Below are positions 1 to 64,000 of a stretch of 64,000 nucleotides of DNA, piece by piece. Both the position numbers and the translations under genes were made by a program. The notes under the pieces are model-generated. The model made no database searches, was not told where the DNA came from, and worked only from the letters and a program-made list of their open reading frames with translations. The stretch's first letter is position 1. Every line of letters begins with the position of its first letter. The stretch is from Beroe forskalii (Eukaryota; Ctenophora; Nuda; Beroida; Beroidae): positions 248,001 through 312,000 of the forward strand of contig WFMF01000001.1 in the NCBI GenBank assembly GCA_011033025.1, in the 5' to 3' direction.

Positions 1-59
1 GTTGCAAAGGCATGGCTGACCTCTGATTGGTGTATGGGTGATTTTTCGTGGGATGATAT

Positions 60-290
60 TCAAGATCAAGGGCATTCGAGACCTAGGTCCAAGGGTATTC
101 CAGACGTAGGGCATTCGTGACCTAAGGTATTCGAGACCTAGGGTATTCCGTCCATAGAATTCATCGAGGGCATTCAGACCAAAATATCCCGAATACCCTC
201 GCTTGCCTCTATACCCTCGATCAGTACCTAGGGCATAGGAGAGCGAGGGTATTCGCAATCCAGGGCATTCCGGAACAAGGGTATTCAGAC
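60..290. repeat. Degenerate GGGTATTCGAGACCTAG minisatellite
   Basis: Imperfect repetition of the core gggtattcgagacctag, with spacing of about 20-25 bases and frequent substitutions (gcattc/tattc, cctagg/cgtagg). The copies are too diverged to give an exact period. No coding potential is seen here. Confidence 0.6.
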
Positions 291-448
291 CTGTAACGCC
301 CGAACACCTTCTCTGCATTGGAATAATAAATGTACCAGTACCTAATTAGAATCTACCTTATCCCCAAAAATGAACCAAATTTGCCAATGTTCGCTATCCA
401 CGCCGGGTTTTTGCAGCCCCCCCCCCCAAACACTTGGTTCCCACTCAC

Positions 449-577
449 GTCGATGGGGCAGCGTGTGAGGTGTTTGTCTAGTTCCACTTCCAGTTCACAG
501 ATCCCTTCCAAGGTGTTACACCGCTGCACTGGTTGCGCTGTGAAACGCTGGATGCCAGAGAAGAACCAGGACATGCA
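449..577 (-). CDS. Single internal exon of an unrecognised minus-strand gene
   Basis: Read on the minus strand, a good acceptor (ctccctgtttcag) precedes a 129-base open block of 43 codons, followed by a strong donor (GAC|gtgagt). Both ends are phase 0. The peptide contains the stretch CMSWFFSGIQRF and later EGICELEVELDKH, with four cysteines and a helical, amphipathic look. I do not recognise the family; a helical-bundle or spectrin-like segment is only a guess. No neighbouring exon of the same gene could be found, so the gene would continue outside the window or at poorly conserved exons. Confidence 0.4.
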
Positions 578-1336
578 CTGAAACAGGGAGATGATAAACA
601 TTTGGATTGATTTAGTTTTGGTTGGAGAGGCAATGACACAACAAGTTTTATTCAGGAATGTGACATCTTCGAACTTTTATTAATCTTTAGAATACCTACT
701 ATTACCATAAAGATAATATGTTAGCATCAGAAAATCACACAACAAATCATGAGTGGGTTTGGATTGGATATAATTTACTTGGTGAATGGCTGTGCGGCCA
801 CTTAAACAATGAATTGATAAGGACAGGTGCCGTACAGACTGAAAGATACGATCATGATCACAACGATAGATCGCTAATTGGGAATTGGAGAGTGCGTTTT
901 GAAACTTTTCCTGATATGGTGGCTCCATGAATCGCTTGGACGATTGTTCAAGGATCGCGTTTTACGCCGATGACCAATGGAACATGATATTTGATATGGC
1001 CCAGTTCATCTCAATGTTCCAATAAATAAGGTCCTACAGACCTACACTCGTGTAGGACTACACTTGATAGGTATATTGTGGTAATCAACGAGATGAACCA
1101 CCTATGATAAACGATATAATTCTCTGTTGTTATACATCTCATGGAACCATTTCAAATTTTCTTGGCACAACGTACCTTATCAGTCCTAATTTGACCGAAC
1201 CTAAACTCCTAAAGAATCAATTAAAGCCAAAAACAGGTTGGCAAAAGAGGGGATAAAAAAGGTGAAATGGAGGCCGATTTTAGGTAACAACTAGCCTGGT
1301 GGAATGACATATCAATGCTATTACCTATCTTCTAGT
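578..1336. other. No gene recognised
   Basis: Unique-looking AT-rich sequence. Open frames exist on both strands around 680-930, but neither has convincing splice sites or recognisable residues. Nothing else is supported. Confidence 0.4.
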
Positions 1337-1832
1337 GTACCTTACAAGACAAAATAACATGGGACAATAATTCCGGGGATCGAAATTTTGGGGGTTCGAA
1401 AATATGGGGATTTTAATCAAAAATCCCCAAATTTCGTACCCCAAATTAAATTAGGGGATTTTCGCCTTTTTTTCAAATTCGAAAAAATAGGGTTACTTTT
1501 GGGAATAAATCAGAACTTCAGAAAGGCCAATATCACTGATGTGATCGATGCAGTAGAATTTCCAGTACAAGATTCCTTCACGAGTCAAGTGTAGAAGGTT
1601 TTATTTGGAATTACTGCACTTTATATAATTTGAGCCCTTCTGCACTGATATATTTATTGAAATTTGTCTGGGAATTCTATATTTTATGCACTGTTTGTCA
1701 AAAGACAACAACGCAATTAACTAATTTGGGGGAAATAATTTTGGGGATCGAAATTTTGGGGGTACGAAAATATGGGGATTTTTTTGAAAAATCCCCAAAT
1801 TTCGTACCTTTTAAATATGTCTCGTAAGGTAA
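1337..1832. mobile_element. Candidate non-autonomous TIR element (MITE-like), about 0.5 kb
   Basis: The left edge reads taccttacaagaca and the right edge is its near-perfect reverse complement (tgtctcgtaaggta). Inside, two related blocks at about 1373-1440 and 1736-1808 carry the same text (gggatcgaaattttggggg, then ccccaaatttcgtacc) and can fold on themselves. No transposase is encoded. A target-site duplication could not be fixed. Foldback elements of this size are common in invertebrate genomes; the family is not identified. Confidence 0.55.
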
Positions 1833-2339
1833 TCATGATGATAGATTTTGGTTCTATTAATGTACACAATTAATTAAACTCGAGAATAATTTCTTAATCG
1901 CCATAGCTAAGAATGTGTAAGCCAATCATTTCCATTATGAGATGATGTTATTTAGTGCATACCTACTAACCTATAGAACCCAACTCAGCTATGTATGTTC
2001 AATGTTGCTCCAAAAAGCGACAATTTAATTTCCAAAGTATGGTTCATAAGCTTAAGGTGTGTTAAACTTACTAGTTTTAGCGATGTATATCTACTATCTA
2101 GATTAAGCTGTTTAGGCACTGGATATACGGCTAGGCCCTGGATATACGGCTAGGGGGCAGGGAGACGGTTCGTACAAGCCATACACTCCTAGCATTCTTG
2201 GTAAGATATGATGGGTCTATCTCTAACCTCCTAATCTCATTTAAAAAGATTTTTAAATTTTTAAAAAAAGGGTTTTGGTTTGGTCGTTGTTTGCCTTTTT
2301 AATGGGCCCAAGGGGTTTAAAAGGTACCGTTTTTTTAAA
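1833..2339. other. Non-coding stretch, partly low-complexity
   Basis: No exon is supported. A 20-base phrase (ggatatacggctagg) occurs twice near 2120-2155. From about 2240 the text becomes homopolymer-rich (runs of A, T and G) and looks like poor consensus or a strongly slipped repeat. Confidence 0.4.
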
Positions 2340-2915
2340 GGACCGTTGTTAATGGTACCGTTGTTAATAAAAAAAGTACCGTTGTTAATAATTAATTGTT
2401 AATAAGGAACTTTTAATAAAAATTTACCTTTTTTAAAAATCCTTTAAAATGCTTTAAATAATATCGTTGTTAATAAGGTACCGTCGTTAATAAGGTACCG
2501 TTGTTAATAAGGTACCGTTGTTAATAGGGCACCGTTGTTAATAAGGTACCGTTGTTAATAAGGTACCGTTGTTAATAAGGTAACGTTGTTAATAAGGTAC
2601 CGTTGTTAATAAGGTACCGTCGTTAATAAGGTACCGTCGTTAATAAGGTACCGTTGTTAATAAGGTACCGTTGTTAATGAGGTACCGTTGTTAATGAGGG
2701 ACCGTTGTTGATAAAGTACCTTTGTTGATAAGGTACCGTTGATAATGAGGTATCGTTGTTAATGAGGTTCCGTTGTTCATAAGGTACCGTTGTTCATAAT
2801 GTACCGCTGTTAATAAGGTAACGCTATTAGTAAGGTAACTCTGTTAGTAAGGTGCCGTTGTATATAAGGCACCGCTGTTAAAGTAAGGTACTGTTGTTGC
2901 CGTAAGGTACAGTAC
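2340..2915 (+). repeat. 17-bp minisatellite (aataaggtaccgttgtt)
   Basis: About 30 head-to-tail copies of a 17-base unit containing the KpnI-like palindrome GGTACC. Copies are nearly identical in the middle (2480-2690) and degrade towards both ends. This pattern is typical of unequal exchange with edge decay. Confidence 0.9.
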
Positions 2916-3145
2916 TTGGGCATCAAATTGAAGAAATGATTAGATTTGATTGTGGTGAGACAATGCCTGCCCTGACCTCAAATCCTGGCTACGTGGCTGA
3001 TCTTACCGACTCAAAGACCCCAGATTCAAGAAAGTCTGGCTAAAAATTTCTGTGATTACATTTGTGAATTGTAGATTATTGAAGATTTTACAGATGATCG
3101 GTTGAAATTTTGAAGTATACAATTAAGTTAAATGCATTTAATCAG

Positions 3146-3359
3146 GGTGAGACCACAGATAACGAGGATGATTCTCAACTTACTGTCATTGAAATGATGA
3201 AGATGTTCCATAGGGAGAATAGACCGGACGTAGAAATCAAGATAACCGAGGTAGCTTACAAGTAATCGACTATAATTACTGCTCTGACATTTTCGATCGC
3301 ACAGAATCATTTTTTGTTGATAATCAGTTTCACAGAAATGAAGGATTCCCTTGAAATTG
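3146..3359 (+). CDS. Two possible exons of a hypothetical plus-strand gene
   Basis: An acceptor at 3143-3145 opens a frame beginning GETTDNEDDSQLTVIEMMKM and running to a donor (TACAA|gtaatc) at 3261. A second mini-exon, 3328-3359, follows acceptor aatcag and ends at a strong donor (G|gtaagt). The two join in frame (phase 2 into FTEMKDSLEIG). The peptide is charged and helix-prone. No family is recognised. It may belong to the same gene as the exons at 6620-7892, but the phase at 3359 does not fit 6620 directly, so at least one exon would be missing. Confidence 0.35.
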
Positions 3360-3429
3360 GTAAGTGCTTAAAAATAAGGGAAATGCTTCAAAATCTCAAA
3401 ATAAGAGAAATGATCGAAAAGTAAGGAAA

Positions 3430-3863
3430 AGGTCGCTTGGAAGCATAAGGTCGGTTATGAGTGGAAAGGGTTGTGTTATGAGTTGATTGGGGTGGGTTAT
3501 GAGTGGAAAGGGGTGGGCTATCAGTTGATGCGTGTAGGTTGTGAGTGGAAAGGGGTGGGTTATGAGTTGATTGGGGTTGGTTAGAGTTGATTGGGGTGGG
3601 TTATGAGTTGATTTGCCAAATCAACTCATAACCCACCCCATCAACTCATAACCCACCTCTTTCCACTCATAACCCATCCAAATCAATGATTCGGATGGGT
3701 TATGAGTGGAAAGGGGTGGGTTATGAGTTGATTGGGGTGGGTTATGAGTGGAAAGGGGTGGGTAAATTGGGTTATGAGTTGATTGGGGTGGGTTATGAGT
3801 GAAAAGGGGTAGGCTATGAGTTGATGCGTGTAGGTTATGAGTGGAAAGGGATGGGTTATGAGT
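3430..3863 (+). repeat. GGGTTATGAGT satellite, left block
   Basis: Alternating units of about 21 bases, one type ending in gtggaaagggg and the other in tgattgggg, both containing the core gggttatgagt. A short segment near 3615-3690 is in the opposite orientation (ctcataaccca). The array is continuous with the block at 5432-6460 and is split by an inserted ORF1 element. Confidence 0.9.
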
Positions 3864-5431
3864 AAAAAACAATTTTTTTAAAACAATTCTAATTTTATTT
3901 AATTTACAGTTCACACTTATACATAAGCGAAATACCATAGATTTTGACGACATGCCAAGTGGCACAAGTTTAGAAAAAGAGAAGAAAGACTAATAAGCCA
4001 CCAGATGCTTCTGCCGTCCCGTGTTAATACAATGTATATGTGTAAGACCCCACGTTGGGGTACCCATGAAGCCCTAAGGGCTTTGAAATCATGAAATAAT
4101 TAAGCTATTCAAACCATAAAATCAATTGAGATGTCAAAAAAAAATTAGGGAATGTGACCATACGACTTTATAGTGGTCCCATTGCCACTGCATCATCACT
4201 TCACACAAAAAATCACAAAAAGCACTCATAACACGAATAAACAAATCATGAGCAGACACTCATTTCTTATTGACTCTCTGCCACAGACTTGGAGTTAGTG
4301 GCGCATCTCCTGCCTGTTCAGTCCATGTTCTGGTAAGTTTCACTCTCCGAGAAGCACTATCATATGCACTGCTGGGCCATTTAGAATTAAACCTTGGAGT
4401 GTCTGCTTCGGGTTCGGTAGCTGGATCTACCGGTGCGCTCGCAGTGGATCTTGGTGGCGTTGACTCAGGAACAGTGGCTAGTGAAGGGTTGGATCCTGCT
4501 TCTTTCTCTCGACTGCACACGGTACCGTTGCTGATGTAGTGGTAGCGCTGGGGCTCAGTGCTGATTTTCTCCTTCAGCTGCATGACCAGTCCCTTCCTAA
4601 CCTCCCGTTCTTCACTGGTCCTGTCTGGGGAGATGTAGACCCTGCTGAATCGCGTTCCCCGCAGTGATGAAGCACTCCTCAACACCATCGATGCTGCTTC
4701 GTTGCTGTGGAACAGCGCTTTCACCGGTCTCATAGATCCTGCTTTGACTGCTCCGACACGATAACAATCACTCACGGTAGGGTTTCCTGTCGCACTGCAA
4801 ACGCCGAGCATCTCCTCCACCCTGTCCTTCAGCACCTCACCTGCGCTTTCCTCCAGACCAAACACCATCACTCCCTTCCTGCGGTCATCATCGGTAACAG
4901 CGGACTTTACTGCGGCTTTCAGCTCCTTTGTCGTGATCTTCTCATTGCATCCCTGCTTCACAACATCGCTAAAACTCCTGATCTCACTTTTCACCGTATT
5001 CTGCACAGCTTCAACCTGTTCATTCCTGCTCTGTAACACGTCATCTTGCAGCCTCAGCAGGGTTTTCTGGTTCTGCAGCTGATCCTTCTTTAACTGCTCA
5101 ACATGAACTGCTGCTGATCTCAGAATGTCTTTGCTCTTCACGAGAACTTTGGCAGCTGAAAGTACCAAACTTGATAGAGTTCCTTTATCACACTTCATCA
5201 CGGTAGCCTTGTTGACCTCTCCCCACTGAGCTCCAAACGTAGTACTGAAAGCTGCTTCGACTTCATTCTCTACATCGTACAACATTTCCAGTGAGAATTC
5301 CATATCCAATAACCAATACACAGTGTACACACCCGTGTACAGTAGTCTGTGCTGAGTGCGTGCAACAAGTTAAAATGTACTGATAAGCGAGCTGCTACTT
5401 TAACACGCACAACAAAACTGATAAAAGGCAA
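3864..5431 (-). mobile_element. ORF1-only retroelement copy 1 (1.57 kb, minus strand)
   Basis: This block is the reverse complement of 53081-54648 over its entire length, with only scattered substitutions. It sits inside the ggttatgagt satellite, so its ends are unambiguous: ttgccttttatcag at the 5' end, and an AATAAA-containing 3' UTR ending in agaattgttttaaaaaaa at the 3' end. It holds a single long ORF for an L1-type ORF1 protein. There is no reverse transcriptase or endonuclease, so it would need a partner element for mobility. Confidence 0.85.
4260..5330 (-). CDS. L1-type ORF1-like RNA-binding protein (356 aa), copy 1
   Basis: An intact 356-residue ORF. Residues about 60-130 are heptad-like and Lys/Gln/Glu-rich, consistent with a coiled coil. 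From about residue 150 comes an RRM-like core starting [12 protein letters not shown], with the later RPVKALF and [19 protein letters not shown] blocks typical of invertebrate non-LTR ORF1 (transposase_22-like) proteins. The C-terminus is Pro/Ser/Thr-rich and basic. Such proteins coat retroelement RNA as a nucleic-acid chaperone. The start is the first Met after stop-rich sequence; a second Met lies at residue 10. It is about 97% identical in protein to the copy at 53182-54252. Confidence 0.8.
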   Translation of the reverse strand: MYTVYWLLDMEFSLEMLYDVENEVEAAFSTTFGAQWGEVNKATVMKCDKGTLSSLVLSAAKVLVKSKDILRSAAVHVEQLKKDQLQNQKTLLRLQDDVLQSRNEQVEAVQNTVKSEIRSFSDVVKQGCNEKITTKELKAAVKSAVTDDDRRKGVMVFGLEESAGEVLKDRVEEMLGVCSATGNPTVSDCYRVGAVKAGSMRPVKALFHSNEAASMVLRSASSLRGTRFSRVYISPDRTSEEREVRKGLVMQLKEKISTEPQRYHYISNGTVCSREKEAGSNPSLATVPESTPPRSTASAPVDPATEPEADTPRFNSKWPSSAYDSASRRVKLTRTWTEQAGDAPLTPSLWQRVNKK

Positions 5432-6460
5432 AGTTGATTGGGGTTGGTTATGAGTTGATTGGGGTGGGTTATGGGTGGAAGAGGGTGGGTTCTGAGTGAA
5501 AAGGGGTGGATTATGAGTGTAGGGGTTGGGTTATGAGTTGATTGGGTTGGGTTATGAGTGCAAAGGGGTGGGTTATGAGTGGAAAGGGATGGGTTATGAG
5601 TTGATTGGGATGGGTTATGAGTGGAAAGGGGTGGGTTATAAGTGAAAAGGGGTAGGCTAAAAGTTGATTGGGGTGGGTTATGAGTGGAAAGGGATGGGTT
5701 ATGAGTGGAAAGGGGTAGGTTATGAGTGAAAAGGGGTAGGTTATGAGTTGATGCGGGTAGGTTATGAGTCATGAGTGGAAAGGGGTGGGTTATGAGTTGA
5801 TTGGGGTTGGTTATGAGTTGATTGGGGTGGGTTATGACTTATGAGTGGAAAGGGGTGGATTGATTGGGTTATGAGTTGATTGGGGCGAATTTTTAGTTAA
5901 TTGGGGTGGGTTATGGGTGGAAAAGGGTTGATTATGAGTGGAAAGGGGTGGGTTCTGAGTGGAAAGGGGTGGGTTCTGAGTGGAAAGGGGTGGATTATGA
6001 ATGGAAGGGGGTGGGTTATAAGTTGATTCGGTCGGGTTGAGTGATAAGGGGTGGGTAATGAGCTGATTGGGGTGAATTATGAGTTGATTTGGGTGGGTTA
6101 TGAGTAGAAAAGGGTGGGTTGTGAGTGGAAAGGGTGGGTTATGAGTTGGATGGGATGGGTTATGAACGGAAGGGAATGGGTTGTGAGTTGATTGGGGTAG
6201 GTTATGAGTGGAAAGGGGTGGGTTTATTGGGTTATGAGTTGATTGGGGTTAATGAAGAGTTGCTTGGGGTGGGTTATGGGTGGAAAAGGGTTGGTTATGA
6301 GTTGATCGGGTTGGGTTATGAGTGGAAAGGGGTGGGTTATGAGTTGATTGGGGTGAGTTTTGAGTGGAAAGGGGTGGATTATGCTATGAGTGGAAAGGGT
6401 TGGGTTATGAGCGGAAAGGGGTGGGTTATGAGTTTATTGGGGTCATTATCTGAGGGAAAG
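5432..6460 (+). repeat. GGGTTATGAGT satellite, right block
   Basis: Continuation of the array at 3430-3863, with about 45-50 units of roughly 21 bases. Open frames on both strands (MSGKGWV-like or STHNPP-like peptides) arise from the repeat and are not genes. Confidence 0.9.
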
Positions 6461-6619
6461 CCTTATATTTATGGAGTTTCCTAAAAAAAGGGAAATCATT
6501 AACTTCTGCATACGAGCCATTATCTTTACAGAAGAACAAAAGAATGGTCATTGACTCATTATTATCTCATTATTACTTACAGACGTAATTTTTTTCGCTG
6601 AAAATAGATGATTATTCAG

Positions 6620-7892
6620 GTTCAAAAGGAGGAAGTGGTGGAGAAAGAGGATCAGCTGGAGACAGAAACTACGCCTCGAAAGAAGTTCATCCCAAAAGAA
6701 AAGGTATTCTTTTGACTTAATTATTTACAGTATCTTAGTTAAATTAATAAATTGCTCAATCGACTTCATCGGGATTTGGTAATCACAAATTGGTCAGTCT
6801 CCCTCACCCGACCTGCTCGCGCAATTGCAGGCTTAAAGACAAAACACAAGGAAGTCATGGCTAACACACCCTTTCAGAAATGTGTCCCTGAGAACAGGCG
6901 AATGTCTGTTGACCCTCAGTTACTATCCGCAGGGAGGAAGGTTCGACTATGTTTAACAGCACACATTCTTTCCTCCATGCTGGGCGCTTGCTTTCAGTCA
7001 ATATGATATTTAAGTATTATATACGTTCATTATTCATCACTATATTCAATTTGTTACTGCCTCTTTTTGCTGATTTAGATAGAAAGAATTTTATTCTTTT
7101 TAGTGTATTCATTTATTTGTTACCTTTTAGGAATTGGTACATTGATGGTTTAAGAGTACTTCAATGCTTGGAAGCATAGGCTCATCTTACTCACCTAGAC
7201 TTATAATTTATCTTCTTATCTCATATTTTTTATCACTAGATAGTTGATATTGGTCATGCTGCTATTGGTTGGGTTGGAATAAGTTCAAGTGTTTGATGAA
7301 AAAATTTAAAGATGTTGTATTGCTGTATTTCTTGCATGGAATTGTATTGTTTTCAGTTTCACCCCGTTTTTCTAAGCAGTAATTTAACATTCTAACATTA
7401 AAATAAAGCAGGACATGCGCTTCATGAAAGCTTGGCTGTCTGCACAAGTTTTTGTTACTTAACTTTTATCAGAATGTAGCCGCTGCTAAGGATAGTTTGT
7501 ACCTAATAAAGATGTCACGGCATGAATCCAGATTTATTACTTCTTATACCAATGCCATTCAGCCGCATCTGTCTTCCTTCACTGACAGGCAATAGCTTTA
7601 CTTGTTTCAGATGTTTGAAAGCTTGCGCTGCTGTCCAACTATAATTATAGAAAGATAGAATTAAGAAGTGTATAAAGCTACGCTATCATAGACTGCCTAA
7701 ATTACCACATTACCACACAACTACCACGCCATATTACCACACCTTTTTCAGGGCACGAACTCTCCGCGGCGTGTATCCCTGCCGCCCACCGCTCCCAAGT
7801 CTTCGCCCCTCAAAGTCAACCAACGAGCCCGGAAACCTGTGACGGAGACTAAACGCGACGGAAAGCAATCAAACTCGCAGGCAGTGAAATAA
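6620..7892 (+). CDS. 3' end of an unrecognised plus-strand gene (three exons)
   Basis: Exons 6620-6703, 6878-6940 and 7752-7892 each have a clear acceptor and the first two have donors. All three are phase 0, so they join into one 96-residue frame ending at TAA 7890-7892. The peptide is acidic at first (VQKEEVVEKEDQLETETTPR), then basic and Ser/Pro-rich with SPRRVSLPP and SSPLKV, like a disordered tail with phosphorylation sites. It might be a nuclear or cytoskeletal protein, but no family is recognised. It is followed by about 2 kb without exons before the BRIP1-like gene, which supports a separate transcript. Alternatively it belongs to the BRIP1 transcript through a donor I cannot see. Confidence 0.5.
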
Positions 7893-8354
7893 GGGACTGG
7901 TTTTGTGTGGACAACTGTCCGAATATATAACATCCCCTCTTTGATATATTGCTCTAATTCCGTGATGCTAGGCGGCTTAGACTCGAGCTCATACAGTGAC
8001 ATTGTGTCAGCACTGGTTAATACTAAGGTCAGAGAACTCAAGTGTCAGGTATATATCATATAATAGCGACCCTGTTATTATATTATTTAGAATATTTAAA
8101 TCGTAAAACTTTTGGAGGACAACCCCAGTTTAGAGCGATTTCATCTGGAAATTCCTAAAATTTTAACAATTGTAACTCAGTAACTGTAAGTTTGTCAAAC
8201 ACTCAAATGACCAAAATTGAGTCTTCATCGGTCAAATTTTTTGTTAAGCATAGCAATGGGTGTTCGATTCATATCTTTGATACTGATAGTTGGGGTTGAC
8301 TCCTCTTGAAAGCCCTGTTAATGCTTTGGCATACAGTTGTTAAAAAGTTTTGGA

Positions 8355-8650
8355 AAGTTTCAGGCCCGTAGCAGGGACTTTTTCCGGGGTAGGGCCCTGC
8401 GAAGTAAGAAAGTTACGATTACAGCGGTGGGCGCAGCTCTCAGCAGGGTTTAATGGGGCCGGAAACTCCTGAAAACTAGGGTGCTCTACACTGTTTTTAC
8501 AATAAAAAAATGAGTGGGAATGCAGAAAAATAGCGTCAAAATATATCAAGTCTATCATTCACATAGTTTCTTCATACCACTATACTGTCAAAATTAAAGC
8601 AAAATTTTGGTGTCGCAAGCCTCCTCCTAAATACGGTCCAACTCCTAAAT
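8355..8650 (-). mobile_element. Dispersed repeat, copy 1
   Basis: Diverged reverse complement of 14845-15180. Shared landmarks are gcagggccctac, the tcaagtctatcattcac block and the catagtttcttcata block, in the same order after inversion. It is non-coding, about 0.3 kb, and in the size range of a SINE or MITE. Its ends are not defined. Confidence 0.55.
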
Positions 8651-9657
8651 ACTGGCCCGGATAAACTTAAGGTAAAAGTTATGTATTTGCCACTTTTCGT
8701 TAATAAATGTACGAATGGTTAGGTACCGATTCATGGGTAAACTAAAAGCATTAGGAGCTTTTAGGATTAGGATTTAGGACTTAAGTCTTAGAGTTGAAGG
8801 GCGAGACATACAGCATAATGCTAAAGCATGGCAAAGAGAAAAAAATCGCTTTCTGGTGGGCTTCGGGTCAATTCGCCGCACCTTGATTTGGGTTGATTCA
8901 AAATGTTCATGCTGTTAAATTTAGGCATGCCAATTCATTTGATAGGCTTATATATCACCTCGTAGTTATAACTACTTGCATGCACTATCTGAGTCACAAT
9001 ATCACATAGCTCTGTTAGAAGCTTGCTACAATTGTATCCTAGTTAAGGTCGAAATTATTGGAAGTTCCAGATCCGGCCCTAACAACCTTTTCTACGGTCT
9101 ACCTACGCCCGAAAGTGCTTATTTGGTCATAATCCATTTATCCCCCTCCCCTTGGTACGATCGTCCTTGTGAACAGCCCTGATTATAAAGTTGATATCAT
9201 TTCTTTTTAGTGACTTTTTAGTGACTTCCCATAGCTTCATTAAATATGAGATTCCATTTCCAAAGAACTATAGAAGTTAATCAGTAGGCTGAATATTATG
9301 TTTAGAATTAGTTCATGGCTATTGGTTTTTCATGTGTGATAAATGATAAAAACTAAGAATAAGATAGTAGATACAGTTATCAATTTCAATCACATGGTCT
9401 TAGTTAGAGGTGCGTCAACAATATGGATGCGGGATACACACGCTCGGGATTTCAAAGCATGAATTAGCCAATGCCATTTGGACAGATTTTTAAAGGCAAT
9501 GCAAATATTCAACTTCAATAAACATAATGTGAAATTGTGGAATAATCCTGAGAATTCGCAAAATGACTAGGGACATTCGATCGTGCGGCTAGAACTATAT
9601 TTTGCATGACCTCTGTTATCAGTCTCTTCGTACTCATAATTCTTCAATACGATGTAT

Positions 9658-9730
9658 AGCCACCAAAACCGTTGGACGGTTGATCTAGCAAAGTAGTAAC
9701 CCCGCGGGTTTGGATTTGGTCAGTCCATTA
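9658..9730 (+). repeat. Half-copy of the ACCAAAACCGTTGGACGGTT foldback
   Basis: Starts ccaccaaaaccgttggacgg and continues to gcgggtttggat, matching one arm of the foldbacks at 20157-20297 and 25190-25333 with a small insertion in the middle. The opposite arm is missing here. Confidence 0.6.
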
Positions 9731-9997
9731 TGATTTACAGTATCACGAGAAACATCTTCAATTCAAATTTGGCCAATGTTAATGTTCATTCATGGGTAAT
9801 TCTTATTAGATATGTTATCAAATAGCAATTTGATTCTTATAATATGTAATTAACAATCAATTTAATCTCACGTAACATGATCTAACTAGGTAGATTATCT
9901 TCACAATGAGTACCTTTTTAATATTTTCAATTTATCAAAATAGTTACTTTTGCTTAATAATCATATATAAAGGAATCAATTACTACTGAACTTTCAG

Positions 9998-12326
9998 ATA
10001 TAGAAAACATTGCATCTAACGGAGCTGCGGCAAATGGTCGGGACAGTTCTAATGATAACTCAGACAGCGCCCCGGATAATGAAAAAGAGTTCCGGGAGGG
10101 CAAAAGGTTCGGGTCAGTGGCAGCTGTTAAGGTGTACAATCCTGTTGTGAAAAAGAAGAAAAAGCTGGAAAGTAAAAGCAGATTCGTTCATATCTTTGTG
10201 CACGATGTCTACAGGAATGTGGTACGTTATCGAAGCTTTTGAATTCCTTAGCATTGGTAAGTTGATAATGCCACTTTTACCCCCCCCCCCCCGACACCTT
10301 ACCCAATACCCTCCAACATTTAACCTACGATACCTGACCCCCGCTTTCTCTTATAGAAGACGGGGGGAAGGAAGCTGCGACATTTTATCACGTAGGGTGA
10401 GATGTCAGGGGGGTTAAGATTTCAAATACCCTTACCATTTTATCATCAACTGATAAGAAATATTGAAAACTACTCTAGTAGCCCAGTAGGGTTGAGTATG
10501 CATTTTGGACGGCGTTTGTTTTGAGGGTTGGAATGGCTTCGTATGGTGGATACAAAAAAGTTGGTGGGGACTCGTTATACTGTAAGTGTGGCGTTTGGCC
10601 CAAATTTGGCCCAAATCCGAAATTGGGCCATACTCGAACTTTGAGTTGGGTTATCTCAGCTTCCTCGTGAAAATAAACGTCAGCTTATTGATTTATTGCT
10701 TAGCCTCACTGCATATAAATCGGATTTTTGTGTGAAAGAAGTTTCAAATAATGCTTTGTTACAACTAACAACTTAATAAAGTTAGCAATGGTTCTGAGGG
10801 GGTGTACGGTAGAATGCACGTTCGTTTTGGTACGTTTTGGTGAGTTTGAATGGGCGTGCTCAGGACTTCTGCGTCGTGCGCGTCTCCTTCCAGCTCAGCA
10901 ATGAGTTGTTGTTCATAGCTGTGTACCCCGGAACAGGTGGTGTATCCGGGAACTGCTCAAGGAACCTGCCCAAACCGATCTTGAAGCTTTCAAGCGAAAT
11001 CAGTTGTGAGACGTCATGCGGCAAGATACCCAAAGCTGAGCTGCTTTTAACACCTCAAAAAGAACTGTCGTAGCTCGGAACAGAAAGCTGGGCTTTGGTG
11101 TTTAACTGTGGGATGAGTGCCTTGATCCCAAGCCGAGGATGGTGCTTAAACTGCATTTCAAGGTCATTAGGGGCATGCCCGTTAATGATTTTCCAAACTT
11201 GGATGATGAGTATTCTTTCTCAAACCGATCTTGAGGCTTTCAAGTGAACTCAGTCGTGAGACGTCATGCGGCAACGTGTACCCTATCACTTGCATTGGAT
11301 GCAATGTGATCCACCAAAATGCGATAATGGGGCAATGTCACTATATAGTGCGCTTTCCCTTCAAGGTGATTCGGGACAGTCAATAACATATCATGGTCTA
11401 CTTTTGTCACTAATGGTGTCACTATATAGTGCGGAGTCACTATATAGTGCGGTGTCACTATATAGTGCGGTGTGATTACTGTGGGAGACATCACAAAGTC
11501 TACCAGTTAGTTGTGTAGCTCTAATAACTCTCTGAAATCACGATGTAGTTTGAAGTTTACCATTCCAAGGAAATGGTAAGAAGTATGTTTTCCTGAACTG
11601 TGACTCACTCCAGAAAGTGAAGAAGGTTGAAGTGAGCGCTCAGCAGACTGGAGAATTCCTCTCGATGGTACCAATAGACGAGGTCACAGGCAAACACATC
11701 TTTGTCGAGGTTTGCTAATCACGTGGGGTGTTTTACAGAGTGGGACCAGTTACTGAAACGAAATGATTTAAGTGTGTTTTTGCGTTAGACTTTACAAATA
11801 GCGATGGTTAACTTATGATTTTCGATAGCTTCTGATGACCAATTCTTTCGTATGAGTAAACATCTACCTTCTTACCTTCTTAGATAGAATGCCGCACCTC
11901 AGTAACTTCTCTGTCACACCAGTGAAAGAGAAGTGAAAAGCAAATCACTGCCACTAGCAACTATCTTCAGATTCCCAAGAGTAACGTTGCCATGGTACAG
12001 AGAGACTTGTTTCGGAAGCCCAACACACCCAACGAAACTTGGGTCCTCAAGAAACCTGACAGTTACATCGAGCCTCCCCAGTACATTGGTAACTCACAGT
12101 GTTTGGTGTGATGGTTGTCTTTATGGAGGTCGTGTAGAAGCAAATTAATTTCCGATTATTGTAACCATTAAGCAATCATTCATAGTTTTTATCATATAGG
12201 TACTCCATTTTCCAGATGAAGTGCCTAAAGCTACAGAACCACGAGACCCCATCACGTGTGAAGACACCTCCAAACCAGCCGTGGATACTGACGATGAGGA
12301 CTTTGTGTCAGCTAATAAGCGCCCTG
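9998..12326 (+). CDS. BRIP1: BRIP1-like exons a-d: linker between motif I and motif Ia
   Basis: Exons 9998-10221 (starts phase 1), 11614-11709, 11971-12088 and 12216-12326 read through in frame. The sequence is low-complexity and charged, with VYNPVVKKKKK, a Pro/Asn-rich RKPNTPNETWVLKK and the acidic DTDDEDFVSANKRPG. The last resembles the DENDDF...KKRIRP element in the long non-conserved insert of vertebrate BRIP1, which lies between motifs I and Ia. Assignment rests on phase continuity with exon e and this resemblance. These exons could belong to an upstream gene only if a start were hidden in exon d or e. Confidence 0.5.
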
Positions 12327-15300
12327 GTAATCTCATTTACTATTACTTACGCATTAGAAAATATTGAATTTCTCACAGCTTATTTCTTAGTTTCGTATTA
12401 GGGAATTTGTGAAATGATACCTGAAGAAGTCATGTATCATGTAACGCAGATTTCTTGACAGATGTAACGCAGAACGTGTCTCATGAGGAGTTCAAGGTGG
12501 ATACAGAGGTTATTCAGCAAAAGAAGAATGAGTGTACTCCGCCAGGCTTGCTTTGCACCTGCGATACGCCTACCGAAAGGAGAAACCCGCCCAAGATCTT
12601 CTTCTGTACTCGGACACATCGCCAGATTGCGCAAATCATCAGGGAACTCAATAAAACGGAGTTTAAAAAGGTTTGGAAATTGCATCGTGTTTTGTCGAAA
12701 ATTTAGTTCCATGTTTTCATTTATTTAGTTCCATGTTATTGCAGGAAATTGTGGAAAGTGGCACGGTCGCTAATAAATGTGTTGCAGTTGTAACGCGCCA
12801 CGACAATCTGCTGAATGTTTTCGCACACAGCCGAACACATGATACGCGCGCGCCTGCTGTTTTATTCCCGCGTGGTAATATCCATTTCATTGAAGAATGG
12901 TGATGTGAAAGTTGAGACAGACAGCTCTAAAGTTTAATTTGCTGTTCAGGTTCGGATGTCAATCTTATCGAGCCGAGAGCACTCCTGTATCAACCCTAAA
13001 GTGGAGAAGGAGGCAAACAAGAATGATAAGTGTAGAGAGCTCTGTGAGCAAAGTTAGTAGTAGTCTACCGACATTGTTCTTAGATTTAGTGGATTTTCCT
13101 GTTCCCAATCGCGTTTTTGTTTTTACAAAAGGCATTGAGAAAAGGTTAGCAGAGATCGTGTTTTGTGGGGGTTGTGTGTATACTACTTTTTTGATTGTTA
13201 AATCTGAAATAGGTAATTTGTGGGACCAAATTTGGTCCAATATAGTCGTATGTGTATGTCCTTTCCAGTCATTTTCAAGCATCCAACTGCTCCTTTATAA
13301 TATCACTGAATGTCAGCGCCAATATAGCTTGGTAGTGGCATTTAGCCTGTGTGTACTGCAGCTAGATTACAGTTATTCCCTTTTGAAAAATGGATTCTGT
13401 CCATTCCTAATTTTCAACTTCACGAATTTTAAAAATCTTGAATGTCTTCATTTTCCGAAATTTTTCAATGATAAAAGCATTGAATGAATGTTTCGATTTT
13501 CTTGGAAATTCTCATCAAATTTTGTCTTTTGATTGGGTTTCAATCAAATTAGCATGACTTTTCAATGAGCAATGAGCAATAGATTGATGATCCGATCAAT
13601 GATGATTGACCTAGTACTTTACGAAAGCTGAGGAAAGTAAGAGATGAAAAAATTTGTCCCAGCATCTCATAAATGTACGAAATCTGCATCTTCAATCTTG
13701 CTATTAATCCTCTTTTTATCTTTAAGTTGGCACACATCCTGAAATCACAAAGCTCGACGCCCTGAAGAACATTGCATTTGGTTGAATATTTACTCAACAG
13801 TCGCCATGAGTATTGAGCAATCCTCGATCAAGTGAGCTCTGGCCTCTGACTGTGGTATTCGTAAAACATTCAATCAAACTGCAGAACTTTTAAGGACTGA
13901 AAATATTTCGTATTTCGTATGAAAGAATTATTTTCATCAATAGAAACGTTCGGATAATGGCACGATATGGGAACACGGTCGTCAAAAACTCAAAAGGAAA
14001 CAACCAGAATGACGTACGCGCGCAACAGAACATGGCAGGTGTTCATTTGCGCGCAGTAAAATGCAATGCGACTTGTGATCACGTACGACGTTTATCGTTT
14101 CATGGAATTAAAGCGCTCGCCGAGGTTGCCAGAAAAAGAGCACCATTATTGTTTTCAGTCTATACACAAATGGAATAGGTCCGATTCAATGTGGATTATT
14201 GCGATGTGACTCTTGATAGATAAAGAGCAAGCGTTTTATCGTCAACTCATCCTGTCAGTAAGCGAGACGGACAATGGCTCGTTTTTTAATGACGGCGTGT
14301 TTTAATACCAGCCCCGGGGAACAGGAAATGAAGCGCCTGCATACGGGAAGAACGGGCACAAGAAATGTGCCGGCAGGCGCAATTCTTGTTTGATTATGGA
14401 GGGGGGAGTTCACCACTCATATTTCGGAAAACACGAATTTGGGATATGAGTTGTCCAGGACGTGTACCAGCTGACCAACATTTGACAGTGGTCTGTGGTC
14501 CCGAGTCCATCCAAAGATCCAACATCATATCTCAAATTCGTGTTTCCCAAAATATGAACGGTGGAACCCCCGCCCCCCCTCCAAAATATGAACGGTGGAA
14601 CCCCCCTCCTAAATATGAACAGTGAGACCCCTCTCCCCTCCTAAAGGAGTTCACGTATTTCCAACAGAGAAGTGCCAGTACAGAACGAACGTGAATGCGC
14701 TAAACAGTGCAAAGCACCTTGAGAGGGCTGGTATCACCCGCGCCTGGGACATTGAAGATCTCTGCAGGGTTGGGAGAAGGGTGACGGCTTGCCCCTACTT
14801 CGCCTCGGTAATGATCTTTATTTTCAGCTGTAGATCAGGCCTGTATTTAAGGGGAGGGTCGTGGGGGCTGCGGCCCCCTCGGAAAAATGGTAACATCCCA
14901 AAATTTTGGTATGAAGAAACTGTTCTGTAGTTATGAAGAAACTATGATCTTTTGCGTGTGTAAACGAACGTGTGAATGATAGACTTGATATATTTCGACC
15001 CATATTTTGCTGTTAGGTTCATTTCTTTATTGTAAAATTAGCAGTCTAAAACACCCTATTTTACAAATATTTCCCGGGGCCCCCTTGAAGCTGCTGGTGC
15101 TGCACCCCACTTGCTCACTTTGCAGGGCCCTACCCGGAAACAATCCTGCCTACGGGCCTGCTGTAGATTGCTGTAATTATAAAATGCAGGGATAATTATC
15201 ACTATTATAATATACAATTTCCTGTATTTGGCCCAAAAATTTAGCAGAAATTAGTGCCAAATTGGCTCAAAGTATCAGGGGTGAACCTCCCCCAAGAAAA

Positions 15301-18300
15301 AATCCAACGGGTTTTCTCGTATAGTTATATGCTTGTTTCGGCTTATTCTTTACAGTAGCTGTAAACCAGTTTACCTTAGATCAGCATTTCCATGAGTTTT
15401 CTTCTGTCACAGGTGGAGATGGTACGGAGTGCCGAGATCATATTTGCCCCTTACAACTACATATTGGATCCTCTCATCGTGTCTCAAAGAGAGCTGTCCT
15501 TGTCAGACAATGTAAGTTTAGAGGGGATCTGCAGAGTTGGCTGACAAGATCACTGCTTTGCTTAGTTCGGACTAATACACTCAGCTTTATGTCAGTAACG
15601 TGATAGATTAATCCTAAGCTAAAAGTTTCTTATCACTGCGGTGATCGATGTAGTAGAATTTTCAGAAAAAGATCCCTATATTCAATTATTTTCAAAATTT
15701 TATCGAAAAGTGTATGAGGTTTCAATTTGAATTCCTGTTAGTGTTAGTTTGAACCCTTTTTTATTTTAGTTTTTGAATTTGTCTGGGGGATATTTTATGC
15801 AAAAAGCTTCAGAGTTTTCGAATTTGTTTGGGTCACAACATCCATATTTTAGGGTCACAATTCGCAAGTTATGTTTGACGAGGGTCACAACATCAGTTAT
15901 ATTTGACGAGGGTCACAACAGGTAGTTATATTTGACGAGGGTCACAACATCGCAGGTAGTTATATTTGACGAGGGTCACAACATCGCAGGTAGTTATATT
16001 TGACGAGGGTCACAACATCGCAGGTAGTTATAGCATTTGACGAGGGTCACAACATCGGTAGTTATATTTGACGAGGGTCACAACATCGCAGGTAGTTGTA
16101 TTTGACGAGGGTCACAACATCGCAGGTAGTTATATTTGACGAGGGTCACAACATCACAGGTAGTTATATTTGACGAGGGTCACACCATCGTAGGTAGTTA
16201 TATTTGACGAGGGTCACAACATCGCAGGTAGTTATATTTGACGAGGGTCAACATCGCAGGTAGTTATATCGCAGGTAGTTAAATCGCAGGTATTTGACGA
16301 GGGTCACAACATCGCAGGTAGTTATATTTGACGAGGGTCACAACATCGCAGGTAGTTATATTTGACGAGGGTCACAACATCGCAGGTAGTTATATTTGAC
16401 GAGGGTCACACAACATCGCAGGTAGTTATTTGACGAGGGTCACAACATCGCAGGTAGTTATATTTTATTTGACGAGGGTCACAACATCGCAGGTAGTTAT
16501 ATTTGACGAGGGTCACAACATCGCAGGTAGTTATATTTGACGAGGGTCACAACATCGCAGGTAGTTATATTTGACGAGGGTCACAACATCGCAGGTAGTT
16601 ATATTTGACGAGGGTCACAACATCGCAGGTAGTTATATTTGACGAGGGTCACAACATCGCAGGTAGTTATATTTGACGAGGTCACACGTAGTTATATTTG
16701 ACGAGGTCACAACATCGGGTAGTTATATTTGACGAGGTCACAACATCGCAGGTAGTTATATTTGACGAGGGTCACAACATCGCAGGTTATATTTGACGAG
16801 GGTCACAACATCGCAGGTAGTTATATTTGACGAGGGTCACAACATCGCAGGTAGTTATATTTGACGAGGGTCACAACATCGCAGGTAGTTATATTTGACG
16901 AGGGTCACAACATCGCAGGTAGTTATATTTGACGAGGGTCAACATCGCAGGTAGTTATATTTGACGAGGGTCACAACATCGCAGGTAGTTATATTTGACG
17001 AGGGTCACAACATCGCAGGTAGTTATATTTGACGAGGGTCACAACATCGCAGGTAGTTATATTTGACGAGGGTCACAACATCGCAGGTAGTTATATTTGA
17101 CGAGGGTCACAACATCGCAGGTGGTTATATTTGACGAGGGTCACAGGTGGTTATATTTAACATCGCAGGAAGTTATATTTGACGAGGGTCACAACATCGC
17201 AGGTAGTTATATTTGACGAGGGTCACAACATCGCAGGTAGTTATATTTGACGATGGTCACAACATCGCAGGTAGTTATATTTGACGAGGGTCACAACATC
17301 GCAGGTAGTTATATTTGACGAGGGTCACAACATCGCAGGAAGTTATATTTGACGAGGGTCACAACATCGCAGGTAGTTATATTTGACGAGGGTCACAACA
17401 TCGCAGGTGGTTATATTTGACGAGGGTCACAACATCGCAGGTAGTTATATTTGACGAGGGTCACAACATCGCAGGTAGTTATATTTGACGAGGGTCACAA
17501 CATCGCAGGTGGTTATATTTGACGAGGGTCACAACATCGCAGGAAGTTATATTTGACGAGGGTCACAACATCGCAGGAAGTTATATTTGACGAGGGTCAC
17601 AACATCGCAGGTAGTTATATTTGACGAGGGTCACAACATCGCAGGTAGTTATATTTGACGAGGGTCACAACATCGCAGGTAGTTATATTTGACGAGGGTC
17701 ACAACATCGCAGGTAGTTATATTTGACGAGGGTCACAACATCGCAGGTAGTTATATTTGACGAGGGTCACAACATCGCAGGTAGTTATATTTGACGAGGG
17801 TCACAACATCGCAGGTGGTTATATTTGACGAGGGTCACTACATCGCAGGTAGTTATATTTGACGAGGGTCACAACATCGCAGGTTGTTATATTTGACGAG
17901 GGTCACAACATCGCAGGTAGTTATATTTGACGAGGGTCACAACATCGAGGACGTGTGTCGGTCCTCCGCAGGGTTCGAAGCCACGCAGTTCCAGCTGGGA
18001 GACTGTATTGTGAACCTGGAGGACGTTATCAAGAAGGACCACGAGTGTTACGTTACCAACCGACAATACGTACCAGAGGGGTGGGTACTCCTTGCAATTA
18101 ACTCATATAATTAACTATATTAACCCATATAATTAACTATATTAACACATATAATTAACTATATTAACCCATATAGTTAACTATATTAACCCATATAGTT
18201 AACTATATTAACCCATACAATTAACAATATTAGCTAATTTTGAGTGTTCTTGTAGGCGTGCAATAATGTACGCTAATCTAACCCGTAGTGGTATTGTTGC

Positions 18301-21300
18301 TGTTATTGCACGAGGCATCGCCAAGTGCTATTTACAGCATTCATCACACGAGGCGAAGCCGAGTTTGATTAGAGCACTATTTTCACGAGGGGAAAAACAC
18401 AGTACTATATCCGACTTTGATAAAGCTAATGAAGGTAGTCTTTATGGAAGAGAGGCGGAAGAGCTACAATCTCACTTTTGTGACCTATAAAGTTAAAGTC
18501 TAACTGCCGTCTGTGTTTCATGATGAATTCAATCGTATGAAATCTATTTAATCTAACACTGCATGAAGTTTAAATATTCTGTACTCAAGTACATATCCAC
18601 TTTCATTCGTTTCAAAGATATTAATTAACCATAAATCATGTGGACATGCTATATCGTTATACCAATTCCCGCCCTGGCCAGGGCGGTAACCCCCCGCGGT
18701 AATAAAAAAGACTGGCCAGGGTATATATTAGAGGAACGAGTGTCACAGGGTGATATAATATAGATATAATATATAGCATGATAATTTGGGGCAAATTTGG
18801 AAAGCCGAGATGTCAAGAACGGAAAATGGTAGAGCCATGATCGAGGTCAGGTTTTGTTGATCTAAGATGGGAAAATGTTATAGGCTATAAGAGAAGTTCT
18901 GGTGACGTCATTTTCACGTCACTATGACGTCATCAACTTGGCGAAATTTTATTGCTTTTTTAGCGAGAATAGGCCATCTTTATGCGGATTTTTCACCAAG
19001 AAGGAATGGAGATAGCTCAAAAATGTTGAAAAATCGTTGGTTGGAAATTTAAAGAGCTTTCAGAAAATCATACGGATCATTGGGCTATCTCGATTTTTCA
19101 TCGAGATATACGCGATTTTCTAAGGTACGGTGAAAAATCAATTTCAAAATTTTAGGAGAAAAACTTAAACGAGTGATATGTCAAGAACTGCAGCTTATTT
19201 TGAGATGATACCGGTCAAAGTATGTTGTACTAAGGCGGAATTGTCTTATAGGCTATATGGGAAGTTGGTTTGAGCTTATTTGGGTGCTGTGATGACGTCA
19301 TCAAAATCGCGTAAAACCACTAAAATAGCGTATTTTGCGATAGAACGCTATTTTGCGCTACTTTGGACATCTTTAACTCAAACAGTTTTCATCGGATTAT
19401 GTTTTACATTGATCTGCTGCTTTTAGACCTTGAGATTTAGCTATAAAACGAGTTTCAGGGCGATCGGTCCTAGATTGTTGTCCTGCGAGGCTTCTGGATA
19501 TGGAGCTGCAAAATGCTTGAAATTACGTTTATGACGAAAATTTGTTATGTAGTCCTATTCTGTGATACGATGGTCAACTGATAATGGTTTCTCCATTTCT
19601 CATAGTGAATAGGCATGGGAAATATACGATGGATTAGTGAAGCACGTGAGTTCACGCGGACGTTTTGTAGAAATTAGGGGAGTCGAAGAAATGGATATTT
19701 ACACGGGATTTTCGACTTGATTACGTTGAAATGAGTTCAAATACGACTGATGCGCATGAAATTAGATCCAGTTGCTATATTTCAGCACGTGAGTACACAC
19801 GGACGATTTGTAGAAATTAGGGGATTTGAAGAAATTGATATTCACACAGGATTTTCGACTTGGTTACGTTGAACTGAGTTCAAATACGACTAATGCAGGT
19901 GAAATTAGATCTGGTTGCTATATTTCAGCACGTGAGTTCACGTAGACGATTTGTAGAAATTAAGAAATATATCAATTCTAGTAATTCCAAGTTAGAATAA
20001 CGTAGTTTGGGACTTCGTCTGGGTAAGTTGTGTGGTTTACACTTGCGTGTGGGCTAGTATCGTGGGTTCGGGCTACGTGAGGGCAAGTTACGTGGGTCCA
20101 AACTGCCTTTGGGCAAGTAACATGGGTTCAAACTACATACATCTGTCAAGATATCACCACCAAAACCGTTGGACGGTTGGTCTAGTAACCCCCCGCGGGT
20201 TTGGATGTGACAACGGAACCTGAAAAGAGACAAAATGGGCTGATCACATCCAAACCAGCGGGGGGTTACTAGACCAACCGTCCAACGGTTTTGGTGGTTT
20301 ATCCAATAGAATAGAATGATGATCATCAGTTGTCATTGGAGAATACAGCCATAAGCCAGATGATATTTCAGGTATACAACCATAAGCCAGCTGATATTTC
20401 AGGTATACAACCATAAGCCAGATGATATTTCAGGTATACAGCCATAAGCCAGATGATATTTCAGGTACACAACCATAAGCCAGATGATATTTCAGGTACA
20501 CAACCATAAGCCAGCTGATATTTCAGGTATACAACCTTAAGCCAGATGATATTTCAGGTATACAGCCATAAGCCAGATGATATTTCAGGTACACAACCAT
20601 AAGCCAGATGACATTTCAGGTACACAACCATAAGCCAGATGATATTTCAGGTACACAACCATAAGCCAGCTGATATTTCAGGTACACAACCATAAGCCAG
20701 ATGATATTTCAGGTACACAACCATAAGCCAGCTGATATTTCAGGTATACAACCTTAAGCCAGATGATATTTCAGGTACCGGTCGACGCAGGTACAGTTGC
20801 GTAACCTTAAGGAGTTCTACTCCAAGCTGTTGGAGTGGACACTGAGCTTCAAGGGGAAGCTGAGGGAGGACTACTTCGAGCACTCCCACTACTCCCTACT
20901 GGGACCAGACTGTCTCAGGCAACTAGTGGTAAAACACATCGTAAAGACCTTAGACTTTGGGTGTTCCTTACGGTGTGAATAATAATGTCGAGCCCGAAGG
21001 GACGAGCCATTATTACGAATCATATTACGTACTGATATTGCAATTAAATCACTATAAGTGCAATTATATGTTAGAGGCGTAAGACAAACACGCAGACAAT
21101 ATAATTGCTTGCAAATAGTACTACCCCTTAAATCGCTCTAAACCTGTCGTGAGACTACTATATTTTAATTAGATTCGTTTCGAAAACTCCTCGTTTTTTC
21201 TATTTTCGTCTGTCTCCGATACACACTTTCCCGTCACAGGGACTGGGGATAACGAGTGACTACGTGGAGCAAATCAGTGGCTGGCTTGGGATTGTCTCCT

Positions 21301-21458
21301 ACAAAGACACGGACTGGTTGGAGATGGCCACCCTCGGAGCTGAGAAGAACTTCTTCCCTCCCACGCCCAAGACATCCTCTTTAGTCCTCGCTGAGAAGTT
21401 CATACTAACCTACCGGCTCTTCGCTGCAACGGGGAACGATTCTTCTTTCAGCGCTTGT
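9998..21458 (+). CDS. BRIP1: BRIP1/FANCJ-type XPD-family DNA helicase, partial
   Basis: Eleven exons join in consistent phase: 9998-10221, 11614-11709, 11971-12088, 12216-12326, 12462-12670, 12950-13052, 14668-14807, 15413-15511, 17917-18080, 20775-20928, 21240-21458. Family knowledge: BRIP1 is a 5'-3' Fe-S helicase that unwinds G-quadruplex and crosslink-repair intermediates in the nucleus. Seen here are motif Ia (CTRTHRQIAQIIRELNKT), the Fe-S cysteine pattern, IIFAPYNYILD, a Walker B VVIFDEGHNIED, then a block resembling the BRIP1 Arch region. BRIP1 fits better than RTEL1 or DDX11 because of ILSSREHSC and AWDIEDL. Motif I upstream and motifs IV-VI downstream are not found, so the gene is partial, broken or misassembled. 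Confidence 0.75.
10972..11273 (+). repeat. Direct duplication, two copies about 250 bp apart
   Basis: A block of about 52 bases starting aaaccgatcttga and ending gacgtcatgcggcaa occurs at 10972-11024 and again at 11222-11273 with several substitutions. It is intronic and non-coding. Confidence 0.65.
11339..11472. repeat. Palindromic 18-bp repeat, CACTATATAGTG core
   Basis: The perfect 12-base palindrome CACTATATAGTG occurs once near 11339 and three times in tandem at 11419-11472, each followed by cgg. The array is intronic. It could form small cruciforms; no function is implied. Confidence 0.8.
12462..12670 (+). CDS. BRIP1: BRIP1-like exon e: helicase motif Ia
   Basis: Acceptor ttcttgacag and donor AAAAAG|gtttgg bound 209 bases, entering in phase 1 and leaving in phase 0. 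The exon carries a CTCDTPTERR stretch (vertebrate BRIP1 also has a Cys-rich stretch here) and then PPKIFFCTRTHRQIAQIIRE, the DNA-binding motif Ia of XPD-family helicases. This is the most diagnostic exon for the family. Confidence 0.85.
12950..14807 (+). CDS. BRIP1: BRIP1-like exons f-g: Fe-S cluster domain
   Basis: Exon f 12950-13052 encodes VRMSILSSREHSC and NKNDKC; exon g 14668-14807 encodes KCQYRTN and AWDIEDL, ending GRRVTACPYFAS. The four cysteines that would ligate the 4Fe-4S cluster (HSC, DKC, KKC, ACPYF) are all present in BRIP1 spacing. The donor of exon f was placed at AAA|gttagt because only that choice keeps frame with exon g. The 1.6-kb intron between them has no other supported exon. 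Confidence 0.8.
14545..14640 (+). repeat. Three tandem copies of an AAATATGAACGGTGGAACCCCC unit
   Basis: A C-rich unit of about 30 bases (aaatatgaacggtggaac followed by a C run) is repeated three times just upstream of BRIP1-like exon g. It ends about 30 bases before the acceptor and may act as its pyrimidine-rich lead-in. Confidence 0.65.
14845..15180 (+). mobile_element. Dispersed repeat, copy 2
   Basis: Diverged inverted counterpart of 8355-8650 (shared atgaagaaactatg, tgaatgatagacttgatat, gcagggccctacc). It is intronic between BRIP1-like exons g and h and carries no ORF with family features. Confidence 0.55.
15413..15511 (+). CDS. BRIP1: BRIP1-like exon h
   Basis: Ninety-nine bases, phase 0 at both ends, between acceptor cttctgtcacag and donor AAT|gtaagt. 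It encodes VEMVRSAEIIFAPYNYILDP, the conserved strand before Walker B in XPD-type helicases. The next exon starts directly with VVIFDEGH, as in BRIP1. Confidence 0.85.
15850..17916 (+). repeat. 34-bp array built from a splice acceptor plus DEGH-coding exon start
   Basis: About 60 copies of a 34-base unit running gtagttatatttgacgag, then ggtcacaacatcgcag. The first 30 bases equal the start of the adjacent exon, and the last bases (cgcag) reproduce its 3' splice site. Copies are nearly identical near the exon and degrade at the left edge (15811-15900). Occasional deletions (for example 16675-16740 and 17140-17165) mark slippage. The final unit runs into the real exon at 17917. Confidence 0.95.
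17917..18080 (+). CDS. BRIP1: BRIP1-like exon i: Walker B (DEGH) exon
   Basis: This exon encodes VVIFDEGHNIEDVCRSSAGF and on through IKKDHECYVTNRQYVPEG. It matches the BRIP1 Walker B region and the conserved KKDHE stretch. The motif reads DEGH instead of the family's DEAH; the Ala-to-Gly change is present in essentially all neighbouring repeat copies too. The donor gtgggt after GAGGG (phase 2) fits the acceptor of exon j. The true acceptor cannot be told from the upstream copies by sequence alone. Confidence 0.8.
18095..18230 (+). repeat. 22-bp AT-rich tandem repeat
   Basis: Six copies of about 22 bases (tataattaactatattaac plus cc) directly downstream of exon i. It is intronic. Confidence 0.85.
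18663..20299 (+). mobile_element. 1.6-kb non-autonomous element, copy 1
   Basis: Inverted, diverged match to 25188-26812. It starts caattcccgccctggccagg, has a CRE-like block (gacgtcat, cacgtcac, tgacgtcatc at 18902-18930) and three internal blocks beginning cacgtgagttcac (19645, 19785, 19928). It ends in a foldback (20157-20297). About 460 bases at 19160-19615 are absent from the other copy. Both ends share a taaccccccgcgg core. No transposase or RT is encoded. Confidence 0.8.
20157..20297. repeat. Foldback with about 54-bp arms at the element end
   Basis: Arms start ccaccaaaaccgttggacgg and return as ccgtccaacggttttggtgg around a short centre (caacggaacctgaaaagag). The same foldback is at 25190-25333, and a half-copy is at 9658. 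It is capable of a long hairpin. Confidence 0.9.
20345..20774 (+). repeat. 31-bp array carrying a repeated splice-acceptor-like end
   Basis: About 14 copies of a 31-base unit (ccataagccagatgatattt followed by caggtacacaa). Each unit contains gatatttcag|gtac, the same text as the acceptor chosen for BRIP1-like exon j at 20775. Some copies read accttaag, resembling exon j's own aaccttaag a few bases in. Confidence 0.9.
20775..21458 (+). CDS. BRIP1: BRIP1-like exons j-k: after Walker B
   Basis: Exon j 20775-20928 encodes QLRNLKEFYSKLLEW and on to GPDCLRQLV; exon k 21240-21458 encodes GLGITSDYVEQISGW, then PKTSSLVLAEKFILTYRLFA. These parallel the BRIP1 segment with KMGITTATF and the later helix ending DYLFRQN. 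Exon k ends at TGT|gtgggt, phase 0. No recognisable continuation (motif III onward, HELICc) follows before HECTD1 exons begin at 23310. A degraded open block at 22144-22210 might be a relic of the next exon. Confidence 0.65.
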
Positions 21459-23309
21459 GTGGGTGGAATAATAATAATGTCCTTTTTCAAGTGTTTCACA
21501 TTTGTGTTGAGTCAGATGGAGAGGTTGTATTGTGAATTATCATTCAGGGAATTATATCAGGGCATTCGGAAATGATTGTCACTACAGGCATATTATAATG
21601 TTGCATATAATGACACAAACAATGAACATGTCAACATTTCAACATATTTGAGATCAATGGTCCCTACCAGACTGAATTGCAACTCTTCGGTGTTTAGTTA
21701 TATTGAGTAGGTCGTCCAGCTTGCCCTTGATAGTTGTCAGATGCTGCGCTGTATAGCTAATCTAACATCTCTGCCATTAAAATTGTTGTTATTAAGGTCT
21801 GACTTCACTAATCAGGACAAATTCTGGCCGTTGAGGTCCAAAAGTTCACATTTCCCGATTTCACAGCCTTTAACCCGTCAATAATTCCGAAACCAAGTTA
21901 CCCTCTGTTTTGACGTTTTTTTGAAAATCATTAAAACCCCTTTAGCAGGGGCCAACCTCTGTTTGTTGTGCGGGTTTTTAAAAAGGGAAAACAAAAAATC
22001 CTCCCCGCAAATTTTCTGTTTCTTCGGGGAAAACCGTGACAATTTTTCCGAATAAGGCGCGAACGTTTTAATCTGGCTTTCAAAATCTCTAGACTCATCT
22101 TTTAAACTTCAAACATCATTTCCAGATCAAGCAATCCCCTCTAATGGTGCAGGACCCCCAGTCTCATAAAACCTCCAGGACACTGGGGATAACGTTTTTC
22201 GTCTTGGACCTTGGTTTTTCAAACCCCCTGCCCCCCTTACTTTTAAGGGAATTTCTCGGGATTCCCCCAAAAAGTTTCCTCTATTTTTATTTTTTGTTTT
22301 CCTCAGGGGCGCCTGGACAAAGTGGCAAACGGATCTATGCCCTAAAACTAATACAGAACCGAAGCCTTATCATCTTATCCCTCAATGTATAGCCCAACTC
22401 ACTCCTAAGATTTTAAGTCACGAATTTTTAACAGCCCTTCAATTTAGAATTTATCATAATTTTAGAGAATTTGAGCATTTTCCACGGATGGACCAAGTCA
22501 GACTTTAGTTTTGACAACCAACAGCCAATGATTATAAAATTTGTGATTTTGAAGATTTGTGATAAGGGACGGACGGAAGGACGGACGGACGGACGGACGG
22601 AGGGAGGGACATTTTCGCGACTGATATTATAAAGGGCACTTTCCAGAAATTACAGTAGTTGTATTGCAAATCTGGACCTGCTATGCACATATCCTATTTC
22701 TCACCTTCCCAAACCACGATCTCTGCTAACCCTTCATTTGCCTTTTGTATTCACAAAAGGCCGATGGGGAGGGAAAAATCCCATGATTTCGCACCCCATC
22801 ATCATACGATAGTTAGAATGGGTAAGTGTATTTGTTTAAAATCCCTTATTTTCGAACTGCAAAGCAAGACAGCATGTTTCACAGATCTTGTGCTATGTGA
22901 ATACCTACTGAATACTGGGATATTGTCTGTGTGACGTCATTACCACGTTTTAGAATGGTGAATTATAGGAAAGAGTAAACGTCCATTTTGTGCTTACATT
23001 TTACCCGCGACATGTTACTGTGGCTAATGATAAATCGAGCATACACTGTACATACAGTATGCTCTGCAAAATAGCATGTATAGATAATATACATCATGTA
23101 TTGCGATAATGGTCCAAAATATGTTACATAACAGTAGTGTAATGTACATTCTAGATATTCAAAGTTTTGGAATTTTGCCACTGCAAATTACAAAATCCTG
23201 AGTTCTGTCTCTGGCAAATTGTGACTTTACAATCCAGTATCCACAAACTACCCAAACTATAGTAAACTACTTCGCAGAAGTCTATACCTCTGAAATGTTT
23301 ATATTTCAG
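21459..23309. other. Junction zone between BRIP1-like and HECTD1 exons
   Basis: No clear exon. From about 21880 to 22330 the text has unusual homopolymer runs (ttttttt, aaaaagggaaaac, cccccc) and looks like poor consensus. An open block near 22144-22210 (SHKTSRTLGITFFVLDLGFS) faintly resembles the BRIP1 segment after exon k. A ggac microsatellite lies at 22562-22607. The remainder is unremarkable. Confidence 0.4.
22562..22607 (+). repeat. GGAC tetranucleotide microsatellite
   Basis: About ten copies of ggac/ggag. Simple sequence, intergenic or intronic. Confidence 0.9.
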
Positions 23310-24971
23310 TTTTATAATGGACGGTAAGCTGTCTACGATCTACAGTGCTGGATGTTTGGATTCCAGTGGAACCGATACTTCAGGTCAGTGAGTTGACACT
23401 TGGCAGTTACATGCTGTGAGTTGACAGCCAAGTGCTGTCAGTCAACAGCAAAATGCTGTGAGTCAACAGCCGAATGTTTTGAGTCAACAGCCGAATGATT
23501 TTATTCGACAGCTCAATACTGTGATTTAAAAGCATTATGCTGTGAGCCATGGGTCGGTTGCTGATGGTTTTATGACTAAATTAGATGATGGTAACCTTAT
23601 CCCCAGAACTCACCTCCGTACTTTTTGCCTATAATTCAGAAATTCACTATCTTCAAAGCTTGGGGTTTTTCACTCTCTCACTCTTTCAGACTCGAGATGT
23701 GAGTTTTTGGAGAAGCTCCAACGAGCCAAGTCTTTGGTGGCTTCAGACAAGCCTTCCCAGCCCATCCTCTCCACCCCAGGACATGTCATAGCGCTCGACA
23801 AGTGGCGACTCAAGTGCCGGTAAGTGCCGACATGTGGCGACTCAAGTGCCGACATGTGGCGACTCAAGTGCCGGTTAGTGCCGACATGTGGCGACTCAAG
23901 TGCCGGTTAGTGCCGACATGTGGCGACTCAAGTGCCGGTAATTGCTGATAAGTGGCGCCTCAAGTACCGGTAAGTGCAAATAAGTAGTGGCGACTCAAGT
24001 GCTGGTTAGTGCAAATAAGCGGCGATTTAAGTGCCGGTTAGTGCAAATAAGTAGTGGCGACTCAAGTGCTGGTTAGTGCAAATAAGCGGCGACTTAAGTG
24101 CCGGTTAGTGCTGATAAGTGCCGATATGTGGCGACTCAAGTGCCAGTTTATGCCGGGATAAGGCTCAAAAGGTTGTGGCAAAAAACATGAAGCTGGATTG
24201 GGAGGAACTGTTGTATGTTTTGAGTGGTGCCAGGGGGAACTGTTGTCAATGTAGACTGTAGAGTGGTGTCAGGGAACTGTAGTCAATGTAGAGTGTTGTC
24301 AGGGAATTGTTGTCCACGTATAGTGGTGTCAGGGAAACTGTTGTAAATGTAGAGTGGTGTCAGGGAAACATTTGTCAATGTAGAATGGTGTCAGGGAAAC
24401 TGCTGTCAATGTAAAGTGGTGTCAGGGAAACTGCTGTCAATGTAGAGTGGTGTCAGGGGAACTGCTGTCAATGTAGAGTGGTGTCAGGGGAACTGCTGTC
24501 AATGTAGAGTGGTGTCAGGGGAACTGCTGTCAATGTAGAGTGGTGTCAGGGAACTGCTGTCAATGTAGAGTGGTGTCAGGGAACTGCTGTCAATGTAGAG
24601 TGGTGTCAGGGGAACTGCTGTCAATGTTGATTGGTGTCAGGGAAGCTGTTGTAGATATAGAGTGGTGTCAGGGATACTGTTGTCAATGTAGAGTGGTGTC
24701 AGGGAAACTGTTTTTAATGTAGAGTGGTGTCAGGGGAGCTGTTGTCAATGTTGAGTGGTGTCAGGGCAACTGTTGTCAATCTTAAGTGGTGTCAGGGGAA
24801 ACTGTTGTCAATGTTCACACTTTCACACTCTTCCCCTTAGCCGTGAAGGAGAACTAGCAATAGACAACAGCGAGGGCCAGCAAAGCACTATCCTAAGGGA
24901 AGACTTACCTGGGTTTATATTCGAATCTAACAAGGGAGCTACGCATTCCTTCAACGCAGAGTTAACTCTTG
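23310..24971 (+). CDS. HECTD1: HECTD1 exons 1-3 (as seen)
   Basis: Exons 23310-23383, 23690-23819 and 24841-24971 join in phases 1 and 2. They encode [14 protein letters not shown], then [14 protein letters not shown] and QPILSTPG, then [20 protein letters not shown] and [17 protein letters not shown]. All are near-identical in order to HECTD1 just after its ankyrin region. Exon 1 needs two bases from an upstream exon; none is present, and the BRIP1-like exon k ends in a different phase. Confidence 0.9.
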
Positions 24972-27900
24972 GTAAGTGGAGATTAGAGAATTTCTTTGAT
25001 TTCTTGCAAAGTTGCAGTTGGTATTGTTTCAAAATTTTTGGATTTTGATTGAAAATGCTAATGAATTCTAGATGTTTGTAATGTCATGGTCTCAATAGTC
25101 AATACAAATATACTCTTAGTTGCTCTACTATCATGCCACAGAAATGCGGTTTATACTTTATAACTTGTGCCTCTTCATCCATACCTAAACCACCAAAACC
25201 GTTGGACGGTTGGTCTAGTAACCCCCCGCTGGTTTGGATGTGATCAGCCCATTTTGTCTCTTTTCAGGTTCCGTTGTCACATCCAAACCCGCGGGGGGTT
25301 ACTAGACCAACCGTCCAACGGTTTTGGTGGTGATATCTTGACAGATGTATGTAGTTTGAACCCATGTTACTTGCCCAAAGGCAGTTTGGAACCACGTAAC
25401 TTGCCCTCACGTAGTCCGAACCCACGTTACTAGCCCACACGCAAGTCTAACCCACGCAACTTACCCAGACGAAGTCCCAAACTACGTTATTCTAACTTGG
25501 AATTACTAGAATTGATATATTTCTTAATTTCTAAATCGTCCACGTGAACTCACGTGCTAAAATATAACCAACCAGATCTAATTTCACGCGCATAAGTCGT
25601 ATTTGAACTCATTTCAACGTAACCAAGTCGAAAATCCCGTATGAATATCAATTTCTTCAAATCCCTAATTTCTACAAATCGTCCGTGTGTACTCACGTGC
25701 TGAAATATAGCAATTCGATCTAATTTCACGTGCATTAGTCGTATTTAAACTCATTTCAACGTGATCATGTCGAAAATCCCGTGTAAATATCAATTTCTTC
25801 AAATCCCCTAATTTCTACAAAACGTCCGTGTGAACTCACGTGATTCACTATTTCATCGTATATTTCCCCGTTATTCGGACCCCCGTTATTTGGACCCCCG
25901 TTATTGGGACCGCCATTATTCGGACCCCCGTTATTCGGACCCCCGTTATTCGGACTCCCGTTATTCGAACCCCCGTTATTCGGACCCCCGTTATTCGGAC
26001 CTCCGTTATTCGGACCCCCGTTATTCGGACCCCGTTATTCGGACCCCCGTTATTCGGACCCCCGTTATTCAGAACCCCGTTATTCGGACCCCCTTTATTC
26101 GGACCCCTGTTATCCGGACCCCCAAATCCTATAATTTGGAAATTGATTTTTCACCGTACCTTAGAAAACCACGTATATCTCGATGATAAAACGAGATAGC
26201 CCAATGATCCATATGATTTTCTGAAAGCTCATTAAATTTCCAACTAACGATTTCTCAACATTTTTGAGCTCCATCCATCTTGGTGAAAAATGCGCTCGAA
26301 AACGACCTATTTTCGCTAAAAAAGCAAGAAAATTTCGCTAAGTTGATGACGTCATAGTGACGTGAAAATGACGTCACCAGAACTTCTCTTATAGCCTATA
26401 ACATTTTCCCATCTTAGATCAACAAAACCTGACCTCGATCATGGCTCTAACATATCCCGTTCTTGAGATCTCGGCTTTCCAAATTTGCTCCCAATTATCA
26501 TGATATTATTATATATTATATATTATATATTATATAACTATAGGACAGCATTGAGATGCATATTAGTGCATATTGTACGAGGCGAAGCCGAGTTCAATAT
26601 GCACAATATGCATCGAAATGATGTCCTATAGTTATATTATAGGGTGAGCAGAATATAAGTATGCATAAGTATGCATAATATGCATGTGAAAACTGAGGGA
26701 ACCTTATAATATATATTATATCACCCTGTGACACTCAAATCTCTAACTTATACCCCTGGCCAGTTTTTTTTTATTCCGCGGGGGGTTACCTCCCTGGCCA
26801 GGGAGGGAATTGATAGAGAATGCTATGTGAAACAGGTGCAGAATTTGCTGCGGGTTGGGGAAAGAAGACGAGCAAAGTTAAATCTAAATCCAAGCAACTT
26901 CAACATCAGGTTTGGTACAAATTAGAATGATTGGGGTTTTGTCATTGATTTATTCATGACGATTTGTACACTCAGATTACAAATATAGACACAGGAAATT
27001 CAAAGTTTACATCGGGGATGTAGCTCAGCGGTAGAGCGTGCGCTTTGCATGCGCAAGGTCCGGGGTTCGAGACCCCGCATCTCCATTTTTTATTTCATGT
27101 CCAAAAATCCCAAACTCTTTCATTCCTTCAATCTGCATGAAAATCAGCGGACGTTAAATTTTATCAGTTTTCTCACTCATGCTCAACTGAACGTGAATGC
27201 ATGCAAATACAAACGGCATTTGGTCAGAAAATTTGTCAAAATTTCGTCCAGAAACATAAACTTTTTCTGTTACCGGAACCTAAAAAAGTTAAAATGGAGA
27301 TGCGGGGTCTCGAACCCCGGACCTTGCGCATGCAAAGCGCACGCTCTACCGCTGAGCTACATCCCCGATACCTTTCTCATAAGTTTTTGTACCACAATCT
27401 TGCTCTGAACTGAATCCCTCCGCATAGAAAATGAATAAGGATGGGAAATGGTGCCATCTTAAGTCATCTCTAAGATTCTTCATGTTTCACTAGCAGTAGA
27501 TCTTGCTGGATAATCTGTCAGAAAACTTTCATACCAGAAAGTAGAATGCCTTTTATTATTAATTCACGGGAGGAAAAAACGTCACGAATTCAGCGAAAAA
27601 GTGAAGCGTAATCTTCGCTCGCTTTAGCGTTAATAGTTCTAAGAAGCAAGGAAAGTTTTAAGTTGTTCGTATGATGCCAGTTTTTCCTCCATTTCCGGTA
27701 TCGCATAAAATTCCAACATAATGTTATGCCTTACTTATTGTGTGTTTTCAGTGTAAAGCGTATGCCATTCTTCAGTAGACGCCCAAGTAAAATCACCGGT
27801 TTTCAGGAAAATATGGAATGCGCGCGAAAATTTTTGCTGAAATGTTGGCGCGAAATTGCTGCGCGTCTGTTTTGCGCGTTTTTTATTTTCAGATCAGTTA

Positions 27901-30900
27901 TACATGACACCCGATTATGTTTCGGTTTTATTGACAGCTGTCAGCTGCTAGTCAGAATGCCCCTAATTTGGACAGGAAAACTCAATTAGGAGATCTTAAA
28001 GTTGACCGTATTTATTTAAACTTCTTGAATCGTCAAGTCAGTTAAAAGGGGTGCACAATAAAATAGCAAAGGTTATAGGTAGTACTTTCGTTGTTAGGCA
28101 GACTTTATTATAGCTAGACGTGTCGTCGTGTCTCACCTATTTTATAGATGGTCGGGCCTGCCGATAAATATATGGGTTAATAATGGTGAATCGATATATT
28201 AAAGTCGCCTATTTTTCGTAGGTGACTCGAAAATCAACCAGAAGGTATCGAAAAATATTTGAATATTTTCAGATTAACGTGTTATCAGAAGAGATATACG
28301 CGAAGTACTTTGAAAACAGCATGAACCACATTCGACCTGTTGTGGCTAAACTAAAGGATATTCTCAGTGCTATTGATAGTGCTGTGGAACTACATAACGC
28401 TGCTGGGCCGGTAAGGGTATGGGGAAGGGGGGATTAAGTTGGGATTTATTGGTTTGATTTAAAAAACAACTAAAAGAAAATGACTCCAAGAAAACGGTTC
28501 TTTCTCTACTTAGATCATTGAAAAGTTGTGTTATTTTGAATATTTTGAGTGTTTCGGATCCAGTACAACCCTCCCTTTCCCCTCGCAGGATGAGTCTGAA
28601 GAATGGCGGACTCTTCTTTCCACATCCTTTAAATACCTGGGTAGACTGCTTCACAGCGATACCTCCCTCTCAACCTTCGAGCTGAACTCCTGCCAAGTGG
28701 TTCCTTGTTTACTTAGAGCACTCGGCTGTTCGGTGAGTAAACCGCTTGAGATACAATTCCGATGGGGATTCTATTCTTTTCTATTTCCATCTATTTGACT
28801 TTTCTATTTAACCTTTACATCTTATCTTAATTTTCCCTTGATTCCTGAAACTGATTGTTGATTATCACTACCAGTGATTTAACATTTTACCCCGATTAAC
28901 AGGAAGTGAAACAGAAGGTGGGGTGTAACAGTGTTAAGCAGCAAAACCTGATAAATACCAGCTTACACAAGAGCCAAGAAAGAGTCGAGGTAATGCATAC
29001 TTCATAAATACAGTAAATAGCCATTAAAAAACCTCGAAATTCTGTTTGTGGACGTTACTCAAAAACTTTTATTGTGATGAGCGGCGTAAAAGTCTTTGAG
29101 AATTTAAGCTTTTTCAATTTAATTTGTACAATAAATATAATATATTTCTCACTCAGGTGTTCAAAGAGTGTTTTCTACGGGATGAACCACCCGTCATTGT
29201 CCGTAACCTGGTAACTAAACTGGTGTCAGTAATGGAGAGCGTGGAGAATCTACCGCTTTTCTTATACGAGAGCCCAGGAGCACTTTACAGCTTGCAGATA
29301 CTCACCAAAAGGTAAATAGATACAGAACTCTAATAGCATGGTTACATGTGGTACCATGTTACCATGGTACCATGGTAACCTGGTAACTAAACTGGTGTCA
29401 GTAATGGAGAGCGTGGAGAATCTACCGCTTTTCTTATACGAGAGCCCAGGAGCACTTTACAGCTTGCAGATACTCACCAAAAGGGTAAATAGATACAGAA
29501 CTCTAACATGGACTGTACCATGTTACCATGGTACCATTTAACCTGGTAACCTGGTGTGTTACCATGGTAATCTACCGCTTTTGGTTCCATTTTACAATGG
29601 TAAATACAGAACTTAATAGCACGGTAAATGGTATACACCTTACATGGAACTAAACTGTTCCGACTGGAAAGGTTACCATGGAACAATGACTGGAGATTAG
29701 TAACACTCTGTTAGCATGGATACCACCAGGGTAACCATGGTAACTAAATGAACCTGTTACCATGGTAACACCTTCACTTCCCAGAGTTACGTTTCCGACT
29801 GGAAAGGTATGCCGGGGAACACACTTTGCTAGATAGGAGTGGTAGGACTCTGTTACCATGGTTACAAGGGGTACCATGTTACCATGGTAACATGTAGCAC
29901 CATGTAACCACCTACCATGTTACCATGGTAACACCCTCACTTCCCAGGTTACGTTTCCGACTGGAAAGGTATGCCGGGGAACACACTACTGCTAGATAGG
30001 AGTGGTAGGACACTGTTACCATGATAACTAGTCTGTTACCATGGTAACATGAACCATGTTACCATGGTAACACCCTCACTTCCCAGGTTACGTTTCCGAC
30101 TGGAAAGGTATGCCGGGGAACACACACTGCTAGATAGGAGTGGTAGGACTCTGAAGATAGAACCCATGACAGCTGTCAGTACGCTAGAAGAGTACCTCAG
30201 GAAAAATGTAAGAGAATTCTTTGAAGTTTTCCGTTTTAAAGTAAAGATATTATAAAGATTGTTAATTGATTTTCAGTGTATCAAACTTTTGATTGAATGG
30301 AAATTCTGCATAAATTCTACCGTACACTCCCTCAGAACCCTTGATTGGAATCTAGCGTTAATAGTGATAAATTCAGAAATCTTCACCTGTTGCTTGAAAG
30401 AACTTTTCTTGGCAGGTCGCCAAACAATGGTACGATTACGACAGGTCGACCTACAAATACATCAGGGAGATTAAGGAGAACGAATCCAAACAATTCCGAT
30501 ACACTTCAGACTTTGATGAGAATGGTATTATCTACTGGATCGGGACCAATGCCAAGTGAGTAGGAAGTTTGAAGATTCATTGCTTTGGTGTGGTTAGGTC
30601 TCAAGGATCCAGTGTATGCTTAATTAGGAAAACACACTCATTAACTATAGAAATAACGTGCTGCACTTACAGGGGGTGGCAAACCCCCTACGTGCGCGTC
30701 TTCAAGTCTTTTCCATGCGCGGCGTAATCGTGCGCAGCTCACTGGCTGTCATTAACAGCCACTGAGCTGTGCACGATTACGCCGCGCATGTAAAAGCTGC
30801 GCACGAATTAGTTTGCCACGCCTCTATTAATCTATGCCCCTGTCAGGTCCACCAAGGATTGGAAGAACCCCAGCTCAATAAAGTCCGTAGTTGTGTCCTC

Positions 30901-33900
30901 CTCGGATGGCCGCAATCTGCCTTACGGAACACTCGGTAAACTTTCGAATTTTTTTCCGTTTTTGTCTTTCCTTATCTTTTTTCTCATTCTTTTGTTGTCT
31001 TTTTTGTTGATCCAATAATCTGATATCACTTCAGCATCTGTTCCACGTTTTTAATAATTTTCGTTGTAAATTCTAGCTGTCCAACTTTGAGCTTCTTCAT
31101 AATTCTGTTTCGCTTTCCGCCCTCCAATTTCCAAGCACCATTTTTCGTATCCGTTCCTACTTCCAACCCCTCGGATCACTTCAAACCCCTCTCTTGCCCT
31201 TCAGACGACGTGCTGAGTCGAGCGGACGCCGCTAAAAACGTCCACACGAGCGATGATAAGAACGGGTGGATCAGTGTGGACTTTGCACTGTGGATCATCC
31301 CCACTCAGTACACGATACGTCACAGCCGGGGCTTCGGGAGGTCAGCCCTCCGAAACTGGCTCTTCCAGGTTTGCCACGTCTAAACTCGGCGGCATATTAG
31401 CTTGTGCATAGAATCGCGAAATTGGCCAATCAGCGAACGAGTTTGCAGTCTACTCGCGCGCTGATTGGCCAATGCCAAATGGACATGTGGGTAACTCTGT
31501 TAAGTTCCGTGGAAACGGTGACAGTTCGAACTACATTGTGTGCGTCGTTCGTGTTTGTGTCGTTCGTGTGCACGGCGTAAGTTTGCGCGGCGTAAGTTTG
31601 CACGGCGTAAGTTTGCACGGCGTAAGTTTGCGCGGCGTACTGACTATTACTGTATTAATTTCTATACATGCCGCTTATACTTAAACCGCACACCCAAAAG
31701 ACGCGCTAACCTCAGTACGAACTGTTTCGAAAAACTGCGGGAGTGTCATGAGTAGGAGTAGTAAACGTCACGTCTACAGCTAAATGGGAGATGGAGTGCT
31801 AGATACAGGATCGTTCACGCATTCACAATCAGTGATGATGCCTTCCCTTTCTACTGAGTTTTACAAATTCAGAAAGTTCCCCATCCTAATAATAGTAATC
31901 TTCAGTGTACGTCGTTAGTTATTATAAGACCCGTAGGGCTTCTAAAGTTTTTTAAGAACAGTAATACAGTACAGATAGTAAGAACAGTTCTACTTCTGCT
32001 ACACTGAAAACACGAAGAGATTATTACGACTAATGTAATTCTACATCCCAGATTTATAATTTAATTTCTGAATTAATAATTTAACATTTCATTTACTGCA
32101 GCTATCAGCACACCTGGCTGAACCTTTGTTTCACGATTTTTCTTAATTTTCTGCCCTTTGTTCATAGAGCTCAGACATTGTCCTTGAGACGCGAATTCAG
32201 GATTTTCAGGAAATTTGTGAAAAATCGAAGGATTCGTGGCCATTTGGCGCACTAAAATATCAACCAATTAGCGTGCGAGTATATGGTCAACTCGCGTGCT
32301 GATTGGTAAATTTCTGGCGTGAATAAGCCAATACGATTCAAGATTATAACAAGACAAAGGGCTACCCACCTGACGATGAAATTAGTAGTATATCAATGAG
32401 CGTTCAATTCGAGTCCTCTAATTCCAGATTTCACATATTGTATCGGTCTTTTCGTTTGATATATTTCCGAAGATCATGAGGCTTCTTGTGATCGTGTTGG
32501 TAGCGGTTGTTTCTCTGTCGCTGAGCAAAAACACCCAATTCCGGGAGGTACTCCAGGATAGCACTAAGTTACGGCAGCTCTACGAAAACCTGAAAGCACA
32601 GCTGAACCTGGACTTGGACGGACGGGAAAACGCAAAACGGTGGCAGATTTTCAAGGAAAACGTGGCGTTGGTGGCTGCTGAAAACGAGTTGGATGGAGAA
32701 CTTGCTGAGTTTACCGTGAACAAGTTCGCTTTATGGACTGAAAAGGAGCGGCTCCAATGGACCACCGGACTACGTAACGTGACGGGTTTGAGAGAGGCGT
32801 TGGATAACCTACCTGTGTTCCAACCCCCAACATCCTCCAGAAAACGCTCAACCCCTCCTGAAGAATGGTACTGGACTGACAAGGGGTACGTTGCTAACGT
32901 GGTGGATCAGGGCTGGTGTGGCTCCTGTTGGGCTTTCGGAGCTACTGCTACAGCCGAGACAAACTACGCTATAGCAACCAGGCGTCCTCCACAAATTCTC
33001 TGAACAGCAAGCTGTGGACTGCACCTTCGAAACCATGGACACGTCTGCCTGGACTATGTGGGAGAATTCATGTGACGGGGGCTGGCCTCAATACACCTAC
33101 AACTATGTGATGAATGGTCGACACTGGAGCAGAGCGGCGGATTACCCTTCTTATACTGAGGTGGACGGGGTGTGCCAGGTAATATAACCAGAACATGTCA
33201 AACTGTCTAAAGTTGATATTGAATTTATAAACTACTTTTCACATAAGTTACATGATATGTAATGTAGAAATCAAGTACCTATTAGATAATTAACCAACTA
33301 TATTTTTCGATTTACTTAAAAAAATCGTTTTCCTCAGGCTGACAAGCATCCTAATGGCATGATAGGAGCAATGATAACAGATTATGTGGCGGTAGGTAAG
33401 TCAGAAGAGGAGCACGTGGAGGCACTGCAGTATGCGGCGATATCAGCTGCAGTCCAAGTTACTGACATGTTCTACACTTACGAGAGGGGGGTCTTTAGGG
33501 ACTTCACTTCGGAGTGTAAGAACATGTATGCGAACCACGTGATAACCTTGGTGGGGTACTCTCCGGAGTATATTCTCAGTAAAAACTCTTGGGGAACAGA
33601 TTGGGGGGACCAGGGTTTCATGAAGCTGGCCCGGGGATTCCACAACTGCGCCCTCTACCTCTGGTCAACCATTCCTGTGTTCACCAGTACTGGAGTTACT
33701 GACGAATCTGGCAGTGATCCAGCTACTCCATACAACCCTAAAGCAGCTGCGCTGGACTGTGAGGATGAGAATGATAACTGTGACCTCAACTCGTGTTTTG
33801 ATGAGGACGCCAGGAAGGGCTGCAAGAGGACCTGTCACACCTGCGATGTGGACTTTGATGAGGTGGAGGCGGAGGAGGCAAGGCTGGAAGACGAGGGTGA

Positions 33901-36900
33901 GTGTGGGAATAATCTGGTTGAAGTGTGAGTATGATGGTTTGTGCAGACATAGACATATCTGCAGGTGGATTGAGCTGATCAAAAACTCGATCTAGAAGAA
34001 TGAATGAGCTGGAAAAGAGATGAATCTGGGTGTATGCCTGGAAGATTGGTAGCGGCAGAAGAAGAAAAATCTGTGGATTTTGCTTAATTTTATGTTCTGT
34101 AATTTTAGTTGCATTGATAATGTAATCGCTGTTTCATTCTATTGTCCGACTTTCGATAACCAAAAAAAGAATAATTGAAAAAATTAATAAATTGAAAGTT
34201 CAAGTTGAAATATAGGAGGATTGTGTCTGCAAAATTTGGTACTTTTGTTTTTGGTCATGAAATAAAACAATAATGTCCGGAGTAGTAAAAAAGCGTCCTG
34301 AAGCCCAAGTTTAGAAAGTTTTCCATTTCAGTGAAACTGTCTTATATCTATTTCGAGTCCTGGAACCACAATAAATCTAAGGAAAGTGCCTCAAATAATC
34401 TTTTTGGGGTTTTAACAACCTTTTCTATAGTCCTTTTTACCAGTTCTGATTTTTCACCGATGAGACACAGTAAGAGTCTCAACTTTGTACTATTTCTGGA
34501 TAATTTTTCGTATTTGATTCCGTAATCCGTATTTTTCCGTATTCTGTTTTTCCGCAGCTAATGATAAGCATAAAAACTTTTTTCAAATTCTAAATTGTAA
34601 ACAAAACGTTCCTTAGTGTAGCTCCTTTGTATAGCTATTCAAAATCAAAAAGTGTTTGAAAATAAAAACACTTTAAAACGTTAAAAATAGATCAAAAAAT
34701 TCCTTAATTGAAATTTACATCAAAGAGTTGGTGACCATTTGGTACATCACCGTTCAAAAAGTATCAAAACAAAAGGACAGAGCTTTGTAGACTTGCACCT
34801 GATGTGTCTACCTGAACCTTTACTTAAACAGAAGCTTTACTTAAACAGCACTTCTTTTCGAAAAGTTTCAATCATCACTGAATGATATATTTGCGATTCC
34901 TTCTGGAACATTCCTCTTCATGAAGACATGAGAATTCTCTGCCTTTTCCTAGTTTTGGTGGCTTCCATCTCGGAAAGCAGAAGTACCCTTTACCGGGAGA
35001 TACTGAACGATGCGTCCAAGTTGAAAGAGTTGTACCAAGACTTAAAGCAGGATATGGATTTAAGCGACTGGGAGGATGGTAAAAGATGGGAGATATTCAA
35101 GAGAAACGTAGCTCTGGTAGCCGATGCCAATGAAGCATCAATGGGTACAGCAGCAGCTACTTTCGCTGCGAACAAGTTCAGCTTGTGGACAGACGAGGAA
35201 AAGCAAAGACTTGCCCTGGGAGTTCGGGATGCTGAAGCGTGGGCGCTGGAGTTGGAGAAGAAAGCTGTGTACCATCCGCCTCTGGAATTAGAGAAGAAAG
35301 CTGTGTATCATCCCCCACTGGTGAAGCGATCAGCTCCTGATTGGGTGAAACCAACTGGTGATTGGATGGGGCCAACAGGGGATTGGATGGGGCCAACTGG
35401 GGACTATATGAGACCAACTGAGGGGGACAGGGGACTATACCAACCAACAGGGACTGATGAGGTATATGAGACCAACTGGGGACTATATGAGACCAACAGG
35501 GGATTGGATGGGACCAACAGGGGACTATATGAGACCAACAGGGGATTGGATGGGACCAACAGGGGATTGGATGGGGCCAACAGGGGACTGGATGGGACCA
35601 ACTGGAGACTGGATGGGACCAACAGGGGACTGGTCTGAAGCTGCTTCCGCACACCCAACCCTTGAATCTCCTCACGATTCCCACTTCTGGACGGACTACG
35701 AACTAGTAACTCCCGTCCAGGACCAAGGATGGTGTGGGTCCTGTTGGGCCTTCGGGGCAGCAGGTGCTCTCGAGACAAACTACGCTATCGAAACAGGAGT
35801 TTTAAAGAAATTCTCCGAGCAGGAGATCGTGGATTGTACGTTTGAGAGCGTCAACACTACAGGCTGGGACTACTGGAAAGACTCGTGTGACGGTGGGGAG
35901 CCGAGCTACGCTTTCAACTACTCGATTAATAACCACAGATGGGCGGTTGCAGCCGGACTACCCTGCTTACTCGGAGAAAGATAACGCGTGTAACGCTACA
36001 CAGTACAAGAATGGGTTGATCGGAGCTACGTTTAGTGAGTATCAGACGGTCAATAAGACTGAGGAAGCTCATGTAGAAGCTCTCAAATACCAATCTATTG
36101 CGGTGGGATTCTACGTTTCTAAGAGGTTCTATCTGTATGAACGAGGGATATACAAGGATTCAACTTGTGAAGCTGATGCTTCTGCTAACCACATAGTGCT
36201 GATGGTTGGATTCGCTCCGGAGTATTTCTTGGTTAAAAACTCATGGGGAACAGATTGGGGTGATAGAGGGTTCGTGAAGTTCGCTCGGGGATACCACAAC
36301 TGTGCACTGTTGAACTGGTCAACCATCCCCATTCTCAAGATGAACTTTGTGGAAGATGATTCTGAGATGAGTCCTGCTACAACGTACAACCCTCGGGATA
36401 CGGAACCAACTCCCGGATGTAAAGATGAGAATGAGGAGTGTGAGTTGAGTCTGTGTTTTGATAAGTCTGTGGATACCTACAAGGGGTGTAGGAGGACATG
36501 CCATACCTGTGATGTGGACTTTGAGGCGGAGGCGAGGGAGATAAAGGAGCAGAATGCGAAGGGAAGGTGTACGAATAACCTGATTATGTGCGAGTATGAT
36601 CATAGTTGCAGACACCGACATGCGTGCAGGTGGATTGAGATCGAGGAAAGTTAGAAGATGCTCAGGGGTTATAGTGGAGTTAGACGATCTCAGGGGTACT
36701 ACAGAGAATATTGGGGGAAAAGATAATGTACAGAGCTGAGGACTGAGATAGAAATTGTTATTTCCTGAGATAATTTTGGGGTTTCAGTAGTTTCTAAATT
36801 TTTCTGTAGATATTTAATTTGTTCTGTAAATAAACAAGCATTATGTAGAGATACCTATTTGTTTAATTGTGTTCGTTCGTCTAAACAGATAGATTGGTTT

Positions 36901-39900
36901 CTATCCGAGATTTTTTCGAAAAATTTAAATATTTCAACTAACAAATTATAGAATTGGGGGTTTTTGAACCACGTGAAAGATTGATAACTTGGTAACTTGG
37001 TAGAGTTTTCGTAGAGTCGTAGGGTCATTAATAATCAAACCAGCATCGATTCATTGAATTCTTATATTAACCAAATCAACGAAAAATAATTAAAAAGGAG
37101 ACTCTGGCAACATCCGTACTATGTAACCATGACAACATAACAGTATGTTACCATGACAACAGTATGTTACCATGACAACAGTATGTCACCATGACAGCAG
37201 TATGTTACCATGACAACAGTATGTTACCATGACAACAGTATGTCACCATGACAGCAGTATGTTACCATGACAACAGTATGTTACCATGACAACAGTATGT
37301 TAGTGTTACCATGACAACAGTATGTTGCCATGACAACAGTATGTTACCATGACAACAGTATTTTACCATGACAACAGTATGTTACCATGACAACAGTATG
37401 TCACCATGACAACAGTATGTTACCATGACAACAGTATGTTACCATGACAACAGTATGTTACCATGACAACAGTATGTTACCATGACAACAGTATGTTACC
37501 ATGACAACAGTATGTTGCCATGACAACAGTATTTTACCATGACAACAGTATGTTACCATGGCAACAGTATGTTACCATGACAACACTATGTTACCATGAC
37601 AACAGTATGTTACCATGACAACACTATGTTACCATGACAACAGTATGTCACCATGACAACAGTAGGTAACCATGACAACAGCATGTCACCATGACAACAG
37701 TTTGTTACCATGACAACACTATGTTACCATGACAACACTATGTTACCATGACAACACTATGTTACCATGACAACAGTATGTTACCATGACAACAGTATGT
37801 CACCATGACAACAGTATGTAAACATGACAACAGTATGTTACCATGACAACAGTATGTCACCATGACAACAGTATGTTAACATGACAACAGTATGTTACCA
37901 TGACAACAGTATGTCACCATGACAACAGTATGTTACCATGACAACAGTATGTCACCATGACAACGCTCCCAATTGCCAGGTTTCCAAGGACAGCAAAGCC
38001 TGGGTGACTCTCCAGGCTCACACTGACGACACCTCCCTGTACGAGCCTGGATCCACCGCAACCTGGAACCTAGATCCATCCTCTGATGAGAAACAGGTAG
38101 AATTTCCTTGACGTCATCAATTCTCCACTTCAAAAACGTAACATCTAAAACAGGTTTAGGTTTTGTTCACCGTGTCTCAACCTTTCGCGGTGCCGCGACG
38201 CGGCGTATTACGAGTTTTGTGGCGCGTGACAGCGCGCAGATGCAGTTTTACGTTCTATGCGAAACTTAGAAGAGCACATTTGCGCGCTATCATGCGCCGC
38301 AAAAAGTGCCCAAATAATACGCCGCGCCTCAGAAGGTCGAGGCACATCGGTAAGGTGTAAAAGATGTGAACTGTGACGCGCCATCAGTTCTCTATCTTAA
38401 ACACGCAACATATCATGAAAACATATTGTAAAGTGGCATAGTTGGGAAATTAAATTCACCTTCGTCATGCAAGTTCTGTCTAACTCTATTCATTCTGACA
38501 TGGAGATGCAATATGACCGTTCAAATGTGGAACTGGAAGGTTGCGCGCGCGAGGGCTGAGTTTAACATCTTGCACCCGAAATTCATCCTCACCCCGAAAT
38601 TCATCCTCCCTTAATACTGTACTACTCCTTCAATGTGCATTTGTAGGGTTGGAGACACTTCAGAATCCATGTGAACGGAAAGAACGCCAGCGGACACTCC
38701 CACTACCTTTCTGTGTCAGGTTTTGAGCTGTGTCTCACAGTTTCCTGTATCGCAGTTTAATGTCTCGCAGATTTATGTCTCGTAGTTTTGTGTCTCGAAT
38801 TTAGTGTCCTAAAATTATCAATAACTTATGAAAATTTTCATTTATACCGCCAATGAAAGAGGCAACACCCTCTCAATCGATCAACATAACTCAAATATTC
38901 AGGTTTCGAGCTGTACGGCACCGTGACGGGTGTCTGTGATGATCTACCTATGGAAGTAATGCCCACCAAACCTACCCCGATAGTGTTTGGAGCAGATAAG
39001 GTGCTGAAGAGACTGAACAAGGACGCAGATACACTCCTTTGTAGACAGAGACTCAGGATTTACAGGAAACAGGTTGGTAGGCAGCATAACCAGACATATT
39101 TCTGATTTCACAGCTCACGCTGAGCGGCTGACAACAGTTCACGCTGACAACAGTTGATGCTGACACCAGTTTACGCTGACACCAGTTTACGCTGACACCA
39201 GTTAACGCTGACACCAGTTTACGCTGACACCAGTTTACACTGACACCAGTTTACGCTGACACCAGTTTACGCTGGCAACAGTTAACGTTGACATCAGTTT
39301 ACGTTGACACCAGTTCACGCTGACACCAGGTTACGCTGGCAACAGTTTACGCTGACACCAGTTTACGCTTACAACAGTTTACGTTGACACCAGTTTACGC
39401 TGACACCAGTTTACGCTGACACCAGTTGACGCTGACACCAGTTTACGCTGACACCAGTTTACGCGGACACCAGTTTACGCTGACACCAGTTTACGCTGAC
39501 ACCAGTTTACGCTGACACCAGTTTACGCTGACACCAGTTTACGTTGAAACCAGTTCACGCTGACACCAGTTTACGCTGACTCCAGTTTACGCTGACACCA
39601 GTTTACGCTGACACCAGTTTACGCTGACACCAGTTTACGCTGACACCAGTTTACGCTGACACCAGTTTACGCTGACACAAGTTTACGCTGACACCAGTTT
39701 ACGCTGACACCAGTTTACGCTGACACCAGTTTACGCTGACACCAGTTTACGCTGACACCAGTTTACGCTGACACCAGTTGACACTGACACCAGTATACGC
39801 TGACTCCAGTTTACGCTGACACCAGTATACGCTGACACCAGTATACGCTGACGCCAGTAAACGCTGACACCAGTTTACGCTGACACACCAGTTTACGTTA

Positions 39901-42900
39901 TTTTTGCTGACACCAGTTTTATGCTGACACCAGTTTATGCTGACTTCAATCGTTTACGCTGACACCAGTTTATCATTTACGCAGGTGCTCACCAGTTTAC
40001 GCTCACACCAGTTTACGTTGACACCAGTTCACCCTGACAACAGTTTATCCTGACACTTGCTCACAGTAACACTTATGTTTCATCATTTGCAGGTGCTGAA
40101 GAACACGCGGAAGCATCAAAGCATCAAGAGTTGCAGTAGCACAGGTTTAGTTTTCTACGACGACCGCGAGAAATAGGTGGTTCAACGTCATCAACTTACT
40201 ACATTGTGCTGTGATAATTACGTCATCGTAACCGCCTATTTCTCATGTGCGGGGTTTACATTGCAGAGTGACACGGAGAGCGTATTATCACACTTGACAC
40301 CGCCCCAAGTGAGATAACTATCATTTCTCCGACTTATAACCCCTCTATATTTTCCAGGTGAAGGAGTCCCAGGTACGCCTGACTCCACTGAAGCAGTCGG
40401 AGGTTCTGAGACTCTCTCCATAGCAACCATCTCCTCCACTCCTGATGTCGGAACTGTGGATGAACTAGACGGTTTGGAGAATATATTGTGATTTGCTTAG
40501 CTCTGATTTCTTTTGAACTGGTTCCGTTTGAAGAAATTGTGGGCTGCCTTTTTCATGGCTCTTATAGTCTTATACCTTGTGCTGGTTCCATTTATTGAGG
40601 TCAATTCAATGGAAAAGGAGAAATTGTTTTTTGAATTGTTTACAAAACCATATATAACAGTTTGTAACTAATATATTTGACTATTTTAGATTTGAATTAT
40701 TTCATTTCTCCACCCTTTTCAGACTCAGGAAGTGTTACCTCGCGCCAGGAAACCCTGAACACATTCAACCAGCGTAACTTAGCAACGGACCTTGAAAACT
40801 TTGTGATGGAGCTAGCTCAGGCTGTCATGGATACCAATGATAGGAGTAGTGTGGATAGGACTACGGTCTGTACCATAAACGAGCTGCTCGGAGCTATACC
40901 AGGTTAGTTTCTGCTTGGATGTGAAGAGAGAAATTAGTTAATTTTTGGGGGTTTTCCGTGAAAAGTCCACCTACAACACAAAACACGCCAGGGGTGGGGC
41001 GTGGAGCAACACTCCATAGGGGGGGGGGGGGTTCCTAGTCCTTGGGTCTCAAGTGGATGAACAATTTGTTGAAGGAATTGAAACTCCTTATATTTGGGTG
41101 TCCTTCTGCTGGGACATGGGGAGGGAAAAACGAGTGCAATTCTTGTGTTCTTTGCGTACTAAATGACATAAGTGATGTAAATTCATTTTTTTTGTAGAAA
41201 GTTGGAATGAGGTAGAATATTGAAATGAAATTCCTCGAAAAGTATGCATTAATGAGATAAGGGACTGGTTGAAAGTAATCTGACCCGTTTTTATTAACAA
41301 TGCTGAAAAGAACAGGGTCTTCTTTCATAATTCATCTTTTTTCTTCAGCGTCGACGAATGGCGAATTGAAATGAGACAAAAAATTTCGGATTAAAATAAA
41401 CACTCGAAAGCAATCATTTCATATAAATTGCTGCCAGTTGGGTCTAAATTTTTGCAAAATTAAAATAAAAAATATAATATCATTCGGTAAAAATGGCACA
41501 TGCCCAAATCCTGAGCCAATTCCATTCAAACTCCCAGCTTTTTCACATTGTCACTGAGTTACTTTTCTGCCAGTCATTTTGCATGCCGCTGACAAAAACA
41601 CGTGGAATTGACTGGAACTTTTCCCGAAAAATCCAACCAGTCAGTTTCCAGCAAATTAACAAATCGTATCTGTCCTGAATTGAAAAATTGTCTATGGATT
41701 CGCAATATTTTTTCTAGAAACCTCAGTCCTCAATAACAGTCTTCCAGTATCATGCACTCATCATCATCCTCAATTTCAATACAATCCCAATGACTTCTTA
41801 ATCTTCAATCCTCCATCAAAATCATGGTAATGCCATTATCAATATTCGCCTTTCTGACCATTCTGACATCACTCTTGTTCACCTCTCAAAGTCCTCTTCT
41901 CTCTCCTCACATTCTGACATCACACTAGGTCACCTCTCAAAGTCCTCTTCCCTCTCCTCACATCAAGTACTCTATCCACCTACAGATGTGCCTGTGTCTA
42001 CAGACCCCATCCGAACACTTTATCAGGTTATTCCCGCACTCCCCACTCTATCCACTCCAACTCTCCCACTCTACTCACATCAAGTACTCTATCCATCTAC
42101 AGATGTGCCTGTGTCTACAGACCCCATCCGAACACTTTATCAGGTTATTCCCGCACTCCCCACTCGCCAATAACGCCTCCTCCGCCTCAAAGTCCACCTC
42201 ACACGAATGACAGGTCCTCCTACACCCCTTGTAGGTGTCCACAGACTTATCAAAACACATTTGCAGCTCACAGCCCTCATTCTCATCCACACATTCGTCA
42301 CTCGGCTCGGAATGCCGGGGGTTGTACGGGGTGGCTGGATCGCTGTCAGACTCGTCAGTGACTCCTGTGGGTTTTAGAATGGGGATGTCTGACCACATGA
42401 ACAGGCCACAGTTGTGGTAACCTCGAGTGAACTTGACGAATCCTTGGTCGCCCCAATCTGTTCCCCAGGAGTTTTTAACCAGGATGTACTGAGGAGCGTA
42501 GCCTACCATCGTTACAGCGTGGTTAGCGAAGACATCAAAAGTGCATTTTTCCGTGGAATCCTTGTAAATTCCCCTTTGGTAGGTGTAGAACCGGTCTGAC
42601 ACGTAGTATGCCACCGAGATGGCATGGTTCTGCAGCGCCTCAATATGGTCCTCTTCCGTTTCGTACACATACTCAGTGCGCTCCAGCCTCGCTCCAATCA
42701 ACCCATTGGCATACTTATCAGACTCACACTCATGATCGATTTCAGTGTAGCTGGGGTAGCCTGCGGCAGTTCCCCACCTGTGGTTTTTAATGGAATACCC
42801 GTACGCAAACCCCGACCAGCCCCCATCGCACCCGTCCTTCCACGGATTCCAACTGACGCGTACAGATTCGAACGTGCAGTCCAGCACTTCCTGTTCGGAG

Positions 42901-45900
42901 AATTTCTTGAGGACGCCCGTTTCTATTGCGTAGTTTGTTTCCACTGTGGCGGTGGCTGCAAAAGCCCAACAACTCCCACACCACCCCTGATCATGGACCG
43001 GTGTAACGTATTCCTTGTCAGTCCAGAACCATTCTTCAGGGGGCTTTGAAGCTGATCGCTTTCTGGAGGTTCGGGGTCGGTAGACTTTCTGTTTTTTCCT
43101 CGCTTCCTTCCATTCCGTGATGTTTCCTAATCCGGTAGTCCAGCGAAGCTTCTCTTCGTACGTCAGGAAACTGAACTTATTCACGCCAAACTCAGCCGTT
43201 TCTCCTTCTACATCGTTTTGTGCTGCCACTAACCGGACGTTATCCCTGAAAATCTTAAACCGCTTCCGGTCCTCTTTCCCCTCGAAATGGGTGCCTGTTT
43301 TGGTTTTGAAGTTTTCGTAGAGACGTCGGAGTTCTCCTCTCGTCTGGAGGGCTTCTTGGTACTTTGTGTTCTTTGCGAGGGTTACGGATAGGAGGAGTAG
43401 GGTGAGGATCGTCTGATAACCCATTCTTTTTACATTGAGCAGCGTTTCTGGATGAAAATCAATATATTAAAGGATACAGCATCACATTTTAAAGATAACT
43501 TGTTATAAAAATGTAAGACATACAACTACAATTAAAGAAAATAAACAGGAACCCAGCAGAAACTAAAACATAAAATACAACTCTTGAAAAATTGACAAAT
43601 TCGGGGTATCCAAACAGAGAAACGTGAGCAGATTCCACAGAGCACAGACACACAAAAAAACGAATATGTTGGCACAAAACCCGCGGACCCCGTATTTCAG
43701 AACAGGTAGCCCCAGATAATTAGTAATTTAAGGTTTTGAATTACACGGAAACGAGGGAGCGAGTGACTTGTACGATCATGAACTTTGGTGCTTATAACGC
43801 CCAGAACGATAACATATTCCGGTAAAATGTGGGAGACAGGATAGTCGGAGGAGACTGTAGGCAGGCGAGGGGGGGGGGGTTCGAGATACTTTTATTGGAT
43901 TATATCCACGAAAGGGTGAGCCCGATGGTCTCAGGGGATATATTTTGGAAAGTACCCATGCTACTTTTTGTGTCTGGGCGAATTAAATCATGAAGAATGA
44001 AAAGTTCGTCAAATTCTGATTGAAAAAAGAAACGTTAGTTGAATGCAATGTTTTGTAGCTTTACCCGACCCAGGTTTTTCCCTGTAAATTCAACCTTTTT
44101 AGGCAGACTGCTGTGACAAACAGTCTCATTCATTCCAAGACCATATTATTATGTGAGGTGGTGTGAAGATGTGTTTTTGTGTCAATATTGACCAGTGTGA
44201 GTGGAGTGCTGGTTCAAAACCACCGATATATAATGGCAGAAAATGGTTGCTAGGTGGACAGAGGGGTTGTAATTAAACTGCTGCACTCATCAAGTTGTGT
44301 CAATGAATTTATGCAATAATTGATAAATAGCTCCCATAACTCCGTACCGTTATAGTGACTAGCTTCAAAAGCACCAAACAATGTATCAAGCAGTCAAAAG
44401 AGCCTTTTTTTATCGTCCCTACAATGGTTTTTTGTACTTTCGTACCGCGGATGTAATATTCATAGGTCTTTCTGATGGCGCATAATTGTGCAAAAACATG
44501 AAAATGGCTAATGAAGTAACTAACTTGAGTGTTTAACTTGAGTGTTGAGAAAAGCACTATGGTCGCTGAAATGGGTGAGTAGGTATTTTTGGACAAAATT
44601 TCAGAAAGTCATTCCATAAATATCCTCAGTGCACCCCCCCCCTCCCCTCTAGTCGGCACCAAATAATCTAGTTATTCCGTGATGATACTCATGTGATTTG
44701 TAATCACGTTCCAATATCTTATATGGATTCAAAGTACCCATATTTTCACACCCCTTAATCCATTGAAATTTAAATATGACATCATCATCACTAGTAATAT
44801 TAGAAAAAGATCCCCATATTTTTGCGACCCTTAAGATGTCAATATGACGTCTTCTTCACACGTTAAAATGAGTAATATTGTTCAAACGCCCCCCATATTT
44901 GAACTATTTCCCCCAGGTGGCGGGACGAGGTCTTCCCAACGCTCGACTGCGGATCTCCTGATGTCCCAGCTGTCAGACAACAGTGCAGCCTCCTCTAAAC
45001 CTGGCCCCAGCAACACGGTCCTCGCTAACAACTCCAAGAATAAGAAGGATAACTTTGCAGAGGAGGAAGATGAGGAGGAGGAGGAGGATGAGCAAGGTTT
45101 GGAGTGGTTTATTTGCATTTAATAACTTACCAGAGTGTTGTTTGCTATGACCAGATCACTAGTTTAACGCGCGCGCGGCGTAGCTCCTTGCAGTTGCTCG
45201 ACAGCCCCTGGTTAGGGGAAAAGTGTTGTATTTACATTTACCAACTTACTAAATTTCAAAAGTTCGTGACGTCACATGACCACTGATAAGCGAATTCTAA
45301 TCATATTTTTCCTTCAGGGGGAGATTCGGAGCACCCCAGCACTTCCAAAGACACCTCCACAAAACCAGACGAAGAGGAAGAAGAAGAAGATGTCACCCCT
45401 ACCAACCCTCCTCTCCACAAAACAGTGATACCAGCCCCACCTGCTGAAACCTTGGAAACACCGGACACTGCAACACCCACTGAAGCCATGACAACACACG
45501 CTGATTCCATGACAACAACCCGCAGTGACAACATGACAACACCAGATGAAAACATAGGAACACATGATGATACCGTGTTGACGGAAGGATCGGAGCAGAC
45601 TTCGCGAACCAACTCATCAAGTGATTACATGACAGCGGATACTGATCACGAGGAAGCTGATAATAGGGAGGAGGAGAATGAAGAGGAAGAGAAGGGTGAT
45701 GGAGACATCAAGGGAGAAGAATATCATAATCTAGATGAGGATGATTTCGGAGGGGACGGTACTCCTAAGAACGAACAATCCCCCGAATCGGAGGAGTATC
45801 CCTCTTCTTCATCGCAGTGGGAGAGGAGCGACGAGAGGACGGAAACTGAGGACGAAAAGACGGACGGATCTGAGGAAAGGACGGAAGAAGGGACGGACAG

Positions 45901-48900
45901 AGTTGCTGCTGCATCGAATGTTGAAGTGGTAGACTCTGAAATGTCGCGGTTAACAGTCCAAGACGGCGGCATGCCGCCCCTTGACTCCGCCACTTCCAGC
46001 ACCACAAGTTCTTCTCACGACATCAGCAGACAGAGCGGTGATCACCCTACCAGCTCCTCATCCTCTTCCTCCTCCTCCTCTTCCTCAAACGAAGCCAGAC
46101 AGGAATTCTCTCCTCCTTTCCTCGACCGAACCCCCGAGTTCGGATCCCCTGCTTCGTCCTCCAAGGCTCCAGATTTCTCTAACATCGTGCGGACTCCGGA
46201 GATCCCAGCCGGCCCCTCCTCCTCCTCCTCTTCCAGAGCTCCTGTAGCTCCTAACTTCCCGTCCTCCCAAACTTACTACTCGTACCTGACATCGCAGAAC
46301 CTGTTGTCCGAACTAACAGATCTGTCGTATGAGTCTCCCTCGACGCCTACTAATGATCTGTCTCAGCCTGCACTGCCGGGTAAGTTCTTACGCAAAACAC
46401 TCACCCAATCAGAGCACGAGCAGAGTGGCAGCTCGTGATCTGATTGGTTGATCAGGATGAGAGTTCGCACAGTCAGTTGGCGCTCTAGTTGGTTAATCAG
46501 AGTGCGATTGGTTTAGGCGTAATTCCTCCACAAACAACTTTGAAATTTGAATATATCATTGGTGATCTTTTTTCACCGATAGTCACGTTAGTCGTCAACT
46601 TATCTGTTATTCATTCGTGAGCTATTTAACTATTAATCGAAAAATGTTCATATATCCACCTATGTACTACTATACTTCGTTACCTTGCTATTTATCGTCG
46701 TGCTCTGATTGGATTGGTTAATCAGAGCGTGAGCTTAAAGTCAGCTCTTGGTTAGGCTCAGTGTTCCGCAAACGGTTTTGAAATGAATAAGCTTTTTTTT
46801 CGCTCGTAGTCACATCAACCTATCTATGTACTACCTATACCCGAGACACGTTTCAGGAGAGACTCATGGAGACATGGGGGATAACATCACCCCGGACCAG
46901 GAGACCCATAACATCCCCATTGTCAACAAGAGAGAGTTACCGCCTTGGCACAAGTCCAGGTAATTGCCTTTTTGCAGGATCACATTTTTATAAGTGGCAA
47001 AATATGCGATGGATATGCGATGGATATATTTTACAAATTATTATTCTGAATTTTTATTTCTTTTTTGCCGACAATTAGATATGCAATAATGCAATATTCA
47101 GATATGCAATATTCTGTTTATTCTCGGCATTTAATTGCTTAATTGGATACAAAATAATATTGTCAAATTACAATTCATTTGAGGCACACGTACCTGTGTC
47201 AGCTGATTAAATTTCACACGATCTTCCTGGCTGTGATCCATAAAAAGTCTTATCTTGTCGGCACAACCCTTCCTCCTTCCGTGCTAATTCTAATTGAAAT
47301 ATTTGGGAGCCGCTCCTAATTCCTATAAGAATTCATGTCCCCTTCACGATGACGAAGCCTTTCTCTTCTAGTGCAAGTTTCAGCCTTTCAGGTTTGGTCC
47401 AGAACCAAAGTGTCTGTCCGTAAGCATCCGAAAAACGACCGAAATGAGAACCGTTGATGAGTAATCCATACTCTTTCAGGGACCAACCCGTAGCTATACT
47501 CCAATCGTAGTCGGAGAACTGTCTCCCTCCCAGAAAAGAATAAAACATTTCCTTGTGTTTGAAATTCCCCTCACAGGTTCTCTGGTGGTTCCACTGGGGA
47601 GCGACTTGAGTTCCTCTCGTTTGACGACAGTGATCTAGTAGCAGGAGGCACAGAGCACACCTCGACTCATATCCACGAGGCGGGAGAGGACGAGGGTCTG
47701 GCACACGAGGTCATGGACATAGAGGACGACGACGATGGTGAGTAACGGGGTTGCTAGGGAGATTTCAGTGCGTTAGCGAGCAACAGAAGTGGTTTCTATG
47801 GAGATTCATGCGAGTTACGTATAGTAAACCTTTCTTATTGCTACTTCGTAGCATGGATTCAGTAAACGAATGTATGAGTTTGGTACTGTTAAGGCGACGG
47901 GCCTTTATTTTTATCTCAGTAATTGAGTAACCGAGACCAACTTGTAGACGTATCAGCTCGATATTGCGTAACTTACTGGACCTCCTTAATCATGGTCTTG
48001 CCCTACGCAATTAAGGGACGCTATTTCTTCAAGTTGGTCTCTGGCAAATTAAATGACATTTTTAACAGAAGATGAAGACGAAGATGAGGATGAAGATGAG
48101 GAAGACGATGACGAAGACGACATGGGATTCGATCTCGACTTGGAGAGTGAAGAAGAGGTACATGTGGAATCTAATGTTGGAGGATATAGTTCTTATCATT
48201 TCAAAACTTTCCCTGCACTTAACCCTCCCCAGACTCACGGTTTGGGTGGAAGCCTTAAATAAAGCGCTTTCTACCTGATATAGGATCAACCAATGGGCGT
48301 GGAAGTTCGCACCATTCCTTCGTTTCTATTGGTTAACTCTATTCCATTGGGGCTAACTCCCCCCCCCCTCCTAGGTGGAACAGAGGCCCATGAAGCGAAG
48401 AGTATGGGATGATGACGTGGTGCTAAAGAGACAGTTTCAGCCCTGATACCAGCCTTTGATCCCCGGCCAGGGAGAAATAACGTGGCTCATACTACCGATA
48501 TAGAGATACCAACACCAGGTGAGGGAATTAATGGTTACCATGGTAACTGGTACCATGGTATCTCGTGCCTGGTTCCATGGTTGTAGATAAGCAGTCATAA
48601 TTGGCTATAATAGTTCCTGCTTTGTTACCTATTTGATTTTTCATTTTCCTCACGCAAATATATGAATCTTTTCATCTGTTTCCAGGACCGGCCTGTTTGG
48701 AAGGAACTATAGGATTGAGATCTGTGGAGAAGGAGACGGGGAAGAAACCTAAGTTAGCTCTCTTCATCCGATGTCCAGCCCTGCCTGGTGAGGGTTTCAA
48801 AAGTTACCATGGTAACAGGTGCACTGTTACCATGGTTACAGCGTGACCATGGTTACTCTGTTACCATGGTTACCATTTCCTGAATTTAGGTGTTTGAAAT

Positions 48901-51900
48901 CAGGAAAAGAAAGATTACCTTATTGTAACAAATTAAGTAAGCAACTAATTAATCAACAGGAAAATAAGGAAGCAGCAAATTAAGAAACTTTTTTTAGGGC
49001 TGAAAATTAATTAAGAAACTTTTTTGGAACTGGACTAAATTAAGAAACTTTATAGAATGAGAATATACTTTTTTACCGAAAAATTTTCTCAGGCAAGCTA
49101 TTAATACCTATAAGGTTGTAAAATTTTCAAATTCCGTGCTAAAACCGGCAAAAGGATCAAAGATTAAGTCAAATGAAGTGTCTCTCAAGTCTTTTATGGT
49201 GTTTGAAATACGATTTTTTCTAGTGTTAATGTAGAATTAATATTTCATTAAATTAAGAGTCACAAAATTAAGGTACATAAAATTAATCTACATATAATTA
49301 AAGAAACATTTAATTAAGAAGCAGTTTATTAAGAAACTTTTTTGCCCAGTTTCTTAATTAACTGCTTTCTTAATTTCCTGTAATAAGGTATAAGAATCTG
49401 ATTCTCGGAAAATCGTAAAAATAGTCGTTGGTGCCTAAATTCAGGTGGGTTATGTGCCGTGCACGACCCACCTGAATTTGAGCATCCGAATCCAGGAAAA
49501 TGAACGTGACCATACATTCCTCCCGAATTCGGGCCACTATTTTTAGGATTTTCTGAGAATTAGACTTTCCAAGAATCAAATTCTTTTGACTGTGCACGAC
49601 CCTCCTGATTTTGAGCGCTCAAATTCAGGAAAATGTACGTGGCTCCTGAATTTGAGCACCGAAATTCAGCGAAATGTGCGCGGCCTTGCAACATATGGCC
49701 GCAAAAGATTTGATTCCCGGAAAGTATGATTCTCAGAAAATCCTGAAAATAAATGCTCAAATTCAGGTGGGTAGTGCGGACTCCCTGCCCTCCTGAAAAT
49801 GAGCGCTCATTTTCAGGATTTTTAGTGCTCAAATTCAGGAAAATGTTCGTGGGTTGGATTGTCACGTACATTTTCCTGAATTTAGGCATCAGCACCAATA
49901 TCCTCTGCAGCATGATTCTGAGAACTTGAGTAATTTCTGAGTATTACTGTATTACTGTACAACAACTAACGTAGGTACAGTAATGATTACTGTGCCAGAC
50001 TTGTTCTCTTTAACTTCCTGGTAACAAAGCGGTGGAATGTCTACAGAAAATATTATTTTCTACATCATGTTTTTAATTTTTGACACGCTCCTTTGTAGAC
50101 TGTAGAGTTTTGGATAAGTTAATCACTATCAGAAATACAGAATCGAAGTTTTTATGTCGTCTTCCATAGTTGAACCGAGGAAATTATGAAATTTCCCTTT
50201 ATTTCCCTTATTTTTCTTCGCAGGTAACAAAGCAGTGGAGTACCTGTGTCCCACGGAAAGGACTCTCTTCTCTTGCCTTGTTGAAATGACAAGCCGAGAC
50301 AAGAAGGGGTACTGACTACTGAGTTTTATGCATTTTTCAAAACAATTCTATTTGATTTGATTTATTTAAAGTTTACGCCCACACTTGCACTTATGATACT
50401 ATCCGGGTGTTATATCGGGTAGCATCCTCAAGCCATCAACTAAACTATTCACTTTGAACGCCGTGTTACGCCCTCGCACTTCTCGGGCTTTCCAAGCACA
50501 GCTCTAAAAACCATACTTTCCTCAGGTATCTGCCAAGTATTTATCTATTATCTCTCTCTCTCCAGGTACCTGCCCAGCACCGTAGTGAGGAGGTTCTGGG
50601 AACCCACCTACACACTGGTTTACAGGGAAGCAAGACCCAGCGACGTCTCTAGGTACCCACAGAGTTATCAAGTATGGAATCTGATTTGAAGTTGAAGCAG
50701 CCAGTGTTCCACAAATTTGGAATCGTACATTTCACTCCTATTCTGAATCTATCCCCCAGACTTCGGACCCATTCATTGGAAAAACGATCTTTCGCCAAAT
50801 TAAATAAATCCTATTCAGTACCGTTTCGCGCTCGTGTATTTATGGTAACCACTTCTCAGACTGCTAAACCAAGAACAGGACCCATTTGAGACCCTTTCCT
50901 TCAAGCCTCGGTGGGACCACGAGTTTGTAAGGAAGTACTTGGGTACGGAACGTCTCCCTAAACTGGAACTACTCAACTATTTACAGGTAAACTACTAAGT
51001 TACTAAACCATTTACAGGTAAGATTCAACAGGGATTAATTGTCTCCGTATTCTCCTTTTTACCTTATTATCAACGGCGTTTTAGCTTACCCACAGGTCCA
51101 TTTTACTGATAAGCATCTCCTTATATGGTAATAACACGGTAACACTGATAAACATCTCCTTATATGGTAATAACCCGATAACGTCTTACCAGTGTCACGC
51201 TGACAGCGCGTGGTTGAAGAAATGGCGCCTAACGGGCTCCCCTCGCTCCCTCAAGAAGTGTAAGAGTTGTAGCAACCTGGCGAACGCTTATAAAGACTTC
51301 GTACAGCACTGTGTCGTGACTGAGAGGACAGGTTAGCAAGTTTATAGGGTTATTGAAGAAAGTCTGGAATATAGCGTAAAATACTTCGTACAGCACTGTG
51401 TCGACCCTGAGAGGACAGTTGTTTTAAGGGTGAGTTCCTTATATGGGCAGAAACCTGGAATACACAAAGACTTCGTGCAGCACTGTGTCGTTACTGAGAG
51501 GACAGGTTAGCAAGTTTTATTGGGTTATTATTCCTTATTTGGGTAGAAATCAGTTGAATATCTCCTTATATGGCATTATGGCGTCAAAGAAATCGTACAG
51601 CACTGTGTCGCGACTGAGAGGACAGGTTATAAAGTTTTATAGAGTGATCTTGCCTTATTTGGGTATAAATCTGTCGAATATCTCCTTATATGGTGATAAC
51701 ATCTCTTGTTTCAGGAGAAGAGACAACTTATCGCACCCCGTGCCGTCAGGCCGTCACCCCCTAATCATACCCTTTTTTGGGTATAAGTCGGCGTAAAATC
51801 TCCTTATATGGTGATAATATCCCTTGTTTCAGGAGAAGAGACAACCGATCACGAGTGGTACAAGGACTTCTCCCAATGTCTTGATCTTCTCTCCATCGTT

Positions 51901-54900
51901 CACACTGCTTTGGTTCAGGTAGGAGAGTAGGACTAGGACGGCTTCTAATTGAAAGGTCTTTCACAAATTTGAGATAGGTGTTTTGGGATGATTTTATCAA
52001 GCATCATAGCTTCGAAGGGAGAATTTATGTCATGGAATTGATTGTTTCTGCGTGGGTTGATTGTCAAAACATGGGCATAAATCTGAAATGCTTGCGTAAA
52101 TAATGCCTTACAACCCAGTGATCTCCATCATCTGAAATTTGGGTTAGATCAGGAGGAAGAGCCAGGGGTTGAATGTTCAAGGTGGGAATTATTACCAGTG
52201 CGCCGTCTTGGTATCTCCTTTTTAGGGAAATCCACCTAGATAAATCCTTAAAATCCAGGACACCTAAGATTATATCATTACCCAGGACACTCCATCATCT
52301 GAAATGCTTGCGGTGTTAGATCAGGAGGAAGAGGGGTACCATACTCCCCCTAATCATACCTTATTCGGGCATAAGTATCGCCTTTTTAGGGAAATCCAGC
52401 TAAATAAATCCTTACAACCCAGGACACCTAAGATTACATCATATCCCAGGACACCCCGTCTTCTGAAATGCTTGCGGTGTTAGATCAGGAGGAGGAAGAG
52501 GGGTTGGATCAGTGTTTCAATTCCAGCAGGATTACCACCCGTCTTATGCAGCAGGTGAGAATGGTGAATTAGTGACGTCGTTATTAGGGGTTAGAATGGT
52601 GAATTAGTGACGTCATTATCAGGGATTAGAATGGTTAAACATTGACGTTTATTTGACATTTTTTGTTGGTGAGCAGTCGTGAAATTCGGATAGCGCATAA
52701 AAGTTCTTGTGAACCTATTTTCTTTTTTTGAACAACTGGCCCCTGTATTAGAAAATCGTGAATAAAAACCCGACGAAATACTTTGATCATTTATTGAAAA
52801 AGCTGGGTAACATCAAAACTCCGCGTACGCTTATCTATATTTTTAACTTATGATGGCAACCAATATTGCCACCAATATCACTACCTAAGTACCTACGTAT
52901 GTAGCCATGTAGGTTTCGACAGCGTTTGGCCAGGGAAATGTTTGAAGTGTCTTCGCGGTGAAATTCTGTGGCAGTTCGAACTGTATTTTTGTGCGCGCGG
53001 TGTAAGTTTGCGCGGCGTACAGAGATGTAATTTACAAGTCTCTAGCCTTTACAAGTCTCATTGCCTTTTATCAGTTTTCATTGCCTTTTATCAGTTTTGT
53101 TGTGCGTGTTAAAGTAGCAGCTCGCTTATCAGTACATTTTAACTCGTTGCACGCACTCAGCACAGACTACTGTACACGGGTGTGTACACTGTGTATTGGA
53201 TATTGGATATGGAATTCTCACTGGAAATGTTGTATGATGTGGAGAATGAAGTCGAAGCAGCTTTCAGTACTACGTTTGGTGCTCAGTGGGGAGAGGTCAA
53301 CAAGGCTATCGTGATGAAGTGTGATAAAGAAACTCTATCAAGTTTGGTACTATCAGCTGCCAAAGTTCTCGTGAAGAGCAAAGACATTCTGAGATCAGCA
53401 GCAGTTCATGTTGAGCAGTTAAAGAAGGATCAGCTGCAGAACCAGAAAACCCTGCTGAGGCTGCAAGATGACGTGTTACAGAGCAGGAATGAACAGGTTG
53501 AAGCTGTGCAGAAGACGGTGAAAAGTGAGATCAGGAGTTTTAGCGATGTTGTGAAGCAGGGATGCAATGAGAAGATCACGACAAAGGAGCTGAAAGCCGC
53601 AGTAAAGTCCGCTGTATCCGATGATGACCGTAGGAAGGGAGTGATGGTGTTTGGCCTGGAGGAAAACGCAGGTGATGTGCTGAAGGACAGGGTGGAGGAG
53701 ATGCTCGGCGTTTGCAGTGCGACAGGAAACCCTACCGTGAGTGATTGTTATCGTGTCGGAGCAGTAAAAGCAGGATCTATGAGACCGGTGAAAGCGCTGT
53801 TCCACAGCAACGAAGCAGCATCGATGGTGTTGAGGAGTGCTTCATCACTGCGGGGAACGCGATTCAGCAGGGTCTACATCTCCCCAGACAGGACCAGTAA
53901 AGAACGGGAGGTTAGGAAGGGACTGGTCATGCAGCTGAAGGAGAAAATCAGCACTGAGCCCCAGCGCTACCACTACATCAGCAACGGTACCGTGTGCACT
54001 CGAGAGAAAGCAGCAGGATCCAACCCTTCACTAGCCACTGTTCCTGAGTCAACGCCACCAAGATCCACTGCGAGCGCACCGGTAGATCCAGCTACCGAAC
54101 CCGAAGCAGACACTCCAAGGTTTAATTCTAAATGGCCCAGCAGTGCATATGATAGTGCTTCTCGGAGAGTGAAACTTACCAGAACATGGACTGAACAAGC
54201 AGCAGATGCGCCACTAACTCCAAGTCTGTGGCAGAGAGTCAATAAGAAATGAGTGTCTGCTCATGATTTGTTTATTCGTGTTATGAGTGCTTTTTGTGAT
54301 TTTTGTGTGAAGTGATGATGCAGTGGCAATGGGACCACTATAAAGTCGTATGGTCACATTCCCTAATTTTTTTTTGACATCTCAATTGATTTTATGGTTT
54401 GAATAGCTTAATTATTTCATGATTTCAAAGCCCTTAGGGCTTCATGGGTACCCCAACGTGGGGTCTTACACATATACATTGTATTAACACGGGACGGCAG
54501 AAGCATCTGGTGGCTTATTAGTCTTTCTTCTCTTTTTCTAAACTTGTGCCACTTGGCATGTCGTCAAAATTTATGGTATTTCGCTTATGTATAAGTGTGA
54601 ACTGTAAATTAAATAAAATTAGAATTGTTTTAAAAAAAATTGTTTTTTCAAACTAACGACGCGCACAAAAGTCAAAAAACTGCTGTTCGAACTGTCGCCG
54701 ATTATCTAAAATTTGATTCATATTTTGGAGTAAAATAAGCATCCCATCATAGAAATAAGTATGTGAATTTACGTTTGTCGTTAATGAAAGCCCTGCAACA
54801 ATAAGACAGTTTATTATCAAAAATTGACACTTATACAATAAAATTATATGTCAACCAATGTGGGTTGGTTGACATTCAAAGCTTACTTGCACTTAAAGCT

Positions 54901-57900
54901 TAGAAAGTTCTATTCATAGTGTACCTTCAAAAATGAAACATCACGTATCTTTTTTCAAACACCAGGATATATTTCTTGAAGAGCTTTATAAATGTGAAAT
55001 TTGGAAAGGGTTCACTTTTTTTATGTTCATGGCGCTATGACGCGATGATTATATTTGGAGTCGCAGTTCGAGCTAGGGTTCTACCCAGCAAGAGCATTGC
55101 GACTACCTTAGTCAGTGGCGAAATTTAAGAAGTATTCCCAAAAAAATCCCTCTCTTGCACCTTAGTATGCTATTTTCATCTCCTCAAGAATCTCTACAGA
55201 GTTTTGTATCTTCGAGGGTTGACATTCAAAGCTTACTGCCACTAAATAAAAAGCTTCCAAAGTTATATCTACAGTGTAGCTTCAAAAATGTAATACAATG
55301 TATCTTTTTTCAAACACCAGGAAATATTTCTTGAAGAACTTTATAAATGTGAAATGTGCATTATGTCGAAACCATTTTTATAGCGTATGACACGATATAA
55401 TATTTGGAGTCGTAGTCCGAGCTTGGTTCTAACAAGCGAGAGCATTGCGACTACTCATGTGAGTGGAGAGATTTAAGAATTTTTCCCAAAAATTATCCCC
55501 CTTTTGCTCTAATAACCAAACCATGAGCACCATAATATGCTATTCTTATCTTAATTTCTGACCTCATGAATCTCTACAGAGTTTTGTATCTTTGAGAGTT
55601 GACATTCAAAACTTACTGCCACTAAAAGCTTCCAAAGTTATATCTATAGTGTACATTCAAAAATGTAATACACTGTATCTTTTTTCAAACACCAGGAAAT
55701 ATTTCTTGAAGAACTTCATAACTATGAAATGTCGACACCATGTATTGTTTTTTTGCGCTTTGACGCGATATAATATTTGGAGTCGCAGTTCGAGCTAGGT
55801 TCTACCTATAGCGAGAGCATTGCGACAATGCGACAACTCAATACACATGAGTGGTAAGATTTAAGAAGTATTCATAAAAGATTGTCTCTCTTTTGTACTA
55901 CCCATAGTAGGAGTAGCAAAATATGCTATTCTTATCTTAAACAGTTACCTCATGAACCTCTTATCTACAGAGGTTTTTAGGTCTTTGAGAGTTAACATTC
56001 TAAACTTACTACTACCACTATAAGCTTAGAAAGCTATGTACAATGTTCATTGTGTACCTTTAAAAACATAACATTACGTATCCTTTTTTAAACGCAAGGA
56101 AATTATTCTTGAAGTAGTTCATAAATATGAAGGTTCGACACCGTCTTACTTCTTATTCATTGCGCATTGCATTGCGTATGTTATATTTGATGTCGCTGCT
56201 CAAAAGCACTGCGACTACTCTAATGAATGGTGAGATCTAAGAAGAAGTATTCCCGAAAAGCAACAAAATACCTTATTGTAGGAAATTAAGCACTCAAAAA
56301 ATTAAGCCAACACGTCAATAAGCACCATGAAATTAGGCCCTTTTGAGAGGTCTGGTGCTTAATTACATGTTAGCGTAATTAAATGTAGGCTTCATTTCAT
56401 GAAGCTTAATGCAATGTTTCCATAATGTATTCAAATTACACGTAATTTTTTTATGTGCGTCTGTTATAAACAGATTTGAGTAGCATAAATCAAGGCATTA
56501 AAATTTGTTTTATCATAATGAAATGAAACGCAGGTATTTCCTATGTATGTATGTATTACGTATGTATAAGTTGATACATGATTCTTTAATTGCCGCTTTT
56601 TTACCTTTATCACACAGTGAGTTCATTATATGATTTAATCATATTCGAAAACTACTGATATCTAAATGACAATATGAAATATGTGGTGGGCTTAGATTTG
56701 TAAGTTGGCAAATTCTGTACTTTCATTGCTTTACATTATCACTGAAAATGTAGCAAAATATCGAACATTTTATGCCATTTTGAATCCCAAAATTAATTGA
56801 AAATTGAGGTATTCAAAAATTAAGCCAGCATGTCATTAAGCACCATGAAATTAGGCCCTTTTAGAGGCATTGGTGCTTAATTTTCTGAGTGCTTAATTTC
56901 CTACAATGAAGGGTTTAGTAACGAGTAAAAGTTACTAAACGTAATATTACACACGAGGGCCGGAGGCCCGAGTGTGTAATATGGCATTGAAAAACCGAGG
57001 CCGAAGGCCGAGGTTTTTACTTCGAGTTTAATAATTTTTACGAGTTATTAAACTGAATTATGCACCGTAATTACTCGAAAAAATGGCAATATTTTTCAAA
57101 CACAGAAATGTTTTAAATCAAGATTTGAAGGTACTGTTTGCCCAACTGTGTGAAATAAATTGTTACGCACTGTTCTACTGCACCATAATAAATTATTATG
57201 ACCTACAGTGCGTAATAAATCCGGATATCGGCACTACAGTGCGCAATAATTTATTGCACACGGTACCTTGGTGCCTATAGGGTTTTTGAATACATAGCAT
57301 AAACACGCCTGGAAGGTGCATAATAAGGTATTATATTCTTATCTTTATCAATCACCTCATGAACCTCCACAGAGGTTTTTACCTTTGAGAGTTAACATTC
57401 AAAGCGTTACTACGATTATAAAATATAAGCTTAGAAATTTTTGTTTATAGTGTACTTTCAAAAATCAAACACGACATATCATTTTTCAAACACCAGGAAA
57501 TATTTCTTGAAGAAATTTATAACTATGAAATGTCGATACAGTTATCCACTCGTCGATTTCCTTCGCTTGACGTAATGTAATATTTGGTGTCGCAGTTCGA
57601 GCTAGGTTCTACCTAGCAAGAGCATTGCGACTACCCAAGTAGTTCGAACTGCAGTTATTTTACATAACAGTGCGCGGCGTAAGTTTCACGGCGTAAAGAC
57701 ATATGAATAACATGTCTGTACGCCGCGCACACAAAACTGCAGTTGAACTGCCCCTGCAATATACTATTCTCATCTTAATCAGTCTGCATCATTGTTAACA
57801 TTTAAAGCTTACTACCACTATATGCCAGAAAGTAATGTTTATAGTGTATGTTCAAAAATGTCGCACAACGTGTCAACACCAGGATATATTTCTTGAAGAG

Positions 57901-60900
57901 CTTTATGAATGTGAAATGTGCATTATGTTCACTTTTAAGGCATTCATGGCGCTATGACGCAATAATTATATTTAGAGTCGCAGTTCGAGCAAGAGCTTTG
58001 CGACTAATTAAAAAATATTCCTGAAAAATTGTCCTTCCTTTTGCACTATAATAACTAAACCATGAGCGCCTTAATACGCTATTTTCATCTTAATTAGTCA
58101 CCTCATCAACCTCTACAGAGTTTTGTATCTTTGAGGGTTAACATTGAAAAGCTTACTACCAGAATAAGCTTAGAAATTCATGTCGTTAGTGTACCTTCAA
58201 AAATTTAGCACAACATATCACTCTTCAAACACCAGGAAATATTTCTTGAAGAAATTTATTAATATGAAATTTCGATTTTAAGCGTTTTGTATTTTTTGCG
58301 CATTCACGCGTATGAAGTCGTTGCTCAAGCATCGCGACTGATACCAAACCATTCTTATCTTAAACAGTCACCTTACGAAAGTTTTGTATCTTTGACTCGG
58401 GTTAACATTTATAAAGCTTACTACGACAGTAAGCTTAAAAAGTAATGTTCACGTTCAAAAATGTGGCAACGTATATTTTTTTTCAAACACCAGTCACCAG
58501 GAAATATTTCTTGGAGAAGTTTATTAATATGAAATTTCGATTCTATGCGTTGATATTGTCGCGCTTTCATGCGTATGTTATATTTGGAGTCGCAGTCCGA
58601 GCTAGGTTCTACCTTGAGGGAGAATCGCGACCACTTAAGCTTAAGTGAGTGGTGAGATTTAAGAAGTATTCCCGAAAAATTTTCCCAAATTAGAGCAAGA
58701 TTTCATCTAGCGAAAACAATCATTGCGATTCATCGAATGTGATGGTGATGATTTTGACTTTGATGAGGCTGATCGCCCGCCATGCACCTGCTCATAGGAA
58801 CATTTCATATTTTAAACTCAAGGAAATATCGTATATTAGCCTTTATATTTTATTATTGAGAATGATCTGAAATTGCGAAGAATAATCTTTAAGGTCAGGG
58901 CTGAGGTCGCAGCCTGAGTTGGATTCCATCCTCTTTGGGCATTCTATCGGTTGCAATTGGATCAGTTGTCATCGTTACCTTCAAAATGCTTTAGGCCTAG
59001 TTCCAAACAAAGAAATATCGTGTTTCAGTAATCTTTGTCAAATCTTATTAATGACAACTATTTCCGCGACGATTGCAGCCAATATTAAAGCTTTCGTCCC
59101 TAAAATAGTGATAGTGAGTAGCAAAATTTAATGACTACTTAAGTACTTAATGATGATTATAAACTGACATCGGGAATATATTAAACCTCAAATTTGATTG
59201 TATAAAGTAGTGTTGTAAAGTTTAAAGTAGTGTTGTAAAGTTCTTTTAATGGAAATATTCATAGTTCAAACACAAGGAAATATCGTATATTAGCCGTTGT
59301 ATCTAACATTCTTACTTGGCTACAACTGCACTGTGAGCACTGTACTGAGAGCACGTAGATCGTGCTCGTCATTAAGTCACTAATATTTAGGTCGCTTGCT
59401 GAGTTGGATTCAATCCTCTTTGAGCACTCGCGACTTCTATCAGTTTCTATGATGAAATTCATGCTGAAATTTTGATCATAATTTATAATAAACACAAAAT
59501 TGCTGCACACACCTACTTATGTAAGTATTCCTTATTTCAAACTCCAGGAAATATCGCTTATCAGTGGTTTTTGATTTAAGATGGCTATGTTAAAACTTAA
59601 AACTATGTTAAACCGTTTTGCTAGTTTTTTAAGACATTTCAATAATATTCTCAGATCTCTGCCTGAGTTGGAAACGGTTGTTGTCATCATGACAACAATA
59701 ATTGTTGTCACCATGACGCAGTTTTCAACAATTCAACATGACGACAGTTGTTGTCACCATGACAACAGTTGTCGTCACCATGACAACAGTTGTTGTCATC
59801 ATGACAACAGTAGCTGTCACCATGAGAATGATTGTTGTTACCATGACAACAGTTGTTGTCACCATGAAAACAGTTGCTGTCACCATGACAACAGTTGTTG
59901 TCATCATGACAACAGTAGCTGTCTCCATGACAATGATTGTTGTTACCATGACAACACTTGTCACCACTGTAAACTCCTCAGGTTCACGAGCCTCTGATGT
60001 TAGGCACCATAATATGCTAATCTTATCTTAATTAATCAGTCACATTTACAGAGTTTTGTATCTTTGAGGGTTAACATTTAAAGCTTACTTATTTGAAGTC
60101 GCAGTTCGAGCTAGGTTCTACATTGCGAGAGCATTGCGACTACTTTAGTGGCGAAATTTAAGAAGTTGTACTTTGATGAGGCTGATCGCACGCCATGCAC
60201 ATGCTCATATAGAAATATTTCATATTTCAAACTCAAGGAAATATCGTATATTAGCCGTTATATTTTGTTATTAAGAGTTTCCTGAAATTGCTTGCGAAGG
60301 CAAATAATAATCTTTGAGGTCGATGCTTGAGTTGGATTCCATCCACTTTGAGCATTGGCGACTTCTATCACAGTATCAGTTGCAATGGAGGTCGGTGATA
60401 ACAATTTTTGTCATGATGACATGAGCTGTTGTCATTAAGAAAATAGTTTGTGTCATTTTAACAATAGTTGTTGTCATTTGTCTGACGCCGTCAGATCCAT
60501 TATTTCAAATTTCAAATTTTATTTGCGAGTCGTGGCGCGAGGGGGTCAGGCAACGCCTGACAATAATTGTTGTCATCATGACAACAGTTGTTGTCACAGT
60601 GACAACAGTTGTCACCACTGTAAACTCCTCAGGTACACGAGCCTCTGATGTTAGGCACCCGATCCATCCCTCCGTGGTGTGACCGCCTAGTTCACCAGTA
60701 CCCCATGCTCATACCATTTGAGACCAGGTCTAGTTACTTCCATGCCACAGCATTTGGAATTTCCAGGTCCATCAACTGGCTCCAAAGCTTGCGGTTAGTG
60801 CATTCTATCTACAAAATACAGTGTAAAAGTACTGCAATCCGATCAAATGAGATTTTCTGGTTTGCTCGAATCAACCATTCTCACTGTTGATTTTCCACTC

Positions 60901-63894
60901 TTGATAGTGCACTTCAAATTTACATTTGTCACCAGTTGACACTACTTTTTTTCCTGCAGTTGACACCACCTTTATTTACCACTCTTGTTATAGCAATTGT
61001 TGTACTTCATCACAGTTGTCACCTTTCATCTCCAGTTCACACCTCATTTTCGTTGCAGCTGACACCACTTTTTGAGTGACTCCGCTATTATTCTCTGCAG
61101 TTGACACCACTTTTTCAGTGACACCACTGAGTCCAGACCCCGGACTGTAGCAACGCGACGTTTAGATGATTTGGGCGAATACAGGATAGGGCGACTAAAA
61201 CATGAAAGGTGGGTGGAGAAAGCAACCCCGGCTTTTTAAATCTGTAAATATTTGGTTTATTTCACTATAACTCCAAGAATTTCGGAGTTGTTTTCGCATA
61301 GTTGTTTCAGCGTGCGCTTGTAATACTAATATGCAGGTCCTCAACACCCACGTATCAACCCTAAAAAGAACCTTAAAATCCCTTGAAAACCCCTTTTAAA
61401 CCCTAAAACCCCTAAAAACCTCATATCTCAGGTGTACGATTCCCGGGGAGAGGATTTCCTGGACTGGGCTCTGCAGGTCCTCAACACTCACGCTCATAAT
61501 AAGAGTGTGCTAGAGATAGAGTTCAAGGGAGAGGAGGGAACAGGTACAAAGATATTGGGTGACGGTGGTGTCTCGAATCTTTCGCGCGCGGCGTAGTACG
61601 GCGCACGTTGTGCTTTTTGCTGCGGGCAAATTTGCTTTTTTGGATCAGTAGCTTTTACCAAAGTTAACAAATTAGTTCACCAATTTTTGTCTAGTAAAAT
61701 GGTATCTTTACGTCTACTAAAATAGAGAATTGTGAAATAAGCAATTCTACTCAAGATACCGGCCGAGCCGTGCGAGAGAATTTGAATTTTGAAATGTAAT
61801 GCCACTTACACACTATCCTCCGTCAGGGATTGGTCCCACTCTGGAGTTCTACTCGCTGGTAGCAGCTGAGCTACAGAGGAAGGAGTTAGGAATGTGGATC
61901 TGTGATGACGAACCTCCTCTCAACGATAACGAGGTGAGGAGTCTTTCTGAAAAAGTTTTCAAAAACTTGGTAATTGGTTGTGGTTGTCTGCGGTGGTTTT
62001 TATAGCGTAAAACCCGCGATACGGTAACTTCAAAACGTACATAAGCGATGCAACAAAAAGTGATTCTCAGGTCATTTCCAATCTCTTAACCTTGGACAAA
62101 TAAACGAAGAATTCCCGAAGATTTTACAACCTAAATCCCCTCTAGGTTGACCTGGGTCAAGGCCCTAAGCCGCGGGACTACTACGTCAAGGCGGGCTCTG
62201 ATGGCCTCTTCCCTGCCCCCTACCCTCAGGATTCCCCCAAACTCAGCAAGATCTGCAACCTTTTCCATCTCCTGGGGATGTTCCTTGCCAAGAGCCTGCA
62301 GGTGAGTGTTATAGACAACTATTTTGAAGTGTTTCTAAAAACCGGGAAAAGCCGTCTTGAATTTAAGAAAATGCCGTCAGTCACTCAGAAAATATTTCCT
62401 TGTGTTTGACAAGTCTTCCCCTGCAGGATCAACGTCTGGTGGATCTCCCACTCTCCCTGCCCTTCTTTAAGATGTTGTGTCGGGGCGTGGATCAGGTGAC
62501 AGACGTTATGTCTGAGGACGAGGGGAGTGATAGCGAGGAGATATCAGAGTCATTCCTCCTAAAATCAGGTGAGGAAATCTCATTCTTTCTAAAATCAGGT
62601 GAGGAAATCTCATTCCTTTTAAAATCAGGTGAGGAGATATTAGAGTCATTCCTCCTAAAATCAGGTGAGGAGATATCAGAGTCATTCCTCCTAAAACCAG
62701 ATGAGGAGATCTCATTCCTCCTAAAATCAGGTGAGGAGATCTCATTCCTCCTAAAACCAGATGAGGAGATCTCATTCCTCCTAAAACCAGATGAGGAGAT
62801 CTCATTCCTCCTAAAATCAGGTGAGGAGATCTCATTCCTCCTAAAATCAGGTGAGGAGATCTCAGAGTCATTCCTCCTAAAATCAGGTGAGGAGATCTCA
62901 TTCCTCCTAAAATCAGGTGAGGAGATCTCAGAGTCATTCCTCCTAAAATCTAAAATCAGGTGAGGAGATCTCATTCCTCCTAAAATCAGGTGAGGAGATC
63001 TCAGAGTCATTCCTTCTAAAATCAGGTGAGGAGATCTCATTCCTCCTAAAATCAGGTGAGGAGATCTCAGAGTCATTCCTTCTAAAATCAGGTGAGGAGA
63101 TCTCATTCTTTCTCAAATCAGGTGAGGAGATATCAGAGTCATTCCTCCTAAAATCAGGTGAGGAGATATCAGAGTCATTCCTCCTAAAATCAGGTGAGGA
63201 GATCTCATTCCTCCTAAAATCAGGTGAGGAGATCTCAGAGTCATTCCTCCTAAAATCAGGTAAATCTGTTATTCATCAGTTTCCTGGACATTCGTGTAAA
63301 AAATTTCCCCGTGATCATGGTGGCTTCTGCAATATTAGCGCATTTCTTGAAACGTCTTAGTGTAGTGAACAACTTTCTATCTCAAACTAATGCTACTTTT
63401 TCGATCTTAAATTAAGGTTTGATTTCAGAAAGTTTGAGTTCTCTGACAGAAGGAGAGCTGAGATTGAGGTGTGACAGTGACGCAGCTTCCGACATATCGT
63501 CCGTTCAGGTATTACGATTTTTCCGGGTTATCAAGATGTTATGCAACATCAATTAATCATGCTGCAGATCCTGGACTTTTTCGCATTTTGAAACATTTAC
63601 AACTTTTACTTCTCAAAGTTGACTCAAGACAAGACGTGGTTATGCAGCAGGAATTACTGAATTAGATTCATCCTCTAATTTCTTTTCCACACTTTTCTTA
63701 GGTATATTATGATTCCCACCAACTCACAGATCTCTTCCCTCCCCAGGGCACTACGAGCTGTGTAGACGAGTCTGAGTCCTACTCCCGTAAACCCCTCACT
63801 ATCGAGGATATCGCTATTGATCACGTGGCAGCTGTCACACCCGATGTGAGGACAGACAGACAGGAGCCGGACAGACAGCAGGCGTGGTTCTCTG
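23310..63894 (+). CDS. HECTD1: HECTD1 E3 ubiquitin ligase, 39 exons, open at both ends
   Basis: Thirty-nine exons with matching phases follow the order of vertebrate HECTD1 from the segment [12 protein letters not shown] to the HECT N-lobe (QQAWFS). Family knowledge: HECTD1 is a large HECT-type E3 that passes ubiquitin from E2 through a C-lobe cysteine to substrates in signalling and morphogenesis. Visible here are the galactose-binding-like SUN/Sad1-UNC domain (exons 10-15), acidic Ser-rich disordered exons, the [11 protein letters not shown] block and the HECT N-lobe. The N-terminal armadillo/ankyrin part is not in the window, the MIB/HERC2 domain appears absent, and the catalytic Cys lies beyond the right edge. 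Two exons each need one extra base to keep frame. Three protease genes sit in its introns. Confidence 0.9.
23384..23560 (+). repeat. Degenerate CTGTGAGTCAACAGC repeat
   Basis: Roughly seven copies of a 22-24-base unit with a ctgtgagtcaacagc core, starting right at the exon 1 donor. The copies are too diverged to tell whether the donor itself seeded them. Confidence 0.7.
23820..24150 (+). repeat. Array derived from the end of HECTD1 exon 2 and its donor
   Basis: About 11 copies of a roughly 32-base unit with core gtggcgactcaagtgccggt. The exon's last codons read aagtggcgactcaagtgccg followed by gtaagt, so each unit replays the exon end and a GT donor (gtaagt or gttagt). Copies drift towards 24150. 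Confidence 0.9.
24222..24815 (+). repeat. 30-bp minisatellite (tcagggaactgctgtcaatg...)
   Basis: About 20 copies of a 30-base unit containing tcagggaactgctgtcaatg and agagtggtg, in the intron between HECTD1 exons 2 and 3. It has no obvious relation to the flanking exon ends. Confidence 0.9.
25188..26812 (-). mobile_element. 1.6-kb non-autonomous element, copy 2 (inverted)
   Basis: Reverse-complement counterpart of 18663-20299, starting with the same foldback (25190-25333) and ending gccagggagggaattg. In place of the 460-base middle of copy 1 it carries a 15-bp minisatellite. A palindrome-rich insert (26540-26650, containing cgaggcgaagccgag) is specific to this copy. It lies only about 30 bp upstream of HECTD1 exon 4. 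Confidence 0.8.
25862..26122 (+). repeat. 15-bp minisatellite (ccccgttattcggac)
   Basis: About 17 copies inside element copy 2. The unit is a multiple of three, so open frames of PPLFG or RYSDP repeats appear on all plus-strand frames; these are not considered genes. Confidence 0.95.
26842..26909 (+). CDS. HECTD1: HECTD1 exon 4
   Basis: Sixty-eight bases between acceptor gtgcag and donor CATCAG|gtttgg. Entering in phase 1 they encode [19 protein letters not shown], matching the HECTD1 segment [20 protein letters not shown]. It leaves in phase 0, which fits exon 5. Confidence 0.85.
27014..27085 (+). tRNA. tRNA-Ala (UGC anticodon)
   Basis: Full cloverleaf: acceptor GGGGATG with CATCTCC including the G3:U70 pair that marks alanine tRNAs, D arm GCTC-AGCGGTA-GAGC (A box), anticodon loop TTTGCAT in stem TGCGC/GCGCA, and T arm CGGGG-TTCGAGA-CCCCG (B box). 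No intron and no encoded CCA, with discriminator A. A T-run follows within a few bases, fitting Pol III termination. Confidence 0.95.
27295..27366 (-). tRNA. tRNA-Ala (UGC anticodon), convergent copy
   Basis: Identical tRNA sequence on the minus strand, about 210 bp away and pointing towards the first copy. Short flanks are shared (atc before the 5' end, attttt-type tract after the 3' end), so the pair probably arose by inverted duplication. It lies in the intron before HECTD1 exon 5. Confidence 0.95.
27420..28272. other. HECTD1 intron without further features
   Basis: No exon on either strand. Some CG-rich words (gcgcgaaa, tgcgcg near 27820-27880) but no recognisable element. Confidence 0.4.
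28273..29311 (+). CDS. HECTD1: HECTD1 exons 5-8
   Basis: Exons 28273-28410, 28589-28732, 28903-28989 and 29157-29311. The peptides start [42 protein letters not shown] and [12 protein letters not shown], the last continuing to [16 protein letters not shown] and LQILTKR. They match the helical middle of HECTD1 (vertebrate VLESIERLPLHLYDTPG). Exons 5-7 are phase 0; exon 8 ends in phase 2 at AAAAG|gtaaat. Confidence 0.9.
29375..29505 (+). repeat. Truncated copy of HECTD1 exon 8 with its donor
   Basis: About 120 bases of exon 8 (from gtaacctggtaactaaactg to the end), its donor and about 20 intron bases are repeated immediately downstream with almost no change. The copy lacks an AG acceptor at its left edge, so it looks like an exon fragment that cannot be spliced as an exon. 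Palindromic gttaccatggtaac words mark the breakpoint. Confidence 0.9.
29761..30014 (+). repeat. Two extra copies of HECTD1 exon 9 acceptor and exon start
   Basis: Blocks at about 29761-29852 and 29930-30014 repeat cacttcccag plus the first 70 or so bases of exon 9, before the genuine copy starting at 30087. Each copy breaks off at a gttaccatgg palindrome. Both keep a usable cag acceptor. Confidence 0.9.
30087..31368 (+). CDS. HECTD1: HECTD1 exons 9-12: start of the SUN/Sad1-UNC-like domain
   Basis: Exons 30087-30207, 30416-30555, 30847-30935 and 31205-31368 (phases 2, 0, 2, 1). They encode [20 protein letters not shown], then [13 protein letters not shown] and [16 protein letters not shown], then [14 protein letters not shown], then [20 protein letters not shown] and [17 protein letters not shown]. 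Very close to HECTD1, where this is the discoidin/SUN-like beta-sandwich. Confidence 0.95.
30700..30812. repeat. GCGCGGCGTAA foldback in HECTD1 intron 10
   Basis: Arms cgcggcgtaatcgtgcgcag and tgcacgattacgccgcgc surround an inner inverted repeat (cactggctgt / acagccactg). It belongs to a family of gcgcggcgtaa palindromes also seen near 31580, 52990, 57680 and 61580. Confidence 0.7.
31417..31482. repeat. CCAATCAG...CTGATTGG foldback
   Basis: Arms attggccaatcagcg and cgctgattggccaat flank a 25-base centre. Related foldbacks lie at 32236-32312 and around 46406-46735. Each arm carries a CCAAT box. Confidence 0.7.
31507..31640 (+). repeat. CGGCGTAAGTTTGC short tandem repeat
   Basis: Four 15-base copies of cggcgtaagtttgcg/a following a cagttcgaact word. 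It appears to be an expanded fragment of the gcgcggcgtaa foldback family. It is intronic in HECTD1. Confidence 0.75.
32476..33995 (+). CDS. Papain-family (C1A) cysteine protease with ShK domain, copy 1, two frameshifts
   Basis: Exons 32476-33178 and 33338-33995, nested in HECTD1 intron 12. Order: signal peptide ([17 protein letters not shown]), I29 propeptide with [16 protein letters not shown], mature peptidase with [10 protein letters not shown] (active Cys), NHVITLVGY (active His) and KNSWGTDWG (active Asn), ShK-type six-Cys module ending GCKRTCHTC, then a short Cys-rich tail. One inserted base near 32985 and another near 33918 break the frame; all else is conserved, so this is a young pseudogene or carries consensus errors. 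Only this copy has an intron (33179-33337). AATAAA at 34186. Confidence 0.8.
34000..34927. other. AT-rich spacer between protease copies
   Basis: Contains the 3' UTR of protease copy 1 (AATAAA at 34186-34191). No exon, no repeat of note; one gaaataaaac word near 34259 may be a second poly(A) signal. Confidence 0.4.
34928..36654 (+). CDS. Papain-family protease with ShK domain, copy 2, repeat expansion and frameshifts
   Basis: Signal peptide [18 protein letters not shown]29 region ([16 protein letters not shown]), then a 7-residue repeat [14 protein letters not shown] of 10 or more units between propeptide and mature enzyme. The mature part has [21 protein letters not shown] and KNSWGTDWG, an ShK module ([19 protein letters not shown]) and a Cys-rich tail. 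The frame changes inside the repeat (about 35420-35455) and again near 35957 by one inserted base. No intron. AATAAA at 36829. Family role: lysosomal or secreted endopeptidase. Here probably a pseudogene, unless the indels are consensus errors. Confidence 0.75.
35340..35635 (+). repeat. 21-bp coding repeat in protease copy 2
   Basis: Units of ccaacaggggattggatggg (or actatatgaga variant), 21 bases, giving [14 protein letters not shown]. One irregular stretch (35418-35455) shifts the frame. Absent from the other two protease copies. Confidence 0.9.
36829..36834 (+). terminator. Poly(A) signal of protease copy 2
   Basis: AATAAA about 175 bases after the stop codon, the first such hexamer downstream. 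Confidence 0.6.
37120..37963 (+). repeat. 19-bp GTTACCATGACAACAGTAT array
   Basis: About 44 copies of a 19-base unit ending directly before the acceptor of HECTD1 exon 13. The inner 14 bases gttaccatgacaac are an imperfect palindrome that fits the RFX X-box pattern RYYNYYATRRNRAC. Variants (gtcacc, gttgcc, gttaac) are scattered. Confidence 0.95.
37980..39072 (+). CDS. HECTD1: HECTD1 exons 13-15: end of the SUN/Sad1-UNC-like domain
   Basis: Exons 37980-38096, 38647-38719 and 38903-39072. They encode [20 protein letters not shown] and [13 protein letters not shown], then [20 protein letters not shown], then [13 protein letters not shown]. Order and residues match HECTD1. The domain is followed by [13 protein letters not shown], where vertebrate HECTD1 has RRQRRLVRSQ before its MIB/HERC2 domain. 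Confidence 0.95.
39117..40060 (+). repeat. 16-bp CTGACACCAGTTTACG array
   Basis: More than 50 copies of a 16-base unit fill the intron between HECTD1 exons 15 and 16. Near 39968 a variant reads catttacgcaggtgctcacc, a near copy of the exon 16 acceptor (catttgcaggtgctgaag). Confidence 0.95.
40093..40902 (+). CDS. HECTD1: HECTD1 exons 16-18: disordered segment in place of the MIB domain
   Basis: Exons 40093-40144, 40358-40471 and 40723-40902 (phases 0, 1, 1). [18 protein letters not shown] leads straight into Ser/Thr/Gly-rich sequence and then [20 protein letters not shown], a helical stretch. In vertebrate HECTD1 a MIB/HERC2 domain follows the first segment; no exon with its DWKW and WVDVTWD-type residues was found here. 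The exon 17 donor was placed at GACG|gtttgg to keep phase. Confidence 0.75.
41000..41940. other. HECTD1 intron 18, left part, no feature
   Basis: AT-rich intronic sequence with a G-run at 41021-41030. No exon or clear repeat found. Confidence 0.4.
41945..42045 (-). repeat. Tandem copy of the 3' end of protease copy 3
   Basis: About 95 bases starting ctcacatcaagtactctatc repeat the sequence at 42070-42165, which is the last coding part and stop of the minus-strand protease. The extra copy lies downstream of the stop. Confidence 0.9.
42075..43424 (-). CDS. Papain-family (C1A) cysteine protease with ShK domain, copy 3, intact
   Basis: An uninterrupted 449-residue ORF on the minus strand, nested in HECTD1 intron 18. 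Signal peptide about 1-17; I29 propeptide with the ERFNIN-like set E51, R55, F59, N62, V66, N70; dibasic-rich linker (SRKRS, about 120); mature enzyme from about 128 with oxyanion Q146, catalytic C152 (GSCWAF), H302 (NHAVTMVGY) and N318 (KNSWGTDWG); ShK module C378-C408 with six Cys; Cys-rich tail with four Cys. All catalytic residues are kept, so activity is likely. Role inferred: secreted or lysosomal endopeptidase, with the ShK part possibly targeting or channel-binding. It has no intron where copy 1 has one. Confidence 0.93.
   Translation of the reverse strand: MGYQTILTLLLLSVTLAKNTKYQEALQTRGELRRLYENFKTKTGTHFEGKEDRKRFKIFRDNVRLVAAQNDVEGETAEFGVNKFSFLTYEEKLRWTTGLGNITEWKEARKKQKVYRPRTSRKRSASKPPEEWFWTDKEYVTPVHDQGWCGSCWAFAATATVETNYAIETGVLKKFSEQEVLDCTFESVRVSWNPWKDGCDGGWSGFAYGYSIKNHRWGTAAGYPSYTEIDHECESDKYANGLIGARLERTEYVYETEEDHIEALQNHAISVAYYVSDRFYTYQRGIYKDSTEKCTFDVFANHAVTMVGYAPQYILVKNSWGTDWGDQGFVKFTRGYHNCGLFMWSDIPILKPTGVTDESDSDPATPYNPRHSEPSDECVDENEGCELQMCFDKSVDTYKGCRRTCHSCEVDFEAEEALLASGECGNNLIKCSDGVCRHRHICRWIEYLM
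43425..44916. other. HECTD1 intron 18, right part, protease copy 3 upstream region
   Basis: Upstream of the minus-strand protease. No exon recognised; a G-run at 43869-43879 and a C-run at 44633-44643. No clear TATA or initiator could be assigned. Confidence 0.4.
44917..46379 (+). CDS. HECTD1: HECTD1 exons 19-20: acidic, Ser-rich disordered region
   Basis: Exons 44917-45096 and 45318-46379, both phase 1. They encode [20 protein letters not shown], runs of Glu/Asp ([12 protein letters not shown]), then 354 residues rich in Ser, Thr, Glu and Pro, with poly-Ser tracts. They close with [20 protein letters not shown], which parallels the short FLDSCRASTLLAELDD motif of vertebrate HECTD1. The length is unusual for a single internal exon in this gene. 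GA-rich codons create mirror-image frames that are not genes. Confidence 0.85.
46400..46760. repeat. Cluster of CCAAT-bearing foldbacks
   Basis: Several partial copies of ccaatcagagcacgag / ctcgtgatctgattgg and ggttaatcagagcg. Related to the foldbacks at 31417 and 32236. Intronic in HECTD1. Confidence 0.6.
46857..48157 (+). CDS. HECTD1: HECTD1 exons 21-23
   Basis: Exons 46857-46959, 47577-47737 and 48069-48157 (phases 1, 2, 1, ending 0). They encode [19 protein letters not shown], then [20 protein letters not shown] and MDIEDDDD, then an almost pure Glu/Asp run ending [12 protein letters not shown]. They correspond to the acidic tract before the WDDD block of HECTD1. Confidence 0.85.
48375..48787 (+). 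CDS. HECTD1: HECTD1 exons 24-25: [11 protein letters not shown] block
   Basis: Exon 24 (48375-48518) encodes [15 protein letters not shown] and then, one frame away, the conserved [15 protein letters not shown] appears to be missing in the TTT at 48435-48437, since one more base restores both frame and exit phase. Exon 25 (48686-48787) encodes [20 protein letters not shown]. The match to vertebrate HECTD1 ([20 protein letters not shown]) is strong. Confidence 0.88.
48525..48870. repeat. GTTACCATGGTAAC palindromes near HECTD1 donors
   Basis: Perfect or near-perfect copies of the 14-base palindrome gttaccatggtaac follow the donors of exons 24 and 25 (48533-48562 and 48803-48870). The same words follow exon 8 and exon 39. 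Confidence 0.75.
48900..50223. repeat. HECTD1 intron 25: dispersed TTAAGAAACTTT and AAATTCAGG words
   Basis: From 48960 to 49380, aattaagaaacttttt recurs and forms one inverted pair (about 49315-49375). From 49430 to 49890, aaattcaggaaaatg(t/a)acgtg and its complement recur in both orientations. No exon is seen in these 1.4 kb. Confidence 0.6.
50224..50986 (+). CDS. HECTD1: HECTD1 exons 26-28
   Basis: Exons 50224-50308, 50566-50652 and 50860-50986 (phases 1, 2, 2, ending 0). They encode [20 protein letters not shown], then [20 protein letters not shown], then [20 protein letters not shown]. They match vertebrate RIWEPTYTIMYRE and VEQYLGTDELPK. An acceptor-like copy (ctcaggtatctgcc) lies at 50521, 45 bases before the used acceptor (tccaggtacctgcc). 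Confidence 0.9.
51193..52554 (+). CDS. HECTD1: HECTD1 exons 29-31
   Basis: Exons 51193-51331, 51833-51918 and 52450-52554. They encode [20 protein letters not shown] and [16 protein letters not shown], then [20 protein letters not shown], then [19 protein letters not shown] and TRLMQQ. Parallel vertebrate HWKLTGTNKSIRK, LQLLRILYIVA and ITTKILQQ. Phases 0, 1, 0. Surrounded by partial copies of their own ends. Confidence 0.9.
51385..51740 (+). repeat. Three copies of the exon 29 end and one of the exon 30 start
   Basis: gtacagcactgtgtcg, then ctgagaggacag, is repeated at about 51389, 51470 and 51590, two of the copies keeping the following gtta donor. ttgtttcaggagaagagaca occurs at 51707-51730 before the true acceptor at 51832. 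Phrases such as ctccttatatgg recur between them. Confidence 0.9.
52125..52345 (+). repeat. Two partial copies of HECTD1 exon 31
   Basis: ccatcatctgaaat...gttagatcaggaggaagag occurs at about 52127-52170 and 52283-52335 ahead of the true exon at 52450. The second copy keeps the acceptor-like cccaggacactcc. Confidence 0.85.
53081..54648 (+). mobile_element. ORF1-only retroelement copy 2 (1.57 kb, plus strand)
   Basis: Same length and structure as 3864-5431. Its first 20 bases (ttgccttttatcagttttca) are duplicated just upstream at 53061-53080. The 3' UTR contains the accccaacgtggggt hairpin and an AATAAA followed by an A-rich end. The very high identity of the two copies in unrelated surroundings implies recent mobility or recent homogenisation. 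Confidence 0.85.
53182..54252 (+). CDS. L1-type ORF1-like RNA-binding protein (356 aa), copy 2
   Basis: Intact 356-residue ORF with the same architecture as the copy at 4260-5330: coiled-coil-like N-half, RRM-like core with [12 protein letters not shown] and [10 protein letters not shown], Pro/Thr-rich basic tail. About ten substitutions separate the two, and none is a stop. No ORF2 follows. It sits in HECTD1 intron 31. Confidence 0.8.
   Translation: MYTVYWILDMEFSLEMLYDVENEVEAAFSTTFGAQWGEVNKAIVMKCDKETLSSLVLSAAKVLVKSKDILRSAAVHVEQLKKDQLQNQKTLLRLQDDVLQSRNEQVEAVQKTVKSEIRSFSDVVKQGCNEKITTKELKAAVKSAVSDDDRRKGVMVFGLEENAGDVLKDRVEEMLGVCSATGNPTVSDCYRVGAVKAGSMRPVKALFHSNEAASMVLRSASSLRGTRFSRVYISPDRTSKEREVRKGLVMQLKEKISTEPQRYHYISNGTVCTREKAAGSNPSLATVPESTPPRSTASAPVDPATEPEADTPRFNSKWPSSAYDSASRRVKLTRTWTEQAADAPLTPSLWQRVNKK
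56276..56913. mobile_element. TIR element of about 640 bp
   Basis: The left end ccttattgtaggaaattaag and the right end cttaatttcctacaatgaagg are reverse complements for about 25 bases. A second inverted pair inside each end (caataagcaccatgaaatta) extends the symmetry. No ORF. It is inserted in the satellite at 54850-60420. Confidence 0.8.
56930..57020. repeat. Two short GC hairpins
   Basis: attacacacgagggccggaggcccgagtgtgtaat and aaaaccgaggccgaaggccgaggttttt-type palindromes lie side by side. They may be a separate small foldback element. Confidence 0.6.
57628..57752. mobile_element. Small intact GCGCGGCGTAA foldback
   Basis: Starts gttcgaactgcagtt, contains gtgcgcggcgtaagtttcac, has a centre around gacatatgaataacatgtc and returns as tacgccgcgcacacaaaact, then aactgcagttgaactgc. 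About 125 bp. Confidence 0.75.
59688..59972 (+). repeat. 21-bp GTTGTTGTCACCATGACAACA array
   Basis: About 12 copies of a 21-base palindromic unit (gttgtcaccatgacaac core). All frames are open because the unit is a multiple of three (HDNSCCHH peptide). Each unit fits the X-box-like pattern. A shorter block of the same unit is at 60558-60618. Confidence 0.9.
59966..60010 (+). repeat. Copy of HECTD1 exon 32 acceptor and exon start
   Basis: taaactcctcaggttcacga and gcctctgatgttaggcacc repeat, with one change, the acceptor and first 27 bases of exon 32 (60620-60659), together with the gtcaccactg lead-in. Confidence 0.9.
60633..61208 (+). CDS. HECTD1: HECTD1 exons 32-33: entry to the HECT domain
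   Basis: Exon 32 (60633-60793) encodes [20 protein letters not shown] and [12 protein letters not shown]; exon 33 (61119-61208) encodes [19 protein letters not shown] and RLKHER. Both match vertebrate HECTD1 (WCEQLTSKCPFLIPFETR; RVGRLKHERV). At the exon 33 end, AAAG|gtgggt leaves phase 2 but exon 34 needs phase 0; one missing G, or use of the later gtggag donor (adding Trp), would reconcile them. Confidence 0.88.
60930..61118 (+). repeat. Repeated acceptor-like CAGTTGACACCAC words before exon 33
   Basis: Four or five copies of (t/c)gcag(t/c)tgacaccact in about 190 bases lead up to the acceptor used by exon 33 (tttttcag|tgacaccactg). They look like duplicates of that boundary. Confidence 0.65.
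61432..62301 (+). CDS. HECTD1: HECTD1 exons 34-36: HECT N-lobe
   Basis: Exons 61432-61543, 61827-61933 and 62146-62301. They encode [16 protein letters not shown], then [20 protein letters not shown] and MWICDDEPP, then [25 protein letters not shown] and [13 protein letters not shown]. These are the hallmark N-lobe residues of HECT ligases. Phases 1, 0, 0. The E2-binding part follows in later exons. Confidence 0.95.
62427..62568 (+). CDS. HECTD1: HECTD1 exon 37 up to its first donor
   Basis: Encodes [20 protein letters not shown] and then acidic [20 protein letters not shown]. It ends in phase 1 at the first AAATCAG|gtgagg. About 23 further identical donors follow downstream in tandem units of 30 or 36 bases. 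The frame stays open to the slip at about 62950, so later donors up to there would extend the protein in frame. The last copy ends at a different donor (AAATCAG|gtaaat, 63258). Confidence 0.85.
62569..63258 (+). repeat. 30/36-bp array replaying the exon 37 end and its 5' splice site
   Basis: About 23 units, gtgaggagatctcattcctc plus ctaaaatcag, or the longer form with agagtc. Each ends AAATCAG and begins GTGAGG, so every junction is a consensus donor. Long units match the exon end itself (gagatatcagagtcattcct). Period multiples of three keep the reading frame, except at 62945-62956 where ctaaaat is doubled. Confidence 0.95.
63429..63894 (+). CDS. HECTD1: HECTD1 exons 38-39
   Basis: Exons 63429-63508 and 63747-63894. 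They encode [20 protein letters not shown], then [20 protein letters not shown] and QAWFS. They correspond to the Ser-rich insert in the HECT N-lobe ending PPAWF in vertebrates. Exon 39 ends in phase 1 at TCTG|gtgagt; the gene continues beyond the window. Confidence 0.8.
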
Positions 63895-64000
63895 GTGAGT
63901 TACCATGGTAACCCGGTCAGCGTACCATGGTTACCAGGTGTAATGTGTATTGTTGCCACGGTAACGGCTGATGATATCACCATGGTTACGGTAACCATGG
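63895..64000. repeat. GTTACCATGGTAAC palindromes after exon 39
   Basis: Donor gtgagttaccatggtaac is followed by further ccatggttac / ggtaaccatgg words to the window edge. Confidence 0.7.

Follow-up and report, generated by a model that had tools for sequence, protein, structure and literature searches.

Tandem repeats that lie over intron-exon boundaries have been described in lancelets under the name 'mirages', and the sections of the literature drawn on here report them for globin genes (PMC3087553) and for PGBD5, with those of Adh (Canestro et al. 2002) and troponin C cited alongside the latter (PMC3902484). In the globin excerpts, both 5' and 3' boundaries are affected, AG/GT is kept in many units, and RT-PCR suggests normal splicing (PMC3087553); a length that is unstable from one haplotype or cell to another is a further trait of mirages; the lancelet cases are reported, in the excerpts from both papers, without interference in splicing (PMC3087553, PMC3902484). 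In human genes located in segmental duplications, minisatellites at exon-intron boundaries alter splicing, according to the portion of that study used here (PMC2812944), and in the Rogers model, as outlined in the relevant part of its source, introns are gained through tandem duplication of AGGT segments (PMC4974935).

We analyzed a 64-kb stretch (64,000 nucleotides; the window) of the genome of the ctenophore Beroe forskalii, in which an intron of a helicase gene carries an array of this kind. The features of this intron and its flanking exons are the following, with positions counted in the window and a slash marking a splice junction.

15413..15511, + strand: exon h (VEMVRSAEIIFAPYNYILDPLIVSQRELSLSDN), phase 0, placed by its open frame, CAG/GTGG acceptor, DN/GTAAGT donor, and FANCJ match
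15512..15517, + strand: 5' splice site GTAAGT of the array-bearing intron; relative P0007 resembles this locus as far as the same DN and is unlike it beyond
15749..15769, + strand: possible vestige of the ancestral polypyrimidine tract with its AG (..CCCTTTTTTATTTTAG), with 13/17 pyrimidines, 2.1 kb from the exon
15790..15866, + strand: decayed unit copies bordering the array on its left (local alignment score of 32 over 15773-15850)
15867..17916, + strand: array, 60 copies of the 34-bp unit GTAGTTATATTTGACGAGGGTCACAACATCGCAG (31 nt of exon start plus CAG), from TRF and direct count
17917..18080, + strand: exon i (VVIFDEGHNIEDVCRSS...), the first 31 nt of which equal the unit, placed by its open frame and relatives P0001-P0006

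By direct count, 60 head-to-tail 34-bp units occupied positions 15867-17916, 34 of them perfect, and the core TTTGACGAGG, with at most one substitution, was found 61 times, that is, in the 60 array units and in exon i itself. TRF reported a period of 34 in two blocks (38.7 copies, 91%, at 15867-17145 and 23.2 copies, 97%, at 17159-17947). The original prediction of a roughly 60-fold 34-bp array was therefore borne out in copy number and period, but the array is less regular than this implied, as the spacing was exactly 34 in 48 of the 60 units but 12 of the 60 differed in length, and decayed copies could be traced leftward to about 15790. The alignment score of this left edge was equalled by 1 of 500 shuffles; when positions 15773-15820 were tested alone, their similarity to the unit was not significant. 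A genome search with a two-unit query, in which counts of repeats are lower bounds, gave at least 30 matches, and every match listed fell inside the helicase-exon array. After the last unit, GTAGTTATATTTGACGAGGGTCACAACATCG followed by AGGAC marked the real start of exon i at 17917, and the array thus ended exactly in the exon, as predicted. All 31 exon-like bases of the unit were identical to the start of the adjoining exon i (31/31), a match that is not due to chance, and CAG was the sole intronic part of the unit, which corrects an earlier division into cgcag plus 30 exon bases to CAG plus 31 exon bases. On these results the array is a genuine boundary minisatellite, of large size and in good preservation. 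If it were instead an artifact of assembly or sequencing, the true locus would hold few copies. One lancelet mirage was seemingly misassembled in a draft genome, as recorded in the part of that paper used here, and the copy number in the present assembly may be wrong; an artifact made from one unit would not, however, easily yield the departures from consensus found in 26 of the 60 units together with the decayed left edge, and we regard it as quite unlikely.

The exons around the array belong to a DNA-repair helicase of the FANCJ/XPD group. The best of nine PDB sequences was the Fanconi anemia group J protein (chain 9ej9, E 5.6e-14), Pfam DEAD_2 (PF06733) was matched with an E of 4.3e-21, and a DExH box was present, exon i encoding the motif II box, DEGH. 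The predicted seeding of the array from a helicase acceptor and exon start carrying motif II codons is supported. All six relatives containing exon i (6/6) read DEGHNIEDVCRSS, and the DEGH that they have instead of DEAH is therefore a feature of the lineage and not of the array. A query of exon i with upstream unit codons returned four relatives, none additional to the known set. When joined, exons h and i gave a continuous frame, and P0001 likewise read through unbroken. A PDB search with one whole 15-kb frame returned nothing at 0.01 and was too insensitive a search.

Six first-half helicase exons lay in order on contig C1, and a Helicase_C_2 match, assigned to FANCJ by eye, was found on the 23-kb contig C1074 (C1074:13120-15322). 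In the window, the helicase exons gave way, from 23.7 kb, to exons of another gene, which we take to be HECTD1-like; a Pfam scan of some of these exons found no domain. With the second half of the FANCJ-like gene on C1074 and exons of another gene in the window, the gene is split, by assembly or by rearrangement, and the arrangement of 21465-23690 versus C1074:13120-15322 is accordingly a misjoin or a rearrangement. Because the second half is on another contig, a complete helicase may not be produced from this locus. On either side of the meeting point of the two genes lies an inverted repeat (19617-20301 and 25186-25868; 686 aligned bp, 95% identity) that contains tandem copies of a 142-143-bp unit. 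A coding minisatellite of 33-bp, ASSTPLPYNP-like repeats was also observed in the second half of the FANCJ-like gene, in its tail (L028 2033-2630).

Between 15760 and 17917 there were 113 YAG sites, and the open h-i frame was obtained from the last one only, a stop being reached within 51 codons from each of the remaining 112. The description of the copies as about 60 equivalent 3' splice sites consequently holds for their sequence but not for the reading frame, and every copy except the last is most likely ignored by the cell. A different possibility is that the array serves as a regulatory buffer, with unproductive acceptors sending a share of transcripts to decay and the copy number setting the helicase level. 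The stops that end the frame from all 112 upstream sites and the pyrimidine-rich AG persisting to the left of the array would fit such a role, which we nevertheless consider rather improbable: nothing in the analysis showed selection on copy number, and the lancelet cases, in the excerpts used, reportedly do not interfere with splicing (PMC3087553, PMC3902484).

Upstream of the acceptors of exons i and j, both of which are preceded by arrays, pyrimidines made up 7/17 and 8/17 positions, respectively, compared with 12, 12, 15, and 15 of 17 for exons h, k, l, and m and 11 for the exon starting at 62427. This contrast is weakened by the acceptor at 63429, which has no array directly before it and also had 8/17 pyrimidines. 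The segment at 15749..15769 may be the ancestral polypyrimidine tract. About 20 nt ahead of its CAG, each full unit had the sequence TTGAC, in keeping with the branch-point pattern usual in animals. RNA structure, predicted for part of the array, showed nothing unusual (z = -0.78).

It had also been proposed that cag/gta reads as a donor and that the intron could be spliced recursively. The AG/GT juxtaposition on which this proposal depends was present in most units (54 CAGGT in 15850-17947), so that each unit could be a ratchet point, CAG/GTAGTT, at which the intron is removed stepwise, and the mRNA would stay the same if whole units were lost step by step. Recursive splicing, however, relies on a functional donor at the ratchet point, according to the section of the source drawn on here (PMC8605326), and a donor role is weakly supported for GTAGTT, which has T at +5. 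The regenerated donor, AAT/GTAGTT, has no G at +5, the base that occupies this position in 6 of the 8 donors located in the window, a weak argument given that the other two, GTAATG (14808) and GTAAAA (20929), lack it as well, and in four units GAAG replaces GTAG. With such a weak donor, recursive splicing is possible but not favored, and we judge it unlikely.

Since exon i encodes conserved protein (FANCJ), it must have existed before the array. The intron also seems to be older than the array: P0005 carried 12 non-unit residues ending in Q directly ahead of VVIFDEGH, and homology to P0007 was lost right after the DN that closes exon h, with the limits that relatives P0001-P0007 are short fragments and that the upstream residues of P0005 could be coding and not intronic. 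The converse, that the array created the intron by AGGT duplication as in the Rogers model, is highly improbable. The unit does contain AG/GT, and P0001 crosses the h-i join unbroken, so some relative, or its RNA, is intronless there; however, the intron's own donor sits 362 nt ahead of the array, and, as to whether an intron was absent before the duplication, the short fragments P0005 and P0007 suggest a unit-free intron at the same place and P0001 suggests none. Most simply, the acceptor is old and the array was added late, on its intron side. Among the first 30 units, 10 had changed length, compared with 2 among the last 30 (Fisher p = 0.021) and 0 among the last 20, which, with the decayed left edge, gives the array a homogenized interior and a divergent edge. 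This polarity suggests that new copies arose or were homogenized beside the exon, which is itself held by selection.

Taken together, we give a probability of about 0.82 to the reading that this is a mirage-type boundary minisatellite, mostly neutral, which is removed with the intron while the last CAG is used. Beyond the observed anatomy, exon identity, and polarity, we infer the process of growth as follows. Tandem duplication would have taken in the acceptor CAG together with the opening 31 bases of the pre-existing exon i, leaving the copies on the intron side, and slippage, unequal exchange, or conversion would then have enlarged the array to about 60 copies, the most uniform of which lie beside the exon. 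Because the copied segment starts at the CAG, the original polypyrimidine tract would have been stranded 2 kb upstream, so that the last acceptor would work with exon-derived upstream sequence, probably the U-rich TTATATTT and the branch-point-like TTGAC about 20 nt ahead of the CAG. The array would leave with the intron, the spliceosome connecting exon h with the final CAG (17917). This site would be chosen because the real exon, with a donor downstream, lies right beside it, and on these sequence grounds the acceptor at 17917 is presumably the one used in vivo. A transcript joined to an earlier copy meets a premature stop and would probably be lost to decay. Neither a gain for the protein nor a new intron is required for such an array, which would be mostly neutral, frame-poisoned, and tolerated by splicing.

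Additional arrays at exon edges were identified in the window, and these and the exons concerned are listed below.

20345..20774, + strand: another acceptor array, in which a 31-bp unit ending ATTTCAG/GTAC occurs 14 times (TRF, frame analysis)
20775..20928, + strand: exon j (YRSTQVQLRNLKEFYSKLLEW...), from frame analysis
23690-23819: exon l
23796..24150, + strand: donor array, the end of exon l (..CTCAAGTGCCG) and a GTAAGT or GTTAGT donor, repeated into the intron (TRF)
62536..63260, + strand: donor array of 30/36-bp units, TCAG/GTGAGG, at the end of the exon starting at 62427 (TRF, frame analysis)

The better-supported donor of exon i was GTGGGT at 18081, and the better-supported acceptor of exon j (20775) was the last CAG of the second acceptor array; only 1 of the 36 YAG sites in 20300-20800 kept the frame with this donor. 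A rival donor, GTACTC at 18085, was in frame with acceptors at 20791 or 20797, both past the array. When laid by eye, P0006 fitted the 18081-20775 join without a gap; the program's alignment of P0006 used the join of the rival donor and had a gap there. Exon j is thus probably preceded by an acceptor junction array. Derivation of this array from the exon was rejected, as its 31-bp unit clearly shares just CAGGTA(C) with exon j, and no stretch of exon j was among the eight best-scoring windows in a comparison with the unit. At the donor array of exon l, read-through of the first donor led at once to a TAA. The units at 62536..63260 stayed in frame up to a length change near 62950, and 9 of the 19 CAG/GT donors of the 62427 exon were in frame with the next exon (63429). 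Both types of boundary were therefore affected (acceptor, exon i and probably exon j; donor, exon l and the 62427 exon), on the basis of our own exon calls, and up to four junction-bearing arrays were present in the 64-kb window, in two neighboring genes.

In a post hoc placement test over 12.4-25 kb, which used our own exon calls with some outer exon ends approximate and one 'intron' covering two genes, 3 of 9 arrays lay at most 4 nt from an exon versus 0.081 expected (p = 7e-5), the three touching arrays having been cut at the junction (TRF extends them into the exons) and the array at 14574-14636, which touches only via an approximate exon start, being left uncounted. Without the helicase-exon array itself, 2 of 8 touched (p = 0.0013), and for the seven arrays that remained after the short ones at 14574-14636 and 22567-22610 were left out, p was 4e-5. 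An exon-derived origin was unsupported for the array at 24257-24814, which stops 26 nt short of exon m. This array and another at 39127-40056 have different periods, and each partly aligned to the array at L029 2544-3366, as if the three belonged to one dispersed family with a core near GTGTCAG.

Several other repeats and genes were observed in the window. At 29203-29555, in the downstream gene, a 172-bp segment with an apparent short exon was tandemly duplicated (2.1 copies, 91% matches). An inverted 1.57-kb duplicate (3864-5431 and 53081-54648, 98.5% identity) had a 369-aa open frame in each copy, presumably the first ORF of a retroelement. Three papain-like cysteine protease genes were recognized by eye (32422-33925, 34886-36651, and 42078-43466), the last with an intact 463-aa frame that matched papains and cathepsins in PDB, and MGPTGDW repeats formed a coding minisatellite in a protease gene at 35339-35633. 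Two tRNA-Ala(TGC) genes with equal Rfam scores (27014-27085 and 27295-27366) were inverted and 209 bp apart.

Splice motifs in tandem were counted across the genome. CAGGTR triples spaced 10-40 nt gave 20,615 matches, versus 5,027 for RTGGAC (reversed), 10,894 for GGTCAR, and 20,540 for RACTGG; because this last, permuted control equals CAGGTR, the 6-mer excess is not specific, and it was rejected as a splice-specific signal. CAGGTRAG triples spaced 5-35 nt gave 2,159 matches versus 120 (reversed), 258, 424, 499, and 731 in five controls, or 2.95 times the highest control, and these matches are not independent loci, as 100 listed of the 2,159 sit in four arrays, one of them in the window. These counts are no more than suggestive that tandem arrays across the genome hold splice motifs in excess. 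At 22 loci outside the helicase exons of the window, several of them overlapping, TRF found a few short arrays with YAG/GT units, which count neither for nor against such an excess, exons being unannotated at these loci. One of these short arrays, acceptor-like and made of repeated TTTCAGGT, lay at L013 5595-5876, in a sampled 10-kb stretch; random sampling of the genome covered six such stretches. A 157-bp repeat in L026 was rejected as another mirage, no exon edge being visible at the repeat.

We offer only as a tentative and rather doubtful proposal that minisatellites here arise preferentially at exon-intron junctions, where duplications bearing AG/GT would be invisible in mRNA and splicing would filter in junction arrays. 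If this is true, splicing would let junction arrays grow where other exon-side arrays get removed, and mirages would be a genome-wide class of intron-lengthening element, present at numerous loci and possibly in animals other than lancelets. The rules of acceptor choice could then be tested in each array with dozens of near-identical rival sites. An intron with about 60 near-identical 3' splice sites, of which just one would yield protein, is a natural test of acceptor choice, in which branch-point distance, exon definition from the downstream donor, and decay of wrong products can be probed. The occurrence of both array types in two neighboring genes would let the birth of a minisatellite be watched, its start being observable because the seed, an exon, is still known and is kept by selection.

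Seeding of a minisatellite from a catalytic-motif exon boundary had been thought unusual; mirages in genes of lancelets (Adh, globin, troponin C, and PGBD5) were already described in the sections of the papers drawn on here (PMC3087553, PMC3902484). The array-bearing intron agrees with the anatomical definition of a mirage. Its unit spans the intron-exon boundary (the CAG and 31 nt from the start of exon i), just as lancelet units, in those sections, span an intron end and exon start or an exon end and intron start, and lancelet clusters are likewise described there as uniform within and divergent at one edge, with AG/GT often retained. The two differ in scale, since 60 copies of 34 bp are present here and 6 and 3 repeat units are given for the lancelet BflGb6 haplotypes, with units measuring 10-72 bp in Adh3 and 150-160 bp in the globins versus 34 bp here, and up to four boundary arrays in one 64-kb window are unlike the lancelet cases in the excerpts used. 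Human minisatellite units average about 30 bp, and some lie at exon-intron boundaries, as here; transcripts support repeat-driven novel introns in the human genes, according to the portion of the study cited, whereas all acceptors but one are frame-breaking at this locus, where the data are DNA only (PMC2812944). As in the Rogers model, in the part of its source used, a duplicated AG/GT provides splice sites, and unlike in that model the intron here seems to predate the array (PMC4974935). Drosophila ratchet points, as the pertinent section describes them, share the juxtaposition of an acceptor and a donor within an intron, and the present sites differ from them in being tandem copies with a weaker donor (PMC8605326). 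Boundary arrays are thus already known, and this one is a new and long example, special in its copy number, its frame-poisoned copies, the apparent loss of an ordinary pyrimidine tract, and its co-occurrence with up to three other junction arrays in the window.
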